Below are positions 1 through 64,000 of a DNA stretch of 64,000 bases, in pieces. The DNA is from Ptychodera flava (lineage: Eukaryota; Hemichordata; Enteropneusta; Ptychoderidae). Within the stretch, counting starts at the first letter, position 1. Every line of letters begins with the position of its first letter. Position numbers and translations under genes: made by a program. The notes beneath the pieces were generated by a model. That model had not been told where the DNA came from. It ran no database searches and saw only the letters and a list, made by a program, of their open reading frames with translations. The stretch is from positions 33,369,541 to 33,433,540 of the forward strand of contig NC_091931.1 in the NCBI RefSeq assembly GCF_041260155.1, written 5' to 3'.

Positions 1-1077
1 AAGTTGGCTAATGCAAGTGAAAAACGTTTGAGGCCACAATACCGGATAATCGGGGGAGGGGGGTGACGTCACAAAATTCACTGGTGTTGAAAAAGCTATG
101 ATATGATATTCAATATTGGAAAAAATATTGAGAATCCTTGTCAAAATTCAATATATTTATGCATCTGGCACCCGGCATTCTTTGATTATCGCATATTATT
201 TTTTTGTGTAAGCTTATATACTTGGCCTAAACATTTAAATTAAGTTCACTTGAATCATCATATAAAGTTATTAATTCGCATACATAATACAATTATCCAT
301 GTTATTGAACGACATGGTTTTTATTTGTGGCAACATTTATTTCATGGATTGCAATGTTAGCAAAAGCTTTAATCTTTCAGTTCGTCGTGCGTATTTACCA
401 TTGTCTTCAATGAGGACATTTCATTCGTGCTACCATTGGTCTGGAAATACAGATGTAGTGTTCAAACAAACTTTATAAATTGATTTCTATTTTTCCCTTG
501 GTGTGCGTTGACATTTTCGTTGATACTTTCGTACGGACGAAGATTCGTGAAGATCAGTCTTTTTAGGCCGGTTTATATTTTCCTTGTGATACAGAAAATA
601 TCAGTAAGGGACTCTTTGGTAATAAACTCGACTTTTACGCGTAATTTCCTTTTATGGTTGCTTTTTTGAGCATATTTTTCAACACTTCGCCTTCGATGTG
701 ACCCATAAAGTGATGCTCGGACAACAGGATTAATTCAGTTCGCATTCGTCCTATTTGTGCGTTCTTTAGTGTCAAGTTTTTTGCCTCGAATGTATCGCTG
801 GCCCCGTTAAAATGTCTGGGTCAAGATGTGAGTAACTTTGTCGAGACAATATTCTTTCATAATGATTCATAGGTGAGAAGTCTACTAAACTCTTTGCAAA
901 ACAAATTCTGCAGTTCAGGCACAGCTAGTGAACCTGGACATTGGGGTGTTGTCCTCTGTTGTTCGGGTAGATGTCAACAAAGGTGAAACATACAGAATGT
1001 GTTGGTTCAATCATATTGATTTCGTTGTGAATACATGAAAGAGGACACTGAAATAGTTGTAAGGACTTGGCAAGTAA
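1..1077. other. Non-coding AT-rich stretch, possible tiny first exon
   Basis: I see no recognisable protein-coding gene here. A short ATG segment starts at 814 and reads Met-Ser-Gly-Ser-Arg before a strong donor-like GTGAGT at 830. The sequence upstream is somewhat less AT-rich, so this could be the first coding exon of an unidentified + strand gene. No matching downstream exon was found, so this remains a weak suggestion. Confidence 0.2.
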
Positions 1078-1083
1078 TGAGTG

Positions 1084-3011
1084 ACACGATTGGAACTAAT
1101 TTGGGATAATTAGAGTTTTTTAGGATATTTTATTTTCCCAATAGAACAGAAAAGAAAAAGAAAAATACAGACACATTAAGGATTAGTAAATGGGTAGGGA
1201 CTAGAAATAGTATCATACTAATCGAGTCCAGCCCCCTACCATTCACAATTGCTGAATCTATCATTTTGCCATAGGGCGTCATGTTGAACATTGTGACCTA
1301 TCCTCGATATTTGAAATAAATTCTATGTCAATTCAATGTAAGTACATAAATTATAAACTTTGTCGTAGAGAAAAACCTGTCAGATAAACAAGAGATGACG
1401 TTTCAGGTCTCTTTTAACTTTTGACTTAGATCTCAAGGATCTTATACTTTCTGGGATTTGGTTCCAGAGTGTAACACCAAGTATTTCATTGAACACTGTC
1501 CTATATTAGTGGTATATTTAGGGATGAGAAGATTTCCCATGTCTTTCGACCGAGTAGGATACAGATGTTGAATGCTTGAAAAGTAACAAGGAATGTCTGA
1601 AGGAAAATTTCCACTTACATTATCATAAACAAAAAGTACAGTTTGATAAGTATATTGCTTAAAGACATCAAGAATTTCCAACTCATGAAACAATGGTTGT
1701 GTATGCTCAAATCTGTTGGAGTTTGTAAGAGTACGTACTATTCGATTTTGGGTAAGATATATAGGCTTAGGTAAGTTGCGTACGTATTCCCCCATACTTC
1801 TAACGAATAAGAGATATGTGGTAAAATGAAACAATTATAAAGTAGTAACAATGTTGGTTGGGGGTACAATGTGCTTAATTTTATATAATATACCTGCCTT
1901 AGAACTTATTATTTTGTTAACTTTATTTGTGTGTTCTTTCCAGGTAAGTTTATTATCTAGGTCAACCCAATGTATTGAGTGCTTTGAACTTCATAGGCCT
2001 AAATATGTTCCCCTTTAATACTGATTATGCCTTGGCATTGTACTAGTCTATTTTTACCCCGGAATATTACATACTCAGTCTTTTTTGTATTTATTGTTAA
2101 TTTGTTATTACTACACCAGTCAACTACATGCTGTAACTTTTCATTAACATAATGTAAAATTATGACTTCACTTGAGTCAAAAAAACGAAATAACTAGTAT
2201 CATCAGCAAATAAGCGAGTATCAAAGAAATCTGTACACTTTGCCAGGTCATTGACATAAATGAGAAAAAGAGTGGGTCCCAGTACAGACCCCTGTGGGAC
2301 TCCACAGGTAATTGGAAGTTCTTGGGACTGAACCCCATTAACACATACAAGTTGTTTCCTATCGGAGAGGTAGTTTTTAAAAAGATCCAAGGCAACCCCA
2401 CGTATTCCATATGCATATAATTTGTCGATTAAGATACTATGATTAACGGTATATCAAAGCTTTTTCAAGTCTAAAATATCCCAATAACTGTTCTTCCTCT
2501 GTCAATTTCATCACTTAACTTTTGAACCAAATCTACAATTGCAAGTTTTGTGCTAAATTTTTCTCTAAACCCATATTGATGGTGATACAACAAAGAAAAG
2601 CTATTTAAGTAAGAGGTGATCTGCTTATTTATTATTTCTCAAATACTTTGCTGAACTGTAGTAATACAGAAATTGGGCGATAATTTCCAGGGTCTGTGGG
2701 CGCCCCTTTTTATAGATAGGGGTGAATTTTGCAATTTTTAGTTGATTTGGAAATACTCCCAAGGAAAAAGATAATTAATTATATAACATAGTGGCCTTGA
2801 AATATACTCTTTAGCCCAAACTATGGTAGATGGTGAAGTAATGTCTGTTTGATCTGCAGATGTAAGCCCATCTGCTTTCCTTTTTAAGTTACACACTTGT
2901 TTTCATGAGTAATTTGTAATATTGCAACAATCAGCCAAAGAGCACCTAACACTTTTGAGAAATTGAAAAAAAAATGAAAATCCAATTATCCCAAATTAGT
3001 TCCAATCGTGT
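1084..3011. mobile_element. MITE with 28-bp terminal inverted repeats, split by a LINE
   Basis: The ends are inverted copies of ACACGATTGGAACTAATTTG plus a further eight matching bases (1084-1111 and 2984-3011). The element is flanked by the direct repeat TGAGTG at 1078-1083 and 3012-3017, a likely 6-bp target duplication. The right 180 bp (from about 2829) matches the 211-bp copy at 60734-60944. That shows the original element was about 210 bp and that the middle (about 1112-2828) was inserted later. The superfamily is not assigned; a 6-bp duplication is unusual among the common families. Confidence 0.8.
1112..2828 (-). mobile_element. Degraded LINE fragment (CR1/L2/Jockey-like reverse transcriptase)
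   Basis: The minus strand encodes pieces of a non-LTR reverse transcriptase. At 2160-2416 a conserved block contains CGVPQGSVLGP followed by the FADDTS catalytic motif. At 1442-1834 the frame resembles the C-terminal tail of LINE ORF2. The frames are interrupted, so the copy is not functional. It lies inside the MITE at 1084-3011 and is truncated at its 5' end, the high-coordinate side here. The family could be CR1, L2 or Rex-like; the sequence alone does not decide. Confidence 0.8.
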
Positions 3012-3017
3012 TGAGTG

Positions 3018-3711
3018 CAGTACCGAAGTACAAAAATGTCGCGAAAGAAAACAACTAAGATATTGTTATAAGTACAAAAACTATTGCTGTGCTGGGATAA
3101 CTCAGTGTAATCTCATAATAAAAGAGAAAAGACAATTACAAGATGGACAATACCGTACTTTGGAACAATTCATCACTGTGTCCCGCTGACGTGGAGGGCC
3201 GGGCCAGGTTGCCAGTGCACTGTTTACGTGTAAGGCAGGATATGGACGCTCGATCTGAGTTTCGGTTCTAACATGCTCTGTTGGATGTAGCGTGAGAGAC
3301 AAAGCACAATAGCGGGCAGCTGTGGGCAGTACACTAAGTATAAATCGAGATTAGGTCCAGAGTTACCATGATTGAATGTTCTTAAGCTTATTTTCGTTTT
3401 GATTCTAGCTTTCAGTATGCGTGTGTCCTTGAAGTGTATAAGATGGCTCCAGACAGTTAGTTTGCTGAAATAAACCACAAAGTCCGGCATAATTCGGTTT
3501 TACTGAGTTGGAGCAGCCATTACTTTCACCATGCGACCTTCAAGGAGTGTTTCCATCGAAGTTTTCAATTCTGTATTATTTAGAACATGGTAAAACATCT
3601 TGTCATGGGGAACTTTTGGATATGTGCAGCGGGCCGGACTGGGTGACAGTACTCTGGGGTCGACCAAAGTTAAACGCAAAGAGACTGCTAAATATTACAG
3701 TCGTCATTCAT
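3018..3711. other. No gene recognised
   Basis: Short open frames occur on both strands, but none has a recognisable domain, exon boundaries or a credible start context. I see nothing else in this stretch. Confidence 0.4.
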
Positions 3712-3715
3712 TTAA

Positions 3716-3950
3716 AGGGAGGTGGTCGTCGGAACTCTGCTCAAAGGTTGCCAGGGACCACTACGACTAATGTAAATACTGTATCTAGGGTACGTTGGCG
3801 ACTGATGAAAGTTGAGACATGCTTGTTAACAATGAATATCGTAAAATGTATATGTTGAAGCTATATTGAAGTAATGCAGATATCATGCATGAAATACATT
3901 GTTTATAAACAAGAAAGTCGCACACGTGCAGTTCCGACGACCACCCCTCT
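3716..3950. mobile_element. 235-bp MITE with TTAA target duplications
   Basis: Inverted ends share a GTGGTCGTCGGAACT core (left near 3722-3736, right near 3930-3944) and are flanked by TTAA at 3712-3715 and 3951-3954. A TTAA duplication points to the piggyBac or Kolobok superfamilies. The AG-starting end fits Kolobok better than piggyBac. The interior has no coding content. Confidence 0.65.
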
Positions 3951-3954
3951 TTAA

Positions 3955-5334
3955 AGCCCCGTCTGCTGCATGCTCATCGGCTGTACGATCCTTTTGCATT
4001 TACCGAAAAACACCAACCAAACTTTGGGGAAATGTTTTTTATTGTGCCTCAGTGAAAAGAAGTCTTCGGAACTTTCTGTGTAATCCATGCATGCGGTTTG
4101 ATGTTATGTTTAGCGTTTGTAATTTTATTGTGCGCAAAATGAATAAATCAAATCGAATTCCCATTATTGAGCAAGATTGTCTCTGAAAATGTCACAACAT
4201 ATTAAAATCCTCACACCCTCAGTGATTAACTCAGTCTATTGTTCTCAGTGTTTGCGCACTCGCCTGCGGCGGCCATATTTGATGCAAGTTGAATCAATAT
4301 TATTTAGTCCCTAAAACCTCAGCTATACCTTCCTTGTCGATATGTTTGAAAAACGTTCTTTAGTCTAACTTTGGTCTAAGCACCTTTACATGACTTGCGT
4401 TGGAGTTCAAACGATCGAGTCATCGGGAAAAATGCAAAAAGATACAGCTTGTCGGACTTTAGAGGTTGGCCAAAAAGGTGTGGATTTCTTTGAGGGCGTA
4501 TGCATGTCAGGCAAAATCAACAATGAATAAAAGTTAACAACGTTAAAAAAAACCTGTCTGGCCTCTCTTCAAAATCTCCCAAGATCTGAAGATGTTATAA
4601 CCTCAAATTTTTCTCAGTTCTTCTTCTGACTGTCATATTATCATAATTTAACGTTTCCGAAGAGGAAAAAGATGTTCTTTGATAATTGTATAAAGGTTTG
4701 ATTTTGAGATTGTGTAGGTTCTTAACGTAGTGGGTCAAATATATGATCACGGTCTCTATTACATAGAGGGACCATGATACTAAAAGGTCAATTTTGAATC
4801 TTATCATTTCCACGTAAAACGTACTTTTGATAGTCATTTTTATGCTCAACTTTTTTGCTATTTTCCAAAAGTCTGCATCTGGTAAACATATTCCTTGAGA
4901 AGGTACAACTTAGGCCTACATTGTAATTTTCGCCATCATGTTTGGCAAAAAACTCACAAAGCACTGTTCTGATAATTTTCGAATATGCAATCGCAGGGTT
5001 TTCACAGTTCCTGTGGTGGAGGGACGGTGGTCGCGGTAACTTCATTCAGATTTGTGAAATATGATGGAATTTGCGATAAGGTATGGCCCCATGGGCGCTA
5101 CTTTTATAATTTTTTTTCAAAATGTCGTCATAGCCGTTCAGTGGTGTTTCCTCAGTAAGCTTACCATCAGATACCGATGCATGGCCGGTCAAACAGTCTT
5201 AGTTTAAATGCAGGCGTTTTTGTTGAAAAATTGCGATCAAAGTAACAAACACCTGTAACTTTACATAGTTTGTTTTTTTGCAGTTGTAGGATATCGGGTA
5301 CGAATAAGTGTGCATGAATGGCATATGAGACGAA
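3955..5334. other. No gene recognised
   Basis: AT-rich, with short frames lacking recognisable domains or splice-site support. I see nothing in it apart from ordinary intergenic sequence. Confidence 0.4.
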
Positions 5335-5670
5335 TGGCAAAATGTGCCTCGAGGACAGATTTTTTTGGACAAACACTTTTACAATTCTTTTCTCAACTAC
5401 CACTTGTGAAGTCTTGGCAAGAAAAATTTCACCGTCTTTGTTTTTCGAAAATCAAAAATTTTATTTTCCCCATTGCTACGAGTTAACACATTGATGGCAA
5501 CCATTTTGAACTTCAAATGTCGGTAAATGTTTAGTAATTTTGTTTCTCAATACCAAACTTTGCACAGTGACCCCAATTTTTTATTCTTGATTTTGAAAGA
5601 GAATGGTTAAATGCAAGTTGCTACAGGGTAAGTTTTGGCAACAATTTAAGTCTTGCAATTTCGGTTATAT
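5335..5670 (+). mobile_element. 'GAGGCGC' MITE, copy 1 (diverged)
   Basis: This is a diverged copy of an approximately 360-bp repeat also seen at 9151-9513, 41024-41380 and 43875-44232. Shared landmarks in order are GTGCCTCGAGGACAG, a TACCACTTG block, TTTCACCGTCTTTG, a GCAACCATTTTGAA core and TTTTTATTCTTGATTTTG. The right end has decayed, so its boundary is approximate. Confidence 0.7.
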
Positions 5671-5899
5671 GGTTAGATCATCATGAATGAATTACCGAAG
5701 AAAATCGTTCCCACTCCAAGATCTATGTAGTACTAGTAAGCCTATAATACATGTTTGAATTAAAAAAGAGAACATCGACCGATAAAAATGACACCTTTAT
5801 ACGAACACGATTTAATTTCTTTCATCATCCCCTCATTTTCATTCAGAATTACTTCTATAGCGTTATCATTAGGCTGATAAAATTAAAAGTTACAGGGGA

Positions 5900-7194
5900 G
5901 GCGCGTGTAACGTATGACTTGTCTTAGATATTACCACCACAGGGAACCAGGATAAACAAACAAACAAACAAACCAATAAACGAAACCAAAAAACAAACAA
6001 AAACGAATCAAACAAAACCAAATAAATGAATGTAAAAAAAAATAAATTGAATAAGAATTGAAATGGGCTAATTGATAGAACAACATATATGCAACTATTC
6101 AAACTGCGACGTCAGTATCACTACCTACAGTACTTCCACAAGGGATGTGACTTCATGGCCGCCAATGCCATGCCATAGTCGATCTTATTACATGCCTCGT
6201 ATATCGAATGTCCACTCAGATCGAGGCATAAAATACAGAATTGATGACGTCGCGGGACGCATAGTCATCATTTGACTGAAGTAAACCAGAACTATTTTCA
6301 ACTTGACAAGTTCGGGATTTAAAAAGGTTAAGATTAGGCCTTCCTGTTTTACACAGGAAATTCGGTTTTTACAAAATCATGCATAAAAATTTCGATTAAC
6401 CACATAAAAATGATTTTATAGATCAATGCACCGTTCGATGATGAAATTCGCTCTATTTTTTTCAATAGGTTTTCCTAAAATGGAAACGAAACATATTATA
6501 ATCATTTAGGCCTATATGTAAACCCGAAATTTTGGAGTGAAAACTATATAAGAGAGGCATGTAATAAAAATAAGGGACTAGGTACCCTCAAGGCAGGAAA
6601 CCATTTGCTCTCCCTACGTCGGGCAAATGGTCACCTACCCTCGGGCACATAGCCCCATGTTTTGACTAAATATATATACAACAAAATGTTTTCTTACCTC
6701 AAATTAAATGACTACCGCAAGAAATTATGTGATCGATCATGGTCAATCCCTTGTTGGAGTGAAGTTGGTAGTGATACTGACGTCTCATTTTGAATATGTT
6801 GCATGCGTTGTTCGGTTAATTATTTCAATTCTTATTCAATTACTTTTTTCTCTTATATTAATTAATTAATTAGGCCTAATCTATTTATTTATTTATTATG
6901 TATTTATTTTTTTTGTTTGTTTGGTTTTGTTTATTTGTTTTTTATTTATTTGTTATTCAGATATTACTTGTGCGTTTGTTTTGTTTCGTTTGTTGTTTAT
7001 TTGTTTGTTTTGTTTTGGTAGTATTTTGTTTATGTTTGATTGTTTGGTTTTGTTTATGTTTGGTTGGTTGATTTTGGGTTTTTTGTTTTTATTAGTTTGT
7101 TTGTTTGTAGTTTTATCATTGCTTCCTTGTGTTGCCACAGGTTCTTCAAATTGACAAGTGGTATACGTATGACAGATAGGACACTCAACGCGCC
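5900..7194. mobile_element. Foldback-type element with long inverted arms
   Basis: The left arm (about 5900-6198) is an inverted, diverged copy of the right arm (about 6555-7194). Pairs visible by eye are GGCGCG (5900) with CGCGCC (7194), and the AAAC/AAAT-rich tract at 5950-6050 with the GTTT/ATTT-rich tract at 6880-7110. GCGACGTCAGTATCACTACC (6107-6126) pairs with the matching sequence near 6767-6786, and CTTATTACATGCCTC (6184) with GAGGCATGTAATAAA (6555). The right arm is longer because its TTTG/TTTA tract has expanded. No transposase is present. Confidence 0.7.
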
Positions 7195-8469
7195 AAGCCT
7201 GCATTACGGCTGGCGAAGTAATCGATCCTAAAAATTATTTGCATCGTGAACGAACTGTGACCCCTGTGACACAATATCCTACATATGCTGCTATCTAGCA
7301 AGCTAGGGGGTTCTTCTATTTCAGCGCCATTTTCGCTCGTGGGTGAGTCAACCAAGGACAGCTGATAGGTTGAAGCCTGATGATACACACGTGCTGGACA
7401 TAGTGGTTGTACCTTGTGCGTGGCTGCAGAGACCGACAGCGCAGGGTTTATCGAGATAGTAAGGTGATACGGAGGGACCGGCAACAGTTAAGTAGAAAGT
7501 CATTCATTTCGATAAATCAATTGTTGGTACGTTTTGAGTGAGAAGAAAGAAATAATTTCTTTTGTCACCACTGCTAACTTTTCTGTTCATATTGTTTCTG
7601 GCTCTAAGACTGAGGTTTGCGAAGTGGCTGTCTATCACTGAATTAAGTGTTTTTGCCTAGCATTCGGTGTGTTTTGATGCCCAACAATTTGCACATTTCG
7701 GCAATTTCCCCCCAAAATGTCAGCAAAAGGTGTAAATATGTGTATAAATGTGAAATTTGATATCTTTCAAAAGGTGGTCGAATTTAATCAACACAACCAA
7801 ACGCTTGCAAGTTGCAATCTCGTCCAACTGTATGCTCGTAGCGCGGCGGTAGAAGTGAGCCTCTTTTTTCAGCTCCATGGGAGACACACCGTAACAAAAA
7901 GTTTTGATATTTACCGGTAACACGTTTGCCCTATCCCAGGTTGTCGTGGTAGGGCTTCAACTCAAGCCCCTCCCCCGATCTGGCGACAAGTAAAGACAAG
8001 ACATAGGCAGACGATAGGATATATTCCGCTCTGTGCCTATCACTCTATGCTACACTACTGCGCTTCGAAGTCGCTCTGTTGTCATGCACACAACCGCGAT
8101 TTTGCGTTAGTTTTGTTCAGCTTGTGATTGTACAGTTCAGTATAAGGGGCCGCCAGACAAACTCATTCACAAGTGTCGGCCAGAGATCATTTAGTGACTA
8201 GTGCGTTCAATTCATGTTCGTACAGTGGTTGCAGATCATTGTTTTGACTCTGTGACAGAATAGATTATGCGGAATTCGGAAGTACGATGTTACGTAACAT
8301 ACGGAAACAAGAATTTACGTATATTCAATTGTTAATTATTTTCAATAGTTAGTCTACAATGTTTGTGTTTTTGCCCCAAAGGTAATTTTTGTACCAATAT
8401 ATTACATTGTTTTACAGGCGGTGCAGACTTGAGTATTTTAATATTTGGGTTTTGACAGAAATTTTAAGA
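7195..8469 (+). promoter_or_regulatory. Upstream region and probable 5' UTR of PFAS
   Basis: No coding exon is recognised. A plausible splice acceptor (TTTTACAG ending at 8417) precedes the PFAS start codon by about 50 bases, so an untranslated first exon probably lies further upstream in the 7.9-8.3 kb area. The exact promoter and transcription start cannot be read from sequence. Confidence 0.35.
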
Positions 8470-11400
8470 ATGGAACTGGTGAGATATTATCGGATACCAG
8501 CCCTCAACACTGGAGCACATGAGGTCACTTTAGCAAAATTACAGAAGATTTTGATAAACTCTAAAATAGATACATTGAAGACAGAACTGTGTTTCAACAT
8601 TGATGTGCAGAAAGGCGGTGAGCACATATTCAGCTTTTTGAGACCTTTCCTTGTTAAAGATAGGGTTATGGTTATAGTTGTTTTCAGTTATCTAATGAAG
8701 CCTCATCCAATGTTTGTCGGATCTTGTTTGAAAGTTTTATTCACAAAAAAATCATGCAGCCTAGCTTCAAGAGCTTCAGGTGAACCATCTACACATAATG
8801 AAGAATATTTCCATGTAAAAAAAAGGAACAATTAATTACTTCTGTCCTCTTTGTCCAATTTTTATAAATTGAAGTTATGCTAAACAGCTCTAATGTTGAC
8901 AAAAGAAATTGGTCATTATATATTCAAATGTGCTGCTTCCAAAAGGGACAATGAATGTTATATAAACAAGATTTGTTAAGATGGCTATTGTTCTTTGTTC
9001 ATCATTCATGTTTTGTCATTGTGTCAGTAGTTACTGACATGGTGCTTGGGATTTACTGAAAAGGGGTTTATGGAAATACAATAAGGCACATTTGCTTTTT
9101 TTTATGCCAATGTATTTTCAAGTCTACAGTGCTTTTAATTTTGAATTTAAGTTAGAATGTGCCTCGGGGACAGATATTCGGACTCTCAAACTTTTACAAC
9201 TATTTTCTGCTGATATACCACTTGTGGGGGAGGGGGGTTTCATTTTAAAGCTCTTGGTGTAAGAAAACTTTTCACCGTCTTAGTTTTTCCGAAATTTGAA
9301 ATTTTCATTTTGCTTCATAGAGTTAACAAATCAATGGCGGCCATTCTAAATTCCAAATATTGGTAAATCTTCGATTGTTTGCTTCTCTAGTACTTAAATT
9401 TGCTCGGTGAGCCCCGATTTTTATTCTTGATTTTGTCAGAGAATGGTTGAAAGATTTCTTGAGGAAAGTTTGAGCAAAAGTTTAAATCTTTCACTTTCGA
9501 GGCGCAAACTACCTCAATCAAACCTATAGTGTCATCTAGTGTTTAAAATATTTCCAGTATAATATTGTCACCTTGACTAAAGTGAAAAGGAAACTTATTC
9601 TAACTATATTCTATTATTGCTTTATTTTTAATCAATTTATCCACTTGTCAATAATTACCGACAACAGAAAATGAATATGTAATATGGTCCTTTGTCCTTA
9701 AAGTGAAAGTTCACAACCAGTCAGAGAAAAAATTATTTGAAATTTACATTGTTTCATCAACTTTTTTTCACTCATAACTCTTTTAATATTGCCTTTATTT
9801 CTTATTTCCAAAATTCAAGTGCAGTTTACACAGTTGTTGTGATGTAACTCTGGTGTTTACTGTGCCATTGTCACAGCAATGACTGGTACTGATGATACAA
9901 CCCTTGGCTGTGTCTGAACAACGTGTACTTGAGGCAGATAATGCGTAAGTTTAGTACCTAGAAAAACTAAGTCGTTTATTGTTTCATTTTCACAGCAACA
10001 TTGTCAGTCGATGATCAAAAGAAGTTACTCTGGATCCTGACAACTCCTTTTGAATCTCAGAACATTTCCAAGGAGTCATTCCTGACCAAAGATGGAGCTG
10101 AGAAAGATGCCCTGCTCATCGAAATTGGTCCAAGGTAGGTCAGCAAGGAAAAATAATACTATGTTGTTCATTAACTAGTGGTTTAGTGATTTCAAAAGCA
10201 TGTAAATTGCACTGCTATACTTTTGATGCTGCAACTTAGGACATTTTAACCCTTTGAGTGCTCTAATTTTTCCCACCAAAATTTTACTGCAACATTTTAC
10301 CAATTTTTAGGAATTTTTTGTAATTTTTGTGAAAATTTTGGAGCCAATGGACATTACAGTTCATTGGCTAGAGTTTTTTATCAAAATTTTGGCAAAAATC
10401 TGAAAACATTTGACTGGGGTATATTTTAAAAAGGCAACAAAAATTGACTTTGGCACTCAAAGGGTTAAACAGCTGCCGTTTATTAGTGAAATTGGCAAAA
10501 CAATGTGTATATCTTTCAATTCTCAATAGTTTTCTTGATGTTATTGTCACACTGGAAATATTGGGTTCTAGGAATATTTTCAATCATTGTCACTTACTAT
10601 TCCTTTGCAGATTGAATTTTTCTACTGCCTGGTCAACAAATGCCGTCTCCATATGCCACTCAGCTGGTCTGCATCACATCAACAGAATTGAGGCCTCGAG
10701 GAGGTTTCTCATCAAAGCCTGCGGGAAGGATGGGGAGCCTGTTGCCATAACGGCAGATGAGGAGCGTCAGATTGTCGCATCCCTTCATGATAGGATGACA
10801 CAGTGCCGGTACAGAGAACCGCTGGATAGTTTTGACATCAATGTGAAACCAGAGCCGGTGTACGAGGTGGATTTGATGGGTGAAGGAAAAGCAGCATTAG
10901 AGAAAGCAAATAAAGATCTAGGTATGCTTGATAGGTAGTCGTAACCTTCAGAAGGTTTGAATCAGTCAATGGATCATAATCAAGAATTTGATGAATTTAG
11001 TAAATATTTAACAAAATTATATTTCAGATTGCATATACATATAGTCTCATTTGAATCGGTAAACTCTCTTTTGGTAGAAAAAAATGAGATTGCAGAGAAA
11101 TTTCCATGCTCTGTAAAGAAACAGAATTATCTCTTTTTGCTCTCAATTGAAGATGCTGTTGTTCCTCAGTGGCAATAGTGAATGCATAGTTTCATTTGTA
11201 ACAACAGTGTGGTTTACCTATTTTGATTTTAATTAACATTCAATTGATGTCTGCAAACAAACAGCTGTAAAGGCCAGTATTCATGAAATTCCACGTTGGA
11301 GCAAGTTTGGATTGGAAGAAGTTTAAAAGAGAGTATGTGATCTCATTAAAAAATGCATTATGAAGACATCCTATCCAAGATTCATGCTGATTTTTTTCAT

Positions 11401-14400
11401 GCAAACGGATCTTTAATATACAGTAGCACCCTTTGGGATTTTCACAAAATTCTATGATGAATAAACATTTTTTTAAAAGTTGTTGATAAAAGCAGAGAAA
11501 CTACCCACATGCACACATAGTGGACTTACCAACAGTGAGATAAAATAGTGATCAAGAAAGTGGCTACAGATGTTGATAAGTGATGAGTGACCTTTCACCT
11601 TTAATATTCTGCATGATTTGACATCAGGCCTTGCCTTTGATGAGTGGGACATGGACTACTATACCAAGTTGTTCACAGAAAAGGTGAAGAGAAACCCAAC
11701 CAGTGTGGAATGTTTTGATCTTGCTCAGTCAAACAGGTAAGGCTTTTGCTTCAGCAAAAATAAATTTCTTGTGAAATATGACACAGTATAATAGAGAAAA
11801 TTGGTTTAGCATCATGTACATACCACACTAATGGTACCGGTAGATACAGTATACAATAGTAATTCACACAACAACTCAGTTTTTCTCATCAGGCCAATCA
11901 TGTGAGTTCCAATTTGGCAACACAAAAGTAAAGCTTATGTTTCATTTGGCACGCTCTCAAACTTGGCTGTGTATAGTCTCTTGTAAGCCATAGTTATATT
12001 GCAAAGCAAAGTGTCAGCAGCTTAATTACTTTTTATTTGTTTGCGGTTATACATTTATATATTTAATTATATATTTGTGATTTCATTACTTGTCAGTTTA
12101 GATGACTAAACTACCTCAGTACAGTTTGGCTTGCCCAGAGACTTGGAAATAAATATGAAGGAGTGATGTTTATTTTGTATCACATGTTGTAACAATTTGA
12201 TTGGCTAAACATGAACGTGTGACATGTCCATAATGTAATTTTTCATGTCAACATGACAAATTGCTGTCAGGCATGGTTGGGTACTAACTTCACATTTGCT
12301 CTCTCTTTATAGTATAAGGAATCATACCATGTTGAGATTGCATGTTGCTGCCTACTTTAATAGTTAGATACTTCAATGCAGAGCAGAGTGGTTTTTGCTT
12401 TCTCTGGAGAACTGCTGGTCCATACTCATGTAGCTTTTTTCCATTTCTGTTCCACACAATGTCTTCAGTGTTGAAAGACGCAAAGTTGAGAGTTTCTCCA
12501 TTGTTTGATCATTTCACAGTGAGCACAGCAGGCATTGGTTCTTCAAGGGTCGCATGGTGGTCGACGGTGAAGAACATGAAGACTCCTTGTTTAAGATGGT
12601 GATGAAAACACAGGAATGCAGCAATGATAACAATGTCATCAAATTCTCTGACAATAGCAGGTAAGTAGACACTTTAAAATCTGTCTTCTCAATTTACTGC
12701 TTGTGGAGCCACCCACCTTAGTAATCCATGCACAAGTTTTAGAGCATATGACCAAAGTACTTGCGTTATTTATTTTCTTGTACATGTCCTCTATTTTCTT
12801 GTATATGTATGTAACGTACCAGGGTATGTGATTGATAAGACAATGCACAGAAGTGCCACTAGTTTCCCATGTGCACTCTGGAACATCCAAGCAAAATGAT
12901 GAGGATGAGTGGTAGTTCATGATTTGTCAGTTTGTACTGTGTACTTACAATTTGAGCAAAGTACTGACAGACTATGTTAGGAAGTCTATGGACAAACCAT
13001 GGCATGATCTTTTTCGAAGAGCTCTAACTATTTGAAATGCAGTGATGTCATCTCCGAACAAAACATTTCTTTGTCCACTATTGAAGAAAATGGAGTGATG
13101 GGAAGAATTTCTCCTTTGTTTCTTGTGTACACGCAAACATCAGTACAATATAAACCACAACTCATCATGTAAACATGAGCCACTTGATTGAAAATATGGG
13201 AGTTGAGGGTCAATTGCAAAACAGGATGTAAACACTGGCCTTCACTTGGGTTTGACAGCCAGACTTTTAATTATTATTATTATTATTAGACTTTATTTAA
13301 ACTCGATAGACTGTTGAGCCGAAGGCTCTTCTCACACAGTGTCGAGATGCAAGAAATATACAATATGTACATTAAAAAAAATATAAAAAACAGAGCAGAG
13401 AAAAGCAAAACATTAAGACATCAAGAAACAGACGACAAAATATAAAAAAAAAAAACCGCCAAAAATGGCTCAAAAATTACATTTTGCCCAAAAGATGAGA
13501 CTTACATTTCGTTTTAAAAGAGTGAAGAGTAGAGCAAAATTTGACATCTGCTGGTAAACTATTCCATATTTTGACACCGCTATACGTAAAACTCCTCTTA
13601 AAAATTTGAGTTCTGTGTCTTGGAATATACAATTCATTTCTGTCTACAGATCTTGTACTACGACTGTGGACGTTCTGGACACTTCTAAAAACATTCAAAT
13701 AATTAGGAGCCAAATTATTTTGGACTTTGTACATCAAAACTGATTCATTAAAAACAATCCTTTCTCTAAATGGTAACCAGTTTAAAACGTCGAATAAATT
13801 ACGACTAGGAGTGCTAAAATCTGAGTCTAAAAGTACTCTGGCTACAGCTTTCTGTAGTCTTTCAACACGAAGTAAAAGTTTGTTGGAACAATGACCCCAT
13901 ATGTTAGAACAATAGTCAAAATGGGGTAAAATAAAACAATTGTAAAATATCATCTTAGCTCTCTGAGTTAAAAAAGGACGAATACGTTTTAGATGCAGCA
14001 ATTTAAAGGCTACCTTACTACAAACTGAATTTACTTGTTTTTCCCAATTTAGGGTGTCGTCAATGGTTACACCCAACAATTTTTCATGGGTTACACAATC
14101 GAGCTGATCATTGCCACACATAACATTGATGTGATTTTTCGTTCTGGCTTTTTTCTGCGTTGTACCAATGACAATAACCTTAGTTTTCTGTGAATTAACA
14201 CACATGCTATTTTGATCGCACCAGCGTGTGATCAGATTCATATCTCTGCTCAGCTTGGTTTCAATTTCGTTAATTTTGGGACTGATCACCTGAGCTGCTG
14301 TGTCATCAGCATACATATACATATCAGAATTTTCAGAAGCCAGAGGGAGGTCATTTATAAAAAGTAGGAACAACAGGGGCCCTAAAATAGATCCCTGCGG

Positions 14401-17400
14401 TACACCTGTACTGACAGGAAGAGAATCACTCAGGGTTCCATTAAAGGACACCAACTGAGTTCTGTTTGCGAGGTATGAAGTGAAAAAGCCCATTGTCTGC
14501 TCTGAACAACCGTAAAGTCTTAGTTTCTTAAGTAAAGTACCATGATGAACTAGGTCAAAGGCTTTTCTAAAATCAACGAGTAAAACACCTATTAGATTTC
14601 CACTATCGATTGCCTGGTACCATGAGTTGGTAATGTTAGTCAAAGCTGTTTGACAAGAGTGGAACGTACGAAAACCGGATTGTTTATCTGACAGTAAATT
14701 GTGCAATGAAAGAAAATTGTAAAATTCTACCTTACAATCCTATTCTTTCTAATTATTACAGTGTTATTTTCAATTTTTCACATAAGCCAAATCTGCAAAC
14801 AAAATTACTACATTTGCACATAGTAGAGAAACTACTGTCTATGATTTAAAGCTCTCTTCACACATATAAATAGGGTAATATACTTTATTGTTGAATACAT
14901 TTTGTATTTTCTGTTTTTACTATGCAGTGCCATCAAGGGTTATTCAGTGAAGTTGCTTTACCCACATGACCCATCGACAGGAAGTACATTCAATGAAAAG
15001 GAGCTCCTCCGCCATATCATATTTACAGCTGAAACACACAACTTTCCAACTGGTGAGTAAAAAAACTCCTACCTGCCATCCTTGAGCTTGTCTTCAGAAC
15101 ACATTGTGAAACTTTTTTAAGCGTATTTTCTTTGCACAAAAGCATATCAACATATACAGCTCACTTGATGAATTTACATGTACATGCAATTTGTACATGT
15201 ATTTCTTCAATTCTCAAAGCCTGATATGTATGGTACTATTTTATCATCCAGGGGTTGCTCCGTTCAGTGGTGCCACAACAGGTACTGGTGGTAGAATTCG
15301 TGATGTGCACGCTGCAGGTAGAGGTGCCCATGTTGTAGCAGGCACAGCTGGCTATAGCTTTGGTAACTTACACATACCAGGTAAGATTTCTGCATCAGAT
15401 CTCTCATTTTGAGGTGACATATTACAGTCACAGGAAAAATATGTATTAAACTTAGAAAACAAACAAAAAACATTTTCAAATTAGAGCTGCTATACTTTTA
15501 CTGATATTGAAAATTGAGGAAGTGAGGTAAAGATCATGGATAACATTTGTGGATGGATTCAAAGAAAGATAAACTTGATGTTGCAAGTCCACATTGTTTT
15601 CTGCAGCTCAAAGGTGCTGCCCAAAGCTTGGTAACTTTTCTAAATATTTCAAGATATCCTGAAGAAGTCACAATCCAGAGAGATATAGTGGTAGACAGTG
15701 ACTGTTGTGTAAATTGCATTCATGAAGCTGGGTATATGAGTGTCATAAATACCGTTTGGAAAACCTGCATACAAGGACGTAGTATCAACATGACACAAAC
15801 ATGTTGTATTATCTTTTCATAGATTATGAACTTCCTTGGGAGGACAAGTCGTTCAAGTATCCCAGCAACTTTGCCCCTCCCCTGGAGGTAGCTGTGGAGG
15901 CAAGCAACGGTGCCTCAGACTATGGGAATAAATTTGGAGAGCCCGTCATAGCAGGATTTGCCAGATCCTTTGGTATGATGGTAACAGAATCGGAAAGAAG
16001 AGAATGGGTCAAACCAATCATGTTCAGTGGTGGAATTGGGTCATTGGATTACCAACATATCAATAAATTGGAGCCTGAAGTTGGTGAGGATCAATTTCAA
16101 ATTCGTGTTTGAGTAAATTTGTTGAGGCACAGTTTATCTAAGCAGGTGTTAATCTGCTCTGATGAATAGGTGAATAAAAATATATGTCAATGCAAATTAT
16201 TTGATTGTAGTTGCACATTGCCAAAAATTTACTTGCACTATTACTTCAAGATTGTTGCTGTTGTTTAAGTTGAGCCAATAGAAGACATTAAAATTTGATT
16301 TTCACAAACCAAAGTGACGTACATTTAGATTTTCTCGTTTGATTTCCAATGGATTTCAGACATGCTGTAAACTGCCAAAGAATTGCAAGAGTTTGAGAAT
16401 CTGATGGTCCATGCTTGAGGTTTACTCTTCCCACACATTTTGTAGTTGTCTAATTTCCACCAGAGCTACTCCTTATCGGAGGTTTTATCATCTCATTGGG
16501 TATTCATTGATTGTTACTCTTCAGGTATGGAGGTTGTCAAGCTAGGTGGTCCCGTGTACCGCATTGGTGTCGGTGGTGGCGCTGCATCTTCAGTTCAGGT
16601 CCAAGGTGACAACGCTGAAGAGCTGGACTTCGGCGCGGTTCAACGTGGTGATGCCGAGATGGAACAGAAATTGAACCGTGTCATACGAGCATGCATCGAA
16701 ATGGGCGACCACAATCCCATCGCCAGTATACATGACCAGGGTGCTGGTGGAAATGGTATGTGCTAATTATCTTGTTGTGTACAGCATGTGTTTTTGAACC
16801 AAGGGCTATAGTACTGCAGAGTCAGGAAATTTGAACAGGGTTCGTACGGTCCTGGAAAACCCTGGAAAACCCTGGAATTTTATTTTAGCCCTGGAAAACC
16901 CTGGAAAAATGTGATTTAGCCCTGGAAAACCCTGGAAAATGAAGATACTTGAGACTGATGTAGTTGAACTTAACAAATCTGATAATAAATATTCCAAGAA
17001 AGCTGAATCTGCAGGGAAATGTCTTTTGTCGCAAAGTTAAATAGTCTTAGAAGGAGTGCAAATTCTAATACTGCAAAAGAGAAAACAAACTGAAATACAA
17101 TCAGTAGCTATACAGTTAGAAGAAAAAGCTCAGGAATTAAAGCAGTAGATAGGTACAGTGTGTCGATAGAAGTCGAGTATAAATTTGTTTTCATGGTCAA
17201 GAGCCCTGGAAAATTATTTGATTTGAGTTGAAATAGCCCTGGAAAACTGGTCAAAAAACCCTGGAAAGCCCTGGAATTTTATTTGTCCCAAGGTGTTCGA
17301 ACCCTGTTTGAAGTGTACAAGTAAATTCTGCTTGGTCAAGAATTCTATCACACTTGTATATTTTCAGCACCAGTAATGTTACACCGGATAGCAAGTCCAG

Positions 17401-20400
17401 CTCTTTACTGTCAATCTTGTTATTGTGGTATGGTTTTGGAATAGCGCTTTACTGGTGAAAAGAAGACACCATGTTCTCACAAAACATTTTGTTACTTTCA
17501 ATTCTTCAACTATTAATTCAACAGAGGCAAACCCTAAATGACAAAATTTCTCGATATCTGTTTTCAGGAAATGTGCTGAAGGAGATATGTGAGCCAGCAG
17601 GTGCTGTAATCCGTGTGAAGGAATTCCAGCTTGGCGACCCTACCATCAACACACTGGAATTGTGGGGAGCCGAGTACCAGGAAAGCAATGCAATCCTTGT
17701 CAAGGGAGAGGACACTGCAAAACTCAGACAGCTGTGCCAGAGAGAAAAATGTCCAGTGTCATTCGTTGGCAGCATAACTGGAGATGGAAAAGTAGGTTGT
17801 TCATGTGTTATTTGCCCTAAATGTCTGTACAATATCTATTGCGTTCAGTAGTATATTGGTGGAAGTTCTTTCAATAGAACCAAAGTATGACAGCATTTAG
17901 ATGTTTTACAATAAACGCATTTCTTTAAAGTACACAAAGCGGTGAAAGATTAAAAAGTTTCAAAATTTTTAATTGAGGTTATTTCATTGGTCGTTTAATA
18001 TGTGTTTAATATTTTAAGTCACCCATAGTTTTTGTCCGTGTGAAAGGTCATGTTGAAAGTGAAATCTTGGACATCTGCATTCTTCAAAAATTCACTACAG
18101 TCTGTAATGGTCATACTTCTCACCAATTTTACCCATCAAAGAGCCAAGGGTTTCTTAATATAGCATATAACCATGTTGGTTACTAATCTACAGGGCTTTC
18201 AATTTGGCACTAGTGACACTAGTGACACTCTTGCCTTGTTGTGAAACTGCAAAGATACAGACTTCAACAGGAAAAAAGACGAGAAAAAATTCATAGTGTC
18301 TCTTTCACGTGGTTAAAAAAAATCTACTCAGTACACTTATACCATTTAAACTAAGTGTCCTTGGATGCATTTCTTTTCAGATAAGACTTGAAGAGGAACA
18401 TTGTCCGGACAAAGACGGTGAGAGTGAGGAGGAGAGAACTCTCAAACGGAAGAAAGAAAGCACTTATCCAGTTGATCTGGAGTTGGAGTTGGTCCTTGGT
18501 AAAATGCCAAGAAAGGTAACATTCGTACATCTTGTGACTCAGTCAGTCTGCATAATAAGAGAACAAATTTTTTTAACATGAAATAGTTCTTTAAATATGT
18601 CAAAGAATTGCTGTGTATGGAGTAACTTTGATCAAGTTTTAATATTCATGTCATTGTATCAGGATGTATACTTTATGATGGCTGCCAGGAGAGTTTCTGA
18701 AAATATAAAAAAAAATATGCAATATAACACACACTTACCTGCATCTTTTTGATAAAAATTAACATTTGCCCAAATTACAGGTTTTCAATCAAGACAGAGT
18801 GAAGCCGCAGTTGAAACCACTGGCTCTTCCAGAAGTGACAGTTGAAGAGGCTCTAGACAGAGTGCTTAGGCTGCCCTCAGTGGCAAGCAAGAGATATCTC
18901 ACAAACAAGGTATAAAAGAAAATGATGATTTTATTATTAATCCATCATCCAACAGGCAAATGCCCAATTACAAGTATGAAGCACCCACTAACCATATTAT
19001 ATATTGTCTTGCTCAAGGACACAACACTGTGATATTGTCTCAAACTCAAATACTCTGATTGTTAAACCAGTACCCAACTGTTATAATGTATTTCATATAA
19101 TATTGAATCTAATTACAGCAGGGATTTAAATTCTGTGATTGTATGAAAGAAATCAAATCAGTGTAATGGTGCTGGGTTTTTTACCTTTCTTTTTACCCTT
19201 TTTTACAATCACACAGGTTGATAGATCTGTCACAGGCTTGATAGCACAGCAGCAGTGCGTTGGACCACTTCATACACCACTGGCTGATGTAGCCGTCACT
19301 GCGTTGTCTCATTTCGAGACAGTTGGCTCGGCAACAGCCATCGGAGAACAGCCAATCAAGGGTCTCATAGATCCAGGATGTGGTGCCAGGATGACTGTCG
19401 GGGAAGCTCTCACCAACCTGGTGTTTGCGAGGGTAACTTCTCTGAAGGTGGGTTTTATGTTTGGGAGATGTTGGGATAACTGCTCCTGAAGTGTGTTTTA
19501 CAATTTGACAATACAACAAAGCTGCTTTGAAGGTCGCTGTCACATGTAAAATCACATGTGGATAATAATATCTATGAAATAAATCAAAACTAGTCCTGGT
19601 TAGTTTTAACATTTCTTATAGTTGTGCTGTTAGGATAGCATCTATGATGATCTGTATTTTTGTTTTGAAAGTTTGTGTCAGGATAGATAAAATTTCTGAA
19701 ATGACACCTCTATTTGGCTGTTTGCAAATGGCATCATTGTTCTCCCATAAATATGCAAAAATAAATATTTGTCCACATTTTTAGATTGCACATTTTGAAA
19801 TTACATAATACGAAAATGACAAAAATACCACTTAGTAGGTGACCGCTAGTGTAACAATGAATACTAACAGACATATTTACAGCTCAGGCTACAAGCCGCA
19901 ACACCAGCCATGCATGCGACACCGACAAAATTTATCTGCATTTCAAGCAGCAGTGCCTAATGTTGTGTACCTCGCGTGCAGCTATATTTAGTAACAAATG
20001 TGTAACCGCAAACAGCTCTATTTGGAGTGTATTTTTAGCATGAGTATCTCCAATAATGGCTTTATTAGGGTAATACTTTAAGGTATACACAACATACTAA
20101 GTGAGCCCCATAGACTATTTTGATCATGAGCCATTAGATGTAATTTGCCATGGAAAAGAATATTTATGTATTGAGCTTTCTGAATAGACAAACTGATACA
20201 TTTTTTTCTGTGAAATAACATTTTGCCCGTAGGATGTAAAATGCAGTGGTAATTGGATGTGGCCAGCTAAGTTACCTGGAGAAGGGGCTGCTCTGTTTGA
20301 CACCTGCCAAGCCATGTGTAAAGTTATGAGAGAGCTTGGAGTAGCAGTTGATGGTGGAAAGGACTCGCTCAGCATGGCAGCCAGAGTTGGCACTGATACC

Positions 20401-23400
20401 GTCAAAGCACCTGGTGAGTGATGTAAAAAGTTAGAAAAACTAAGCACAGTCTTGTCCAACAAGTCCACAGTAATTGCTAAAAATTTGCATATTGTTGACT
20501 TGATGAGGTTGCACTTGTCCCAGAATATTTGGGCTGTGAAATGGAGCTGAAAGGAGTCTTCAAAACGGCCGCTGCATAGAAATCTGTTGAAGTGAATCAA
20601 AAGACAAACATTTTAAAAACATTTTTTGTTTACATTGTCAGGTACGCTGGTTGTATCTGTTTATGTTGGATGCCCTGATATCACAGCTACTGTAACACCA
20701 GACCTGAAATGTCCTGGTGGTGAAGGTAAGTTGGATCACAATTTAAATGCACGATGGGTTTTGATGTACAATATTTGAGAATCTGAATATTTGTGTTCAG
20801 GTTTTTAATGATCAGATAATTTTACATTCAAATTTGAACATTATGCTAATTTCTTGCACATTACAAACGTCAAAATGACTGTTGAACATGTTTGATTAAT
20901 TTTAAAAATAATGTGATAAGGAGAAGATGACTAACTTGTTTTTTTTTTGTCAGAGTGCACGATCAAATTTCAATTCTGTGAGTCTGTTTTTGTAAATCCC
21001 TAGGCAGACTTCTGTGGGTGGATCTGGGCAATGGAAAACACAGACTTGGCGGTACAGCCATAGCACAGTGTTACAGTCAGCTCGGTGATGTCTCGCCTGA
21101 CTTAGACGATCCTCAGATGTTGGTAAATGCTTTCAACACAACACAGCAACTTCTTGCCGGTAAGCTGGGCTGCGATGTAGTTTTACAATAGGATATAGCA
21201 TCTCAACTGATGAATTCATGACAATGGTTTGAACCGATCCCATTGTTTTATTTTTTGAAGTTGGACCTCTGGAGAGGGAACAGTTCTAAAAGTTCATGTA
21301 ACAGTAACCTATGATTTGAATGCCGGCAAAGTCAAGTTGAGCCAGTGAAATGGTTCATCATAGTTTTTCTGTCACATTTATATTTATATACAATCTGAAG
21401 ATCTATGTATCTACCAGGAATCTTGTGACGCATCAAAAACTACCAATTGCAGATCAAACCAATGGTTGATGTTACCATACAGATATTCTTACTCTGTACA
21501 ATCACCTTGTACAGAAGACTAGAACAAAAATATTTGAAAAGTTTTATTTCTTTATAGAAAATAACCCAGTACTTTCCAACTTCTTTGTTTTTGTAGATAA
21601 ACTCATCACAGCAGGCCATGATGTCAGTGACGGAGGGCTAATAACCTGTATATTGGAAATGGCATTTGCTGGGAATTATGGGGTAGATGTTACCTTGACA
21701 ACAGGAAGCTCAGGAGGTGAGAGTCAAAATATGTGTCCACCATTTGTGTGATGTTGATTTTCAAGATTTTTATCCTCAGAAGTGGCATCACTTCTATCGT
21801 TATTATGTTATAAGGCTCTGCTTATACCAGTAGATAAAATACTACCGGTAGTGACTGAAAAGAGATATTGAGCAACAGAGTATGTGTTCTTCCGTAACAT
21901 TGCAAACTTCAGCAGTCTTTTTCAAGTTCTGATAATAAGATTGTGGAAATGGCTTTCCTAAAACACAAAGTAGAACATTTCCACGTCCTGCTTCTGTGAT
22001 TTTTCATGTTGACGTAAAATACTGTACTGTTTCTTTCACAACTTCAGTCAGTACCATAGACCTGCTCTTTGCTGAAGAGCTTGGTCTGTTGCTGGAGGTT
22101 GAGGCGGCCAATGTTGAAAGTGTCTGTCAGCGTTACCAAGACAGCGGAGTGCCTTGTCATGTGATTGGACATTCCAGAGGTGAAGGGTCAAATGGAAAGG
22201 TGTGTTTATTATTCATTCCTGATTTTTTAAACCCAAGTTGTGAAAGAGTGCTCTTGGTTTCAAATTTTCGAGTCAAATTTAGTGCGAAGTGAGACTACTA
22301 TTTATGAATTTGCAGTACAAACTATCTTCTACAAGTTACCATTAGAGATGATACGCCAGTGCCCATTCAATGACCATCTGTACTCTTGATATGGACTGCG
22401 ATATATCAAAATTAGCTTACTACTGTTTGCTGTTTTGAACTAGATGTTATATGGTTTAGAGAATCTTTGGCATAAAACAGACATTCCGCAAAAATTCAGC
22501 AGGCAGTATTGAACCTGACATAATAGTGTTGTAGATCCATCTTTGGCATGAAAACAGACACTAAGCGAAATTCAGCATAGTAATAGTATTAGAAGCTGTT
22601 ACTGTACCTATGACCAACATACTTGTACAATATACCTATGCAATGCCTGTTGAGAATTCTGAATCTTTTCACTGAAAAGATCTGACAAGGCAAAATTAAT
22701 TTGTATCACCATTGCTGCATCATGAAGACAGACATGATGTAAGGTGTTGATCAATTAAATCAAGAATAGTTTTTGAAATCATTCATTTTATGACTTACCA
22801 TTTTAATAAAACTTCTAGGTAAAGGTATCTGTTGATGAGAAGTGTGTTCTTGATAGCGATATGACAAAGATGAGGGATATCTGGGAGGAGACAAGTTTTC
22901 GACTGGAAAGACTACAAGCCAACCCGCAGAGTGTGGTTGTAGAGGAGACCAATCTTGCAAACAGAACAGCGCCCCCATACAAGATGTCCTTTGACCCTGA
23001 TGTGAAACCAGACATTTTGAGCCATGTTGATGGTGGGTATTTTATCTCCATACGTTCAAATATAAAGATTTTCTGATTGAACTTATTTTCCTTTAGTTTA
23101 AGTCTTGACTGCAGAAATATACTGTAATTTTAGTCAACTTCAGACTCTTGACATGTAATTGTTGTGTATCATTGATAAACATCCGTCATGAATGATGTGA
23201 ATGTAAATTAAGTAACCAGTAAATCGTCATTCACAGGTAAACCGAAACCCAAAATTGCTGTGATTCGAGAAGAAGGTAGCAATGGTGACCGTGAAATGGT
23301 TGCATCATTTCACATGGCTGGCTTTGAAGTCTGGGACGTCAACATGCAAGATCTGTGTACTGGCAGGGTTACCCTGGATGGTTTCCGTGGCGTCGTCTTT

Positions 23401-25777
23401 GTAGGTGGCTTCAGCTACGCGGATGTGTGTGAATCTGCTAGAGGTTAGTGATGTTTTGTATCATACTTGCCCAAAGAAAAGTGAACCCATGCTTCCCAAA
23501 GAAAACAATCAGGGTTTTGTAAGGGTTCTCCTACAGGTAAAAACATTTGGAACCCTAGGATTCTATTGATTTGTAGAATTGCTCAGTCTGACCTTGTATC
23601 ATGTTTCCCTGATTTATCCTGTCGATAGTCTGACAAAAATGGAAACATGGGCCATTAGAATATCAATTGAAAATTTGTATCTGGACAGACAAAAACATCA
23701 AAAGCACTTCAGTTTGTCCTTTTCTTTTGTAAAATGAGTCCTTATTTCACTGAAACAAATTTGAAACCTCATTAGAATCTGCCTTTAGAAAATATGACAG
23801 ATTTTTTTGCAAGTAGCCTAGCATACCAAACACAATAATGTGATGTCTCAACGAAAATTTTCCAATACCCAGACATAACCAGCTTATATAAAAGGACCTG
23901 CCTTCTCAGCCATCATATTATATGCAAATAAGTTGATATTTTGTGGTTTATTGTTTTCAGGCTGGGCAGCAGCTATTCTCTTCAACCCAACTGTCCGGGC
24001 ACAGTTTGATGCTTTCCGTGCTCGTAAAGATACCTTCTCCCTGGGTGTGTGCAATGGTTGCCAGCTGATGGGTCTGCTAGGCTGGGTAGCTCCGGATAAT
24101 TCAGATATTGTGCAAGGTAAACAATATCATGGAAAAATTTCACATCCTTTAATATCATTTGACTTCACAAAACAAGCAGAAGTTTTCAAACTAACCCGGT
24201 CTGTCTTGACAATTAACATTTGCATTTTTATGTTTTGACCAGCAAATGGATTCCAAGCAAGAATTTCCTCTTCTGTGCCAAAATTCCACAAATACCTACC
24301 TCCTAGTTCCAGGAAACCTTACACATTTGACCGAAAATTCTTGTGTCCATCTCCTACAGACAGGCCACTTCCGAAGGACTACGCAAATCTATATTCCATC
24401 CAGAAATTTTTATTCTTTCAGCGTAGCATCATAGTTTTGCTACAGTTGCCAAAGTTTTGATTTACCATAGTTGAATAATAAACTTTCGGTAGTACTAAAT
24501 ATAGTCCTTGTACAATTGACCTTGACAAATTTAAACACCGCATAAACTCTATGTGAAATAATTTAGCAGGTTTTGGTAACCTGTCCTCTCATGTGGGTTT
24601 ACATTTACAGTCGCATCTTTGTCACAATATGCAACTTTTGTAAACAGGTACCTTTATCTAATGGCAGCAATAAAGCAGTTGTTACAACCATTGATACACT
24701 GTTCTTTCTCATCATTTGTACATGAAGCTTTTCCAAGTCTCATTTACCTGCTTGCTTTTACCCTCGGATCTTCCTGGTCATGTGTTTTCCAAGCTTTTCA
24801 AATAAGTGGCATTTTCTCTCGACAGGAAACGCTGATGACTCTGCCCATGCCAGTCAAGGTGTCTTCCTCACCCACAACAAATCAGAAAGATTTGAGTCGC
24901 GTTTTGTCACAGTCAGTATCCAATCCAGTCCAGCCATCATGTTGAAGGGTATGGAAGGATCAACACTAGGAATCTGGATTGCACACGGTGAAGGTATGTT
25001 ATGCTGTCGACAAAAGAATCTTAGACTAGTTTATTTTAGGCAAGTATGGTTGCACCAGCCAAATAATATCAAAGATTTATTTTTACTATCATGTTGATTT
25101 CATGGCCTGATCTCAAAAGCACTCATGATCAAAATTCAATTTGAAGAGAGAGATCATTTAATTGTCTCTTTCAAAGATCACATTCAAACTTTGGTATCTT
25201 CATTACAACATAATCCTCTTTGTGCGATATTATAGGAGTATACAATCTACCGGTATATGTTTTGACTTTAACATATCATTCAGCATAATATAGAGATATG
25301 AGTGTAGGTGAGAGTTAGTCTTTATGATGTATTGTAAAAATGTTGTTTTTATCTTGTATTGTAAATGGAAATATTTCTGTACAGTGGAATGAAAGTCTTC
25401 CAAATAATAGCTCAACATCAAAACAGTTTGCTTCAGAAATTTATCTTGTGTTTTTCACGGCAGGTTACATGAAATTTGCTAGTGACAACATTCAGCAAAG
25501 CATTGAAGAGAATAACTTGGCACCCATACGCTATGTTGACGATGAAGGTCAAACCACCATGCAGTACCCTTTGAACCCCAATGGCTCACCCAATGGGATG
25601 GCAGCACTGTGCTCACCTGACGGACGCCATCTTGCCATGATGCCTCACCCAGAACGATGCACGCTGACCTGGCAGTGGCCTTGGATGCCCCAGGAGTGGC
25701 GAAAATCGGGCAAGGCGTCGCCATGGCTACGAATGTTCCAGAATGCCTGTGCATGGTGTCATGAAAACAGTTCATGA
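8470..25777 (+). CDS. PFAS: Phosphoribosylformylglycinamidine synthase (FGAM synthase), complete, 23 coding exons
   Basis: This enzyme converts FGAR, glutamine and ATP to FGAM, step 4 of cytosolic de novo purine synthesis. Exons: 8470-8617, 9996-10134, 10611-10921, 11628-11736, 12520-12660, 14928-15052, 15252-15380, 15823-16083, 16525-16755, 17568-17791, 18381-18515, 18781-18909, 19217-19447, 20233-20413, 20642-20725, 21004-21159, 21597-21716, 22048-22199, 22819-23032, 23237-23443, 23961-24116, 24826-24993, 25464-25777. All junctions are GT-AG and in phase, giving 1354 residues (human protein 1338). Landmarks run in the family order: a PurS-like N-terminus, [55 protein letters not shown], then a C-terminal class I glutaminase domain. 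Its triad is Cys1173 (GVCNGCQ), His1312 and Glu1314 (PHPER), each offset by 15 from human. The start ATG has A at -3 and G at +4. Introns hold several transposons; the coding sequence looks intact. Confidence 0.97.
9151..9513 (+). mobile_element. 'GAGGCGC' MITE, copy 2 (PFAS intron 1)
   Basis: About 363 bp. Inverted ends contain GTGCCTCGGGGACAG (left) and CTTTCGAGGCGCA (right). Flanks are TTAA (9147-9150) and TCAA (9514-9517), suggesting an originally TTAA target duplication. The interior has the shared CACCGTCTTAG, GGCGGCCATT and TTTTTATTCTTG blocks. It is in the same orientation as the copies at 5.3 and 41.0 kb. Confidence 0.8.
10250..10464. mobile_element. piggyBac-like MITE (PFAS intron 2)
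   Basis: 215 bp with 12-13-bp inverted ends CCCTTTGAGTGC and GGCACTCAAAGGG, flanked on both sides by TTAA (10246-10249 and 10465-10468). TTAA followed by CCC is the hallmark of piggyBac termini. The interior is AT-rich and non-coding. Confidence 0.75.
13269..14750 (-). mobile_element. 5'-truncated LINE with an intact partial reverse transcriptase (PFAS intron 5)
   Basis: The minus strand holds one uninterrupted frame of over 400 codons (13477 to about 14745). It covers the reverse transcriptase palm and the ORF2 C-terminus. Motifs in order are [44 protein letters not shown] (catalytic Asp pair), LLGVTIDD and [10 protein letters not shown]. The 3' end at about 13269-13290 finishes in a short ATT/AAT repeat, as in CR1/L2-type elements. 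The endonuclease and the start of ORF2 are missing, so it cannot move on its own. The intact frame implies a fairly recent insertion. It lies antisense to PFAS. Confidence 0.93.
16836..17306. mobile_element. hAT-like MITE with CCTGGAAAA repeats (PFAS intron 9)
   Basis: 471 bp with short inverted ends CAGGGTTCGTAC and GTTCGAACCCTG, flanked by TTTGAA on both sides (16830-16835 and 17307-17312). Both ends contain short tandem copies of CCCTGGAAAA, about seven in the left 110 bp and several at 17200-17280. CAGGG termini suggest the hAT superfamily, although hAT normally makes 8-bp duplications and only 6 bp match here. Confidence 0.7.
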
Positions 25778-28700
25778 TGTTGTTTTGTTGGCCATGCCAT
25801 TTGACAATGTCGCGCATTTGGCATTTTCTTTTTTGAGTGGGAGAATCAATGTATCTTGAAAACTAGTATCACTTTATCCTATTTACAACCTGTACAGGGG
25901 ACCAGAGCAATGTGTTGGGTCATTTGTTGTCTCAGTATTTGTAAAGTGTTGAAGGTTTTTCAATATGAGGTGGAGGCAGAAATTTGTATGTTTACTCATT
26001 TTAAGGGGTGCTTTTGATCACCCCTCTCTGCTCATCATGAATGTATATGTCACCAAAATTGATAGGAATATTAATTTTCTTTGTTCTCATCTCACAAAGA
26101 GACTGCCATTTCTTCTCTGACTATAAGCTTCACAGAGTAAACCCTCAGGTGAATAAACATGCTGCTGATTTCATTCTGATACAAGAAAATTTGAAAATGC
26201 AGTATTACACTTCCAAGTACAGGTCTGTTGCAGAGATATACCCAGAAATTCTTAAACCGACTGAAAGATTCCGTGAGCACATGTAAAAATTTGGGCTCAG
26301 TAGTCATGGTGCTGCATATAGCAAGCGGTTTATTCTGAGTATATATTCATTAATAGGAATCTTGATGGGAACTCAAAAATTCAATTTCTCACTGCTGTGC
26401 CACAACTTTAAAAAGTCGCAATATTGATAGCTCAGTAGTAATATGGGTGCCATTGCACAGTTAAGTAACATGCACACTAGGCCCCATTTTCTGGATATTT
26501 ATTCCCCAAACAACACTGCCAACAGTTTGTGTGTGTATGGAAGAGGACGAATTTTATGGAAAGAATTGGTTTCAGCAAGATTCTTTGGTCTCACTTCAGA
26601 ATGTCAAGTGCACTTGCACAAGAAGAAGCCATCAAGAAATAAACTACTTTTCTTGTTGTAATTCATTCATGATACGGATAAGTGCACAGCAGACAAGGGA
26701 CCAAGAACTTCACACTGAAATACCGGTACAAGAGAAAAAAAATGTGAAAACTACATTTTGTAGAGAAGTAATACTGTCATGAATACCATATGAATAGAAT
26801 ATAAGAAGAAAAGCATGAATTTATAACCACACCCATACAAATTGAACCTAGAAAAAGCCAAGTCGGTTATGCTATCAGTTTTCTTTGATACTGATATTAA
26901 TTGGACCTTTGCAGTAAAATTTGCAAATTTTAAGTTTGCCAAAACATGGTTTCTTATTTATTTACTTTCTGAGAGATGTTTGATAAAATGTATAGTTAGG
27001 CAATGTGATGGTGTACAAACTTCACAGTGTAGTGCAGTAGTGTGGCGGATAGACATGTCACTGCACAATGTGTACAATGCAAGAAAGTATTTTGGGTGGA
27101 TCATCTTTCAGTTGTTCAGGAGTATGGAGACCTTCCTGTATAAATTGCATTGAGATTTCAGTTGCACGAGGGGATCTTTCATTTTACGTGATTTATACAT
27201 GCAGTAGATGATGTAATATGTCATTGTGGTTTGATTGTACAGAACTGATAGAAATTCTGTCGTGAGAAAAATAGGTTTGTTACTACCGAATATAGTAACG
27301 TGTGCCACTGCTGGCAGAAATCCAGACAAATTTTGTCTGTTTTGCATCTGTTTTTTACCATCAGTTTGTAGTCTGATCCCTTGACATTTGATTTCAGTGG
27401 TTTACATCGTAACATTTATGGTAATAAAGCATTGTTTTCATTATGCTGGTATGTGATATTCCCAAAAGTCTTGTTGAAACTCTGGGACAAATATTTATTT
27501 TTGCTTACTAATGATCAAACTCTGATTTCCTGACAAATGAGTATATTAAGCCACATGTCTTATTTTCTCAATCACATGATGCTGAATTTCCTTACACCCC
27601 CCTCCCACCCCTAAGTCACTGATTTTCAATGGGCATTATGTAAGCAAATAAACAACTGGTCACAAGTTGTACACAATTTACAGGAGACTTTTAAAGAATG
27701 GAAAGTGTACATTTGTTAATGTGATACATAGCAGTGTCCTAAAATCACTGGAGTTGTTGTCAAGTGTGTCCAGCACTGATTTGGTTAGGTTTTAGGCTTA
27801 TTGACAATAAAAGATACATTCACTTATGGTCATGGTTTATGTCATATTTTCTAGTGTGAACCGCTTGTAATCCCTTATTACCTAAAGTACCAGTGGTAGG
27901 ACAATACCATGATAGTAAGCAATATCCCAGGTTCCCTATTTATTCTTGGTCTTTTGTCGTTGTTTTGTTTTGTTTTCTTTTATGTTTGTAAATGAAAACA
28001 AATTGCTAAAATTGCTAAAAAAATGTTTGATACTACTGTCCCAAGATACTATTTGTTCATTCAAATTTAAACCATATTTCTACAAGTTGCTATAGCAAGA
28101 CTTTGAATTGCAACACTAGTTTTAATATCATTTACCACCAAGTAACAATTATCTAGTCTTCATTACTCAGTAATGCTAGTATAGGGATGCAACAAAAAGG
28201 TTGATATCTGTAAGGTATAAATATTTGTGACTTTTCACATTTTCATGATTTTACAATTCAAATCTTACACTTCAAAACTTATATGTCACGTTATACTTGG
28301 ATGTGCGTGCTTAGTAGCAGTCTAATATGTACAATATGATTACTGAGCTGTGAGGACTCAATAATCGTTACATACATGTAGCTGTTAATGGTATTAAAAC
28401 TGGTGTTGTATAGTCTTGCTAGCCACATAGTAATAACAATGATGTTGTACAGATTAATCTTCTTTCTCCAAAGCTGTATTTATTTCCATGGTTTGTCTAT
28501 GGAGCCTGTTAGAAAGAGGATTAATTTGAAAGATGGAGAACACACCAAACTACAGTCAAATTTCCTTGAACCTGGCCACTGTGGCAAGCCTGGTATGCTT
28601 TTAAGTGCCAACGGTTCAACAGAATTTTGTTTTGTCACCGAGATCCTGTTGCAGTCTTACAATGAACTTTATAGCTGCTGAGTGACATGCTCCCATATTA

Positions 28701-29293
28701 GGATAATGAAGGTAAAAAGCACCGGTGTACGTCCTGTTCTTCGGCTCAAATGCTTGATACTTATCTGACTAGAGCTTAAGAACTGACACACAAGATGGTG
28801 TGGATGTTGTTAGACCTGATGAAACTTTTACTTCAGGCACAGTCCCTCTATCCAGGGACTGTGCTTCAGGCGACTAAATGCCATGCGTTGACACTCACTG
28901 GAGAAAAATGTATGAAATGTATAATGTCATGTTTCTATTGGTATTCTGATTTATTTATTTATTTATTTATTTACACTTTTTGAGCGGCTGAAATACTATA
29001 CAGTAATTTTCATCGGGTGCACTCAGAAAAAAAATCGGAGTAACTACAGACACTACAGGAGAACATTCCCTCTTAGTCTGTCATTGCATTTGAAGGTATA
29101 TAAAGTACTTTGTTTGATTCCACACTTTAGAACCTCAGAAGTGAAACCTACGTTGACTTCATAACAGTCCTGGCGATGTTATGCAGACCATGAGCATGAA
29201 CATTGCAACTGAAAATAAATAAGCTGGGTAAATATTGTGGCAAATTCCATTCATACTACATTTAAACATACGCCTTCTACAATTGACATAACA
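25778..29293. other. PFAS 3' untranslated region and intergenic sequence
   Basis: This begins with the PFAS 3' UTR. AATAAA-type signals occur at about 26638 and further on (about 27422 and 27806), so the poly(A) site is uncertain. The rest is AT-rich with no recognisable exon. A small hairpin (28837-28847 with 28854-28864) and a TTTA repeat at 28950-28975 are present. Confidence 0.4.
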
Positions 29294-29296
29294 TTA

Positions 29297-31952
29297 GGGA
29301 CGATTCAGAATTTACTTCCGGGGGGTGGGGGTGGAGGATTTTCAGGGGGGGGGCCACCCATTTTTCCAAGAAAATTTAGGGGGGGCCAGACAAAAATACC
29401 ACAATCTTTTAGGGGGGGCCAAGGAAAAAAAACATCAATTCAATATTTGCCCAGAATTTCTGATCTCTACAAAAGAGAACCATAGACGCTACCTGGGTGA
29501 CAGATAAACTCAACATGTTTAGTTAAACTCCTTTAGCTGCCAAATTCGGTAATATTCACAGTGGTTTGTTTTATGCATCTATAGCAGTATCTTGTTCTCC
29601 TCCCTGAAGCGTTATGAAATGTCCAGTATTTAGCATGTCAATACAAACCATACAGTGAACAGTCAGGGTTGTTTTTGTTGAAAAGAGATCTCAGATCAAG
29701 TCCAGACTAGAATTCATTTATCAACAATAACAATGGTCATTTATGTTCACACAGGTATGTTGCTAAATACAGCATTGGGTGTTCTATGTAGTGATAGAAT
29801 AACAAACTAATGCTGATACACAGAGATGAACATTGAACAAATGCTAAAAATTACAGCAAATGTCTTTTTAAGGTTGGGTTTACCTTGTAGCTTGTAAAGC
29901 AGTTGAAAGTTGCATCATAAAGAAGTGTTAATTTATGCAAATGTATGCAAATCACCCGATTATTGGCTTCTTTTGGCCTCCCAATTTCAAAATTTCCAAA
30001 GAATTAACTCCACTCCGGCTGGGTCAAATTTTCTGAAATTTCACATTATGTTTTTTAAATGCTATATAACACAACAACTATCAATTGGTTTTGTTTGGCA
30101 ATAAAGCTCTTACATTTTTAATAAGAGGCATTTTGAATAAGAGGCATTTTAATTTTGCTGATCATGATTTTAATCAATTATTAGTGTCAGTCTTTAAACC
30201 CCTACAATTTTAAAATGAGGATGGATAATGCCAAATAAAATAGTTGTTTTTTCTACATGAATACTCTCCTTTCAAGTGAAATATTACATTTCAGAAAATA
30301 CTGTCTAGATTTTGACTTAAATAAATTTTTATCATTAATACAAAAATTGAGGTTTTTAAGATTTTGACTTAAATAAATTTTATCATCAATACAAAAATTG
30401 AGGTTTTTTACCCCAAATATACACACCACTTCATCCTTTGAGTAAACTACTGCTACTGCTACTCTTCTTTTCTGCTTCTTTTTTCTATGTTTCATTCTCA
30501 TCAATTTTACCCTTTCTAAATTTTTTAAATGTTCTACATAACTTTTTACAGTGCTTACATCTACTATAAACTTTTTGAAAATAAATTTATGGCCGTCTCA
30601 TCTTCAAGGTGCTTTTCAGCAAATAGTTTTTTAATGTTGAAAATAAAAATATTATGTATTACTGTCAAAAATATATGGTGAAAAATTTACAAAAGGGTTG
30701 ATTTTCCAATAATCCTGTATGCGCATCCAGAGATCATGTGGCACTGCGCCAATGCTATGGTGTCGGATTGTTGAAATATTGTGTACACAAGAAATTTGCT
30801 GTAGTCCAAGAAGTGATCTCAGTGTGTATGAGGCTAGGAGAAATGTGGATAGGCTTACACATTGTGTATTGATACTAACACTTTTGTGTCCCATTCATTC
30901 TGATATGTATAATCAAAGATTTCACAGTGGCGGCTGGCAGAAAAGGCAAAAAAACAAATTAACATTTATTGTTTCGTGTCATCTGAAAACATGCGCATCA
31001 TGACTATTTTAAAATTAAGTTTGTTAAAAAAATTTGAAATATGCATGCTCTGTCAATTTTGAAAAATACTGCTGACAAAATGTGAATTTTGACTTGCACA
31101 GGGTTGTCTGCATTTTAATATGAACAATGATTGTGAATGGAATGAGCAGAATAAAATGTGAATTCATGTTTTGGATAAGGTGTTTTGTCCAAGAAATGTT
31201 CTAAAATATTCCTCAGCATTTTTGCTTTCAGTGGCAGCTACTTGGTTTTATGATAACCAAATTAGAAAAAAAAGAGAAAATTAAAAACAAGTTGGCTTTC
31301 ACCAATTTTAATTCCTAATGTTAAAACTTTCACCGTGAGTCTGCAAATATTCAGCATCATCAAATGAAAATGTATGCTGAACGTGTGCATGTACATGTAC
31401 ATCTCACTTTCCAGAAATATCTGGATATCTGCAAATGATGTACCATTAAACTTCAAGATATATATCACTTTGCCAATTATCTGCTCCTCTGATTTTCTGT
31501 TCACCATTTCTAACTGACATCTTTGCTTGTCTTTGTGTGCATCATATGTATCAGTGAGACATAACGAAAAAAGTATTCATATTTAGTAATTAACTTTTCT
31601 TTAGAAATTTACAACCAGATATGTTTATTGCTACCCTTTCCAAAAGTGTGCCACTTGCAGTCCCTGCAAATCATTCTTTTTATAGTCACATAACCCTGAA
31701 ATGATTTGTTATATCATCGATTAATGTCCACTAGGCCCTACAGTTCCTGCAACTTGTTAGACTAGATATGTCTATAATGTACCGTATAAGCATGCATGTA
31801 TATATTAGGGGGGGGCATGGAAAAAAAACAGGAAAGATGAGGGGGGGCCATAGATTTTTTCTATAATTTACTAGGGGGGGCCATGGAAAAAAATCACCGA
31901 GAAAATAGAAAATCCTCCACCCTCCCCCTGGAAGTAAATTCTGAATCGTCCC
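29297..31952. mobile_element. Harbinger-like non-autonomous element A
   Basis: 2656 bp with inverted ends beginning GGGACGATTCAGAATTTACT, flanked by TTA on both sides (29294-29296 and 31953-31955). A TWA duplication is typical of PIF/Harbinger. Just inside each end lie three G-tract motifs of the form (G)7-9CC or CCA, spaced roughly 25-40 bp: about 29340-29420 at the left and 31805-31885 at the right. Both sets run in the same orientation. The interior is AT-rich and has no transposase. It contains a 52-bp tandem duplication at 30307-30409. Confidence 0.8.
30307..30409. repeat. Two-copy 52-bp tandem repeat
   Basis: Two adjacent, nearly identical units start at 30307 and 30359, each beginning AGATTTTGACTTAAATAAAT. 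They lie inside the Harbinger-like element A. Confidence 0.85.
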
Positions 31953-31955
31953 TTA

Positions 31956-32479
31956 AGAGATAAAATCTGATGGAAAATCACAGGGGAGCTCAAAAAGTGT
32001 ACACAATGCTCGTTTCTGAATAATGTCAGCTTGATCAATGTTGTTTTTGTTGCATTAGTCAAGAGCGCTCTGGAACCTCTGGCATTCGACTCAAAGCAAG
32101 CAAACTGTCAGTGATGCAATCGGTAAGAGAGTCATCAGTGAATGGTTTGCTTGCAATGATTGAGTCGAACTGCTCACGAACTTACCGGTCGGCACGGCGC
32201 CGCCACGAGATCTCGTTACAAAAATTCACGTTGTTGACCTTCGGTGAACTTTGACACACAGGGTGGTGTTTCTGATGACTGTGGCAAGTGTTACGTGGGT
32301 TCCATTCTGTCGTTTGTAAGTTCCTGCTTTCTGCGAGGGGAAACAATGATGCTCACAAGTTCAGGGTAGTTCAGGAAATTTAGAAGGTGTCCTTATTTTC
32401 AAGCTGAAGGTAGGGTGCATCGAAATCAGACTTCAGTGCAAAGCACGATTGCCAAAGTTACAACGATTCAGTTGTGAAA
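31956..32479 (+). promoter_or_regulatory. Upstream region of the membrane-protein gene, with an imperfect inverted repeat
   Basis: This short interval between transposon A and the intronless gene should contain its promoter. An imperfect inverted repeat joins TTCGACTCAAAGCAAGCAAAC (from about 32087) to GTTTGCTTGC...TTGAGTCGAA (ending about 32171). No core promoter motif can be assigned with confidence. Confidence 0.3.
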
Positions 32480-33562
32480 ATGCGCGAAGGACGAGTCCTT
32501 GCGTTTGTTTTACGTGTTACCGTACTATTCAATCTCGTGAGTTGTGTCTTGGTACTGTTCATCGGAAAGACATTCCAATCGTCGTTTTTCACATGCCGAG
32601 CCTCCGAAGGCAAGGAGCACGAGATTACGACGTACATCTTGGACAGCAGCAGGAGACCTATCAACAGGTCGTGTTGGTTTCGCAGCGGCTATGACGAAAA
32701 TTTACATGTAACGTCGTTCTTCACCATCGTCTTCATCGTGATGGTAGCCGGATCTCACTTTGTCTGGAGCAGTCTCTCCAGGATTTCCGCAATCGACAGA
32801 GCGATTCGATCCCAGAACGAGGGACAGGAGGAGGCCGAAGCGAACGACGACAGGGACGAGGCTACGGTGGTTGAGGTTCTCAGACAAACCGTAAGAAAAA
32901 TCAGCCAAGAGCCAGCAGGTACAAGCGATGATGAAGATAACTCACCGGATGCCTCTATTCAGAGTTCACTTACGAAAGTGCTCGTATATTACTTCATAAA
33001 GACGGCAATTCAACTTGTTTTAGCATATTTCTTTACCTTGAACACCGTCTGGACAGAGTGGGGATGGAAGCGTCTTTGGCTGGGTCACACAAAGTGGTGT
33101 TGGATACCGAGAGCTGTAACAAAGCTTGGCTTAGAATGCCGTCCGACCCCCCTTGGAAGAACTATTGGATTTTTTATGGTAACAAGCGGCACTCTGTCCT
33201 TCGTCCTTACCATGTTCCTCGGTACGTATATGGTCTACTTGCCAGTAATGCTGTATGCAAAGATTAGTACAGTGAGAAGGGACTTGGAAAAGTGTGGTGT
33301 CACGGGAACATGGCAGATGTTGGCTTTCCTCTTTTACATTTGGCTTGGCATGTCTTCTGATGAAATCAATGCACGCAGCTTTGAACATGGAGCTTTGGGC
33401 TTGGAGGAAGTACAGACAAGTTCGGCAAGTGATGAAGTTTCTGAGAAAGTCGCGTTCATCCAGGAAATGCCAGAAAGTTATGAGGCTGATGAAGAGAACT
33501 CGACAGGAGAAAAGGCAGAGAGTAAAATCATCATCACTGAACAACAAACTGCAGACTGTTGA
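32480..33562 (+). CDS. Intronless multi-pass membrane protein with connexin-like layout
   Basis: 360 residues in one exon. The start ATG at 32480 has A at -3. Hydrophobic segments lie at about 6-28, 78-98, 167-190 and 229-255, with a possible fifth at 278-291. The loop after segment 1 has Cys39 and Cys65 and an N-glycosylation site at Asn62. A charged cytoplasmic loop (about 100-160) is rich in Asp and Glu. The loop before segment 4 has Cys207 and Cys220, followed by RPTPLGRTIGFFM. That resembles the connexin second loop and start of TM4 (Cys, RPT, basic residue, TI), and FFTC39 resembles the connexin first-loop start. Connexins have three cysteines per loop and four membrane segments, so the match is partial. 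The long acidic C-terminus (about 300-360) is probably cytoplasmic. It could instead belong to another four-pass family. The gene is solid; the family assignment is tentative. Confidence 0.8.
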   Translation: MREGRVLAFVLRVTVLFNLVSCVLVLFIGKTFQSSFFTCRASEGKEHEITTYILDSSRRPINRSCWFRSGYDENLHVTSFFTIVFIVMVAGSHFVWSSLSRISAIDRAIRSQNEGQEEAEANDDRDEATVVEVLRQTVRKISQEPAGTSDDEDNSPDASIQSSLTKVLVYYFIKTAIQLVLAYFFTLNTVWTEWGWKRLWLGHTKWCWIPRAVTKLGLECRPTPLGRTIGFFMVTSGTLSFVLTMFLGTYMVYLPVMLYAKISTVRRDLEKCGVTGTWQMLAFLFYIWLGMSSDEINARSFEHGALGLEEVQTSSASDEVSEKVAFIQEMPESYEADEENSTGEKAESKIIITEQQTADC

Positions 33563-38965
<5,403 letters not shown>

Positions 38966-39186
38966 GTGCAATCTGTATTTGTGCGTGTGTCTCTGTGCGA
39001 GTTATTATGATGCACTACATCCATATATAGAGTAGTAAACACTACACTTATGAATATGCAAGTCAGTAAACCATACACTTTTTTGATAAACTAATGAACT
39101 ATATCCATAAAAGTATAAAATTTACATTTTACATATGAATAACAATGTGGTGATTTGCATGAGATAACAAGAGAGCGACGGGTTCA

Positions 39187-39236
39187 TGCATATATATAAT
39201 ATATATATAATATATATATATAATATATATATAATA

Positions 39237-39326
<90 letters not shown>

Positions 39327-39327
39327 C
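39187..39327. repeat. (AT)n microsatellite with interruptions
   Basis: An AT dinucleotide run with periodic AAT interruptions in its first 60 bp, then about 75 bp nearly pure. Confidence 0.95.
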
Positions 39328-40324
39328 AAGAACAAAGGGTCAAGTGGTCAAGACTGGTATTTATGTAAATTGTAGTGTCAAGTATAAACTACTTTCCTGA
39401 CCATTGAGAGAAGGTGACCTAATTATCAGAGTATGATCTTTTTCTTACTGAACTACCAACGCCATAAAGAAGTACCCAACACTCACTTACATTGAGGCTT
39501 TGATTCATCTAGATGAGAAAACCAGGCAATGCACAAAATTTGCTGGTGACAGCCCATTGTTGATTCAGCGGTGCAAAGTGTCAGAATGTACATGTTAAGC
39601 TGCTGCCAAATGACATGTTAATTCACATCGTCAGTCGATATTTCGGTCACAGGAATATAGATATATTTAATCTCCCATATTTTATGTATTGGCTTATCCA
39701 GCACAATATAACTTTTATCTCCTTGAGCCACTATCTTTTAGGAATATTTTGGAACTTCAATAATAGTTGCTTTCATGTTGATCTTTTAAATGAAATCAAA
39801 TTCTGTAATGTACTGTCGAAACCTTTTTGAAGAGTGGCCATCTCATCAAAGATCAAGTACCAATGCAAATTTTCATTTTTTGAATGAAAACCTATAATCT
39901 GTTATTAACAGAATATTTCGATGGCCTCAACATCAAAAGATTTTTCCGTTGAGTAAAATAGCCCCTAACTGATATATTTTCGTTTACAATGTGTTTACGT
40001 CAACCGTCCCCTTGTCAATGTAACGTGTTTAGGATATGAATTAAAACTTTTATTTGTGAAATAGCCTTCCAATGTAATGGAACATCCTATAAATGCCCTA
40101 GGGCACACCAGATTTTGTGTTGCAGCTGGTTTCCGCTGTGTTACCAAATTTGAATATTAAAACGTACCAGATGTCTACAGAATATGACATATTCACTTTT
40201 GATTGGACAGTACTTTACTACGGCGCTGTCATTCGTTTCTGGAATTTGGTGACCAAGGCTTTACGAGTAAATAAAACACCCTGAATTGAGCACTCTGATT
40301 GGTCAATCAACAGTAGATAGTTTT

Positions 40325-40326
<2 letters not shown>
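39328..40326. other. No gene recognised
   Basis: AT-rich intergenic sequence between two AT arrays. I see no exon or repeat structure of note. Confidence 0.4.

Positions 40327-40409
<83 letters not shown>
40327..40409. repeat. (AT)n microsatellite, about 40 units
   Basis: A third long AT run within 1.6 kb of the first two. It lies about 400 bp upstream of the METTL24-like start codon. Confidence 0.95.
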
Positions 40410-40412
<3 letters not shown>

Positions 40413-40821
40413 GTGTGTTGTGTATTCATATATATGATTCTTTTCGAGCGACTGATTTCAAATCACATATTGACGCTTTTGGAGCAATTTAGATGCACTA
40501 TGACCCCGGGACAATTGCTGATGGCAAAACTGTGGTGTTTCCGGGACATTACGAAATGCTCGTGTCGAGGACTGTGATCCTATATTATCCTATATTTTAA
40601 CGGTTGTAAAACCCAGACTTTTGTGAAAGGCATCTTCCTTCCATTCTATAGATTCAACTGAAGATGGTTAATATGTCTGTGCAGCTAGCAAAGACTTAAA
40701 AAACTATCGGGGATAACAAAATAAAGTATTACAACATGTAAACAGCTGTAACAATAGTAGAGAGTGAATTGAAAGGGTATTTTGTAACAGCCAGTACACG
40801 TTGATCGTCTCTACGACCACG

Positions 40822-43800
40822 ATGAAAATGCTGAAGAGGGCTCTAGTTTGCTTCACTGGTACTTCAATGGTACTTTTGTTACTTCATAATAGGTCAGGTA
40901 TGTGTGTCAGTCATTACATGTTCACTTTATGATAGAAAAGTTATAGCATAGGTTGCAGTGTTGTTTTATTAGGGCAGTGTAAAATGTGTAGATATAAAGC
41001 GATCTTCCCATGTCATCTTTTAAAGTAGAACGCGCCTTAGGGACAGTTGTCGGACTCTCAAACTTTTTCATTTCTTTTCTGATCTACCACTTGCGGAGGC
41101 TAATTTTAAAGCTCTTTGTGTAAGAAAACGTTTCACCGGATTAGTTTTTCGAAAATCGAATATATGATTTTTGCTCCATAGAGTTAACGCAGCTGCAGGG
41201 ATAGCGACCATTTTGAATTTCAAATATCGGTAAATCTTGAGTTATTTGTCTCTCTAGTACCAAAATTTGCACGGTGACTCCCGATTTTTATTCTTGGTTT
41301 TGAAAGAGAACAATTTAAACATTCTTTGAGGAAAGTTTGAACAAAAGTTCAAGTCTTTCACTTTCGAGGCGCATACTGCCTTAACAAGGATCCTTTATGA
41401 TTATAAAGTCGAAGCATTTGCAAGACAGGGCAACCATTTTAACACGGATCTAATATTGCTCATTTTTTATATAACTCCTTCATGAGTATTTCAAGTTTTT
41501 GCACAGTAGGACTCAGAAAATGCGGATTAGAGAGACGAATTACCCTAAGTTTACCATATTTATATGGCCTCTTTTTCCCAGCGTTAACTCTATTGGGAAA
41601 ATGACAGTTACAATTTTCACAAGGACAAAATTTCGAGAATTCATTTACTCCACAAACTCCGAGCTAAGCCTAAGCCAGTAACTGACATCAAGATATTTGA
41701 GTGTCCGAAACAGTGTCCGATGATCATTCTTTACTTTAGCGTTTTACTTTATCACTTCAGGGTCAGATAGTAAAGGTTTCCAAAAGATGAGTGGACCACA
41801 CTTCGGCGCATTACTGTCCTCCCTTATCAGAACCTTCACAAATATAAAATACCGTTGCCATGACCGATTGCTGGTCGAGCAGTCTGGTACGACCATGTGG
41901 GAAGTCTGCCGGGACACTGACCAAGGAATTATCCTGGATACTTCAAGAAGTCCTGACTGTCGAATCTTTGTATCAATTATGTAAGTAATTACAGGTCAGA
42001 GATGTATTGTAGTGTTAATTATACACTGGATAAGTCACAGGTGATTGGATACACGCAGAAAGAAGTGACACTCCAGTGCCTGTGGGATTAAGTTATTCTG
42101 TTTTGCCCATGTGTACTATACAGTTGTACCAAGGCAAATGTAAATTCATGTAATCCTGCACCTATCCCCAGTCTGAGGCTCCTGTGTACTTGTTTTTAAC
42201 CAGACATTGGAGTTGAGATATTTCGCACAATCTCAGGAATCTCGGATGTTGAATTGAAGCATCCTATTTTAGTCCAGGATCCAGACATCCATTATTCAAC
42301 CCTGATCAACGACACTTTACGGCTTGGTCCTTCTAAGAAAAAATGTGTAGTTTGAAAGCTGTTTTTATGTTTTCAATTATTACATATCAGTTAATCCGAG
42401 CATACAAAATCTTCCTCCGAAAGGGATGAGAAATCGTCCCCTCCTTTCTTTTATTATTGACTTGGTGACTGTGCAGTCGTCTACGGCTCACAATTTGAAT
42501 TACCTCGCCGGCTTTGATATATTTGTATTTTGTTCAATACAATAAGCAGGAACCTCTAAAGGTAAAGTGATTGAACGACTTGGTTTGTGATGTTTTACAG
42601 GTCTCCAGAAAACATGACTGACAAGAAATTAATCGATAATTTAATGGCGTCGTTTGGCAATTGTGAAATCGTCCAGCTGGATGTTGAAGAAGGAAAACAT
42701 AACTTAGTGAAATATCTTAGAGATAACTTAGGACAAGGGAATGTGAGCACTCGTCTTTGAATCTGCATAATTGCATGTTCCATGTGTACCTGCACAGACA
42801 TTCCGAATCTGATTACAAAATATACTGTCATGTGGTTGTGTTCCAGTATATTTTGTAATCAGATTCGGGATATCAGTGCAGATACACATTTCTCTCCAAT
42901 CAATACATAAATCGGCATTTCCACAAGGACTGAAGGATGTCCCTCATTTTATACTTCTTGGGCTCTTTCCGAGTATTTATGGCTTGGTTACTTGATGCTG
43001 AAAGTCAACTGCCGTAAGTGAGACTTTGGTTATTGTCTGACTGCGCCAAGCATTAAAGTGGGAAGTTAGCATGAATTTTGCTGATTTTTCAACAGAATGG
43101 AAAAACAGCCCAAAATAACCAAATTTGAGCTCTAAATATTTCCATAAATGGAAAAATGACACAGTATTCTGAAATGTCGAAAGTCAGAAAGCACACATAA
43201 AACAACAATAGCTCTTTGGATCAGTCTGCCTCCGTCATCTGGTAGTATATTGTTGTGTTTTGTAGAGAGGGCGCACTGCGTTAAAACATCCCTCAAAGAG
43301 ACAATTTTTCTCTGTTTTCCAGGTTCAATTGTTAAAGATCGATATCAGTAAATTTCTTTGGTCCTCATTTGAAGACATCCTTGAATCAGGCGTCTTAGAC
43401 AATGTGAAGCAGTTGTTGTTGAGAATAGACATGGACGACATCGAAGACGAAAGTGTGGACAACCCATCAATTGAAATTTTGACAAGTTTCTATAGGGTAG
43501 CAATGCACTTGAACATATCTCCAAAGACACATTTAAAATACATTTTAAATATTCAAAAAGAATTGACAGTACCTCTTATTATTACAGAACATTACGACAT
43601 AAAGCGTATCTATCTCAACTTCTTTTAGGCAGCACTATTGCGCCAATGATGTAAATTATTTTTTCCCCGATAAAATTACCCAGAATTCCATTTTCTGTTG
43701 AACTCTTTTTACGGCAGTTTGCCTACGCATGGATTAAATTAGCTTTAGTTTTGGTGATCTTTCATACGCTATTTTTTTGCCTTTTATAAAACTATTATGA

Positions 43801-45879
43801 AGTTTTAACGAGTGAAATGATGTTTGACTGGAAATGAGCATGATGCTGTCGGAATATACTTATGTCCAACTTTAGGTAATAATACTAATATGCGCCTCGA
43901 CAGTGAATGACTTAAACTTTTGCTCAAACTTTCCTTGATGATACCTTTGACTGCTTCTCTTACCAAAGCAAGAACAAAAATCAGGGGTTACCGTGCAAAA
44001 TTTGGCTCTAGAGAGACAGATTACTAAAATTTCCAAGTATTTGAAATTGAAAATGGCCGCCATCCCTTCGGTAACTATGGGAAAAATAAAATTTCCGATT
44101 TTCTAAAAAATTAAGACTGGGAAAACTTTTCTTTCATCAAGACCTTTAAAATGAGCCCCCACAAGTGGTTGCTCAGAAGAGAATTGACAAAATTTGAAAG
44201 CCCGAATTTCTATCCCCGAGGCGCGTTCTACCTCAACCTTAAGCAAGCAAGCTGACAAGGAGAATCAGAACTAAGTATACAGTATGCGATTATTCCTTCA
44301 AAGATGCATAAGTTGCAGTCAGTGCAGCCATTGTCAATTCAAATGGTATGTGACTCTGTCTTTCAGAAAAATCAGCTCCTTGAAAAACTTGAAAAGTCGG
44401 GCTTCACTTTGATATCCTCAAATTACATTCCATCAGAAAAAAATGGAGTCGGAAAAGCACTATGTTGTTACTATGGAACGTGGTTGCAGGTACGTGCATT
44501 AACTTATTATGTACCATGAAACCATTTCACAGTCAGTGCTCTAAATTAAGTTCATCATTAGATCTCATTTGCGATATGTACCATGTATTGACAATGAAGA
44601 GCTTCAACCCTTTGAACCCTAGCCCCCTGTATTCTATAATGTCACGACTAGATTTACTGATAGACGGGACGGACGCAAAGGGTTAATACAGTAGGCATCC
44701 ACGGCAGTGTCTGTGTACTTGTCTCTTTGTCTATCTGTATTATTTCTCAGTACAACGCGAAAATTTAAGAATAACCATATTTGTAATCCTGGTATTTTTC
44801 ATGATTTCTCGTGAAATCAAAGCTAATAATAAAATGTACACTGTATTGTGGTACATTTCATGTAAAGTTGAAGTACATTATACGTACAGTTCATGTGCCC
44901 TTCACATAACACTCTCAAAAGTGAAGTTGTACAGCCCGGGTGATGGCATCATCGGTTTAGTTTTGCATGAACAATAAAAAAATCGTCATTGCGATTTAGT
45001 AACATCTTATTTGCCCGTTCTTTCAGCCGGGCAAAACGGAAACAACATCTATAACAGATAAAAATACAAAAGTGTTGAATTCGCAACCAGGAGTACGTTC
45101 TCGGCTGGTGGAACCAACGCTGTAAGAAAACAGAAACACTCATTTTCTTTGAGTCGTTTTTATAGCAAGCATTCTTATATTTTCCGAACGACAGGCTGCA
45201 ATCAGTGTCAAGTGTTGGCACTTCTTACTTCCACAGAACAATGTTTACTTGGACATATGTGTCAACTTATAAATACAGCGTGACTTTTCAGAATTTTCAC
45301 GAGATATCTTTCGTGGTAGCTCATGAATACTTCTAATATGAAAGTGAAAAATGTATGGTTGATTTAATAATGTCAGTCTTACTCATACCACTCTTGTCTA
45401 ATTCCACAGACATTCCAGACACCATTTGTGTTGCAACCATCGGCTGTCATTCCGGAGGAGGGGAAACCAGATGACTGGGACGGTGAAGTAAAACGCTTAC
45501 TGAAACATCTCCGTACCAACCAGATGTCTTGTAAGCAAAGTCGTCACATGGGACATGATGTAAATGCTGATGGAGGATGGGACGTCTGTTTTGAACCCCA
45601 CAAAGGATTAAATTCAACAAAATGTCTTGTTTATTCCATAGGGTAAGCTTTTAAACAATAGTGCAGCTAGAGAAGTCATTACAGAATATTACTATACGTA
45701 TCACACCGTAACACTTCTCCAATTTTTGAGAAAAAAATAAAATTTGTATGATATGTACATTTCTTCATATACTTGAAGCCTTGGACATTTCAATTATTGA
45801 CAACATGCATCGCTCTCCTCCCTCCCTCCCTCCCTCCCTCCTCTTTCTCCCTCCCTCTCTCTCCCTCTCCCCTCTCTCT

Positions 45880-45939
<60 letters not shown>

Positions 45940-48900
45940 ACTCTGTAGAATCGGTGATGATTGGTCCTTTGATGAGGCTATGGCAGCATATGGCTGTGAC
46001 GTATTTTCGTTCGATCCAAGGTGTGTTTCTTAAATGGACGATTTGCATATTTATTTACTTATTTTTTCCACAGACCCATATTACTAAAATGTAATACTAC
46101 AAATCGGTACGTTCTTGCTCTTAAAACGAAGAACACTGCACGTACGTAAGAAGTGCATTGTGGGCCATATTCAAGGCATTCATCTGCCCTGCACTTAAAT
46201 GACTTAAAAGATTTTGGGCAATACACACTTTAAAAGAAACATTTAAAAAGAATACATTAAACGTCATGAGAATAATGGCTAAAATTACGAATTGCAAAAT
46301 TCGCCTTGGCATATACATGCGTTAGTTGCCTCAGAATATCAGCATCATTATCTCTAAACGTTGACATCATAATCATATATCCAAAACACCTTTTCACTTT
46401 CACAATTTTTTTAAAATGTTTTTTCGTAAAGATACACCCAAATGTTAATGAAATTGGAAAGAAGTTCTTTATACTTACATTCAGTTTTGCCATCGCTTCA
46501 TAAATCAATAGTCCTGATAGCTGTCTCTTGCACAAGTTAGGGAGCGTTCAGTTTTTACGGCCTGGGGGGGGGGGGTTGCGGCAAAATCTTGTCGCCGAAG
46601 TGCAAAAAAATATAGACTCCCCTGCATTTTTTGTGAAAAAAAGATGACCCCCCCTTTGTCAGACGAAAAAAATTGATGACCCCCCCCCCCCCCCCCCGCT
46701 GAAAAATAACCAAAACCCATATGTCAAATTTACCCGCATGGTTTGGATTTGAACTCCGGTACGCGGCGCACTTTATTCGTGTAGCAGAGATGCCAGTTCA
46801 CAAATTTCTCAGTCACATCCATTGAAACGTCTGTTAATTAGGACGACTGTAAGGCAATTTTAACTTCATTTCCATAGACAACTTATGTCCATGGACATTG
46901 TATAAAGTAAACTTTATTGGAGTGGTTCGCCAAAGGCAGCCCTCCAGTTAAGAGGGTCATGGGCCATTACGTAAAGTCAACTTTATTCTAGTTGGCCACC
47001 AAAGGTGGCCCGCCGGTAAAGAGGGTCGATCATGGCTATTGCATAAAGTAGACTTTACTGGACAGGGCCGCTGAAGGCGCGAGGCCATTAAGATTGCCGT
47101 GGGGTATTACATAAAGTCAATTTATTGTAGTTGGCCGCCACAGGCGGCCCGCCGGTAAAGAGGGTCGATCATGTCCATTGCATGAAGTAAACCTAATTGG
47201 AGTGGGCCGCCAAAGGCGTCTGCCCGTTAAGAGGGTCATGGGTAATACATAATGTATATTTATTGTAGTGGGCCGCCGAAGGCGGCCCGCCGGTAAAGAG
47301 GGTCGATCAATGCCATGGCATAAAGTGAACTTTATTGTTGGTATTATGTTTTTGAAAATGTGGTGACCCCCCCTTTCCTACCAGTGAAAAAGCGATGACC
47401 CCCCCCTTTGCGGATTCCAAAATTACGATGACCCCCCCCTGGATTTTGCCGGCCCCCCCGGCCGTAAAAACTGAACGGTCCCTTAGGTTGGTATGCACAA
47501 ATTGAAAACAAGTTCTTCGGCACTAACTTCAAAAGTTGTAAATCTGTAGTATCATCAAAGTATCTGGCGTTTATTCCGTTGCCTAAAAGACTTCCGCCCT
47601 GAAACGATTACAACTCCGTACGACTGAACAACGCGAATACCAACTGACTTAATTTGTCCATTGTATTGATTTTTTTAGTAGATCCTTGAAATATTTGTCA
47701 TAGGATTGGCACAAATAAACACCATTAATTTGGCAATGTTTTACCAATAAGTCAACTCTACCAAATCGTTTTGTTTGTTGCATGTTGGGAATATAATAGA
47801 GATCACTTTGCATTTTGCCCTTTATGACAATTCACCACAATCACTACATCAATTTGGAAGTGGAGTCGCGGTGTAATATTACAAAATCCAACGCACATGT
47901 ATATCACCTAACGCTTCCGATCATGGATCTCCAGGTTAAATAGACATTGAGAGTCCTGAAAATATACTTCGAATATCAAATACAGATGGTAACATTACCA
48001 CGCCAGCGTGGCGTATGTTGCATATATCGACAGAATGTTTCCGAAAAGGCAGAAATATATCTAAATACTACGAAAAGTTTTAGCTCTGAAGGAAGAATAG
48101 TACAAAGGCACGAAAGTTGGATGGTTGAAGAGGGGAAATGCGAAGTAAATTTGGCATTTTCCCCATGGGGTTTCCATATTTTATATCGTTTCGGATACCA
48201 TTAAAATATTGAGTATTTTTTAACAGATCCTCTCATGTTGTTGTAATTTTCAAGTTCTCAAAAGGTGAAGATCCCTTATGAAGTCCGAGAGCGGGCTTGC
48301 TGAACAAATAAATAGCAAGTCTGGTTCCTTTAGGGCTCCTCCGCCACGCTGTTGAAAAGTCAGCAAAATTCATTCCAGCTTTCTAATGCTTGGCGCTGTC
48401 GTGAAATAACAAGTGCCTCACTAACTTGGCTTTCAGCATTAACCAACCGAGCCACAAACACTCCGAAAGGGTCTGGTTTCACGACTTTGGTCTGCTGGAC
48501 AAGAATTCAGATAAACACCCTGGCCGGAGTACTCAAAAATGGAAGGTTCGGACTCTAGAGGGCCTCATGGCTGAGATGGACCACCACAATGTAAGTTGTG
48601 CCTACAATGTTACGAGTCGAGGTTACTAGTACATATTCTTCTCTGACAAAATCATAGATTATCATTGAATGTTTTTTTTTTTTTTTTGCTTTTCAAGTAT
48701 GAAGTTGGCTTCACAGATGAATGAAATTCTTTTAACGCAGGAAATTAACAATAGCTGTTTCTCTGTACGTATATGTAGTCAACGAACGTAAACTTTTGCT
48801 CCATGTCGCATGATAATTGTTTTGTATGCTCATCATGTTTCTCGGCAATATTCTACCATTTTATTTTGCTTTGGTCTTGGCGTGGGGTGCTATATTTATC

Positions 48901-49410
48901 GATGTTGTTCTGCACCTTGTAAAGTATGATGGAAGGACATTCTTTTGTCTCAATGGAAAATTCCGGCGTGTATATTGGTTGAATTGGTTGGAGAAAAACT
49001 TGCTTTTGCATTGATATTCATAATCTGTTTACCAAATATACTGACATATGATTGTGTTCCAGCGCAAGATCGATGTTCTGAAAATTGACATAGAGGGCGC
49101 TGAGTGGCAGTCTCTGTATCAAATGCTGGAACGGGGGACCCTGCAGTATGTGAAACAACTGGTCTTTGAAGTTCATCTTTGGAAACCGATACCAGGGAAC
49201 GAGAAGGCAGGCTTTCGGGAAAAATACAGCATTCTGAAATGGTTAGAAGAGCAGGGATTTCGAATGTGGCACTGGCATCAAAACCCCTTGAGTGAAATAA
49301 TCAAACTTGGGTATAGTGATTTTCTTTCGGAAGCATGCTGCTACGAGTTGGCGTGGATCAACACAAGATACAATGATTGGTGGGAAAGTGCAGGAAGTCA
49401 AGAAATGTGA
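40822..49410 (+). CDS. METTL24-like protein with tandem methyltransferase domains, first one degenerate
   Basis: Nine exons: 40822-40897, 41761-41980, 42601-42742, 43323-43496, 44367-44489, 45410-45642, 45949-46020, 48437-48590, 49063-49410. All junctions are GT-AG and in phase, giving 513 residues. Residues about 7-22 form a signal anchor, suggesting a type II membrane protein, probably in the secretory pathway. Residues 246-513 match the METTL24-type domain: GGWDVC, VYSIGIGDDWSFDEAM, CDVFSFDPS, SERVWFHDFGL, LKIDIEGAEW and ACCYELAW. Residues 26-245 are a second, diverged copy: MWEVC, CRIFVSI, LLKIDISKFLW and ALCCYYGTWL. The SAM-site glycine/DWSFDEAM block is lost and the EGAEW motif is replaced, so this half is probably non-catalytic. 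Intron phases match between the halves. The substrate is unknown, as for METTL24. It might be two adjacent genes, but there is no stop after exon 5 and no start before exon 6. Confidence 0.85.
41024..41380 (+). mobile_element. 'GAGGCGC' MITE, copy 3 (METTL24-like intron 1)
   Basis: 357 bp flanked by TTAA on both sides (41020-41023 and 41381-41384), the clearest target duplication of the family. The inverted ends share a GCGCC core (AGTAGAACGCGCC at the left, GGCGCATACTGCC at the right). The interior blocks match the copies at 5.3, 9.2 and 43.9 kb. Confidence 0.85.
42784..42887. repeat. 44-bp-arm palindrome next to a relic splice acceptor
   Basis: The left arm 42784-42827 and right arm 42844-42887 pair with about four mismatches; the inner 25 bp are perfect. 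The 16-base loop, with the start of the right arm, reads TGGTTGTGTTCCAG, a sequence that also ends the real intron before exon 9. It lies in METTL24-like intron 3. Confidence 0.9.
43875..44232 (-). mobile_element. 'GAGGCGC' MITE, copy 4 (METTL24-like intron 4)
   Basis: About 358 bp in the opposite orientation to the other three copies. Its + strand begins with TGCGCCTCGACAGTGAA and ends with CCCCGAGGCGCGTTCTACC. Flanks are TTTA and TCAA, so the duplication has decayed. Confidence 0.8.
44608..44682. mobile_element. Very short piggyBac-like inverted-end element
   Basis: 75 bp between CCCTTTGAACCC and a diverged inverse end (GGACGCAAAGGG), flanked by TCAA (44604) and TTAA (44683). The ends resemble the TTAA-CCCTTTGAG element in PFAS intron 2. 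It lies in METTL24-like intron 5. Confidence 0.5.
45812..45944. repeat. (CCCT)n/(CT)n tract abutting a splice acceptor
   Basis: About 130 bp of CCCT and CT repeats run directly into the acceptor of exon 7 (AG at 45947-45948) of the METTL24-like gene. The whole intron is only 306 bp, so the repeat makes up nearly half of it and serves as the polypyrimidine tract. Confidence 0.95.
46540..47482. mobile_element. Harbinger-like non-autonomous element B (METTL24-like intron 7)
   Basis: 943 bp with inverted ends GGGAGCGTTCAGTTTTTACG and their inverse at the right, differing at two positions. It is flanked by TTA on both sides (46537-46539 and 47483-47485). GATGACCCCCC-type motifs occur repeatedly inside both ends (about 46640-46700 and 47360-47440), all in the same orientation. 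The centre is a hairpin-rich minisatellite. There is no transposase. Confidence 0.85.
46903..47336. repeat. About 70-bp minisatellite with alternating units and GC hairpins
   Basis: Six units of about 68-72 bp, each starting with an AAGT(a/c)(a/g)ACTTTATT-like sequence and containing a GC palindrome such as GGGCCGCCGAAGGCGGCCC. Alternate units differ: one type ends in GGGTCATGGGxxATTAC, the other in CCGGTAAAGAGGGTCGATCA. The true period is therefore a dimer of about 140 bp repeated three times. Confidence 0.9.
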
Positions 49411-50263
49411 TTTAGAGGTTCGTCATCCAAAGTATCAGAGAATAAATACGAGGAACGGGGGGGGGGGGGGCTATAAAAGTAAATGGGGGCGAGGCACGAA
49501 AGAAACTGTATTTACAGGTTTTGAAAGTTCCAGAGAACTAGGAGGGGAGGAGTTCCATTGTTTACCCCAAGCAAATTATTAATAAATCACACTGAATGGG
49601 TCAGGAAACAATTATTTCATAAATCTGCCTTTTATCAGTTGTTTTATGAAAATGATTTATTTCAGTGGCCGACAATCATAGTTATGCAACAAGGGAATGT
49701 ATGTCACACATAATGTCAATATGGATGAGTATTATCATTTTGACAACAACCTAGCTGACTGTTATCGTGTGTGCCTGAGTAACAACGGCAAAAAATGGAC
49801 TCTTACGGGAGTACTTGAAAGGCAGACGTGGAATGTAAAAAAAGTTATTATTCAGGCTCGCATTTCTTACGTCAACAGAAGCGATGAGTTTTGGCCCTTA
49901 AATAATTAATTTTACTTCTGTACCAGTGCTTACCGACTCTCTATCCAAAAGTTAATGGTAACACGAAGTTTCGCCTTCCTATTTTACTGAAATTTTAAGT
50001 TTGAATCGACCATGATCATGCTTCAGTTGAGTTGCATCGAGCGAACCTAAAAAAATAAACGACGGAGCTGTAAGACGGACTCACTTTGCTGTTCCTCTAG
50101 TCTACCCCTAACAATACTCCACTATGTCGAAAAAGTTAAATGGCTACTCACTATCAAAATGTCTATAAAGTTCCAAACTACGCTGTTTCATCTATGCTCA
50201 ACACGCTTGTGGAAAAGACTATATGATACAAGATACCCCATGGGTGAGTTGTAGTGTACGATC
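49411..50263 (+). other. 3' UTR of the METTL24-like gene and spacer
   Basis: AATAAA signals follow the stop at about 49441 and 49578. A poly-G run lies at 49457. A 70-codon open frame at 49697-49909 has no recognisable domain. I see no further gene. Confidence 0.45.
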
Positions 50264-50401
50264 ACAGTCGTTTGGTGGGCTGTTCAGCTCTGGGACTATT
50301 CGCCCCATAGACGAGTGTACAGAAGCGAGAAACACCTCGCTTCTGTACACTCGTCTATGGGTGGAATAGTCCCAGAGCTGAATAGCCCACCAAACGACTG
50401 T
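50264..50401. repeat. Near-perfect 66-bp-arm palindrome with a 6-base loop
   Basis: Arms 50264-50329 and 50336-50401 are almost exact reverse complements, beginning ACAGTCGTTTGGTGGGCTGT and ending with its inverse; only a few mismatches lie mid-arm. The loop is AAACAC. It ends about 20 bp before the target duplication of element C. Confidence 0.95.
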
Positions 50402-51649
50402 GGTACGATACATGATATCTAAGGGACGGACCATTAGATCTTGGGAGGGGGGTGGTCAAAAACAGAAAAAAAAATTTCAGAGCAGAAAGTTATTAGGAAA
50501 AAAAAATCTTCAAACTAGTTTGCAAAATAAAAAATAAATAAGAAGACAAAGGCGTAAAAAAAAATCTGCAAAAGTCTTTAAAATTTTGAATTTTTTTTAG
50601 ATTTTACCGACAGAAAGCAATTTTCTGTATTTTTTAGTACATCCTCCCGGCACATTTTTAATTTTAATTTATACATTTAGAGTGACTGTATCCCTTATAC
50701 TGGAAGTTGTGATTATCTTATCTTTTCAGGACTTTTGTATTCTGATCACTTGAAAATTATGAAATTATAGAACCTGTTTTCTACTTGTTTCCTGCGTACA
50801 AACCAAGCAGGTACACTAGGTAAAACATTGAAACTATGGTATGGTTGTCAAGACAGAAAGTTGTATTTGCCTTTTAAGATCAAGGTAAACAGATGCAGGC
50901 CACATCAGTTTCATTTTTTTCACAGCATTTTATTGCAATGATGAATGCAAGAATGGGTGAACAAGTAGAAACATGTCAATAATGATAAAACAACATATCA
51001 AGTCAATATGTATTATTTTGCTTTTAAAAAGGCATTTTCAATTCTTTTTTATCAAAAAACAGCCTCAAAAAACAACAGCAACACATGTTTTAACATTCAA
51101 CAATACACTACATAGAATGCCATCTATCCAACAAATCCCAACACAAAAACACACAAAAGGGGTTGAACTTTGAAAGTTTCTCGATAGCAAATACTGAATA
51201 AATCTGCATGAATAATCGTTTTTATGTAGCAAATTTCAAAGAAATTGGACAAGCCCTTTTAGAGAATACAGATTTTTGACCCTGAATGGCATAAATTGCC
51301 CTAAAAAGACAAATATTGAAATTTCAACACATCTATACACATCCAATCAATTTGGACATGCTGCTACAGAGAAATAGATGTTTTGATCAAAAAGGGCAAC
51401 AATTGCTCTAAAAACACAAATATGCAAATTTAACTATATTATTTAGCTTATTTTAGCTTCTCAGCTTGTCAAAATCAATTGTAAATCATGAGATATGCAT
51501 GATGTTTGGTGGGGTGAATGTAGCCATTTCACCACGCAGTAGAAAGGGAAGCCAGGAAACCAAAATAGTCAATTTTCAAAACTATAGGAAGCTACTGAGG
51601 AGCAAGAAGACCATGTTTCAGAGGAAGATGTGTAATCCGAAAAAAATGC

Positions 51650-51985
51650 TCCCAAAGTGCCACCAAATAACACCATTTTTATCTATATTTTTCAAAAGCT
51701 CCAACAGCAGGAGGGGGGACACCATCCTCCTGACCTCCCCCCGCAAAAATACTCCCCAAGTGCCACCAAATAACACCATTTTAATCTCTATTTTTCAAAA
51801 GCTCCAACGGCAGGAGGGGGACACCCCCTCCTGACCACCCCCAGCAAAAATACTCCCCAAGTGCCACCAAATAACACCATTTTAATCTCTATTTTTCAAA
51901 AGCTCCAACGGCAGGAGGGGGACACCCCCTCCTGACCTCCCCCTTCAAAAATACTCCCCAAGTGCCACCAAATAACACCATTGTA
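51650..51985. repeat. About 102-bp tandem repeat, three copies, plus a distant partial copy
   Basis: The phrase TTTTTCAAAAGCTCCAACRG recurs at about 51689, 51792 and 51893, each followed by a G-rich then C-rich block and GTGCCACCAAATAACACCAT. A further partial copy lies at about 53625-53680 in the same element. Confidence 0.9.
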
Positions 51986-52418
51986 AGGCGAGGAAAAAAA
52001 AATTATCTGTTCAACGGGCGAGGAAAAAAAAATTTCTGTTCAACGGGCCCGACCGACCCATATTTGGACCACTCCACATTTTTCTTTTTTTTTTTTCCAA
52101 AATCTTTACGAATCTGAAGAAACGGGGAGATGTTATTCAGTGAACATCTGTCTGTAAGATGAATGACCTTCACATTTTCGATGACATTGACTTGAGTGAG
52201 ATTGATACAGGCTATGATTTGAAGAGTAAAGGTGAAAGCGCATCACAAACATTTGGTCAAGGTGAATGGCAGGGTTAATACGCCGTGGAAAATAAACTAT
52301 TACGCCACGTGTTCCGTATAGCTTAGACACTCTGTACTGTATTGTTTCACCGGCGTTTATTTCATGTCCGAGTGGTTGTACAGTCTATATTTTCTAGTGT
52401 TCCTATTTTCAGTGTTCC

Positions 52419-52685
52419 TTGAAAATTCTTTATTGTTCTTTAAGTCGTCACTCGTTCCGATTTTCGTCATGGCTTTCTCCTATCGAATGTGTGATTGTAA
52501 GCAGCAGTTCTCACTGCAGGACGGACATGCATGATTTGTGTTTCCGTTGTCGAGAATGCACAAGGAGTCAACCTTGTGACATTTGTTTGACTTGGACACA
52601 GGACGAATGGTCTAATTTCGCTTCCTCGTTCGACGACGTCACCCCGTACATCCCCGGGGCTGACCCGTCAGTTTCTGAGTCGTGA
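52419..52685 (+). pseudogene. Cysteine/histidine-rich retroelement-like fragment (possible DIRS-type fossil)
   Basis: A frame inside element C has the spacing HDLCFRCRECT...PCDICLTW, a Cys/His cluster followed by Trp. I associate this pattern with the N-terminal proteins of DIRS-type retroelements. It is isolated and broken, and is treated as a fossil. An unrelated zinc-binding protein cannot be excluded. Confidence 0.3.
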
Positions 52686-54005
52686 GTTTTGGTTTGAATG
52701 CACCGTGCTCATATGGCTGGTGACACCAACACAGAAATTAGCTCCGTTAGATTCAGGTGCCGCCAATGAAGCAAAAAGGGTGTTCATGCTAAGTTTTTCA
52801 GCGGGCAGGCAGATTTCAAAACTAATCAGCGGGCGGAGAGAAAATATCGATATTTACTGTGGGCGGGGAAGAAATTTCATTACTTTCAACGGGCGGGGAG
52901 AAAATTTTTGACAGTGGGCACTGGAAAATACGTAGAGGGAGGGGAAAGCATAGAACCTAACTTAGAAGGGAGCAATGTTCCAAGGTATAGGCCTACTGCT
53001 AACTGCTTGCATGGTTTTGTGTTGATCTGGGTTGCATAGTGGGCATCTAATTGGCAATGGGGAATTTCAGTAGTAGGGAGAGGGCAGCGGGGAGCTTGAA
53101 TTGTTGTGGTGAGTGGGGAGCGGGCAGACTGTAGATACCGGAGGGCAGTGGGCATCAAAATTCAGTGGGAAGGCACATTTTCACTGTATACCAGTGGGAG
53201 GGCAGTTACGAACAGCTCTCACTTTCCCCTCCAAGTTTTAGGTCAGGGTCAAAAATAAGAAAAATCGGTATATCAGCCTTCAAAACAGGTTTTGTGATGA
53301 TTTTGAGAAATTCATGAAATTTACCAGTTGGCAGCACCTGTAGATTGACCTGTAGAAGTGAAGGCAAAGAAGCTGTTCTGAGACAACCAATCCATGTCAA
53401 CAAAAAATTGAAAAAATCATGATCGTACTAAACAACATATCCAGTATATGTTATGTGACTAAGAAAAAGCATGAAACACACAAAAAGTGTTTATATTATA
53501 TGTTCTGTTTAAGAAAAACCAAAAAAAAAATCAAAAAAAAAAAAAAAAATCCGACCTACCTACCCAACTTTGAAGTCATCCCGCCCGTTGAACAGCTTTT
53601 TTTTTTTTTTTGGCCTAATCTCTATTTTTCAAAAGCTCCAACAGCAGCAGGGAGACACCCCTCTCCTGACCTCCCCCCCCGTGACCGCTTGCGTGGCCGC
53701 TTGTGGTGCTTGGCACCACATCTCTGCCCTCGTTATCTTCAGACAGCGACGAACTAAAAAAAAATTATAAATCTGAAAATTTACTCTGAAAAAAAAAATT
53801 GCACAGCTAATCTCAATTGGAAAAAAAAAATTTCAGAAATTTACAATATTAAAAAAAATTTTTTTCACAATTTCATTGTGACCACCCCCTCCCAAGGTCT
53901 AATGGTCCATCCCTAACACGCAGGAGCGGTAGTCTGGAGTCGCCTATTACTAAGGGAGCGTTCAGTTATTATGGCTGGGGTGGGCCGGCAAATTCTTTGT
54001 GTGCA

Positions 54006-54638
54006 TCAGTCAAAATAAGTGAACAAATTGCCCCCCCCCAAAAAAAAAAAAAAAAAAATTGATGACCCGGCCCCTTTTAGGATAACAAGAATTTCATGAA
54101 CCCCCTCCCTCCATTGCTTGAGTAAGTATTGACCAAATTTTGAATGATAACACTGGCCATTACCGGTGCACAGATACAATATACCATCAGTGGAAAAGAG
54201 ATTATCCAAGATCCTGCTCTTCTTCCAGAACTTGTAAACACTATTTACTGTATACCGTGTCTCGGAAGGTTCAAGAAGTTCTTCTGAATCATCACTTGTG
54301 CTGCTGCAAATTTCATGGATTATATCATCATCATCCTCTTCCTTGGCAAAAAGCTGAGTGTCTGATATGTTACTGTCACTATCTGTATTTTGGACAGTTT
54401 CCAAATAATTTATAATTTTCTCTGAATTTCCATGTTTTTTTCTGTTACCTTCTAAGTACATCAGAGGTAACTGCTTTATTTTGTCTTCTTTTTTCCCTTT
54501 GGTTGACAGTTGTTTAGACTGGCCCCCAGTCGCTTGGCTTTTCTCGGCAGGCTGGAGTGGGGCATCACCTTCACCCCACAATCTATGCAACAGCCTAACT
54601 CCTAACGTGACAGTCTGCTGTTCTGTAAAAATACCCAC
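54006..54638 (-). CDS. Unknown acidic open frame inside element D
   Basis: A minus-strand frame of about 210 codons with no ATG at its edge, so it may be an exon or a fragment. The sequence has a Lys/Gln-rich part, then an acidic stretch (KEEDDDD), then a Trp/Tyr-containing C-terminal part (YKFWKKSRILDNL). I do not recognise it. The composition looks protein-like, yet its last residues run into the A-rich subterminal sequence of the transposon, so that end is not real. It may be an accessory protein remnant of a Harbinger-type element. Confidence 0.3.
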   Translation of the reverse strand: MGIFTEQQTVTLGVRLLHRLWGEGDAPLQPAEKSQATGGQSKQLSTKGKKEDKIKQLPLMYLEGNRKKHGNSEKIINYLETVQNTDSDSNISDTQLFAKEEDDDDIIHEICSSTSDDSEELLEPSETRYTVNSVYKFWKKSRILDNLFSTDGILYLCTGNGQCYHSKFGQYLLKQWREGVHEILVILKGAGSSIFFFFFLGGGNLFTYFD

Positions 54639-54683
54639 AGACTTGGAGCAAGTCTAGTATTTGTTCAGTTCTTGTACATATAA

Positions 54684-56745
54684 TGGTAAAGTTAAATTAT
54701 TTTAACTGATTTTAAATGCAGGGCAGCTGGATTCAATGTCAGAGATCATGGGTATGCCACAGATGTGATATGCTGTTTGGTCACGCTGCATTTTGCATAA
54801 TATATGGGAACAGAAGTTTCTTGTGGGGAGTTTTTACAAAATATTTTAGTGTGCTGCTCCTGGCACTTCCCTCGAATTGACTACAGTCATGAATTAAACG
54901 AACTTCACTAGAATCAGGTTTTGGGATAGCGCCAAGGGCACTAACAATAGTTGGCTTAATCTCTGTGATAACATAATGACCATAATGACATTCAGCAATT
55001 TCAGCCAAAATCTGTTTTTCAACTTGGGCTCTAGAGTGGACAGTGGCCGATTTATAATTTTTCATATAAGCCGGGCGATAACTAGTACCCTTGTTAGTAA
55101 TATTAAAACCCTCTTTGATGCCTGCCAAGAGGAAATCTTTGTCACAATCATTTTGAAGTTCAGTGGCCCAGATATGATAATTTAAACCCGACGAGTAAGG
55201 ATTGAAAAAGGGGGTTGTATTTAAACATGGTTCTGGCTGCCTTAGTTTTTTGAATGCTCAAACTTTGGGTGAGGCTTACGACTATTGTTTTCCATGCAGA
55301 CGTGCGCATAAGTACATCTTGTTCCCCATTTACAGTCGCCCTTGTAACCTCCATAAATGTAATAATCTCAACAAATGTAATATCAACCACAATTGTAATA
55401 AAATCAACCACAAATGTAATAAAACAGTCAACCATTAATGTAACAACCTGCAATCACAAATGTAATAAACAAATTAACCATAAATGTAATAAAACTCAAC
55501 CATAAATGTAATAAACTTGAACTTGCATATGTGATCATTTGTTTATCAATGCCCTGAGTAAATAATAACTTTAATAAGAACAGTGTAATGTTATCGCATA
55601 CTTTCCTGAAATTAGGTTTCCTTTCCGAAACAAAGAATAGAATACTTTGAGAACACTGTTTGAAAACGGCGAGGTACCGATCAAACGGAAGTGGAACAGC
55701 ACCTCTAGACACTGATAATTACATATTAAGGAAGCGTCAAAATAACTCTTCAACCAGTGATACCACACAAAGTTTATGACAGATGACTCAGAACAACTAA
55801 CAGAGAAATATACAACTTTATAACAGAAACTTACGACACAAAACATGTTGACGAGAACATATATCCATATAGCCTGTATTGCTGGTCATACAAGACTACT
55901 GACACTCATGTATACCTGATTGCAAGTTGAGAAATTTTATCCGTATAAGACAAGTAATTAAGCAGAGAATTTCAATTCAGAGAACCCTGACGTATTAACT
56001 CGTACATGATACGTGCATTAGCATCAATCCACTGTGTGGGCGTTACATTTTCAATGCGAGGTTTTCTTGATGCTGATTCTAAAATTAGCTCCCCGTTCTC
56101 ACTGGTACTACTAATCTGCTTTTCTCTAACATAAGAATTAATGGTTTTCGGTAAAAAATCTACAATGTTCATGTATTTCTCACCTTTACTATTATTGCGA
56201 GTTTGTATATATATACGGCGTTGGGCCAGAGGTTCAACCTTCATTTGGGCAATGTCGCAGTCTTATATAAGTTCTACTGCTGGTAAGCAAGTAAAACCAG
56301 AATTCGCAAGTAAAGTCACAGTAGAAGATGATACATAATTCTTCGTTGCCAATTGTTGCAGCTCTGCGTCAACCATACACGTAAGACTATCGTCATTTGG
56401 TCCGCTCTTTGAAATTGGCGCAGCCGGAGTTGTAAGAAATAACGCTGAAGGAGTCCCTAAACTTTTTGGCGTGTTCATGGCTTTCCACGTAGAAAAAATG
56501 CTGGTTAAACAGGGGAGAAAAAGAGTCAAAACTGCCAATGTCCGAGGTATATGACTCACCCTCAACGACAGGTTTCCGTGCACTCTGTACAGTTCGCGAA
56601 ACAGGAACCGTACGTAGTAATACACAATATTCGGCTGGTTAGTAGTCAGAGCATATCACATCTGTGGCATACCGGTACCATGATCTCTGACATTGAATCC
56701 AGCTGCCCTGCATTTAAAATCAGTTAAAAGAATTTAACTTTACCA
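54684..56745 (-). mobile_element. Broken retroelement fossil with inverted end repeats (DIRS-like)
   Basis: About 2.06 kb bounded by inverted repeats of about 92 bp (54684-54774 and 56650-56745) that share CAGCTGGATTCAATGTCAGA and its inverse. The minus strand contains a reverse-transcriptase-like piece at 54781-55128 with PKPDSSEVRLIHDCS, the RT fingers signature seen in DIRS and related elements. An upstream piece at 55972-56244 contains TPTQWIDANARIMYEL. It is broken, with several breaks, and no recombinase is visible. DIRS elements are known to carry inverted terminal repeats. The close match of the two ends suggests moderate age. It sits inside element D. Confidence 0.55.
55340..55515. 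repeat. Degenerate AAATGTAATAA(A)-CAACCA tandem repeat
   Basis: About eight or nine copies of AAATGTAATAA are separated by CTCAACCA-like spacers of 5-14 bases. Unit length varies between about 16 and 25 bp. It is nested in the retroelement fossil. Confidence 0.85.
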
Positions 56746-57075
56746 AAATGTTGCATTTGGATTTCCCTAACATCGCCAAAAATGCCAAGATATAAGGTCA
56801 TAAAGAGGTCAAATAGCCAACTTATAGGCCTTGGGTACCCACCGCTCCTCTTGGGGAAGCCAAGTGCGCAACAACGGTAAAAGTGCTCGATCAAGGACAT
56901 GCTCCCTGGTGGAATACCCTGGCCACAACTGAATATCATAATGCTACCTGAGGGCTGAGGATATTTTACTATAGGCCCATAGTATATACACATATTTTAT
57001 ATTTATTTGAAGAGTTACTAAGTATAATACAAAAAGTACATTTATGAATTTCTCCTTTTGCGGCTAATTGACATG

Positions 57076-57411
57076 TTAAAACAACGCTTACAGGCAAGCC
57101 TTGCCACTTCGATGCCTGGTATGCATGTTTTTTTACACACACTAAACGTAATAGTGTGTCTGACTTTAATTTGGATATGTGAGTCAATAGTTATCTGGTT
57201 GTAAAGACATTAATTTGCACCCCACACTGGTGATAGTAATGTTTCTCAAGGCTTACATGTAAGATATATTTCGGTGTCGCTTTTCTGTTGTTTATCCTGT
57301 AAAAACAATCCAGTCATTAGGTTCCTTCCAATTAATGATATGAAAACGTTTAGTGTGTGTAAAAAAATGTGCATACCAGGCATCGAAGTGGCAAGGCTTG
57401 CCTGTAAGCGT
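57076..57411. repeat. 69-bp-arm inverted repeat with about 200-bp spacer
   Basis: The left arm (about 57076-57147) and right arm (about 57344-57411) are reverse complements with very few differences. They share CAGGCAAGCCTTGCCACTTC and TACACACACTAAACGT. The arms lie inside element D, to the right of the retroelement fossil. This could be a separate small MITE. Confidence 0.9.
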
Positions 57412-57942
57412 TGTATATTCCAACCTTTGTGTTTATTTATCCAGATAAGTTTATTTTTTACATCTCTTTCCTGAAAACTGGTCAGATATCGATAGTAGTG
57501 CTATGCAACAGCACAAGGGGACCTTTCAATGTATGCCAGGTTTCAGTTTAACACCTAATCATTGCCTTACCTCAGCAAAGGCTGATGGGAATTGTTCATT
57601 TGGCCGCAGCGACCTCAATGTACAAGAAGACAAGCCTGTATAGAGTTGCCAAGGCAAGATGTTCACATGACAGATAATAGATATACTTTTATTCAGATTT
57701 ACTGTGAAAAGACTTCAGAGAATGAAATCATGCAGAGCTTCATTTTTGTTTCCCAGAACATTTTTGAACATTGAAACTGCTTTTTGACGGAAAAAATGGA
57801 TACTTATGAAAATTAAGTGACCCCCTCTTCTGTTCTGTTTGAAAATACATAACCCCCGTTGCATGCAGTTTTCAAATTTAAGGTGACCCTCCGGGGGATT
57901 TTGCCGGCCCACCTACTACCGTAATAACTGAACGCACCCTAA

Positions 57943-60218
57943 AGATAACTACTTTATCAATGTAGACAATATGGCGTCGCACAGTAGTGGTGAGGCACAA
58001 CAATAATGCCATGGCGAGAGACAGGAGTGGTGTCAGCGTGACTTCCAGGGATCTCTGATTGGAATAATGGTCTCTATGGAGTACATCAGTCTCATTTAAG
58101 GAGAGCCTGTGTGATAAATCGGCTTTACGGTCAAGCTAGCTAAATGTGCATCATGATTACCCCGTATTACTTGATAAGCACTTCGTATTACTCATCCCCT
58201 AAATTGTCGTCGAAATCTCGTGTTTCATTATTTCAATTTACACAGAATGCAGAAAGGACCTATTTTACGAGGTCCTGCGTCAGCAACTACGCGTACGCAC
58301 GAACAAACTGGTTGCGCGGTAACCGATGGCACTGTAAAATAGTATTTACCCTGCAGAAAAAACTGACTCCAACACAACAATCTATCTTTAGGATCTTGCT
58401 AAAAGCCTTGTCAAAACATTTTAAAATATTTGTTGACAGAGTTATAGGAATAAAATGAAATCCATCCATCAAATGTCAACTCTGCTAGACTAAGGGTACA
58501 CGTAAACATAATTACATACGTTCTGAAGTTTGTGTAAGCTGGCAGACACGTATCAGTCAACGGACACATAGAAATGAGAAACACGCCAGGTGTGAAGGTT
58601 GTCTCGCCTGTCAGTATTATTGCATCTCTAAATTTAGCCTTGCTTATGTTCAAATATCCATTTGCCTTTGAGTATTCGTGTTCCTGTTTGTAAATTATAG
58701 TTTGTTGTTCCACTCCTTAGGTCATATCGGAATACCGTGTATTCACCTTGTCAATGCAGCCTCTGTACACGTGGAGGGTCCTGATGTTGTTGTTTACAGA
58801 TGAATTTTAGTCCAGATTAGAATTCATTTTGAAACAATGACAAGTCAGAGGCTGTACACAACTTGAACGCACTGTGTTTGTAAGGCGGGAATAGTGCAAA
58901 ATTTTAGGGAGAAGAAGAAAAGTGTACTCGCATGTTTATCAACGATAACATATTTATAAAAAATGAGGATATTAAACTTTATCACTCCTGATGCGTGAAG
59001 AGAATATCAAAAATATACCCATCAGAATCCTATATACAGTGGATATTGCATATTTTTAAATTCAACAAGAAGAGCTAGGGACATACCAATGCATGCAAAG
59101 AATATGAATGAATTATAGAAGTAATTGATACCCTTTTGGAAAAATCGAAGTGAAAGACAATTGTCAATAGAAATCAAATGATTTTTTAAGTGCTTAAAAG
59201 GCCGAGTGATATATCGTTTACTTCAAGTGATCCTTGATGTTAGACCAAATAGAAAAAGTGTGTTTCCAGTAATACGCCTGCGAAAATTATGGCAGGTAGG
59301 TAGGTTGGAAAACTTTTTTTATTTCTCTTTTTGTTGGCTGGGACCCGATATATACGATAAAATGTTGAGAATTAACTCAATTTGTTTTTGAAAATGAGAA
59401 AAAAATGTCAAGGGTCGGTGTGCTTGTCTTGGGTACGTCGGGTTACTGTGACATACATATTTTATTTGCCCTTATACATAGAGGGAAGAAAAGAAACGAA
59501 TCGGCGGCTTAATTATTTAACTCATTCAAAAAAGGTATAGAATGGTGTAGACTCATTATTGTGTAATTACGCCATATTAATTTACAGTTAAAATGTCAAC
59601 AGAATGATTTCTGTGTTCTGTTGGTACACGGGGACAGCTGACATGGCAGTGTCAAGAGCGGCGGCACCACAGAATCATAGAAGAGTACAATGTCAGGACC
59701 ATTGAACTTTCCTTCGTAAAATTAATCCGAGTCCGGTCCGGTAAACACATCCTTATTTAAAATAACATCTAGGATTTAAATACCGGTATGAGTGGTCATT
59801 TTAAGGAGAAAAAGCTATCTAACGCTTCTTTTATGTGTTTTTGAAACATATTTCCTCGATCTTGTTGAGTCTGAAGGTTAGAAGAAAGGTTCATTTGTCA
59901 AAGAAAAATGGCAGTTATAGGTTATAGATTAGGGCTTGTAGGTTGCACAATATCCGTGAAAATTTCGTCACTAGTAGCGACCCAGTAGACTACCACTCCA
60001 TCATGCTTGCGCTTGAATCGTAAGCAAACAGTGACCTATTATATTGGACGCGATACATAAATCAACTCGGTTTGATAACACTGTTCTTCACTTGATTGCA
60101 CCCTAATGCTGAGTGGCCACATTAAATACAGGTTATCACGTTCTCCTCAACGCTGGGACCATACGGCCACGAATCCCGCTCCGTACAGTGTAGCTAACAG
60201 GAACCCTCTCAGAATACT
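57943..60218. other. Intergenic sequence upstream of ADA2
   Basis: No recognisable exon. The promoter of the ADA2-like gene should lie in the last few hundred bases. Short open frames here lack domain or splice support. Confidence 0.4.
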
Positions 60219-63200
60219 ATGGCCTTTCTCGCCAAATTTCTGCTGTTGGCCGCTCTGTTCATAGACGTTGCCACCTGCACCTCCAAGGAGGCCTACCTCA
60301 CTGTACGAGAGCAGGTCCTGGCGAAAGACGCGTCCTCCGCGACCGGATGGGACCAAACGTTGGAAGGCAAAGAGTGGGCTGTCAACGATGTCCTGATGAG
60401 GTTTAAGGGCGAGGATATCGCCAAGGGACGGAATACTAGTGTCTTCCCACCGGCTACCCATTTCTTTCTCGCAAAAGAGGATATCGAGAAGAGCGAGGTG
60501 TTCAAAATCATCAAAATGATGCCAAAAGGTAAGGAAATGGCCATTATTAATGGAGGGGGGGGGCGGAAGAGAAAATGTTGTACTGGCTTTATTTTTCACA
60601 CCCCCACGACGTTAGCCAAAATTTGAGCTTAAAAGCTATACACACGTGTATGGAATTACCCGCTCTATATTTTATTCAAACATAAATCCACTTACATGAG
60701 TATGGTGACTTGTAAAGTGCATTTGTATACAAAACACGATTGGAACTAATTTGGGATAATTGGATGGTGATGTAATATCGATTTAATCTACAAATGTAAT
60801 CTCATCTGCTTTGTTTTTCATATTGCACACTTATTTTTAAGAGTAATTTGCAATATTGCAACATTCAGGTATACGGCACCTAACACTTTTGAGAAATTTG
60901 CAAAATATATTAATACAATTATCCCAAATTAGTTCCAATTGTGTTACAAGAAAATGTGATCACTGAAATTCACCCAAAATATCATTTCACTGTATGTGGT
61001 GGTCTATTGTGCAAAGTATGTACAATGTTGTCCCCAAACAAAACTAGATATAGCTATACATTTATATATTTGATAATTGATATGAATGTACTTCACACAA
61101 GGATCTGAAGGATATGGTGATAAGAAGTGTATATGTGAACAAGTTTCACTATACACATTTGTATATGGCGTAAACTTTGGACAATGTTTGTCCGACACAA
61201 AACTGGCAATGTATTTGAAAACTGATATAAATGTACTCACAAGAAATGTGATTTTGGAATTTATCATTACCACATACACCTTGATACTCAGCATTACAAT
61301 GATCAGAAGCACAAACTGTAAATGATCATCAGTCATTGAAACAAAGCTATTTCATTGGATAACCGGTGATAACCGATTTATGAAAGATTTGTTTTCGGTA
61401 TGATTTGCATTGACTGAAAAGTTGGAGGCACCCCTTATGGTACTCTAGAATTTTCAAGGCCTCCCTTGAACACTCTGTTTTATGTACCACCCCCCCCATT
61501 TTATTTTCCGCCCCCCTCGTTCTCAGCCCAATATGCATGGGGGATGCTTCCTGCGACACCTTTCGTGTTTCATGGACAACGGAGTTCCACAGCCACGTTG
61601 AAGTAATGATTTTTTCGCAAACCGCGAAGTACTTGCTAGATGCCACATCGAGGTGACAGAAGCTGGGTCAAATTGGCGTGGTGTCTTTGTTAATATTTGA
61701 CAACACTCAAAGGGATGATTGTCCCCACACCCTCTTCAGCGATACTACTACAGATATGATTTACTGTTTGGGAATGGCCATGTTATTTACTTGAAAGAGA
61801 GAACAAAAACAAATGTACTCTATATAGCGACATCTCTGCTTGTCATTTTGATTCACAGATTATGTAGAGTTTTAACGATAGGATAGTTGGATGTTGATGT
61901 ATAGTTGTATTACACGCACTTCTGTTTCATTGTAGGCATTCAATGCAACGTACTTTGAACCTATACTTTCGTGCATTAATTTGCCGTGATAAACGGACGG
62001 TGCTATCTTATAAGGCCAATGTCTTGTCGCTGCATGGTGTATCAATGTAGTATAGTATTAGTCTGATCACATGGTTTCACACGTGGCACCAAAACCACGT
62101 TGCACCACATCATCTCATCGCGTACCATTTCGCACCAGAACAACCTCGTACCAAAACCTCCAAGAGTTACGTCACCACAAAACGTTTCAGCCCCCCCCCC
62201 TCGAAAAAAAACCCGCCAATTCGCCTTAAACAATCGCCAATTGGCAAAGCTGAAAAATAAAATAACCAACCACTGCCCTCGAAGTTTTCATCATCTATCT
62301 ATCATCCCACGACTTACTTAGTCTTGAAAGTGTACACATTTTGAGAAATGGCATTCAGCAATTCCGCGCAAGGCTCTACTACAGCCTGTGTATGTCAACT
62401 AAACTGTGCATTTCTGTATCATTGACAAATGACTTTAGGGTTTGGACTCTAATTCAATTATCAACAACAGCGATCACATATACAGGCTTTGTTGACAGAC
62501 TGAATATTGTGTGTTTCAGCATACTGTGGGAGAGGCAGCAAGAAACTGTATTTGATACATTGCATAGAAATATTGAAAAAATTACGACAGTTGCAGCTTC
62601 TGTCCCGTTACAAGGTCTACTTGTCGTTTTTCTTATGAAAACTCAATGGCAGTATTATCCTATTTTAGATTTTTTCGAACTAAAAGTCATAAAGTGCGAT
62701 AAAATGCTTCCAGATTTTGTTTAAATATCATTCACATTAGACCTGCTTGCTGACATAAAAATATGACAAATTTCTTATTGAATTACCTACCAAACTATGG
62801 AATCTGAAAATGTAATAACAAATAGGCAACCAACCACATCCACCTTTATACGCAGAGCATAAGCCTTATGTTCCCCTTTTCTACCGCCAGATTTTACAAA
62901 TCCCCCTGAATTCCTCCAGCCCCTCTCCAGTATTTGTAAATTCTCGCAGTGAGTTTCTTTTTCTCAAATAATCTGAAGAACAGATTAACGTAGGAAAAAC
63001 ATTCTGAACATTCTCAAAATTGTTCTTGCAGGCAGCAATCTCCACGGACACGACACGGCTCTGGCAGACATCGACTGGTTGGTCAAAAACGCCACCTACC
63101 GGCCGCACTGCTACATGTGCCTCGTCGACCTTCGTGATACCATTCACTTTCGGTTTTCCGAAAGTCCACTGAACGACACTAGTGAGTGTGAGTGGAAATT

Positions 63201-63255
63201 GGTGGAGACTGAAAGAGAGAATTCCGACGACGTTGAAGAATTCGATCAAATGCAA
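60219..63255 (+). CDS. ADA2: Adenosine deaminase 2 / ADGF-like, first two coding exons (partial)
   Basis: This is a secreted enzyme that deaminates extracellular adenosine to inosine. Exon 1 is 60219-60528 and exon 2 is 63032-63255, joined in phase 1. The start ATG has A at -3 and G at +4. Residues 1-20 are a signal peptide (AKFLLLAALFIDVATC). Next comes the N-terminal dimerisation helix region, then SVFPPATHFFLAKEDIEKS and KIIKMMPKG, then NLHGHDTA, which carries the HxHD zinc-binding motif of the deaminase fold. DWLVKNATYRPHCYMC and the later Cys in SEC match the putative receptor-binding insert and its cysteine pair. Exon 2 ends at a GT after EEFDQMQ, matching TEFD in human ADA2. The catalytic barrel's remaining exons are not in the last 745 bp, so the gene continues past the window. 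Assignment to the ADA2/ADGF family is firm; which paralogue is not known. Confidence 0.92.
60734..60944. mobile_element. 211-bp MITE, complete copy (ADA2 intron 1)
   Basis: Inverted ends ACACGATTGGAACTAATTTG... and the inverse TTAGTTCCAATTGTGT, flanked by TACAAA (60728-60733) and TACAAG (60945-60950), a 6-bp duplication with one difference. It is the same family as the LINE-interrupted copy at 1084-3011 and serves as its unsplit reference. Confidence 0.88.
60951..63031. other. Remainder of ADA2 intron 1
   Basis: Contains C-rich runs (61487-61515 and 62190-62203), a short stretch with repeated CGCACCA/CGTACCA-like words (62080-62160), and a 127-codon open frame at 62341-62724 that I do not recognise and do not regard as a gene. 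I see nothing else. Confidence 0.4.
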
Positions 63256-64000
63256 GTATCTCCAGACATGTGTATCGTAGATACGCTTACCAGGGGTAAA
63301 ACAATAAATTCAAAGAAAAGACCTTACACTAAACCACAGAGGAACATAGACAGAGTGGCAACACTTGCATGCCTTTGTTCCATGGGTGTCTCGGTAGACT
63401 ATTGCTTTTCATATTAAAATGAGCTTCAAAGGTGTTAAACTTTTTGGAGGCTTTGTTTGTGGTTGATAATTACACGAGATTATGCGAAAAATACGACGAG
63501 ATGGCATCGTACCGCCAGTCGCGTAGCAACCATAGTTACTTTGTGAGCTCTCAGGCCAGAAACACTGCTTCACGCCAATCAAAACATAACACGCCAGCAG
63601 TTTCATAAACATGTCCTTCCTTGACGCATGTGTAAAAGACGGCATGACTGACCGTAAACCATTGAGTAAAACCAGAGAGTATCGATAAAAGACTTTCAAA
63701 TTTGGTTCAATCATACTCATTATATATTCATAAAAATATGAGAGGAATTTTTAAAACGGTAAAACTCACTTTCCTGAAGCTCAAAACACTCCCGTTTTCG
63801 CCAGCACGTCAAATCCGCTCAGCACCACACAACAACAACAACACAAACTTTGCCGAACATACTTTCGCTTAACCATTGGCGAAAATCCGAAAATTACCGA
63901 AGGATTCATGGTCGGCACTCTTCGGAAAAGAGAGGCGAGAGCAACCTGAGGCGAGGCGAACATGGATGGGTTACGTAACCGCTTCACGCCTTAAACAATA
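63256..64000. other. Start of ADA2 intron 2
   Basis: No further ADA2 exon is recognisable before the window ends. Short frames on either strand have no family features. Confidence 0.45.

Follow-up and report, generated by a model that had tools for sequence, protein, structure and literature searches.

A predicted METTL24-type gene of Ptychodera flava with a degenerate methyltransferase copy ahead of a conserved one

Organization of the locus

Here we describe a predicted gene of the hemichordate Ptychodera flava, located on the forward strand at positions 40822-49410 of the window, by which we mean the whole stretch of 64,000 nucleotides that was analysed. On paper, the gene comprises nine exons and eight introns, all with GT-AG boundaries, which upon splicing form one frame of 513 residues that can be divided into two halves, copy A (residues 26-245) and copy B (residues 246-513). 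Exon 1 (40822..40897) supplies the start codon and a hydrophobic signal anchor (MKMLKRALVCFTGTSMVLLLLHNRS), and ends in phase 1 at the donor CAG/GTATGT. Between 34 and 45.4 kb it is the sole anchor-encoding start of phase 1 with a donor score above 1, the two rows returned by the scan representing two ATGs of this same exon.

Copy A is contained in exons 2 to 5. The stem and the first part of a degenerate domain, including Cys58, Cys75 and Cys92, are encoded by exon 2 (41761..41980), which ends in phase 2 after Ser-Ile, while exon 3 (42601..42742) is a decayed counterpart of exon 7 of copy B (KLIDNLMASFGNCEIVQLD) and ends in phase 0. Exon 4 (43323..43496) contributes the LLKIDISKFLW block and reads VKQLLLRID in place of VKQLVFEVH, and exon 5 (44367..44489) encodes the C-terminal ALCCYYGTWLQ and closes with the donor CAG/GTACGT. 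Copy B begins with exon 6 (45410..45642), which holds a stem, Cys286, DGGWDVC and CLVYSIG, its first in-frame ATG (Met284) lying inside the domain. Exon 7 (45949..46020) covers motif I to strand 2 (GDDWSFDEAMAAYGCDVFSFDP), exon 8 (48437..48590) encodes a block without counterpart in the mRNA of copy A, and exon 9 (49063..49410) provides DVLKIDIEGAEW, QLVFEVH, HWHQN, ACCYELAW and the stop, past which an AATAAA occurs at 49441. Each half carries one glycosylation sequon (N103 in copy A and N313 in copy B). The Pfam search covered 42 of the 435 open frames, and neither the Rfam scan (gathering score) nor the tRNA scan returned a match.

A conserved and a diverged copy of one domain

Copy B is a member of the Pfam family PF13383 (Methyltransf_22), with an E value of 4.4e-22 and a score of 79.3 bits against a gathering cut-off of 22.4, the match spanning its residues 18-234 and positions 36-247 of the 252 in the profile. 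It additionally matched PF05050 (E 2.4e-9), and the NCBIfam FkbM model TIGR01444 scored 29.3 bits, under its cut-off of 37.7. We take METTL24, as a single-domain family, to be the nearest in animals. Copy B resembles METTL24 and other FkbM-like PF13383 proteins in its profile match and in the hydrophobic N-terminus ahead of the domain, but differs in the second, degenerate copy placed in front.

Bacterial relatives from 22 loci served for comparison, with 14 included in the main profile and 15 in a multiple alignment (A2). Those left out were L013 (and L012 in the profile), which are truncated near-duplicates, together with L015, L019, L020, L022, L023 and L024, whose matches cover the IDIEGAEW end only; the N-termini of L012, L014, L017 and L018 are uncertain, there being no start codon at their beginning. 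Copy B keeps 16 of the 19 residues invariant in the 15 relatives (with changes of W to F, P to S and F to V) and 20 of the 26 columns in which 13 or more of 14 sequences agree; retaining most of the family's conserved residues, it is the likely enzyme. A sequence search of the PDB found no relative, its handful of matches being read as chance (e.g. a DNA ligase at E 0.0042), and the seven stretches of viral contigs searched likewise held none. Short matches around IDIEGAEW were seen in two of these seven stretches and were not used.

The initial annotation had described the two halves as copies of the same domain, a claim borne out by direct comparison. Global alignment of copy A with copy B yielded 64 identities over 193 positions (z 12.2, with none of 2000 shuffles as good), and blastp with composition correction off gave an E value of 2.6e-7 over 104 residues. 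The landmark pairs cited for the claim (MWEVC/GWDVC, CRIFVSI/CLVYSIG, LLKIDISKFLW/VLKIDIEGAEW and ALCCYYGTWL/ACCYELAWI) are all found in the translation. Exon by exon, no shuffle out of 5000 equalled the match of exon 4 to copy B and 13 of 5000 equalled that of exon 5 to exon 9; the N-terminal landmarks are weak alone, 156 of 5000 shuffles being as good for exon 2 against exon 6. Five of the six cysteines of copy A pair with copy B in the global alignment. With Cys-Cys scored as zero the alignment shifts N-terminally and only two or three of the six still pair, the score still exceeding all 2000 shuffles (35 versus a maximum of 34 at a gap cost of 11; z 5.9). The introns proposed to correspond are equivalent. 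A phase-2 intron follows directly after Ser-Ile in both copies (by reading, the aligner pairing residue 99 with a gap), and a phase-0 intron precedes the LKIDI block in both with an offset of two residues (I401 is the partner of V147, and exon 9 begins at R399). The intron at 43497-44366 that splits copy A has no equivalent in exon 9.

A search of each half with PF13383 had been suggested as a check, with the lack of a family match for residues 26-245 counting against the proposal. The profile recognizes copy B but not copy A, which was assigned to no family in Pfam or NCBIfam at a limit of E 10, under HMMER filters that discard most matches above E of about 0.1 despite that limit; comparison with copy B, on the other hand, is strong. 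A profile of the 14 bacterial relatives lacking copy B ranked copy A above each of 2000 shuffles (E 0.092, with 2003 sequences in the set), and under a looser profile built from copy B and all 22 relatives it fell below five of the 2000 shuffles. The strong case for the homology of copy A is made mainly by its comparison with copy B, and copy A is kin to PF13383 by descent through copy B rather than as a member by profile.

Residue losses in copy A were read from pairwise alignments, the residues invariant in bacterial relatives being taken as cofactor and active-site positions; an automatic count of 9 of 26 for copy A rests on a MAFFT multiple alignment in which it is misplaced, with the LKIDI block wrongly placed. 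By eye, about 8 of the 19 invariant residues survive in copy A (S, D, D, I, D, I, W and Q); its losses comprise the glycine of motif I, EGAE, both E and H in FExH, HxHxN and the final E. These losses and the profile match of copy B agree with the earlier picture of an intact PF13383 domain behind a diverged copy, with two corrections. From EGAEW, reported as lost, the tryptophan is retained (IDIEGAEW has become IDISKFLW). The DWSFDEAM block, also reported as lost, persists in decayed form in exon 3, which aligns with exons 7 and 8 (DNLMASFGNCEIVQLD opposite DEAMAAYG-CDVFSFD) in the right order, a match weak alone (71 of 5000 shuffles as good). What is missing from copy A is an equivalent of exon 8, to which exon 3 is no better matched than 2255 of 5000 shuffles.

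One gene or two across the junction

The gap of 920 nt between copies A and B fits the lengths of the other introns of the gene (306-2416 nt). Tandem duplicates of single-domain genes and chimeric gene models are, however, common, and a credible if somewhat doubtful alternative is that two tandem genes lie here, the first (exons 1-5, ending at 44519 or 45125) encoding a secreted pseudo-methyltransferase with the anchor as its own, and the second an ordinary METTL24-type enzyme with an unrecognized first exon. Both ends are marked by in-frame stops. Read on unspliced, exon 5 continues through 44490..44519 with VRALTYYVP and a stop nine codons past the donor, close to where the domain would naturally end, and with this tail the number of shuffles equalling its match to exon 9 falls from 13 to 2 of 5000, R lying opposite the R of copy B's tail and, by eye, YY opposite WW. 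On the two strands of the window, equal resemblance nevertheless follows 11% of the 7412 GT sites and 12 of the 96 CAGGT sites, and VRALTYYVP was for this reason rejected as proof of a separate gene. The second candidate end, a terminal exon at 45027..45125 on the forward strand, has a good acceptor and runs in frame from exon 5 through PGKTETTSITDKNTKVLNSQPGVRSRLVEPTL to a TAA; used internally it would not connect in frame to exon 6. Two AATAAA motifs lie in the gap, at 44828 and 44973, a count judged near chance. The missing Pfam match of copy A, and codon scores that sum to about zero over its 245 codons (-0.8, compared with +16.1 for copy B, the training set being small and impure), also count against the fusion, and codon scores give no support to copy A as coding overall.

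Set against a terminal exon 5 is its donor at 44489, which at 6.25 scores best of the gene's eight, with weights not trained on this species. Donors of such strength occur once per 4571 nt on the forward strand of the window, and about one terminal exon in 100 would be expected to carry one by chance within its final 36 nt. Furthermore, a separate copy B would need an upstream coding exon, since the PF13383 match starts at its residue 18, ahead of the first in-frame ATG (Met284, residue 39 of copy B), and bacterial relatives align to the same stem with modest similarity; a start at Met284 was rejected because the Pfam match begins upstream. No start-to-donor exon of 10 to 150 codons with a hydrophobic stretch was found in any phase at 44490-45405, nor any phase-0 anchor-encoding first exon with a donor score above 1 between 34 and 45.4 kb. 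The gap does hold seven rows of possible phase-0 starts without a hydrophobic stretch, four of them (at three donors) with a donor score above -1. A stricter scan of the whole forward strand gave 33 start-donor pairs; hits and misses alike are therefore frequent, and the lack of an anchor exon within 0.9 kb is by itself weak evidence. On the DNA evidence we favour the fusion over the model with two genes, with copies A and B likely to be made as one protein. An improbable variant is that exon 5 is spliced alternatively to 45027 or 45410, so that the locus yields a free pseudo-domain, as a short protein of copy A, in addition to the fusion. Either acceptor is good and matches the phase of exon 5, but in a weak test the exon at 45027-45125 shows no coding bias, 57% of 500 open non-coding stretches attaining its codon score.

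It is very improbable that copy A is instead a decaying pseudogene joined to a working neighbour by gene prediction. Its lost conserved residues and missing Pfam match, and scraps of gene sequence close by, would suit this explanation. However, only 27% of third codon positions are identical between the copies (63% of second positions), which makes the duplication look old, yet the 245 codons of copy A are free of stops, against an expectation of 13.8 (for random non-coding sequence, P is about 7e-7), and its splice sites are all GT-AG and its cysteines retained. Copy A is probably a maintained pseudo-methyltransferase.

A possible partner domain and its parallels

We consider it somewhat more probable than otherwise that a single gene encodes a two-domain METTL24-type protein in which the N-terminal copy, an old duplicate, is an inactive partner. 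Such a protein would be membrane-anchored or secreted, and would owe the two copies in line behind its one signal anchor to the duplication, long ago, of a METTL24-type (PF13383, FkbM-like) unit. Copy A has lost motif and presumed active-site residues and kept its hydrophobic and cysteine skeleton, and so would likely fold without binding S-adenosylmethionine. By analogy with PRMT7, it may stand in for the second subunit of a dimer, serving copy B in cis in a structural or regulatory role. Tentatively, and with rather less than even confidence, we extend this proposal to a METTL24-family enzyme of the secretory pathway that carries a pseudo-methyltransferase partner of its own in cis and would have reached the PRMT7 arrangement independently.

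METTL24 is termed uncharacterized in a passage on human seven-strand methyltransferases (PMC11514484), and none of the titles or abstract openings listed in literature searches describes a two-domain METTL24. In PRMT7, according to a passage in PMC10908127, the inactive half is needed for activity and forms a pseudodimer. PRMT7 and PRMT9 similarly combine duplicated active and inactive methyltransferase domains in one chain, but belong to another methyltransferase family and have the inactive half C-terminal rather than N-terminal, a pseudodimer being an analogy in the present case. A figure legend depicts C. elegans CMTr2 with a methyltransferase domain and a catalytically inactive methyltransferase-like domain (PMC9479742); CMTR2 is of a different family and acts on mRNA caps. 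In METTL3-METTL14 and DNMT3A-DNMT3L an inactive relative partners the active enzyme, as mentioned in PMC10908127, and these are separate proteins that resemble the two-gene alternative. If true, the fusion of an active with an inactive copy would suggest that members of this family work as dimers and offer a way to find the interface, and a partner domain could point to the way the enzyme is put together. Two separate genes would make the locus an unremarkable, old tandem duplication in which one of the copies became a pseudoenzyme.

In addition, part of a B-type gene lies as a rearranged scrap in intron 3 of copy A (42782..43127), composed of a direct match to the end of copy B's intron 8 (42791-42846, 82%), an inverted match to intron 8 (42844-42907, 78%) and an inverted match to the end of intron 7 plus the first 33 nt of exon 8 (42965-43127, 73%), the three matches having E values of 1.4e-10, 1.7e-9 and 2.3e-20. 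Since its 73-82% identity to copy B DNA compares with 27% at third positions between the two copies, the scrap was rejected as the lost exon 8 of copy A and is read as a later insertion or conversion from copy B or another B-like copy.

Two copies of one domain in a nine-exon frame

Spliced genes and the Pfam families found in the window suggest a eukaryotic source, most likely an animal. In silico splicing on the forward strand joined exons at 40822-40897, 41761-41980, 42601-42742, 43323-43496, 44367-44489, 45410-45642, 45949-46020, 48437-48590 and 49063-49410. All eight introns of this chain have GT-AG borders and the resulting frame of 513 residues ends at a TGA, confirming the nine-exon model of the initial annotation as an open frame. 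The C-terminal copy of the presumed methyltransferase domain (B, residues 246-513) matches PF13383 above the Pfam cut-off (E 4.4e-22) as well as PF05050. For the N-terminal copy (A, residues 26-245) no Pfam or NCBIfam family was listed at a limit of E 10, with filters removing most matches above about E 0.1, and recognition by PF13383 holds for B and not for A.

On direct comparison of their sequences, A and B are copies of one domain, as had been proposed. Blastp with composition correction off aligns them at E 2.6e-7 across 104 residues, and a global alignment with free ends gives 64 identities in 193 and a score of 69, which none of 2000 shuffles equalled (mean 8.5, sd 4.9, maximum 42). A and B agree in the order of their six cysteines (58, 75, 92, 120, 237 and 238 in A; 286, 305, 317, 339, 490 and 491 in B), five of the six pairing in the global alignment; with Cys-Cys scored zero, z is still near 6 and 0 of 2000 shuffles are as good, but the N-terminal register is lost. 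By reading, a phase-2 intron directly follows Ser-Ile in both copies. Exon by exon, the likeness is strong for exons 4 and 5 of A against exon 9 of B (0 and 13 of 5000 shuffles as good, respectively) and modest for exon 3 against exons 7 and 8 (71) and exon 2 against exon 6 (156).

A scan of bacterial genomes yielded 22 loci, including an FkbM-like group that aligns to B along the whole domain. In an alignment of 15 such relatives, every sequence matches PF05050 and four of them PF13383 as well, with E no higher than 0.001. Searched against 2003 sequences, a profile of 14 bacterial relatives without B gave A an E of 0.092 and ranked it above all 2000 shuffles, and E was 0.023 once B was added; with a profile of all 22 relatives and B, A ranked below five of 2000 shuffles. 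Because these profile results are mixed and the direct comparison is clear, the tie of A to the wider family is weak and its tie to B strong; the family membership ascribed to A is favoured by the 14-relative profile and not by the larger profile or Pfam.

Decay and constraint in the first copy

Among the 19 invariant residues of the 15-sequence alignment, B retains 16 and A about 8, the latter counted by eye from pairwise alignments. In A the motif-I glycine is gone (SIGIGDDW in B, SIMSPENM in A), as are both the E and the H from FEVH, the glutamate of CYELAW and the HxHxN group, and the exon-8 block of B has no counterpart there; A keeps IDI, the Q of VKQL and the aspartate closing strand 2 (QLD vs SFD). 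The initial annotation had described EGAEW and the DWSFDEAM block as lost from A: EGAE is indeed gone from IDIEGAEW with its W remaining, while the DWSFDEAM block is decayed rather than missing (KLIDNLMASFGNCEIVQLD). Drawing on general knowledge of Rossmann methyltransferases, we take the lost and kept residues to be cofactor or active-site positions; a sequence search of PDB returned no solved relative.

Identity between aligned codons of A and B is 42, 63 and 27% at positions 1, 2 and 3, the first two values being inflated by the protein-guided alignment, and the third makes silent sites look saturated. A contains no stop, where about 13.8 would be expected in 245 random non-coding codons (density 0.0564 here), although the corresponding P of 7e-7 is overstated since exons were picked for being open; A as a pseudogene of such age is not plausible. 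Counting against constraint on A is its codon score of about zero (B, +16.1), obtained with a small and impure training set.

One gene or two

We lean modestly towards A and B being fused in one gene, and regard this as fairly probable when alternative splicing that contains the fusion is included. The donor at 44489 (CAG/GTACGT) is the best of the gene's eight, of a strength reached once per 4571 nt of the window under generic weights that are not species-specific, and exons 5 and 6 agree in phase, as would one pair in three by chance. Furthermore, the PF13383 match begins 5' of the first in-frame ATG of B and the bacterial relatives align to that stem, so B needs an upstream coding exon. Were these two tandem genes, with A ending before a first exon belonging to B, that exon might lie in the gap at 44490-45405. 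A search there in all phases, with a lenient cut-off, found no exon running from a start to a donor and encoding a hydrophobic stretch, and the same kind of scan does pick up the signal peptide at 60219 as well as the first exon of A; seven phase-0 start rows in the gap, all without such an anchor, speak for two genes. Nor was an anchor-encoding exon ending in phase 0 found at 34-45.4 kb with a donor score above 1. These scans are blind to exons under 10 codons and to anchors split across exons, and chance matches are common (33 pairs across the + strand).

Separate genes also gain from the ways in which A could end: exon 5, left unspliced, runs into a stop at 44519, and the 45027 acceptor leads to an in-frame terminal exon with its stop at 45123-45125. 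With the read-on tail added, exon 5 matches B better (2 rather than 13 of 5000 shuffles as good), but an equally good tail follows 11% of GT sites, and the 45027 exon shows no coding bias by a weak test.

In the fused protein, the hydrophobic anchor, the cysteines and a sequon in each half (N103 in A, N313 in B, with N23 in exon 1) suggest a lumenal or secreted product, in which B would be a putative enzyme and A a folded, inactive cis partner. METTL24 is listed as uncharacterized in PMC11514484. Tandems of active and inactive methyltransferases are already a known kind; if true, this arrangement may be new within the METTL24 family. A literature search covering titles and the openings of abstracts found no two-domain METTL24 relative.

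Rearrangement and neighbouring features

Intron 3 of A holds B-type scrap. At 42791-42846 the end of B intron 8, down to its AG, recurs in direct orientation (82%); at 42844-42907 B intron 8 is matched in inverted orientation (78%), and at 42965-43127 so is the end of B intron 7 together with the initial 33 nt of exon 8 (73%). By reading, a TAA follows the fossil acceptor in the exon 8 frame. Because the exons of A and B have diverged far more, we take the scrap to have arrived later, by insertion or conversion from either B or another B-type copy, and to be dead by now; no third copy was found in the 64-kb window. The scrap shows that the locus kept rearranging.

A hairpin with 46-nt arms lies at 42782-42889, within the scrap region (42782-43127). 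Inverted repeat pairs at 41197-41375 and 43889-44067, in introns 1 and 4 on either side of exons 2-4, have arms 83, 47 and 42 nt long that are 80-91% complementary, and may represent two copies of a mobile element in opposite orientation. At 46539-47483 in intron 7, 31-nt inverted repeats (94%) enclose a stretch that may be a non-autonomous transposon; inside it are G/C homopolymer runs and a 98-nt repeat present three times at spacings of 139 and 138 nt. A near-perfect palindrome (67-nt arms, 96%, 6-nt spacer) lies 3' of the gene at 50263-50402.

Elsewhere, a Pfam search of 42 frames found eight families, among them GATase_5, AIRS_C, FGAR-AT and PF08451. By reading, we assign the first three to open frames at 15783-25774 (+), read as phosphoribosylformylglycinamidine synthase, and PF08451 to 60198-60623, where a signal peptide precedes an apparent adenosine deaminase N-terminal domain, perhaps of a secreted ADGF/ADA2-type gene. 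None of the eight families from this search, whose results are not listed per frame, seems to fit an open frame of 382 codons at 32414-33559 (+). A reverse transcriptase frame at 13480-14739 (-; PF00078, E 4.5e-24) is probably a LINE-type element.
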